Virus record (IMG/VR): IMGVR_UViG_3300030107_001057
Span: 1-22,155 of that record
Length of the DNA: 22,155 bases
From: a virus
Direction: 5' to 3' (one strand)
In this document: piece by piece, positions 1 to 22,155 of the stretch
Position numbering within the stretch: position 1 is the first letter of the stretch
Layout: every line of letters starts with the position of its first letter
Notes under the pieces: generated by a model
The model's database searches: none
What the model was told of the DNA's origin: nothing
What the model saw: the letters and a program-made list of their open reading frames with translations, nothing else
Translations under genes and position numbers: made by a program

Positions 1-1
1 A

Positions 2-3000
2 TTATTATACGTAGATGTTATCTCAAATAATGCTGCCGATACTTATCTTGATGCTGCATATCTAATCGCACGTAACAGACATCTTATTGCTGATCAAGCA
101 TTAAGAGATACTCTTGTACAATTCCCAGAAGCAAATCTCTCTGATGTAGATGAAAGGAAGTGTCGTAGAGATATTAATATTGTTTTATCAGGTCTTATCC
201 GTGACCTTGTACTTGGTGGTAACTCAGGTATTGTAACTGCTGCTGAAGAATACTTCACTGGAACTCAGTTGACAGGTATTGAGACAAAAATGCTTGCTCA
301 GACCATCTATGCATATCAGAAGGTTAAAGATTATGCTATAGATGCACTTTCTAACTGGAGTGCAGGTACTACACTTCCTGCTGTAGTTACACCATCTACT
401 GCATCATATACTCCTGCATCTGGTGTTCTCACAGTAACATTCCCAACTCCTGGTACAGCAGTAACAACATCTCATAGATTTGCATTTACTGAAGAAGCAT
501 TAACATTTACATGTGATATTGATAGTGATGCTTCTACTCATGCATATCCTAGAAGAGTTCCTGCTGACGTTAAGGCATATGGTAGATCATTAGAAATCAC
601 TAATGTATCAACTTCTGGTGGTAATACAATTGTTACAGTTAATGTAGGTCCAGCATCAGGTGCAGCTGCAAGTTCTACTCATACATTTGATTCTGCTAAA
701 GCAAGTGGATGCTATGTTATCTACGATCAGGTAACAACTGATTCACCAATTCCTAAGTTTGAAGATTGGAATATTACTCTTTATACTGGTGGTACTCCAC
801 GTTGTGCTAACGTTGCATCTACAATCAACACAGAGATGGCCTTGTTTGAGGACATTCTTGATGAAACAGTAGCTTCTGGTGATACTACACAAACTTATGG
901 AACTCTATTTGATACTTCAACAATAGCAACATATCCTGATAGTTACATCTATGATGCTAACAACCAGAGAGTTGCAATTCGTGGTGACTTTGATGACTAT
1001 CCAATCATTGAGGCATCTCCATATACTCAGAACTCTTCTGTTATCTCATTCTTGGGTGGTAGTGGTGCTCTGGTTGATGGTGCGAAAGTTAAGCAACCTA
1101 ACTGTCCGTTTGCTGGATTAGAACTTGATGGTTCTGCATCCTTCCCGAACCAAGGTAAGTCGATGGTTGCAAACGCATTCACGATGGTTACATTTGGTGG
1201 TACTGGATATAACGTAATCAATGATGGATATGCACAGTTGGTGTCTGTGTTCTGTATCTTTGCTGGAGACGGTTGTTTAGCATCATCTGGTGGATATATC
1301 TCTATTACCAACTCTGCTACTAACTTTGGTCAATTCGCTCTTAGAGGTGTTGGATATAGTGCAGTACCATATACATTTGATGTTAGTACTATTACTAACG
1401 TATCTTCCACACCTACTGGTAGAACAATTCTTACAGTTAGTGGATTAGGAAGAGAACCACTAGAGCACTATGTCTTGAAGGTTGATGGATATAGTAATAC
1501 TGTAGAGGCTATAGAATACTTCGTTGATTCTGTTGCAGCAGTTACCGTTGGTCCTCCTTTCTCTGCTCAGTTAACCATTGATGATGGTACTGGTGGTGGA
1601 ATGAATCTTACCGATGACGCTACTGGCAACGCAGTTGCAACAAGTGTATTAGTTGGTAAGACATTAAGATTACATAGACCATCCATTGTTAACTCCTCAT
1701 CTCATACGTGGGAATATGCTGGATCTGGTACTAACTACCTTGCTCTACCTGAGAACGGTGGTACTAAGATTGAAGCAAACGAACAGGTCTCTGAGAACTA
1801 TGGACGAGTTTACGTCTCTGGTACTGACGAACTAGGAGACTTCAAGGTTGGTACATTCGCTAGAATTGAGAACAGAACTGGTAATATTACATTCACTGGT
1901 ACTGTTACAATTTCTGAAGTTGAATTCTTGAAACTGAAAGGTGGTGACGTTGTTGTTACTGGATTCGACGACTCTAATACATTAGGTGGATCTAATGCAT
2001 CTGACTCCAAACTACCAACTCAGAAGGCAGTCAGAGACTACATTACTAACAACTTAGGTCCATACATAAACAAGCCTTATTCAACTAACGCTGTTCCAAG
2101 AGCACTGGTTGAATTGACAGACTCAGGTAAGATATCTGTTGACCAGATTCCTGCTTTAAGACCATTCAGTGTTTACACTGTTGCTGATCAGGCAGAAAGA
2201 TTAGGACTAGAAGGTGCTCTTGCTGGTGACATTGCGATTCAGCAGGATAGTTCACAGTCCTTCATCTTGAACAATGACTTAACAAGTCTTTACATAGGAT
2301 TTACACCTAATGCTGCATTAGCATTTACTATCGGTGATATCTTTGCTGGTAGCATATCTAATGGTCAGATTCAGTCTACTGAATATAGAAAAGGTGTTCT
2401 TTATCAGATTAATATTACTAACTCTGGTTCTGGATATACAGTTGCTCCAACAGTTACAATTACAGGTGGTAACCCTGAAGCTGGTGGAGTTCAAGCTGCT
2501 GCATCATGTACTGTTGCTAACGGACAGGTTGTTACTGTTACCATTGAAGATTTCAACGGATTCAATGGTGGTAAACTTTACACCACTGCTCCAACAATCA
2601 CATTTGCTGCTCCTCCAGGAGCTGGAACACAGGCACAAGGTGTTGGTTTAATTGAAAGTAGATTGTATGGTGATATCGTTAACAAGATTAAGATTGAAGA
2701 TACTGATACATTTGATGATAGTACAACACCTACTGCTACTACAGTTAACATTAACAGAATTGTTAATACATCTGCTACAGTTGCTAACAACTGGGTATCA
2801 CTATCTACCAACCAAATTGCTGCTTCTGACATCACATCTGGTGTTATTGAAACAGATAGATTGGCATCAGGTGGTGCTGCTAACTCCTTCACCTTCTTAC
2901 GTGGTGACCAGAACTTCTCACTTGCAGTTCAATCACTCAAAGGTGCTGAGAATAGATACTTCGCTCAGTTATATTCACAGGCAAGTACAGGTACTAACCA

Positions 3001-6000
3001 GTTAATATTCCAGACAAACCAGAATGCTTTGGTTGGTCACGAAGTTAAATCTACCAATACTGGAATTGATGCAAACACAAATATTACAGGTGTTATCACT
3101 GCTGGTGGATTAACCACAGTCTCGATTAATAATCCAGTTACTCAGAACATAGTTGCTGGAACTATTATGGAGTTCGAGCGTGGTGAGTCTCCAATGACCT
3201 TCGAGTCAACTTATACACAAGGTAACTTTATAGATGACGTTATTATTTCTAATGGTGGTTCTGGATATACCAATGGTCAGTACTTTGGTGTTGGCCTATC
3301 TGGTGGTACGGGAGTTGACCTCAAGGTTAACATAGTTGTATCTGGTAACGCAGTAACAGAAATCACAGTAACAGATGCTGGTAGTGGATATAATGCAGAC
3401 TTCTCGATTACAGTTGCTCCATCTGAAATTGGAACTGGATCTGGTCTTGTATTAGAAGCTAAAGTAAGTACTGTTATTAGACAATATGCTAACGTCGCTA
3501 TGGACGTTAAGCGTGTACAAGACACAACAATTTCTTCTGACCTCTACGGAACCATTGGTGTTTCAAGATATAAGAAGGCACAATTTAATATTGGTGTAGC
3601 AGGTAATGGTTCTGTCGAACTGAAGACTGGACCTGATAGCGGACTTGACGCTGACCTTCTTGACGGTGCTCAAGGTTCCTTCTATCTAAACTCTGGTAAT
3701 CAGAATGCTGGTACATTACCTACTGATAGATTATCTGGTACATATAACATTAGTATTTCTGGTCAGTCTCAGAACACTATCAGACTACTAACTGGTACTA
3801 ACAACCCTACATCAAACCCTGCTCCAAACAACTTCGTTGAAGGTGTTATCTCTAACACTATATTCAACAGTGCTAACAGTCTTGCTGATGGTGGTACTAG
3901 AAACCTAGTAATGACTATCAGAAATGGTGGTTCTGGTTTTGATGCTACATTTGGTGGTGTAAGACAACTTGCATTCACAGACAACGACAACATGTGGTTG
4001 CGTGGTTCTGGAACAGGTGTTACAACTTGGGGATCATGGGGTAAGGTCTGGACATCACTTAACGATGGTGTAGATTCTGGCCTTGATGCTGATAGATTTG
4101 ATAACAGGCAAGGTGCTTGGTATCAAAATGCTCTTAACATTAACTTCGGTACTCTTTCTGATAATAGATTACCTAGATTCTTAAGTCCAACAGTATTCAA
4201 TAATACTGTAACAATTAAGTCTTTCTTAGGAGATCCTAAGTATGAGATATATGTTTCTGGATTAATATTAAATACATCTCCTTGGATTCCAGGTAACCCA
4301 GTTAACCTATACAACTCTAACTCACAGGCAGTTGGTAGTTTCACGATTGATAACATCTCAATCAATGATGATGTTGGTGATAACTTTAATGACTATACCA
4401 TTCTTATTGGTAGATTAACTTCTGGTAACTTTATTGGTGCTGAAACAATTGGTACTGCAAGTAATAGAGTTACATTCCATGACTTTACTATCCAAGATGG
4501 TAACACATATCAAGTAGCAAAACTTTATAGTAATGGTGGTCAAGGTTTACTTGAATTAGGTAGATCAGATGGTCAGGCAACTTCTCCATCCATCTACTTT
4601 AATTCTTCTGCTAGTGCAGCAACTAATTATAACGTTGCTCTTATAGCACAAGGTGGTAATTCAACTGATGGATCTGGTACATTAGATATTCAGGTCGTTA
4701 ATGCTGATGGTTTATCAATCAATGGTAACACAGCATGGAACGCAGGTAACATTACCTTCCAGTCAGCAAACATTGCAAGTACTGCTGTTAAGAGAGATGC
4801 TTCTGGTAATTTCTCTGCTGGTACTATTACAGCATCTATTGTTGGTGCATCTTCACTCAACGTATTGAAGACTGGCGATACCATGACTGGTACGCTGAAC
4901 ATCACTGGTGCTGGTTCTAACTTATCAGTCTCTAACAATCTTTCTGTTACTGGTACAACAACATTAACTGATGATGTTAATGTAGATTCTGGTACATTAT
5001 TCGTTGATGTTTCACAGAATAATGTTGGTATTGGTACTGCATCACCTAGTTCTGCTGTTAAGTTGGATGTACGTGGTTCAATAAGAATTGGTACATTTGC
5101 ACAGAGTCAGACAAATGCTGGTGAAGCATGGATTGGTCGTGCAGCAGATAGAGAAGATGGTACATTAACAATTCAACTTGGTGGTGATTCCGCATCCAAT
5201 ACTAAGTTTGAAATCGTAGACCGTGCTTGGTCTAAGGTTATGTACTCCTTCAGTGGAGAAGCTCCTGCTTCTGCTTTACATATCAATTCTAGTGGTAATG
5301 TTGGAATAGGTAGAGCAGCAACTTCTGGTTACAAACTAGATGTTAATGGTTCTGGTATGGTTCAGGGTAGTTGGAGTATTGACTCTGCCAACGATAACTC
5401 TGGTGCTCCTATCTACTTCAAGGGTGCTTCTTCTGCAAGGAACTTCAGAATTGGTAACCAGATTGGATGGAACGATGTATTTGAAATCACTCCATCTACT
5501 GCTAATGGTAATACAACATGGCAAAATACTCCTGCTGTTGCTGTTCAAGGTACTAACAGAAGAGTTGCCATTAACACAAATGTATTCTCTGGAACAGATA
5601 CAACTGTATCACCAAACGTCAATAGAGATTATCAGTTAAATATTCAAGGTGATGTTAACCTTAATGGTCAACTCTTCCAGAATAATGCTGAGTTCGTTAC
5701 TTCAAGATGGACTAAATCTCCTAATGATAATGACATCTACAGACAATCTCTTGTTGGTATTAACTTCTCAACAGATAGAGATCCTGAAGAGGCATTAGAA
5801 GTTGAAGGTAATATCGAAATTAGTGGACAATTAGAAGCTAATGGAGATAAGCAATGGTTGGATCAGTATGGTGTTATTAAAACTAACAGAAATTCTGTTA
5901 GTGAAAACGTCACTATTCCAAACAACAGCAACGCATTCTCCTTTGGTCCATTGGAGATAACAAGCGGAAACACAGTCACCATAGATAATGGTGGTAATTG

Positions 6001-6013
6001 GACTATCTTATAA
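2..6013 (+). CDS. Giant modular virion structural protein (tail fibre/baseplate type), 5' end outside window
   Basis: The frame is open from base 2 to the TAA at 6011-6013, so at least 2003 residues are visible and the true start lies upstream; an internal TTG at 269 should not be taken as the start. The visible N-terminus is helical. It is followed by beta-rich Gly/Ser/Thr/Asn repeats. Recognisable modules, by visible residue: LPTQKAVRDYI near 670; GSGY beta repeats near 809, 1085 and 1126; two DSGLDAD fibre units near 1211 and 1357 flanking a pyocin-knob-like stretch ending in WGSWGKVW; GDTMTGTLNITG near 1626; NVGIG repeats near 1674 and 1764. Such NVGIG units often precede an endosialidase-type chaperone, but no such domain is seen at this C-terminus. 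Position upstream of the neck genes fits the T4 baseplate/short-fibre region. Role as a structural protein is secure; the exact T4 equivalent is not. Confidence 0.88.
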   Translation, partial: LLYVDVISNNAADTYLDAAYLIARNRHLIADQALRDTLVQFPEANLSDVDERKCRRDINIVLSGLIRDLVLGGNSGIVTAAEEYFTGTQLTGIETKMLAQTIYAYQKVKDYAIDALSNWSAGTTLPAVVTPSTASYTPASGVLTVTFPTPGTAVTTSHRFAFTEEALTFTCDIDSDASTHAYPRRVPADVKAYGRSLEITNVSTSGGNTIVTVNVGPASGAAASSTHTFDSAKASGCYVIYDQVTTDSPIPKFEDWNITLYTGGTPRCANVASTINTEMALFEDILDETVASGDTTQTYGTLFDTSTIATYPDSYIYDANNQRVAIRGDFDDYPIIEASPYTQNSSVISFLGGSGALVDGAKVKQPNCPFAGLELDGSASFPNQGKSMVANAFTMVTFGGTGYNVINDGYAQLVSVFCIFAGDGCLASSGGYISITNSATNFGQFALRGVGYSAVPYTFDVSTITNVSSTPTGRTILTVSGLGREPLEHYVLKVDGYSNTVEAIEYFVDSVAAVTVGPPFSAQLTIDDGTGGGMNLTDDATGNAVATSVLVGKTLRLHRPSIVNSSSHTWEYAGSGTNYLALPENGGTKIEANEQVSENYGRVYVSGTDELGDFKVGTFARIENRTGNITFTGTVTISEVEFLKLKGGDVVVTGFDDSNTLGGSNASDSKLPTQKAVRDYITNNLGPYINKPYSTNAVPRALVELTDSGKISVDQIPALRPFSVYTVADQAERLGLEGALAGDIAIQQDSSQSFILNNDLTSLYIGFTPNAALAFTIGDIFAGSISNGQIQSTEYRKGVLYQINITNSGSGYTVAPTVTITGGNPEAGGVQAAASCTVANGQVVTVTIEDFNGFNGGKLYTTAPTITFAAPPGAGTQAQGVGLIESRLYGDIVNKIKIEDTDTFDDSTTPTATTVNINRIVNTSATVANNWVSLSTNQIAASDITSGVIETDRLASGGAANSFTFLRGDQNFSLAVQSLKGAENRYFAQLYSQASTGTNQLIFQTNQNALVGHEVKSTNTGIDANTNITGVITAGGLTTVSINNPVTQNIVAGTIMEFERGESPMTFESTYTQGNFIDDVIISNGGSGYTNGQYFGVGLSGGTGVDLKVNIVVSGNAVTEITVTDAGSGYNADFSITVAPSEIGTGSGLVLEAKVSTVIRQYANVAMDVKRVQDTTISSDLYGTIGVSRYKKAQFNIGVAGNGSVELKTGPDSGLDADLLDGAQGSFYLNSGNQNAGTLPTDRLSGTYNISISGQSQNTIRLLTGTNNPTSNPAPNNFVEGVISNTIFNSANSLADGGTRNLVMTIRNGGSGFDATFGGVRQLAFTDNDNMWLRGSGTGVTTWGSWGKVWTSLNDGVDSGLDADRFDNRQGAWYQNALNINFGTLSDNRLPRFLSPTVFNNTVTIKSFLGDPKYEIYVSGLILNTSPWIPGNPVNLYNSNSQAVGSFTIDNISINDDVGDNFNDYTILIGRLTSGNFIGAETIGTASNRVTFHDFTIQDGNTYQVAKLYSNGGQGLLELGRSDGQATSPSIYFNSSASAATNYNVALIAQGGNSTDGSGTLDIQVVNADGLSINGNTAWNAGNITFQSANIASTAVKRDASGNFSAGTITASIVGASSLNVLKTGDTMTGTLNITGAGSNLSVSNNLSVTGTTTLTDDVNVDSGTLFVDVSQNNVGIGTASPSSAVKLDVRGSIRIGTFAQSQTNAGEAWIGRAADREDGTLTIQLGGDSASNTKFEIVDRAWSKVMYSFSGEAPASALHINSSGNVGIGRAATSGYKLDVNGSGMVQGSWSIDSANDNSGAPIYFKGASSARNFRIGNQIGWNDVFEITPSTANGNTTWQNTPAVAVQGTNRRVAINTNVFSGTDTTVSPNVNRDYQLNIQGDVNLNGQLFQNNAEFVTSRWTKSPNDNDIYRQSLVGINFSTDRDPEEALEVEGNIEISGQLEANGDKQWLDQYGVIKTNRNSVSENVTIPNNSNAFSFGPLEITSGNTVTIDNGGNWTIL
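5882..5902 (+). repeat. 8-bp inverted repeat near the end of the giant structural gene
   Basis: ACTAACAG and CTGTTAGT flank a 5-base AAATT loop (the centre ATT/AAT extends the symmetry to a 10-bp quasi-palindrome). It lies 111 bases before the stop, in coding DNA, and has no T tract. It may be an RNA stem or chance. Confidence 0.35.
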
Positions 6014-6016
6014 ATA
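6009..6016 (+). promoter_or_regulatory. T4-type late promoter octamer TATAAATA
   Basis: An exact TATAAATA overlaps the stop codon of the giant structural gene and lies 45 bases before the next ATG. In T4-like phages this octamer alone, read by the gp55 sigma factor, defines late promoters. Its location before a virion gene fits late transcription. Confidence 0.6.
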
Positions 6017-6021
6017 GATTT

Positions 6022-6029
6022 GATAAATA
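6022..6029 (+). promoter_or_regulatory. Second late-promoter-like octamer GATAAATA
   Basis: This one-mismatch version of TATAAATA lies 6 bases after the first octamer, in the same 47-base intergenic gap. It would place a transcript start around 6035, with a leader of about 25 bases before the ATG at 6061. It may be the used site, a tandem promoter, or chance in AT-rich DNA. Confidence 0.4.
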
Positions 6030-6060
6030 AAATTACGCGAAAGTACGTCACAGGGTAGTT

Positions 6061-7344
6061 ATGTCACAGTTAACAGTTGGTACTGTAGTCACTGGGGCCG
6101 CTAGTTTAAGCGGAACAGGATTAAAGTTACCTCAATATAATAACTCCAACAGACCTGGATCACCCAATACGGGTCAAATGATCTGGAATACTGATGAGGC
6201 AAAAGCCCAAATCTGGGGTGGTTCTGACTGGGATGACGTTGGTGGAGGAATACCACCTGCTGCTAACATAACACGAGGTGCTTATCTGGTATCAGATGGT
6301 GATAATGGTGTATTCTGGGCATACCCAGGACAGACAGTTGCATCTGCTCCTTTAACAGGATTTAGATATAGAAGTTTGATTACACATGGTTACCTGATTG
6401 CTGGATATAAAGGATCTAATCCTTGGAGAACTGTTAACAAGACTTGGCACGCAAACGACGTTACTTTCTATTGTGGTGAACAACTTGACCGTGCATTAAC
6501 ATATGCTGACTGTAGTTGGAGTGATTACTTCGGTTATGGTCATGGATGTGTTAACTCATTCACTGGAAACTCTAACCATACATGTTCGATCAACCTCCAT
6601 ACTGGAATGAGACGAATGTTTGGTACTACAGGATCAAACCCTGGCGGTGGTACTTATTCACCTGCTAACTATGGTTGGGAAGGAGATGATCCACGAGGTG
6701 TTATGGGATATGGTACTGTTGGTGGTTGGAACATGCCTGTATCTAGGGATAGAAACTCATGTGCTACTGCACAAAAACAACAGCATGGTTATAACTTAGG
6801 TGGAGGAAACTCTGCTGTAGGTAAGTTGCACTTCCCTTCAGAGATCATGTATCAGTCAGGTAACTCACCTTCTGGTAGTGACCACACTGCATCATGTGGT
6901 GATGAGGATGTTACATGGGCATCATTTAGAGGTTCAAGACATTCCTGTAACCAAAATAATGATAGTTGGTCTGGTTGGTCTTCTAACGCTGCTCCTGATG
7001 GAGTTTGTAAGTTCCTTCCTACTAAGTATGGACATTTCTATGCTGGAACTGGAAACAACGTTACATCTCCTTGGACTAAGTATAATGGTTCTAATGGTGG
7101 CGGTATTAAGAATGGACAGAAAGTTCGTTCTTATGGAGAAGAAAACTTTGAAATGGGACAAGATCATGGTTATATGATGGGACAATATGATGGTCAGCAG
7201 AACAACCACACTACTAAGTGGGATTATACTACTGACGTTGAAACAAATATGGGTCCAACAACAAGACCTAAAGGCCATTATGGTCAATCATCTGGTGGAT
7301 GTGCTTCGGCTGCCACTGCTGTCACCGCTAACTACGCACAATAA
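6061..7344 (+). CDS. Virion structural protein, fibre-tip or decoration type (Gly/Asn/Trp/Cys-rich)
   Basis: A 427-residue protein starting at ATG 6061 after an AGGG ribosome-binding site. It has no signal peptide or membrane segment. The N-terminal ~75 residues hold short fibre-like elements (RPGSPNTGQMIWNTDE, a motif common to phage tail proteins that ends in a Trp-rich strand). From about residue 80 the chain is a large Gly/Asn/Tyr/Trp/His-rich domain with nine cysteines. The style is that of cyanomyovirus virion proteins encoded near the tail genes, and I place it there from memory of such proteins rather than a search. The rich aromatic and polar surface composition suggests surface exposure, perhaps receptor or glycan binding. 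It follows the giant structural gene by 47 bases that hold late-promoter octamers, and precedes the next gene by 8 bases. Confidence 0.75.
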   Translation: MSQLTVGTVVTGAASLSGTGLKLPQYNNSNRPGSPNTGQMIWNTDEAKAQIWGGSDWDDVGGGIPPAANITRGAYLVSDGDNGVFWAYPGQTVASAPLTGFRYRSLITHGYLIAGYKGSNPWRTVNKTWHANDVTFYCGEQLDRALTYADCSWSDYFGYGHGCVNSFTGNSNHTCSINLHTGMRRMFGTTGSNPGGGTYSPANYGWEGDDPRGVMGYGTVGGWNMPVSRDRNSCATAQKQQHGYNLGGGNSAVGKLHFPSEIMYQSGNSPSGSDHTASCGDEDVTWASFRGSRHSCNQNNDSWSGWSSNAAPDGVCKFLPTKYGHFYAGTGNNVTSPWTKYNGSNGGGIKNGQKVRSYGEENFEMGQDHGYMMGQYDGQQNNHTTKWDYTTDVETNMGPTTRPKGHYGQSSGGCASAATAVTANYAQ

Positions 7345-7352
7345 GGCCAAAA

Positions 7353-8168
7353 ATGAGATACATCATAGTAAACGAAAAAGAAATTGACCAGAATCATTTC
7401 GTCAACGTCGCTGAAACTCTAGATGAGAGGATGCATTACAGTGAGATCTTCACTCTTATGCATTTTTCTTGCGTAGAAATCAGTGAAGATTACTGGCAAG
7501 TTATCTCGAAAGAGTGGGAGCACAAGTATAAAGAACTTACTGCTTCTCAAGCATATAACGGATCTAACTTTTTTGGTGAAGTAAGACCTTATGGTAAGAT
7601 AATGACAGACCAGAATGCACAAGGTGTTTCTCAAGCATGGACACCTGCTGGTGGAGTAATGAAGACAGCAATTACTTTGACAGCAGAAGCTAAGCAAGAG
7701 ATTATGGATTTCATGATTTTGTTTGCAAAAGAAATTGTTGATGATGAATTTAACGTAAGAATTAGAAATTTAAGAGATACATCTGAAGTAGAGGTTGCTT
7801 CATGGGAGATTCAAAAGCACGAAGCAAGAGAATGGTTGAGAGAAAAGGGAGCAAATGGTAGTAGAACTCCTTTCTTAGACTATATTGCTACAGAAAGAAG
7901 CTTGACAAAAGATGTACTTGCTAATAAAATATTAACCAAAGCAGAAGCATACGAAGACAATTTATCCACATTGCTTGTTAAGCATCAAAAAGTGATTAAA
8001 GAATTTGAAAATTGCAATTCTATATGGGATCTAAATATAGTATATGAGGATCGCTTAGGCGTTATTATGCCTCAGACCCAGGCCATCGAAATGGGTAGAA
8101 CCATTTCTGATACTGACTGGGATCGTAAAACTGATTATGAAATAAAAGCACATGTCTTTAAGTTCTAA
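7353..8168 (+). CDS. Conserved-type phage protein of unknown function, 271 aa
   Basis: Starts at ATG 7353, eight bases after the structural gene, and ends 17 bases inside the next gene. The protein is soluble and has no signal or membrane segment. The first ~110 residues are mixed, and residues 110-230 are mainly helical with many Glu/Lys. A Trp-rich segment near 60-95 (WEHKYKEL, FFGEVRPYGK, WTPAGGVM) is the most distinctive part. I recognise no enzyme motif. Its position between virion genes, and its coupling to another large helical protein, suggest a tail assembly or chaperone role, but that is inference only. Confidence 0.72.
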   Translation: MRYIIVNEKEIDQNHFVNVAETLDERMHYSEIFTLMHFSCVEISEDYWQVISKEWEHKYKELTASQAYNGSNFFGEVRPYGKIMTDQNAQGVSQAWTPAGGVMKTAITLTAEAKQEIMDFMILFAKEIVDDEFNVRIRNLRDTSEVEVASWEIQKHEAREWLREKGANGSRTPFLDYIATERSLTKDVLANKILTKAEAYEDNLSTLLVKHQKVIKEFENCNSIWDLNIVYEDRLGVIMPQTQAIEMGRTISDTDWDRKTDYEIKAHVFKF

Positions 8169-9075
8169 ACAAATTGAAACTGGTCACGAAGTTACCAAAG
8201 CAAACATCGCTGACTATTCCGATATCATTTCTGATGTGAATAACATTGTCAGTAGCCAGTCTGGCCAGATACATCTAGCAAAATCTTTTATAGATGAATT
8301 CTCTTTTACTAAGAGAGAATTAGATATACTTGATGGTTGTATGGATTTCCAAAGTGGAATGACCAACTATCAATGTGAGCATTTTGTTGCTAATACACAA
8401 ATAACACCTTGGAGAAAAGTTCGTCAGGCATTGATGGAACTAGAAACAAGGTATCATGCCTATATGGAAACTAGGCATAGTCTTAGAAAAGCAGAATTGC
8501 TTAGAAAAAAATTCCTTCGTTCTATTGAAAATGTAGAGGCAGAAGGTGGAGATGAAATTGATGCTGGATTTATCCAGATTGATTTAGAAAAGAATGATTA
8601 TGACATTGGTATATGGAGACGTAAACTACGTCAAGCAGAATTAGAAATGAAGTATTTCTTGGATATTGTTAACAAGTATGTTGACGATGAGCATCCATTA
8701 GAATATTTCTTGAATGAACAAGAGGATGAAGAGAGGTTATACTGGGTTGCTAGAATGGGTAAGCAAGCTGCTATGGATATTATTTCCTATGGTAGAATAG
8801 GTGCAGGTAACATGACTTCTATTTTGGATATGCCAGAAGAAGATCAAGTTAAGGCCCTAGAAGTTGCAGTCCAATTCTCAGGAATGATTGGTGGAGGTAT
8901 TGATAAGATTCAAAAGACCTTTGCTCCAGCGATTCAACAGCAACTAGCAGAGGATGGAATTTCAATGCCTAAGTTTATGCCACATAAATATACAGGACAG
9001 CTCCATTCATTAAAAGAAGGAGAACCAAAAATCAAACACAAACGTATGTTAGAGGGAGAAGCAAATGGCAAATAG
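8152..9075 (+). CDS. Conserved-type phage protein of unknown function, helical, 307 aa
   Basis: ATG 8152 lies within the previous gene (17-base overlap), and the end overlaps the next gene by 11 bases, so the three genes are probably translationally coupled. Residues ~90-180 are strongly helical and heptad-like (RQALMELETRYHAYMETRHS and then an RRKLRQAELEMKYFLD segment), typical of a coiled coil. A moderately hydrophobic Gly-rich stretch occurs near residues 205-250 (MDIISYGRIGAGNM, QFSGMIGGGIDKI). There are no catalytic motifs that I can recognise. Context with the preceding gene hints at a two-component assembly factor or structural accessory of the tail; this is unproven. Confidence 0.72.
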   Translation: MSLSSKQIETGHEVTKANIADYSDIISDVNNIVSSQSGQIHLAKSFIDEFSFTKRELDILDGCMDFQSGMTNYQCEHFVANTQITPWRKVRQALMELETRYHAYMETRHSLRKAELLRKKFLRSIENVEAEGGDEIDAGFIQIDLEKNDYDIGIWRRKLRQAELEMKYFLDIVNKYVDDEHPLEYFLNEQEDEERLYWVARMGKQAAMDIISYGRIGAGNMTSILDMPEEDQVKALEVAVQFSGMIGGGIDKIQKTFAPAIQQQLAEDGISMPKFMPHKYTGQLHSLKEGEPKIKHKRMLEGEANGK

Positions 9076-9325
9076 TCCTGGAGCAACTTGGTCAGCATCA
9101 GCACCAAGATGGCAAGAATTACTACCAATAATTCACTTCAAGATTTATGATGTATATGAACTTGAAGATAAGAATAGAGATTTAGATCGTGCTGCATTAC
9201 AAGGAATTGTAGAGGGCAATAAATCATTATTAGTTAATACTGATAACGAGCAAATTTTCATTGACAGATGTATTAAAGATTATGGAGAAAATGTTCTCGA
9301 TACCACTCAATACAAAGTTACCTGA
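9065..9325 (+). CDS. Small protein of unknown function, 86 aa
   Basis: ATG 9065 is preceded by a good GAGGGAG ribosome-binding site (9052-9058). It overlaps the end of the upstream gene by 11 bases. The N-terminus is Ser/Ala/Trp-rich (MANSPGATWSASAPRWQELL). The rest is charged and mixed helix/strand, with no cysteine cluster, signal or membrane segment. The last 35 bases overlap the start of the downstream two-domain enzyme. I recognise no family. Confidence 0.65.
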   Translation: MANSPGATWSASAPRWQELLPIIHFKIYDVYELEDKNRDLDRAALQGIVEGNKSLLVNTDNEQIFIDRCIKDYGENVLDTTQYKVT

Positions 9326-11003
9326 AGACTTTGTAGAACAATCTTTCATACCATATCTTAAGCAGTATAAAGATTATCTTTACGACATATACTTTACATG
9401 TCGTATGCCTCCTTTTGAACAAGATGCAATGGGAGATGTTGTAGATGGTGACATAAGAGAAACTACTCTTAATGCCCTCTACGTTTCAGAAAAGTCTGGT
9501 ATCCCTCTATCAGCAACATTCAACAATATCCAGGTTACACCTAACCAAAGTAACCTGGATATTTTCATTGAGAATTTTAAACCATTGTATGAAGCAGGTA
9601 TCCGTATTGTTACTCTTCCTCATACAACATGGATATTGACTGGCCAGATACAAAAAGAATTTCCAGATCTCTTTATTAAAAATACTATTCTTAGAGAAGT
9701 AACAAGAGCAAATGAGATAGTTAATCTAGCAAAAGCAGGATTTCATTATGTGAATCTTGATAGAGATTTAATGCGTGATCGTGATCAGTTAAATCACATC
9801 ATGAAAGCAAAAGCATATTGTGCTGATATAGGTAAACCAGTTAAGATATCATTACTTGCTAATGAGTGGTGTTGGGGTGGATGTCCGATCATGCCAGAAC
9901 ACTATCATTACAATAGTGTTAGAGATAAACAACAACCACAATATTTTAATGATGCTATTAGTAGAGTTTCTTGTTCTGCATGGGATGAGAAAGATCCTGC
10001 TAATGCTTTAAAGCAAGCAACTATTCCACCTTGGAAAGAAGATTGGCAAGAGTTTCTTGATCTTGGTATAGATGTATTTAAGATGCATGGTAGAGAGAAT
10101 GCTATGCGTCTAATGGAATCTATGGAGATTATTAAGAGATGGGTTGATGATGAAGAATTATTATATCAAGAGTTTAATGAGTATATTGAAGATACTACAT
10201 TAGAAGAAAAACCAATTGATATATGGCGAAATAAAATCAAGACTTGTAAGTTTGATTGTTGGGATTGTAACTACTGTGATTCAGTTATCCATTCTAGGAT
10301 GAAAAAGAATGAAAGAACTATGGATAAAGATATTGAATTAGTTCTCAATTCTATTGATAAAGCAGTAAGAAGAGAAAGTAAATTTATAGAAGAGGGATAT
10401 GATATTCCTGGACTATCATCAAATATAGTAAGGCATTTCTTAAACAATCTTTGTTCAAAAGAAGATGCTGTTTATATGGAATTAGGTGTTCATGCTGGTA
10501 GTACTTTTGTTGCTGCTACGATGGGACATGATATAACTTCATTTGCTATTGATAATTATTCAGAAGAAAATATATCACCATTCCGTGATGAAGATGTTAA
10601 ATCTGATGGGAAGGTAACACTAGGCCATAAAGGTTATCAAATGACTAATCCTAAGAATACTATTCTTAGATCATTAAGACCTAATCAGCATTTTTATGCT
10701 AAGGCAATTCAGGAACTTAAATTCCCAATGTTCCACGGTAAGAAAGCAAATATTATTTTCTATGATGCTGATCATGATCCACAAGCAACCTATGATAATT
10801 TAACTTATCTTTATACAGTTATGGATGATCAATTTATAATTGTAATTGATGATGCTAATTTCATGGGTGTTGTTGAAGCAGCAAATATCTGGATAAAAGA
10901 GAATGAATTAAAAGTTCTCTTTGATAGAAAGATATTAACTTCTATTCCAGAAGATCCTAATAGTTGGTGGAATGGTGTACATATAATGGTCTGTCAAAAA
11001 TGA
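9291..11003 (+). CDS. Two-domain enzyme: U32-like TIM-barrel domain with Cys clusters fused to a class I SAM methyltransferase-like domain
   Basis: From ATG 9291 (GGAG directly upstream; ATG 9282 and TTG 9261 are alternatives) the protein has 570 residues. Residues ~1-290 read like a TIM barrel of the U32/collagenase-like group: alternating strands and helices, RIVTLPHTTW near 105, HYVNLDRD near 152, and NEWCWGGCPIMPEHYHYN at 191-208 with C194 and C198. A C-x3-C-x2-C-x2-C cluster follows (C319, C323, C326, C329). Several U32 members carry Fe-S clusters on cysteines in comparable places. Residues ~375-570 resemble Methyltransf_24-type class I methyltransferases: MELGVHAGSTF at 397-407 (SAM-binding glycine loop), IIFYDADHD at 488-496, and IIVIDDANF at 516-524. 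Substrate unknown. It heads a run of 2OG/Fe(II) oxygenases, overlapping the first by ATGA. The methyltransferase part is moderately certain; the U32 assignment is a resemblance only. Confidence 0.7.
   Translation: MFSIPLNTKLPEDFVEQSFIPYLKQYKDYLYDIYFTCRMPPFEQDAMGDVVDGDIRETTLNALYVSEKSGIPLSATFNNIQVTPNQSNLDIFIENFKPLYEAGIRIVTLPHTTWILTGQIQKEFPDLFIKNTILREVTRANEIVNLAKAGFHYVNLDRDLMRDRDQLNHIMKAKAYCADIGKPVKISLLANEWCWGGCPIMPEHYHYNSVRDKQQPQYFNDAISRVSCSAWDEKDPANALKQATIPPWKEDWQEFLDLGIDVFKMHGRENAMRLMESMEIIKRWVDDEELLYQEFNEYIEDTTLEEKPIDIWRNKIKTCKFDCWDCNYCDSVIHSRMKKNERTMDKDIELVLNSIDKAVRRESKFIEEGYDIPGLSSNIVRHFLNNLCSKEDAVYMELGVHAGSTFVAATMGHDITSFAIDNYSEENISPFRDEDVKSDGKVTLGHKGYQMTNPKNTILRSLRPNQHFYAKAIQELKFPMFHGKKANIIFYDADHDPQATYDNLTYLYTVMDDQFIIVIDDANFMGVVEAANIWIKENELKVLFDRKILTSIPEDPNSWWNGVHIMVCQK
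9525..9563 (+). other. Perfect 14-bp inverted repeat (hairpin) within a coding region, followed by TT
   Basis: The left arm AATATCCAGGTTAC (9525-9538) and right arm GTAACCTGGATATT (9550-9563) are exact reverse complements around an 11-base loop. The right arm runs into TTC, so a TTTTC tract covers 9562-9566. As RNA this is a strong stem-loop about 235 bases into the two-domain enzyme gene. It could act as an attenuator, terminator-like or processing element. The short T tract and the coding location argue against a strong terminator. Confidence 0.6.
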
Positions 11004-11593
11004 ATTCATTTAGAACTCAATATATTATAATCAAAATGGAAGATGAATATTTTGATTTAATAGAGAAACAACTTAAAACTGCTAGAGGTAAAGATCGTAA
11101 TAATAAACCTATTGATGATTATGAATTATCTAAAGTTGAAGGAGTAGATTCTAAGGTTGGTGCTTACGATAAAGTAAATAGACAATCCAAATCTCGTTTT
11201 ATAGATGATGAACGTCTCTATGGATTAATGGATGGAATGGTTAGATTTGCTAATGAAAAATGTGAATGGAATTATGATGTTGATTTTATTGAACCTATAC
11301 AAGACACTTTGTATGAAGTAGGTGGTTATTATGATTGGCATATAGATGAATCTAATTGGTTTCAAGGTAAGAGACAGAGTAATAGAATAAGAAAGATAAG
11401 TTTTACTGTCTTATTAAATGATGATTTTGAAGGTGGTGAGTTTGAATTATTTGCTGATGAAAAGAAAGTTATCCCAATGAAGAAAAAAGATGTTATAATG
11501 TTCATGGGTGATACACCACACAGAGTAAGAGAAGTTACTTCTGGGTGTAGAAAATCTTTAGTAGGATGGGTACAGGGGCCTCCATATAAATGA
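11000..11593 (+). CDS. 2-oxoglutarate/Fe(II) oxygenase, prolyl-4-hydroxylase-like (oxygenase 1 of 6)
   Basis: The start is taken at ATG 11000, which overlaps the previous stop (ATGA), rather than the in-frame ATG 10964 inside the upstream gene. The 197-residue chain ends in the double-stranded beta-helix core. The Fe(II) ligands are H114 and D116 in YDWHIDES and H174 in DTPHRVREV; the probable 2-oxoglutarate-binding residue is R184. GGEFELF (145-151) is the usual strand after the first ligands, as in 2OG-FeII_Oxy_3 proteins. The family couples oxidation of a substrate, often hydroxylation, to decarboxylation of 2-oxoglutarate. The N-terminal 90 residues are charged and unrecognised. All catalytic residues are present, so it should be active; its substrate is unknown. 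Confidence 0.86.
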   Translation: MNSFRTQYIIIKMEDEYFDLIEKQLKTARGKDRNNKPIDDYELSKVEGVDSKVGAYDKVNRQSKSRFIDDERLYGLMDGMVRFANEKCEWNYDVDFIEPIQDTLYEVGGYYDWHIDESNWFQGKRQSNRIRKISFTVLLNDDFEGGEFELFADEKKVIPMKKKDVIMFMGDTPHRVREVTSGCRKSLVGWVQGPPYK

Positions 11594-12156
11594 AATTTAT
11601 TAGAGAATATCAATTAAAAGATCTTACCATTTGTGATGCTATGATAGACCTCTTTAATAGAGGAAATAGTAAAGCATTAACATATCCTGGTAGAGTAGGT
11701 GGTGGAAGTATTATTCCTGATATTAAAAGGAGTACAGATTTTTCTTTAGATGATGCTGGACAACTTGGTAAACCAGATGATTTTAAGTATGATTTATATC
11801 ATACTGAATTGGATGAGTTTATTGATGATTATCTTGAAACATTACAAATAGAGAATATAGAATTTGTTAAAAAGAATTTACCTCAGATACAATACTATAG
11901 GCCAGGAGAAGGTTTCTATACATGGCATGTAGATGGTTCTGGTTTAGATGGATGTGATAGAGCATTTGTTTATATCACATATTTGAATGATGTTCCTAAT
12001 GGTGGTACAGAGTTCTTCTATCAAGATTATACTGTTAGAGCATTGAAAGGTAATACAGTTATATTTCCTGCTTGTTTAACTCACAAACATAGAGGACAGA
12101 TATCAAAAGAACATGAAAAATATATTCTTACAGGATGGATATGGTGGGGAGCATGA
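11590..12156 (+). CDS. 2-oxoglutarate/Fe(II) oxygenase, P4H/SM-20-like (oxygenase 2 of 6)
   Basis: Starts at an ATGA overlap with oxygenase 1 and gives 188 residues. The Fe ligands are H113 and D115 in YTWHVDGSG, plus H165 or H167 in LTHKHRGQ. The C-terminal KYILTGW places a lysine (K177), not arginine, at the usual 2-oxoglutarate carboxylate position, as in prolyl-4-hydroxylase-type enzymes. NGGTEFFYQ (137-145) and the FP before the distal histidine are standard core landmarks. It differs from oxygenase 1 in the N-terminal half and in the Lys/Arg choice, so the two are not a recent tandem duplication. Acts in the cytosol; substrate unknown. Confidence 0.87.
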   Translation: MKFIREYQLKDLTICDAMIDLFNRGNSKALTYPGRVGGGSIIPDIKRSTDFSLDDAGQLGKPDDFKYDLYHTELDEFIDDYLETLQIENIEFVKKNLPQIQYYRPGEGFYTWHVDGSGLDGCDRAFVYITYLNDVPNGGTEFFYQDYTVRALKGNTVIFPACLTHKHRGQISKEHEKYILTGWIWWGA

Positions 12157-12734
12157 ATAAACCAATAGTAATATATGACGTTCTTCCAAGGAATGAGGTA
12201 GATGCATTGTATCCCTATTTTGATCGTAAGTCACCTGCTATCAATAGTCTTGCAACATGGACATATAATAATGCATCTTATGGAAAGGGTGATCCTATAT
12301 CATGGCAACATCCATTAAGAACAGATTTAATTTTTGAAAAGTGTGCTACTACAGTTAAGTTAAAGATGATGAAACATCTTAGAAGGCCATTAAAGTTATG
12401 TAAGATACATGTTAATGGACAAACTGCTGGACAGGATACAGTATTTCATAGAGATTTTCAGGAAGATGATGTATGGACATTCATTTATTTCAATCAACAT
12501 TATTGGAATATAGAATGGGGTGGTGAGTTTGTTGCTCAAAGTCCTGATGGTGTTTATCATTACACACCATACATACCAAATACAGGTGCATTTATTCCTT
12601 CTAATTGGGAACACAAAGGACACCCTCCTAATGATTTAATTGGGAATGATATAAGAACAACCATTGCGTTTTCTTTTTGTGATCCTAAGATCCATTCTCA
12701 TATAATAAGTCAGACAACTAGAAAATGGTATTAG
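12153..12734 (+). CDS. 2-oxoglutarate/Fe(II) oxygenase (oxygenase 3 of 6)
   Basis: Start taken at ATG 12153, which overlaps the previous stop (ATGA) and has GGGGAGC just before it; in-frame ATGs at 12135 and 12141 would only add six or four residues. 193 residues. The ligands are H99 and D101 in TVFHRDFQ, H154 in NWEHKGH, and R168 in NDIRTTIAF. A GGEFV strand (123-127) sits between them. The N-terminal half is Trp/Tyr-rich (SLATWTYNNASYG). This layout resembles the 2OG-Fe(II) oxygenase genes found in many marine T4-like phages. Fold and active site are clear, substrate not. Confidence 0.82.
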   Translation: MNKPIVIYDVLPRNEVDALYPYFDRKSPAINSLATWTYNNASYGKGDPISWQHPLRTDLIFEKCATTVKLKMMKHLRRPLKLCKIHVNGQTAGQDTVFHRDFQEDDVWTFIYFNQHYWNIEWGGEFVAQSPDGVYHYTPYIPNTGAFIPSNWEHKGHPPNDLIGNDIRTTIAFSFCDPKIHSHIISQTTRKWY

Positions 12735-13228
12735 GTATTAAAGAATATCCATGTCAATTAGATAATGATGAGTTAGATACTCTGATAGATTTTATTGATA
12801 ATATTAGATACCAAAGTAATCCTACTGTTGTTAAGACAGAAGATAATTTTTTAGATTGTGATCTACCAGTAATTCAGAAATTGAGATGGTCATATTATGA
12901 TTCATGTTCTAGATATTGGGATATGGATGTATTTGATTTTAAAATAAATTCTTGGATATATGTTGACTGGAAAGGAAATAGTAAAGAACCATATATGCAC
13001 GCTCATAACAGTGAGAATCCATATACACTTTCTGGTATAATGTATCTAAAATTTACAAACTCATCTGGAACTACAATGTTTCCAATGCCAGGTAGGCCAT
13101 CATATTTTTTACCAAATAAGATGTTAACTTGGTTTATATTTCCATCTAATCTTCCACATATACCAGGTAGAGGAATGGACAATGAAAAACGTTACTCACT
13201 AAGTGCAGATTTGTATTATGGACGATAG
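12725..13228 (+). CDS. Putative 2OG-Fe(II) oxygenase, H-x-H type (oxygenase 4 of 6)
   Basis: Starts at ATG 12725, overlapping oxygenase 3 by 10 bases, without a clear ribosome-binding site; 167 residues. PYMHAHNSENPYTLSGIMYL (89-108) matches the pattern of the 2OG-FeII_Oxy_5 type (H-x-H followed by SG and a YL strand). H92 and H94 stand where most relatives have H-x-D. The distal part is WFIFPSNLPHIPG with H145, then R156 in KRYSLSADL. These agree with the family's FPS..H...eR pattern. Activity is likely but less certain than for H-x-D members, because the second ligand position is a histidine. Confidence 0.72.
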   Translation: MVLGIKEYPCQLDNDELDTLIDFIDNIRYQSNPTVVKTEDNFLDCDLPVIQKLRWSYYDSCSRYWDMDVFDFKINSWIYVDWKGNSKEPYMHAHNSENPYTLSGIMYLKFTNSSGTTMFPMPGRPSYFLPNKMLTWFIFPSNLPHIPGRGMDNEKRYSLSADLYYGR

Positions 13229-13832
13229 TATTAAAAAACAAGAGGCTTTAACTTTTGTTGCAGAGAAGATGCCAGCACCAATATATTCAGATCTTCGTGC
13301 TTATTGTGAGAAGAGAAGACATGATGAGGTGTGGGATTATAATTGGAAGTTGGCAGGTGCTCTAGATCAACAATCAAGTTTAAATGATCATAAATTAGAG
13401 TGTCCAGATTTAGAAGATTATTTGTTATTCAATACTAATAAGATATGGAATGACATATATTTGACATGTCCTTGGGAGTTTAATACTTGTAAAGATCCAA
13501 CTAGGTATATGAAACTCAAGAGTTTATGGGTTAACTATCAGAAAAAAGGAGAATATAATCCTATGCATAGTCATGCTGGTATTGCTAGTTTCGTTATATT
13601 TGTTGATATACCATATGGATCTGATGAGAGAGATACTCATATGAGTAATGGTGGATTACAGTTAGAGAAGGATGTATTACCATTAGATAGTTCATGGAAT
13701 GGTACTCTTATTTTATTTCCTTCAACTACAATGCACGCTGTATATCCTTATTACTCTACGGATAAAGAAAGAATAACTGTGGCAGGTAATGTTGCATGGG
13801 ATGTGGAGGGGCCAGATGAAGAGCATTATTGA
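13218..13832 (+). CDS. Putative 2OG-Fe(II) oxygenase, H-x-H type (oxygenase 5 of 6)
   Basis: Start taken at ATG 13218, giving an 11-base overlap with oxygenase 4; an in-frame GTG at 13203 is less likely. 204 residues. Core motifs: YNPMHSHAGIASFVIFVDIP with H117 and H119, TLILFPSTTMHAVYP with H173, and KERITVAGNVAW with R185. The order and spacing match oxygenase 4, but the N-terminal 110 residues and most core residues differ, so they are diverged members of one subfamily. The Glu/Lys- and Trp-rich N-terminal half is unrecognised. Probably a soluble hydroxylase of unknown substrate. Confidence 0.74.
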   Translation: MDDSIKKQEALTFVAEKMPAPIYSDLRAYCEKRRHDEVWDYNWKLAGALDQQSSLNDHKLECPDLEDYLLFNTNKIWNDIYLTCPWEFNTCKDPTRYMKLKSLWVNYQKKGEYNPMHSHAGIASFVIFVDIPYGSDERDTHMSNGGLQLEKDVLPLDSSWNGTLILFPSTTMHAVYPYYSTDKERITVAGNVAWDVEGPDEEHY

Positions 13833-14355
13833 TGATTGTATTGATAAGTCATATCAAAATACAGTAGAGGATACTCTTAGGTTTAATACTGACTTCAGAT
13901 GGGTCTATCATGATAATCTTGTAGAGGATGGTGATCATCAACTGATAGGATTCTCTCATATGTTTATTCTTAATGGAGAATCATGTAGTGATTTTAGTGG
14001 ATTATTAATGCCACTAGTATATGAAGCATGTGATAATGCAAAATTAAATATCTCAAAGGTGTTACGTGCAAGATGTTTCTTACAAACACCTGGAGTCAGA
14101 GAGCATGAGTATGATCAGATGCATGTTGATATACCAGATTTTCATAATGTATGTCTTTATTATGTAAATGACAGTGACGGAGATACGTACTTTAGTGAGA
14201 AGATGTACGGAGATCCCGTTGGAGAATATGGTATAAATACTACTGTCTCACCAAAGAAAGGACGTTGTGTATTCTTTGATGGCCTACGTTTTCACGCAAG
14301 CAGCAAACCTACACAAAATTCTAGATTTGTGATAAACTATAACTTTATACCCTGA
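13816..14355 (+). CDS. 2-oxoglutarate/Fe(II) oxygenase (oxygenase 6 of 6)
   Basis: ATG 13816 is chosen because GGAGG lies at the right distance (13805-13809); the ATG at 13789 would extend the overlap with oxygenase 5 and lacks such a site. 179 residues. The ligands are H103 and D105 in YDQMHVDIPDF, H160 in DGLRFHASS, and R170 in NSRFVINYNF. The strand CLYYVNDSDGDTYFSE (113-128) is typical of phage 2OG-Fe(II) oxygenases annotated in cyanomyoviruses. It ends the cassette 6 bases before the next small gene. The catalytic set is complete; substrate unknown. Confidence 0.84.
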   Translation: MKSIIDDCIDKSYQNTVEDTLRFNTDFRWVYHDNLVEDGDHQLIGFSHMFILNGESCSDFSGLLMPLVYEACDNAKLNISKVLRARCFLQTPGVREHEYDQMHVDIPDFHNVCLYYVNDSDGDTYFSEKMYGDPVGEYGINTTVSPKKGRCVFFDGLRFHASSKPTQNSRFVINYNFIP

Positions 14356-14361
14356 TTAGAT

Positions 14362-14571
14362 ATGGATCCAGCAGAATTGAAAAAGAATTTTACTGAGCAA
14401 ATCGAGAAAACTGATGCTCAGATAAGAGAACTAGAACAAAATCTAGAGAAAGCAAAAGAATATAAAACAAAATTGACTGGGGGATTAGAAACTATTGAAC
14501 TTCTTAATCCTGAGTCTAAGGATGAAGCACCAGCAGTAGCTCCAGAATCTACTGGAGATGCTCCTTCCTAA
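14362..14571 (+). CDS. Small coiled-coil protein, 69 aa
   Basis: ATG 14362 to TAA 14569-14571. Residues 4-47 form one continuous charged heptad pattern (EQIEKTDAQIRELEQNLEKA), a clear coiled coil. The rest is an acidic Pro/Ala/Glu tail that looks disordered (DEAPAVAPESTGDAPS). There is no membrane or signal segment. It sits directly before the neck gene gp13, and similar short coiled-coil genes occur there in cyanomyoviruses. It may be a structural or assembly accessory; no function can be read from it. Confidence 0.68.
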   Translation: MDPAELKKNFTEQIEKTDAQIRELEQNLEKAKEYKTKLTGGLETIELLNPESKDEAPAVAPESTGDAPS

Positions 14572-14584
14572 ATAAGAAGGAAGG
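14540..14584 (+). other. Two consecutive small hairpins before gp13
   Basis: CTCCAG (14540-14545) pairs with CTGGAG (14552-14557) around a 6-base loop. CCTTCC (14563-14568) pairs with GGAAGG (14579-14584) around a 10-base loop that contains the stop codon of the small coiled-coil gene. No T tract follows, so a terminator is unlikely. They may shape the mRNA upstream of the gp13 ribosome-binding site. Confidence 0.4.
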
Positions 14585-14599
14585 TAATATAGGTTAATA

Positions 14600-15412
14600 A
14601 TGGCATCACCTGCAAGTAAGACCGATCTTATAACTTATTGTAAGAGGCAATTGGGTGAACCTGTGCTACAGGTCAACATTGATGATGAGCAAGTCAATAA
14701 CGTAATTGATGACACATTTCAGTTCTTTCAGGAGAATTGTTATAATGGCATGGAGCGTTGTTATCTGAAGCATGAACTAACTGCTGATGATAAAACTCGT
14801 CTTGCTGCATGGACAGATTCTACTGTCACAGAGGGTGCTGTAACAACCACTTGGAATGAATCAACAAATTATATACCAGTACCATCTCATGTAGTTGGTG
14901 TTAGTAAAGTATTTGGAATGGTTGGTAACTCCATCCGTTCCAATCTTTTTGGTATCGAATATCGAATGTTCTTGAATGACTTATATGCATTTGGATCACT
15001 TGATATTCTTAATTATTATATGACAAAGCAATATCTTGAAACACTAGATATGGTTTTGAATAATGGTTCCTTCCAACAGTTCAGATTTACACAACGTCGT
15101 GATCGTCTGTACTTAGATATTGATAAGGACTTTCTTGAAACAGGCCAACACCTCTTAATTGAGTGTCATCGTCTGTTAGATCCAACTGATGCTACTGAGA
15201 TGTATAATGATATCTTTGTGAAAAGATATGCTACTGCTCTTATGAAGAAACAGTGGGGTCAAAACTTGATCAAATATAATGATGTTAAATTACCTGGTGG
15301 TGTAACACTTAATGGTAGACAGATATTTGAAGATGGTCAATCTGATTTAAGGATGATAGAAGGTGAAGTTCTCAGTAAGTATGCACTTCCACCAATGGAT
15401 ATGATAGGTTAA
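14600..15412 (+). CDS. 13: Neck protein gp13 (T4-like)
   Basis: A 270-residue protein from ATG 14600, with AGG nine to seven bases before the start in TAGGTTAATA. In T4, gp13 completes the neck with gp14 after DNA packaging and prepares the head for tail joining. The N-terminus (SKTDLITYCKRQLGEPVLQV), the FQFFQEN stretch and the LDILNYYMTKQYLETLDM segment are characteristic of the cyanomyovirus gp13 family, and the gene lies in the conserved order gp13-gp14-gp15-gp16. Length agrees with cyanophage gp13 (T4 gp13 is about 309 residues). Only one base separates it from gp14. The assignment is from memory of the family plus synteny. Confidence 0.88.
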   Translation: MASPASKTDLITYCKRQLGEPVLQVNIDDEQVNNVIDDTFQFFQENCYNGMERCYLKHELTADDKTRLAAWTDSTVTEGAVTTTWNESTNYIPVPSHVVGVSKVFGMVGNSIRSNLFGIEYRMFLNDLYAFGSLDILNYYMTKQYLETLDMVLNNGSFQQFRFTQRRDRLYLDIDKDFLETGQHLLIECHRLLDPTDATEMYNDIFVKRYATALMKKQWGQNLIKYNDVKLPGGVTLNGRQIFEDGQSDLRMIEGEVLSKYALPPMDMIG

Positions 15413-15413
15413 C

Positions 15414-16298
15414 ATGGCTACTAATCCCTATTTCCCAACTTATTACGCAGGTGATGCTGGCGAGCAGACCTTGTATCAAGATCTTGTCGATGAACAGATT
15501 AAGATGTTTGGTACTGATATCTATTATCTACCAAGGACTATCCTTAAAGATAATACATTAGACGATATTGTTTTTAATAAGTATCAGGATGAGTTTCAAG
15601 TAGAAATGCTTCTACAGAATGTAGAGGGATTTGGAGATGGTGCAGAATTTGTCAGTCAGTTTGGTGTAAGAATAACAGATGAGGTAGTATTCAGAGTCTC
15701 TAGTCGTAGATGGGATGAAGCAGTTGCTGCTAATAATCCTACTCTGACAGTAACTAATAGACCAAACGAAGGAGATCTTTTATACTTCCCATTAACAAAA
15801 GATTTGTATGAAATAAAATTCGTACAACAGGAGATACCATTCTATCAGTTTGGTAAACTCCAATTTTATACAATGACTTGTGAGCTTTATCAGTATGGTA
15901 GTGACGACATATCTACTGGTGTTGCTGAGATAGATCAACTAGAAACTATATTCTCCAGTGCTATTGCCCTTACAATGGGTGTAGGTGGTACAGGAGACTT
16001 TACAGTAGGTGAGAAGGTAACAGGTGCTACATCTGGATCTGAGGCAGAGGTTAAGTCTTGGGATAATTCTACTAGAATTATTCAGGTTATAAATCGTACA
16101 GGTACATTTGCTACTGGAGAGTCACTTACTGGAGACAGTAGTAGTGCAGTCTGGGTTGTTTCAACCTTTGATACTCTACAGGATACAAATAGTGAGTATG
16201 ATGATAACAGGGAAATTGAAGATGCTGCTGACAATATAATTGATTGGAGCGAAGGTAATCCCTTCGGTGAATTTGGTAACTTTACAGGGAGTATTTGA
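15414..16298 (+). CDS. 14: Neck protein gp14 (T4-like)
   Basis: A 294-residue protein from ATG 15414. It has the same TAGGTTAA leader as gp13, with the upstream stop codon inside it. gp14 is the partner of gp13 in the head-tail neck. The N-terminus (NPYFPTYYAGDAGEQTLYQD) and the IYYLPRTI and FQVEMLLQNVEGFGDG segments fit the T4 gp14 family. Residues ~190-245 form a Gly/Thr/Ser-rich beta insertion (VGGTGDFTVGEKVTGATSGS) seen in cyanophage versions and reminiscent of virion surface modules. The tail IIDWSEGNPFGEF is the usual acidic gp14 end. Its stop overlaps the gp15 start (TGATG). Confidence 0.88.
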   Translation: MATNPYFPTYYAGDAGEQTLYQDLVDEQIKMFGTDIYYLPRTILKDNTLDDIVFNKYQDEFQVEMLLQNVEGFGDGAEFVSQFGVRITDEVVFRVSSRRWDEAVAANNPTLTVTNRPNEGDLLYFPLTKDLYEIKFVQQEIPFYQFGKLQFYTMTCELYQYGSDDISTGVAEIDQLETIFSSAIALTMGVGGTGDFTVGEKVTGATSGSEAEVKSWDNSTRIIQVINRTGTFATGESLTGDSSSAVWVVSTFDTLQDTNSEYDDNREIEDAADNIIDWSEGNPFGEFGNFTGSI

Positions 16299-17101
16299 TG
16301 TTAGGATCACACTTTTATAACGAGATAACTCGTAAAAATATTATTGCTTTTGGTACTCTCTTCAACAACATTAGTTTGAAGAAGAAAGATCCTAGTACTG
16401 GCGATGTTATTGAGGAGTCTAAAGTTCCTCTAGCGTATGGCCCTAGAGAGAAATTCTTAGCTCGTCTTGAAGAGACTCCAGATATTACAAGGAAGATGTC
16501 AATTACTCTTCCTAGACTCTACTTTGAGATGAATAGTATTCAATATGATGGATCACGTAAGACTTCTCCTATTCAAAAATATAAAACAATTATTCAAGAT
16601 AATGGAAGTGAGGTGAAGACTCAGTATGTTCCTGTACCTTATAACTTAGGTTTTGAACTTGGATGTATTGCTAAGTCACAGGATGATGCATTACAAATTA
16701 CTGAGCAGATATTACCATACTTTCAACCATCTTTCTCTATTACATTGAACATGATTCCAGATATGGATGAGAAACGTGATATAGCAATAGTATTAGATGG
16801 TATAAACTATGATGACTCATGGGATGGAAGTTACCTTGAGAGAAGATATATAACTTATACAATGCAATTTACCTGTAAGACATACTTCTACGGTCCTTAC
16901 AGCTCATCTGATATCATTAAGAAAGCTATTGTTTACGAGACACTTGGTGATCTTGCTGTTAATAGAAGAACTATAGAGAGACAATATACTCCTAAGGCTA
17001 AGACTGATATTAACTTAGATGGTAACATTGATGCTGCTGATGATGTATTAGTGGATCCAGGTGATGATTTTGGATTCAATGAAGGTATTACCTACTTATA
17101 A
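16298..17101 (+). CDS. 15: Proximal tail sheath stabiliser gp15 (tail terminator)
   Basis: Start taken at ATG 16298, overlapping the gp14 stop by one base (a TTG at 16295 would add one residue); 267 residues. gp15 caps the finished tail and sheath in T4 and joins it to the neck. The N-terminus (MLGSHFYNEITRKNIIAFGT) and the ARLEETPDITRKMSITLPRL and YDGSRKTSPIQKYK segments are the usual gp15 landmarks. At the C-terminus, residues 237-248 (DINLDGNIDAAD) match the 12-residue calcium-binding loop of EF-hand/dockerin type, with acidic or Asn ligands at loop positions 1, 3, 5, 9 and 12. This extension may bind Ca2+. Three bases lie between it and gp16. Confidence 0.88.
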   Translation: MLGSHFYNEITRKNIIAFGTLFNNISLKKKDPSTGDVIEESKVPLAYGPREKFLARLEETPDITRKMSITLPRLYFEMNSIQYDGSRKTSPIQKYKTIIQDNGSEVKTQYVPVPYNLGFELGCIAKSQDDALQITEQILPYFQPSFSITLNMIPDMDEKRDIAIVLDGINYDDSWDGSYLERRYITYTMQFTCKTYFYGPYSSSDIIKKAIVYETLGDLAVNRRTIERQYTPKAKTDINLDGNIDAADDVLVDPGDDFGFNEGITYL

Positions 17102-17103
17102 TC

Positions 17104-17520
17104 ATGGATGAACTAGAGAAAAATATGGAGAATATTCTGAACATTGAAGTTTCAAATACTCCTGAAGGTGGTTGTACTACCAGAAAGGATCAACTGAAAG
17201 ATGTTTCAGAAGATCGTGAAAAGGATTATGAGTATACCCGTGGTCAATTATATTCTCTGATTGATAAGGGTGCAGAAGCGGTTAATGGAGCATTGGAGGT
17301 TGCACAAGAGAGTGGCCACCCAAGAGCATATGAGGTTGCTACTAATGCAATGAAGCAAGTCGCAGACATGACTGACAAGCTTGCTGACCTACATAAGAAG
17401 ATGAAGGATCTTGATGAAGAACAGAAAGGTCCAAGTAAAGTTACTAACAATGCTATGTTTGTTGGTAGCACATCAGAGTTACAAAAAATGTTAAAACAAA
17501 TGGGAGGTGGTAAACGCTAA
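17104..17520 (+). CDS. 16: Terminase small subunit gp16
   Basis: 138 residues from ATG 17104. gp16 of T4 forms a ring that recognises concatemeric DNA and regulates the gp17 packaging motor. The sequence shows an N-terminal segment with a conserved DREKDYEYTRGQLY stretch. A helical core follows (ALEVAQESGHPRAYEVATNA, then MADLHKK-type helices forming a coiled coil around residues 75-105). A basic tail carries the cyanophage gp16 signature NNAMFVGSTSELQKMLKQ. Size and position after gp15 fit. Unusually for T4, about 4.2 kb of other genes separate it from gp17. The stop overlaps the next start by one base. Confidence 0.86.
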   Translation: MDELEKNMENILNIEVSNTPEGGCTTRKDQLKDVSEDREKDYEYTRGQLYSLIDKGAEAVNGALEVAQESGHPRAYEVATNAMKQVADMTDKLADLHKKMKDLDEEQKGPSKVTNNAMFVGSTSELQKMLKQMGGGKR

Positions 17521-17789
17521 TGGCACAGAATATGGATTACGCTAGACGCGATTACGATAATACGTTATCTGATCCTCAACCAGCAAGTACTACAGTTAAT
17601 CATTTCTCAGGTAATGAGGGATGGACTCAAATAAATTATAAGAATTTTAATGGTGATTATGTTGCCAAGGATTATAGCAATAACACTAGAACACCTGGCA
17701 CATTTCAAGCAAGGAATCACGACAATACTACACGTACACCTGCTGCATATCAGCGTCACGACATAAACAATAACGCAGTTTCAGCATAA
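17520..17789 (+). CDS. Small Asn/Thr-rich repeat protein of unknown function, 89 aa
   Basis: ATG 17520 overlaps the gp16 stop (TAATG). The protein is polar, rich in Asn, Asp, Thr, Tyr and Arg, without a membrane segment. Two imperfect tandem units follow one another at residues ~53-84: SNNTRTPGTFQARNHD and NTTRTPAAYQRHDINN share N-x-TRTP-x-x-aromatic-Q. An earlier RRDYDNTLSDP may be a degenerate copy. The composition suggests an extended or disordered chain. I do not recognise a family. Its tight coupling to gp16 suggests late co-expression. Confidence 0.65.
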   Translation: MAQNMDYARRDYDNTLSDPQPASTTVNHFSGNEGWTQINYKNFNGDYVAKDYSNNTRTPGTFQARNHDNTTRTPAAYQRHDINNNAVSA

Positions 17790-17823
17790 GTGTTATAATT
17801 ATTTGTAGTATTAGTTTATAAAG

Positions 17824-17982
17824 ATGAGACTAAATGAAGGAGATGTTGCTCGTTTAGTTACTGCATGTAAGTTATACCAAGATAACACTGGTTCTGAGTA
17901 CATGTGGGATGAGTATGAAGAGCTTATTCATAAATTGAATAAACTCTGTGATCAAGGTATGTGTAACACGAGTAATAAATAA
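17824..17982 (+). CDS. Small protein, 52 aa, unknown function
   Basis: The frame from ATG 17824 to TAA 17980-17982 encodes 52 residues beginning MRLNEGDVARLVTACKLYQD. It is a charged, helical protein with three cysteines and an amphipathic C-terminal helix (YEELIHKLNKLCDQ). Small proteins of this kind recur in marine T4-like phages. Support comes from coding-like composition and from fitting exactly between the neighbours (34 bases after the previous stop, 9 before the next start). The upstream gap contains TATAAT at 17794-17799, but there is no convincing -35 element. Confidence 0.6.
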   Translation: MRLNEGDVARLVTACKLYQDNTGSEYMWDEYEELIHKLNKLCDQGMCNTSNK

Positions 17983-17991
17983 TAAAAAACC

Positions 17992-18375
17992 ATGAGGAAT
18001 AATATAGGAGTTGATCCAAATGAATGGTTCGACGATAAACCGCATCCCCATGATAGTATGCCAATAGCAAATGGCAGTAATAGATACGCACCCCCTGAAA
18101 AAATGATAGAACTAGAAGATAATCCCAGACCAGAAGAAGAGGCAGCACAAGATTGGTTTGAGAGTGATACCTATGCTTCTCGTCATAAATCAACACCTGA
18201 TCATGAGAAGAGTGCTGAAGAAATAGTAACGATGCATGAAAAAATGTATAGAATTGCTACTAATAGGTATAATCCATTTTCTGTAGGTGGTTCTGAGAAT
18301 TGTGATTCAGATATTAGTTGCAATTCTGGGAATATGGACTATAATGGTGGAGGTTCCGAAGAAAGATTATCATGA
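17992..18375 (+). CDS. Acidic, probably disordered protein, 127 aa, unknown function
   Basis: ATG 17992 follows an A-rich leader with no clear ribosome-binding site. The chain is rich in Asp, Glu, Asn, Pro and Ser, with motifs such as GVDPNEWFDDKPHPHDSM at the N-terminus, WFESDTYASRHK in the middle, and a Gly/Asn/Ser tail with two cysteines. One helical stretch (EEIVTMHEKMYRIATNRYNP) lies near residues 76-95. It ends in an ATGA overlap with the DUF2997-like gene and is therefore probably coupled to it. No family is recognised. Confidence 0.62.
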   Translation: MRNNIGVDPNEWFDDKPHPHDSMPIANGSNRYAPPEKMIELEDNPRPEEEAAQDWFESDTYASRHKSTPDHEKSAEEIVTMHEKMYRIATNRYNPFSVGGSENCDSDISCNSGNMDYNGGGSEERLS

Positions 18376-18575
18376 AAGAAACAATCAAATTTACCATCGC
18401 ACAAGATGGCACTGTAACCGAAGAAATTCTTGGAGTATATGGTGATGCATGTGAGAAACTTACATCAGACATAGAAGAAAGTCTCGGATCAGTTTATTTT
18501 AAAGAAAATACTTCAGATTACTACACACAGAACAATGTCGCACTTCAGCACAATCAAAACCAAATTAAAATGTAA
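18372..18575 (+). CDS. DUF2997-like protein (cyanobacterial type)
   Basis: 67 residues from ATG 18372. The N-terminal 50 residues match the DUF2997 pattern as I know it from cyanobacteria: a strand IKFTIAQDGTVTEEILGVYG, a cysteine with helix (ACEKLTSDIEESLG), then ENTSDYYTQ. In cyanobacterial genomes DUF2997 genes commonly sit beside a Ycf35/DUF1257 gene, and here that partner starts 41 bases before this gene ends. Function of the family is unknown. The last ~13 residues (ALQHNQNQIKM) lie in the overlap and may be non-essential. Confidence 0.75.
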   Translation: MKETIKFTIAQDGTVTEEILGVYGDACEKLTSDIEESLGSVYFKENTSDYYTQNNVALQHNQNQIKM

Positions 18576-18921
18576 AGAGTCACTAGTAAGTGCATTGAAT
18601 ACTTTAGGCCATGATACAGAAGAAAATGTTTTACTGGTTAATCCAGTAGGACATGAGCATAAACAATGGAATGTTTGTGTTGCTATAGCACCTGACATTG
18701 GATTTAAGTGGTGTGATAATTCAGAACATTATAAGTTAGTTACTGAAGAAGACACTTGGGATCTTGATGTACCTGTTAGCAGATTTATTGATAAGCTGAC
18801 ACAACAGTATGCTATAGAAAAAATAAAAAGGCAAACTGCTGAAGAAGGTTATGTCGTAGAGAGCGAAGCTAGGAATCTCAATGGATCTGTGGAATTACTT
18901 GTCAGCAGATGGAGACATTAA
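18535..18921 (+). CDS. ycf35: Ycf35/DUF1257 family protein
   Basis: 128 residues from ATG 18535, 41 bases inside the previous gene. It shows the full landmarks of the cyanobacterial and plastid Ycf35 family: N-terminal MSHFSTIKTKLK, a central DIGFKW, the YKLV..DTWDLDVP region, RFIDKLTQQYA, and the C-terminal GSVELLVSRWRH. Length is that of cellular Ycf35 (about 128). The biochemical role of Ycf35 is not established. Restriction mainly to oxygenic phototrophs makes it a clear host-derived gene. It forms an overlapping pair with the DUF2997-like gene, as in cyanobacteria. A late-promoter octamer follows within the next gap. Confidence 0.85.
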   Translation: MSHFSTIKTKLKCKESLVSALNTLGHDTEENVLLVNPVGHEHKQWNVCVAIAPDIGFKWCDNSEHYKLVTEEDTWDLDVPVSRFIDKLTQQYAIEKIKRQTAEEGYVVESEARNLNGSVELLVSRWRH

Positions 18922-18946
18922 TAAGTATTAATTACTACTAAAAATC

Positions 18947-18954
18947 TATAAATA
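18947..18954 (+). promoter_or_regulatory. T4-type late promoter octamer TATAAATA
   Basis: An exact TATAAATA lies in the 57-base gap after ycf35, 24 bases before the next ATG. A start near 18960 would leave a short leader containing GGGA ahead of ATG 18979. It probably drives the downstream genes, including plastocyanin, late in infection. Confidence 0.6.
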
Positions 18955-18978
18955 TATGCAGTATGGGATTGAAAGATC

Positions 18979-19203
18979 ATGCCCCTGACTCAACAGCGAC
19001 ATTACACAGTCGGTTATCACGACTTACAACAAAAGAAATATGAAATTTGTGAGTATGCCATGAGTGCATATGAAGCAATAGAACACTGTAAAGAGGATGT
19101 ATCTTATCTAAAAGATCATCCTCATTTTATTGATTACTGCAATAACGAGGAGATTGATAACATCTCTCGTTTAATGGCTGCTGGTATTCCAATGGGACAC
19201 TAA
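18979..19203 (+). CDS. Small protein of unknown function, 74 aa
   Basis: ATG 18979 follows the late-promoter octamer and a GGGA site. The protein begins MPLTQQRHYTVGYHDLQQKK and looks like a small alpha/beta domain: two strands, then an amphipathic helix (SAYEAIEHCKEDVSYLKDHP), then a second helix ending AAGIPMGH. It has two cysteines in addition to several histidines. Proteins with this opening are common among small cyanomyovirus genes as I recall, without known function. Only three bases separate it from plastocyanin, so co-transcription is expected. Confidence 0.68.
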   Translation: MPLTQQRHYTVGYHDLQQKKYEICEYAMSAYEAIEHCKEDVSYLKDHPHFIDYCNNEEIDNISRLMAAGIPMGH

Positions 19204-19206
19204 ATA

Positions 19207-19596
19207 ATGAAAAATAATTTAAAACATGAAATTATGTGGTGGATGAGTAGACTTACAATAATGCTTACGTCATTATTTTTATCATTTTCATTAGCAGCAT
19301 CAGCGTATGCTACTGAGAATACTATGTCAATGGACATACAAATGGGATACAAAGGTAATCTTGTTTATGAACCAAATGAAATGACAGTTAAGGTAGGTGA
19401 TACAGTTACTTTTATGATTGGTGATTTACCACCTCATAATATAGTATTCCTCAACAACCCAGAGTTGTCACATCCTGATCTAGCATTTAGTAGTGGAGAG
19501 AAATTCCCTGTTACTTTTGATAAGGCAGGTGAATATGAATTCCAATGTGAACCTCATGCAGGTGCTGGAATGAAAGGTGTTATACATGTCGTTTGA
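19207..19596 (+). CDS. petE: Plastocyanin (thylakoid-lumen copper electron carrier)
   Basis: 129 residues from ATG 19207 (ATG 19243, giving a shorter signal peptide, is an alternative). A hydrophobic signal segment (LTIMLTSLFLSFSLAASAYA) ends in a good cleavage site after A35, fitting export to the thylakoid lumen. The mature domain is a cupredoxin with the complete type-1 copper site: H77 in PPHNIVF and C114, H117 and M122 in FQCEPHAGAGM, with the C-x2-H-x4-M spacing of plastocyanin. The DTVTF and GEYEFQCEPH strands agree. It carries electrons from cytochrome b6f to photosystem I, so a phage copy would support photosynthetic electron flow during infection. The stop lies inside the next gene. 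Confidence 0.93.
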   Translation: MKNNLKHEIMWWMSRLTIMLTSLFLSFSLAASAYATENTMSMDIQMGYKGNLVYEPNEMTVKVGDTVTFMIGDLPPHNIVFLNNPELSHPDLAFSSGEKFPVTFDKAGEYEFQCEPHAGAGMKGVIHVV

Positions 19597-19780
19597 TTTT
19601 AACGAAGAAGAACTATTGTGTTTACAAGTGTGCTTACAAAATGCACCAACACCATATCATATCTCTAAGAAGAAGATAGTATCAGAACTTGAGGATAAGA
19701 TAGGCAAACCACCTAAAGTGGAACATGAACCATTGAAGTTGCCTAAGTATGATTTAACAAAATACGGAATTTATGATTGA
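19586..19780 (+). CDS. Small protein of unknown function, 64 aa
   Basis: ATG 19586 overlaps petE by 11 bases; a GTG at 19577 in frame is a weaker choice. The protein has an acidic N-terminal helix (DFNEEELLCLQVCLQNAP), a basic turn with SKKKIVSELEDKIGKPP, and a Pro/Lys/Tyr-rich tail (LPKYDLTKYGIYD). It has two cysteines five residues apart and no membrane segment. I recognise no family. The petE overlap suggests translation coupled to plastocyanin. Confidence 0.62.
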   Translation: MSFDFNEEELLCLQVCLQNAPTPYHISKKKIVSELEDKIGKPPKVEHEPLKLPKYDLTKYGIYD

Positions 19781-19796
19781 AAAAGGTGATAAGATT

Positions 19797-20051
19797 ATGA
19801 AGATGCTTCTGTTAAATTCACATGAAGCAGACTTCTTATATAAAAAAGAGGACGGTTCGTTCTATGTGTGTCATCATCGAAAAGGTGGTGACACTTTTTC
19901 TATACCTGAGATACAACTAGAGATGTTCCCACCTGAACCGCCCAAGAAGATAAAGGTGAATGAAGATGCACCACACCATAATATACTAGAGAGATACTAT
20001 GGTAAGGATTGGGAAATTAAACCAGTAGAAGGATTGGAGGATCATTACTAA
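19797..20051 (+). CDS. Small protein of unknown function, 84 aa
   Basis: I choose ATG 19797 because AAGGTGA lies about eight bases upstream; the in-frame ATG 19773 would add eight residues and overlap the previous gene. The protein opens MKMLLLNSHEADFLYKKEDG and then carries VCHHRKGGDTFSIPEIQ and a Pro-rich FPPEPPKKIKV linker. It ends with a charged tail (ERYYGKDWEIKPVEGLEDHY). It is soluble and probably a small beta-rich domain. No function known; the stop overlaps the next start by one base. Confidence 0.62.
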   Translation: MKMLLLNSHEADFLYKKEDGSFYVCHHRKGGDTFSIPEIQLEMFPPEPPKKIKVNEDAPHHNILERYYGKDWEIKPVEGLEDHY

Positions 20052-20341
20052 TGCATCCTAACGGTTACACTAAAGAAATGATCAAGGAGATCTTAGGGTC
20101 TTCTTGGCCTACTATGCCTGAAGATCATGAGACTGGTAATCAATTAAGAAGAAGAAAAGGAAGAGAGATGAGAGCAGGGAAGAGACCCTACCCTGTATAT
20201 AATGCAAAGAAAACTGGCCCTAATTTCGATGAAAATGGAAAATACATTTATCCAGAAGGTTCTGGATTCAGTTATCTCCAATATCTCAAAGACAACCCAA
20301 ACTCAACAGAAGCAGGAACTTACGGATCAAAAGTATCATGA
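20051..20341 (+). CDS. Small basic protein of unknown function, 96 aa
   Basis: ATG 20051 follows GGAGG (20036-20040) by ten bases. The protein begins MHPNGYTKEMIKEILGSSWP, then a strongly basic helix (QLRRRKGREMRAGKRPYP), and a Gly/Pro/Tyr-rich C-terminus (GPNFDENGKYIYPEGSGF). The basic stretch could bind nucleic acid, but there is no recognised domain. Fifty bases follow before the next start; they hold only the GGAGG ribosome-binding site of the next gene. Confidence 0.62.
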   Translation: MHPNGYTKEMIKEILGSSWPTMPEDHETGNQLRRRKGREMRAGKRPYPVYNAKKTGPNFDENGKYIYPEGSGFSYLQYLKDNPNSTEAGTYGSKVS

Positions 20342-20391
20342 GTATCTTGTTCGTCAACATTACCTAGCATGTCATATGGAGGATGATTATA

Positions 20392-20583
20392 ATGAGCGAA
20401 GTAGTTCACTCAGTTAATATAATGTGTGCTATACTTTTAGTAGGAGTAGGTGTAGTTATCTACTACATATTTAAGTATGATGAATTTTGGCCAAATGACG
20501 GAACACAGTCAAGAAACGAAGATCGCAATATTGGAAGCGAAGGTGGAACACATGATGGGTCATGTGAAGGAACTGACTCTTAG
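20392..20583 (+). CDS. Small single-span membrane protein, 63 aa
   Basis: GGAGG at 20378-20382 fits ATG 20392; ATG 20383 would be too close to it. Residues 7-30 form one hydrophobic helix (VNIMCAILLVGVGVVIYYIF) with a short acidic N-terminus. After KYDEFWPNDG the chain becomes a polar Gly/Ser/Asn/Asp tail. This tail lies in the 89-base overlap with the next gene and looks like read-through of its other frame. A small inner-membrane accessory, possibly lysis-related, is conceivable, but nothing in the sequence proves it. Confidence 0.55.
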   Translation: MSEVVHSVNIMCAILLVGVGVVIYYIFKYDEFWPNDGTQSRNEDRNIGSEGGTHDGSCEGTDS

Positions 20584-20962
20584 AGTTCGTGCTAATGAAA
20601 AAGTAGTTGCTATTGTCAGTGCTGTTGGCATTGGTGCTGGTGGTATTATAGGATCTACTGCGTTTGCACCAAAAGCAGATGCACATATGGGTCATTCATT
20701 TCCTACAGGTGAATGGATACAGAAAATAAGAGATCATGAATCTAAGAAGGATAGAACTCCTGTTGAAGATATGATAAATAATTCACTACAAGAATTTAAC
20801 TATGGGAGCAATGAAACCACCAAGTCGGAAGTCATGTTACAATTTCCGAGTGACGAAGATAGACAAGGTTCTAGATGGAGACACGATAGATGTCACCATA
20901 GACCTTGGTTTCGATCTTTACAAGAAAGAACGGGTAAGGATTGCAGGAGTAGACACTCCTGA
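20495..20962 (+). CDS. Coiled-coil plus membrane-span protein (XhlA/holin-accessory-like topology)
   Basis: ATG 20495 is preferred (MTEHSQETKIAILEAKVEHM), though ATGs at 20477 and 20480 are in frame. Residues 8-37 are a heptad coiled coil; residues 42-62 form a hydrophobic Gly/Ala-rich span (VVAIVSAVGIGAGGIIGSTA). A His/Lys/Asp-rich cytoplasmic or periplasmic part follows to about residue 110. The layout resembles phage XhlA-like proteins that accompany holins, but I claim only the topology. The last ~50 residues overlap the nuclease gene by 152 bases. They are rich in Arg, His and Trp, as expected of an out-of-frame extension, so the functional protein may effectively end earlier. Confidence 0.52.
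   Translation: MTEHSQETKIAILEAKVEHMMGHVKELTLRVRANEKVVAIVSAVGIGAGGIIGSTAFAPKADAHMGHSFPTGEWIQKIRDHESKKDRTPVEDMINNSLQEFNYGSNETTKSEVMLQFPSDEDRQGSRWRHDRCHHRPWFRSLQERTGKDCRSRHS
20773..20780 (+). promoter_or_regulatory. Late-promoter-like octamer GATAAATA before nuclease
   Basis: This one-mismatch late octamer lies inside the coiled-coil/membrane gene, 30 bases before the nuclease start. A transcript start near 20786 would give the nuclease its own short leader. Chance occurrence in AT-rich coding DNA cannot be excluded. Confidence 0.35.
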
Positions 20963-21269
20963 GAAAAGGACTCGTGATTTAGAAGAGAAAGCATTGGGTA
21001 TTGATGCTACCAATTGGATGAAAGGGACATTAACTGATACTGTAGAGAATTCTGAAAATGAACTCACTATTAGAACCGAACTCAAAGGTGGTGTCGGTAA
21101 GTATGGCCGTTTATTAGGTTGGTTATATGTTGGAGATTCAGAGAAGTCTCTCAATGAACAGATGATCGAAGAAGGATATGCTTGGGAATACGATGGTGGC
21201 ACTAAGCAAAAGAACTTTGAAGAACTACGTGAGATACGTCGTGCTCACGGTACACTTATTGAAGGTTAA
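20811..21269 (+). CDS. Thermonuclease-like (staphylococcal nuclease family) protein
   Basis: 152 residues from ATG 20811 (ATG 20802, three residues longer, is equally possible; GGGAG lies very near). All three family blocks are present: KVLDGDTIDVTIDLG near 19-33, RVRIAGVDTPE at 41-51 with R43, D48 and E51, and GKYGRLLGWLYV at 96-107 with R100. These match the catalytic Arg, Asp, Glu and Arg of the SNase fold, which cleaves DNA and RNA with Ca2+ dependence. There is no signal peptide, so it should act in the host cytoplasm, for instance in host DNA breakdown. It overlaps the upstream gene by 152 bases; the next gene starts three bases after. Confidence 0.85.
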   Translation: MKPPSRKSCYNFRVTKIDKVLDGDTIDVTIDLGFDLYKKERVRIAGVDTPEKRTRDLEEKALGIDATNWMKGTLTDTVENSENELTIRTELKGGVGKYGRLLGWLYVGDSEKSLNEQMIEEGYAWEYDGGTKQKNFEELREIRRAHGTLIEG

Positions 21270-21271
21270 TT

Positions 21272-21466
21272 ATGTTTTCTGTATTAAATGTCGTAGAGGC
21301 ATGGAATGAAATCTCATGGGGAGATGCTATTCCATTTATCCTCGTCTTAACTGGTCTTTACTGGGTTAAGGTAAAGATAGATACATCTGCTGGTCTAGGT
21401 AGAAAGAAAAGCAGACAATTGAAAAAGATTATTGTTGAGGCAATAAAAGAAGCTAATGGAACTTAA
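21272..21466 (+). CDS. Small single-span membrane protein with basic tail, 64 aa
   Basis: ATG 21272 follows GAAGG at proper spacing. Residues ~18-35 form a hydrophobic helix (DAIPFILVLTGLYWVKVKI) after a Trp/Glu-rich N-terminus. The C-terminal part is strongly basic and helical (GRKKSRQLKKIIVEAIKEA), so it probably lies on the cytoplasmic side. It is the third small membrane protein within 1.1 kb. The stop lies 11 bases inside the Nfu-like gene. Function unknown. Confidence 0.62.
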   Translation: MFSVLNVVEAWNEISWGDAIPFILVLTGLYWVKVKIDTSAGLGRKKSRQLKKIIVEAIKEANGT

Positions 21467-21686
21467 TGATTCTAATGTCATAGAGGTACTCACCGAGATA
21501 CAACCATACATCGAAGCAGATGGTGGTTTCTTGGAGTACGTTGAGACTGAAGAAGGTTATGTCAAAGTTAGACTTGGAGGTGCTTGTGCTACATGTGCTA
21601 TGAGCACTATGACTTTAAAGCAAGGTATTGAACGTAAACTTATGGAAGAAATACCAGACGTAAAAGGAGTAGTACAAGTATTATAA
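21456..21686 (+). CDS. Nfu/NifU C-terminal domain protein, Fe-S cluster carrier
   Basis: 76 residues from ATG 21456, all of them the NifU C-terminal (Nfu) domain without any extra domain. Landmarks: IQPYIEADGGFLEYVE (15-30), VKVRLGGACATCAMSTMTLK (36-55) with the cluster-binding pair C44-x2-C47, GIERKL and EEIPDVKGVVQV. The spacing and the STMTLK-x-GIE context match cyanobacterial NifU/Nfu proteins that carry 4Fe-4S clusters to apo-proteins such as photosystem I. As a phage gene it may maintain Fe-S supply in the infected cell. Its stop overlaps the gp17 start (TAATG). Confidence 0.92.
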   Translation: MELNDSNVIEVLTEIQPYIEADGGFLEYVETEEGYVKVRLGGACATCAMSTMTLKQGIERKLMEEIPDVKGVVQVL

Positions 21687-22155
21687 TGGCCATAAAATCA
21701 GATGTATATCTTGGTAACCCCAACCTGAAGAAGGCAGGTACTGAGATACAATTCACAAAAAAGCAAGTAGAGGAATGGATCAAATGTAAAAATGATCCAC
21801 TCTATTTTGCATTACATTATATTCAAATTATCTCTCTTGATGAGGGATTAGTTCCATTCACCATGTATGGTTTCCAGAAGGAAATCATGATGGACTTTCA
21901 TAACAATAGATTTAACATTGCAAAACTTCCACGTCAAACGGGTAAGAGCACGACTGTTGTGGCTTACCTATTACATTACGCTATTTTTAATGATAGTGTC
22001 AATATCGGCATACTCGCTAACAAGGCTAGTACTGCAAGGGAACTACTTGGAAGACTCCAATTAGCATATGAGAATCTACCAAAATGGATGCAACACGGAA
22101 TATTAGTATGGAACAAAGGTAATGTCGAACTTGAAAACGGGTCAAAGATACTGGC
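21686..22155 (+). CDS. 17: Terminase large subunit gp17, N-terminal part (truncated by window end)
   Basis: ATG 21686 overlaps the previous stop by one base; 156 residues are visible before the window ends. gp17 is the ATP-driven packaging motor with a C-terminal nuclease, which is outside the window. The visible ATPase part shows the Walker A-type loop PRQTGKST at residues 82-89 (K87), preceded by MYGFQKEIMMDFHNNRFNIA as in T4 gp17, and followed by the VNIGILANKASTARELLGRL segment of the large terminases. This confirms that the island from 17520 onwards lies between gp16 and gp17. Confidence 0.92.
   Translation, partial: MAIKSDVYLGNPNLKKAGTEIQFTKKQVEEWIKCKNDPLYFALHYIQIISLDEGLVPFTMYGFQKEIMMDFHNNRFNIAKLPRQTGKSTTVVAYLLHYAIFNDSVNIGILANKASTARELLGRLQLAYENLPKWMQHGILVWNKGNVELENGSKIL

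Follow-up and report, generated by a model that had tools for sequence, protein, structure and literature searches.

The window, the whole 22,155-nucleotide stretch of viral DNA analysed here, carries on its plus strand six consecutive 2OG/Fe(II) oxygenase genes, g1 to g6 (the cassette), which extend from 11000 to 14355 and each overlap the next by a few bases: g1 (11000..11593; PF13640, PKHD/prolyl-hydroxylase-like), g2 (11590..12156; PF13640, prolyl 4-hydroxylase-like with a Lys at the 2OG position), g3 (12153..12734, in an ORF that opens at 12135; phrog_274, PolD/OGFOD1-like), g4 (12725..13228; 2OG-FeII_Oxy_5-type with a His-x-His...His motif), g5 (13218..13832, ORF opening at 13203; 2OG-FeII_Oxy_5, PF13759, with the same motif) and g6 (13816..14355, ORF opening at 13789; phrog_274, weakly PHD2-like). 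Upstream on the same strand lie F, which encodes a fibre-tip/adhesin-like protein (6061..7344; phrog_1417, PHROG 7e-73), the genes 352 (7353..8168; phrog_1604) and 353 (8152..9075; phrog_1409) at the T4-GC 352 and 353 positions, a small ORF of 86 aa (9065..9325) that is conserved in the cassette clade, and MT at the T4-GC 354 position (phrog_1458, PHROG 2e-230), for which the ORF spans 9261..11003 and the true start is probably slightly downstream of 9261. Homologues of F occupy the T4-GC 351 position and are annotated as sericin-1-like, and the gene order around F is the same in Syn33 and P-HM2. At the other end, the exchanged module stops at a small conserved plus-strand gene of phrog_580 (14362..14571), which marks its 3' edge. 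The first-pass annotation had placed the oxygenases between fibre-type and neck genes; this position is correct, but the gene immediately upstream is MT and not a fibre gene.

That these are six successive 2OG/Fe(II) oxygenase-like genes is borne out by Pfam, PHROG and PDB profile searches of all six, which confirm at the level of sequence profiles that g1-g6 belong to this superfamily. The curated Pfam cut-offs are passed by g1 (PF13640, 4e-14), g2 (PF13640, 3e-10) and g5 (PF13759, 5e-11), and g3, g4 and g6 match the same Pfam families below the cut-off (0.006, 0.006 and 3.5e-4, respectively); against the PF13759 cut-off of 27 bits, g5 scores 43.4 and g4 alone 17.3. PHROGs assigns every one of the six to 2OG family 61 or 81 or else to phrog_274, with g3 and g6 combining phrog_274 with additional 2OG matches. 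The best PDB profile matches are in all cases 2OG oxygenases or members of a 2OG family, namely a PKHD hydroxylase for g1 (1e-12), a bacterial prolyl 4-hydroxylase for g2 (3e-7), PolD for g3 (2e-5), the 3bvc/2rg4 family of solved Oxy_5 structures for g4 (2e-18) and g5 (2e-23), and PHD2 for g6 (0.002, the weakest of the six). The structure-prediction check proposed in the first-pass annotation was run on g4, the least certain member, and returned a double-stranded beta-helix core (pLDDT 84) that aligns with PolD, prolyl hydroxylases and PHD2 at a Foldseek probability of 1.00 and a TM of about 0.66; by homology, g1, g2, g3, g5 and g6 are predicted to have the same core.

The Fe-binding pair, the distal His and the Arg or Lys that had been read in each gene are, a few gaps aside, invariant among 33-57 distinct orthologs, with the exception of the second ligand of g4. 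The metal ligands and the 2OG residue are H114/D116/H174 and R184 in g1 (46 distinct orthologs aligned), H113/D115/H165 and K177 in g2 (47), H105/D107/H160 and R174 in g3 (33), H92/H94/H145 and R156 in g4 (42), H122/H124/H178 and R190 in g5 (57) and H112/D114/H169 and R179 in g6 (34). Position 94 of g4 varies (H in 33, D in 8, G in 1). The three-His motif (His-x-His...His plus Arg) of g4 and g5 is also present in the solved Oxy_5 members 3bvc/2rg4, and we regard these two sites as putatively catalytic. All six genes are under purifying selection (dN/dS mostly 0.05-0.34), and g1-g6 are predicted to be catalytically active.

No similarity was detected between any two of the six proteins in single-sequence searches at E<=10, and each has relatives elsewhere that are closer than its cassette neighbours. 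These observations rule out a fresh tandem duplication and support the proposal, already made in the first-pass annotation, that the six genes are a collected set of distinct enzymes; the set is an old one. An assembly artefact is likewise ruled out, as the order MT-g1-g2-(g7)-g3-g4-g5-g6-s69-gp13 recurs in many independent IMG/VR contigs. Among 61 loci surveyed, six consecutive oxygenases are found in 15 and seven in nine; nine of the 61 have none between MT and gp13, and some of these have oxygenases upstream instead. The collections searched contain no isolated phage that carries the cassette.

The phylogenetic data show how this set travels. Cassette carriers form one clade on each of the MT, F, 352 and 353 trees; on the tree of the neck protein gp14, they require seven changes, and the hypothesis that they form a single clade can be rejected there (p_AU 4.2e-5). 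Therefore, the fibre tip and the oxygenases are exchanged between phages as one module. The edge of an exchange can be seen by comparing a locus with six oxygenase genes (L013) to a locus with one (L014): from just past g6 onward their DNA is 93-95% identical, and upstream similarity is found in MT only (74%). Because the carriers form one clade on each adhesin tree, the link between the cassette and F counts as one evolutionary association and not as many, and because some loci combine F-352-353-MT with few oxygenases or with none, the oxygenases are not essential for F. The F adhesins of carriers are richer in Cys, His, Pro and Trp, an observation that comes from a single clade and relies on a less strict grouping; for these reasons, composition was set aside as a hint to the modified residue.

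MT is a protein of 580 aa with a class I methyltransferase domain at the C-terminus and an invariant Cys in the N-terminal half. Methyltransf_24 was found in 12 of 12 orthologs (best 9.5e-9), and Foldseek relates the AlphaFold model, which is weak (pLDDT 66, pTM 0.46), to MycF-like O-methyltransferases and its N-terminal half to a generic barrel only. A U32/UbiU-UbiV-like O2-independent hydroxylase, suggested by eye for this half, was rejected: PF01136 gave no match at E<=10, and hhalign against the single E. coli UbiU and UbiV sequences gave a probability of about 2% or less.

A T4/cyanophage-type late promoter element, TATAAATA, lies ahead of the module on the plus strand (6009..6016), and in 17/17 cassette loci [AC]TAAATA is found no more than 75 nt ahead of F, against a background of 3.4%; NATAAATA has been described as the late motif of cyanophages (PMC2984593). 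The module's own unit closes at a CTAAATA late-type element (14568..14574, plus strand) that precedes gp13. In 39/39 loci, an element of this type lies 22-32 nt before the start of the gp13 ORF, and a late-type element precedes gp13 in all 16 distinct upstream sequences. In the promoter motif scan of cassette loci, no late-type elements were seen ahead of g1-g6. Judged by these motifs, F, 352, 353, MT and g1-g6 look like one late transcription unit.

The dedicated modification pathway envisaged in the first-pass annotation, for virion proteins, glycans or host metabolites, is plausible, and because of the linkage to the adhesin module and the late-type promoter placement we favour virion proteins over host metabolites as its target, a role that we infer. 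Specifically, we suggest that g1-g6 constitute the oxidative part of the adhesin module and modify F or the long fibre that F caps, a reading to which we assign a probability of about 0.5; that they hydroxylate F itself is, in our estimate, an evenly balanced proposition. One late unit would yield F, 352 and 353 (possibly assembly or scaffold proteins), MT and the six oxygenases. Acting late in infection and consuming O2 and 2-oxoglutarate, these enzymes would hydroxylate different side chains of F, or of the capped long fibre, MT may O-methylate F, and the receptor-binding tip would be altered in its surface or its stability. That F is the substrate, which residues would be modified and how host binding would be affected are all conjectural. 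In favour of F as the target, solved relatives of g1, g2, g3 and g6 include protein hydroxylases, alternative modules at this locus carry other tailoring-type enzymes, and S-SCSM1 ORF240-243 likewise stand immediately ahead of tail-fibre genes. Against it, small-molecule enzymes (PolD) are also among the solved 2OG relatives, and genes that are exchanged with an adhesin may have a target other than that adhesin, such as the receptor or host surface it implies.

The substrates of the oxygenases might accordingly be glycans or lipids of the host surface, or a small metabolite, so that the receptor is for instance changed or hidden after infection, and the set would travel with the adhesin because both concern one receptor. 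The co-inheritance fits equally well with this scenario, the superfamily acts on many small molecules, and PolD is both the closest fold to g4 and the profile match of g3, which also has a relative in Sf-CH8 near sugar-metabolism genes. Nevertheless, we consider it unlikely, given that a late-type promoter placement with structural genes is late for host remodelling, that the module has no glycosyltransferase or sugar-nucleotide gene, and that the nearest profile matches of g1, g2 and g6 are protein hydroxylases. A role in general auxiliary metabolism, in which 2-oxoglutarate is burnt to succinate or NtcA signalling is altered, goes back to a proposal of Sullivan et al. 2010 (PMC3037559) that was taken up again for S-SCSM1 (PMC9602691); it leaves unexplained why six divergent enzymes in a fixed order each keep an active site, are co-inherited with one adhesin type and have a late-type placement, and appears quite improbable here.

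Alternatively, g1-g6 could be virion components or fibre chaperones in which the chemistry is secondary or lost. They are small, compact proteins, their genes adjoin fibre and neck genes, and one PHROG to which g6 has a weak match carries the label minor coat protein; yet invariant metal and 2OG residues are unexpected for a structural role alone, and the non-structural proteins named in the S-SCSM1 virion proteomics include no 2OG oxygenases, in a phage whose genes are distant relatives and where 13 detected proteins have no assigned function (PMC9602691). This explanation is therefore improbable. The label 'DNA endonuclease V' on relatives of g3 and g6 in databases, and an earlier suggestion, quoted in PMC3037559, that 2OG proteins of cyanophages act in DNA repair, would point to DNA repair or modification by AlkB- or TET-like enzymes or a denV-like endonuclease, which is highly improbable considering that neither AlkB nor TET is among the PDB profile matches of g1-g6 and that the cassette lies outside the replication region.

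Two annotations were rejected in the course of this work: for g3, g6 and the Syn33 'denV' gene, Pfam gives 2OG families only, plus sub-threshold noise, instead of DNA endonuclease V, and for g3 and g6 the FlmC family scores far below its curated cut-off, with nothing found in a literature search. The labels 'DNA endonuclease V', 'ferrochelatase' and 'minor coat protein' at this locus need re-examination.

Returning to the modification of the adhesin, its linkage to the cassette, the gene order and the late-type placement give cyanophage 2OG oxygenases, usually ascribed to host metabolism, a specific and testable substrate. If correct, sequence and post-translational chemistry would together determine tail-fibre specificity; this would matter for predicting host range and would provide new protein hydroxylases. 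More tentatively, and with some doubt, we envisage an oxidative finishing line in which six or seven non-redundant oxygenases and MT would decorate the fibre tip with hydroxyl (and methyl) groups, halogenase clusters would be sister alleles, and host-recognition chemistry would be exchanged with the adhesin as one allelic block.

By profile, g1, g2, g3 and g6 share the HxD...H...R/K site and the double-stranded beta-helix family with bacterial, algal-virus and animal prolyl hydroxylases (PKHD/PiuC, P4H, OGFOD1, PHD2); their sequence similarity to these is low, and the target residue need not be proline. In cyanophages, up to five 2OG oxygenases per genome (PMC3037559), 24 such genes in S-SCSM1 (PMC9602691) and a run of four adjacent ones in phage ms29 (ORFs 213-216; PMC10436341) have been described, and the literature search found no paper tying these genes to tail-fibre modification. 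The first-pass baseline of single 2OG oxygenases was too low: a cyanophage genome contains about 9-24 of these genes, and runs of four occur in isolates. The S-SCSM1 genes belong to the same superfamily and Pfam families, have low mutual identity and form runs of up to four, some by tail-fibre genes (PMC9602691), as with ORF240-243 directly before them; however, they were described as a genome-wide count and read as host-metabolism genes, whereas the window has a fixed-order set with an adhesin module. The S-RIM44 / Sf-CH11 cluster occupies the same site between tail-fibre genes and gp13 and has several 2OG oxygenases of the same families, but it contains flavin-dependent Trp halogenases and lacks MT and most of g1-g6; in S-RIM44 this locus holds other tailoring-type enzymes (two Trp halogenases, DUF6445(-like) and JmjC_2). 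The T4-GC 351-354 module of Syn33, P-RSM1, S-RIM2 and P-HM2 has the fibre tip, the two proteins and MT in the same order, but behind it stands a single 2OG gene (with the label denV or hypothetical), or no such gene is annotated, as in P-HM2, and in S-RIM2, Syn33 and P-RSM1 it is not beside gp13. What looks new here is the context, i.e. a fixed-order set of six or seven oxygenase genes that is co-inherited with one adhesin module.

The 22-kb virus record from IMG/VR derives from a T4-like cyanomyovirus, with a gp14 neck protein 75-77% identical to those of Sf-CH11, Syn1 and S-RIM44. Its oxygenase module is flanked on the left by a long tail-fibre gene ending at 6013 and on the right by the neck gene gp13 at 14600. 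Between them lie, in order, the fibre-tip/adhesin-like gene F (6061-7344), two unknown genes at the T4-GC 352/353 positions, a small ORF, the 580-aa MT protein with a C-terminal methyltransferase domain, the six oxygenase genes g1-g6 (11000-14355, plus strand) and s69, a 69-aa gene between g6 and gp13. Each of g1-g6 overlaps its neighbour in the series, and the six genes look translationally coupled.

The reading of g1-g6 as six successive 2OG/Fe(II) oxygenase genes, made in the first-pass annotation from motifs, is borne out by family assignment, the predicted fold of g4 and active-site conservation. Although only g1, g2 and g5 score above the Pfam cut-offs and g3, g4 and g6 fall below them when searched alone, all six are assigned to the 2OG oxygenases by PHROGs and by profiles built from the orthologs of each gene and run against PDB sequences, the weakest PDB match being that of g6 (0.002). 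The fold predicted for g4, the one member of the six for which structure prediction was made, resembles PolD, prolyl hydroxylases and PHD2. Retention of the metal sites was likewise found: the Fe ligands and the 2OG Arg/Lys are unchanged in 33-57 distinct orthologs per gene, except for position 94 of g4, which is His or, in 8 orthologs, Asp. The His-x-His of g4 and g5 is common to the solved relatives 3bvc and 2rg4, and we regard both as putative oxygenases with a His-x-His site. The dN/dS values of informative pairs are mostly 0.05-0.34, with the widest pairs near saturation at synonymous sites.

A late-type promoter element lies before F (TATAAATA, 6009-6016) and another before gp13 (CTAAATA, 14568), resembling the cyanophage late motif described as NATAAATA (PMC2984593). 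In distinct sequences such elements occur ahead of F in 17/17 cases and ahead of gp13 in 16/16, against a background of 3.4%, and none was found ahead of any of g1-g6. Because late-type elements precede F and gp13 and none of the six oxygenase genes, the module looks like one late unit on motif evidence.

Phages with the oxygenase cassette (carriers) form one clade, with starred support, on each of the MT, F, 352 and 353 trees; the association of the oxygenase set with F is strictly one clade. On the gp14 tree the carriers require seven changes and a single clade is rejected (p_AU 4.2e-5, quick search). The loci L013 and L014 share 93-95% DNA identity downstream of g6, yet L013 holds six oxygenases and L014 a single one. 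The upstream-gene trees, the gp14 tree and this pair of loci together show that F, 352, 353, MT and the oxygenases are exchanged as one block, whose right edge falls between g6 and s69. Near the start of MT there is a recombination edge between the window and the L007/L152 contig: their identity is 97% from position 9237 onwards and only about 67-81% upstream (2320-9237).

Combining (i) the late-type placement, (ii) the linkage to one adhesin and (iii) the conserved active sites, we favour a model in which the oxygenases would modify the fibre tip. The main rival is that they act on the receptor side, modifying what the fibre binds. Metabolic consumption of 2OG and a function in DNA repair both fit poorly.

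The six genes are, as previously proposed, a collected set and not a fresh tandem duplication: no similarity between any two of them was detected at E<=10 in single-sequence searches, and in such searches each matches relatives outside the cassette. One locus (L136) has g2 and g5 alone of the set, and g4 or g6 is absent from some others. At many loci a further oxygenase gene, g7, separates g2 from g3 and brings the set to seven; g7 scores above the PF13640 cut-off. The earlier remark that six consecutive genes are striking stands in part. Whole cyanophage genomes have PF13640 matches in 7-13 places and PF13759 matches in 2-12, some overlapping, and S-SCSM1 has 24 2OG oxygenase genes (PMC9602691). 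Four of the S-SCSM1 oxygenase genes (ORF240-243) are adjacent, beside tail fibres; oxygenase runs were therefore already known. Among the genomes and loci compared, however, the longest run is the six to seven genes seen here, in fixed order. Across 61 non-redundant MT-to-gp13 intervals, with DUF6445 proteins counted as oxygenase-like, the number of oxygenases ranges from 0 to 7, with six consecutive in 15/61 and seven consecutive in 9/61.

Several relatives and neighbours deserve mention. Relatives of g3/g6 in phrog_274 are labelled 'DNA endonuclease V', e.g. 'denV' of Syn33 (L095:13206-13706); in Pfam, genes so labelled match only a 2OG oxygenase family, the Syn33 gene doing so below threshold, and the denV set of cyanophage surveys may be partly misnamed. 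In the isolated phage Sf-CH8 a g3 relative sits in a small 2OG-like gene group (L090:12517-14500) adjoining tRNAs and near sugar-metabolism genes. The MT family, phrog_1458, is present in 123 cyanophage records; in an alignment of MT (9261-11003) with 11 orthologs, a barrel-like N-terminal half whose Cys residues (CWGGCP, later CKFDCWDCNYC) are invariant is fused to the methyltransferase domain, and the protein looks like a metal-site enzyme. In another module allele a ferredoxin-like Fe-S protein of 261-283 aa, which could be an electron donor, follows an Oxy_5 gene (L154:10327-11112, L155:9682-10533). One phage locus has a hydrophobic, transporter-like 346-aa protein encoded between the oxygenases and gp13 (L148:10154-11194). 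DUF6445 or DUF6445-like proteins of neighbouring modules (L138:5235-5879, L172:5736-6401, L006:16102-16866) are located among oxygenases and have a 2OG-oxygenase-like HxD...H...R spacing.

The place of the cassette is occupied differently in known phages. S-RIM44 has there two Trp halogenases, several 2OG genes, a DUF6445-like protein and a JmjC_2 protein; the two halogenase genes stand in tandem (L006:11634-14745) within the sister module that occupies this tail-fibre/gp13 position, and a tail-fibre substrate could be considered for them. Sf-CH11 has the order 2OG-2OG-halogenase-2OG; the annotated genes of S-PM2 at this place encode virion proteins only. In S-RIM2, Syn33 and P-RSM1, F-352-353-MT is followed by one 2OG gene and lies elsewhere in the genome; the link between this module and a 2OG gene therefore holds independently of gp13.
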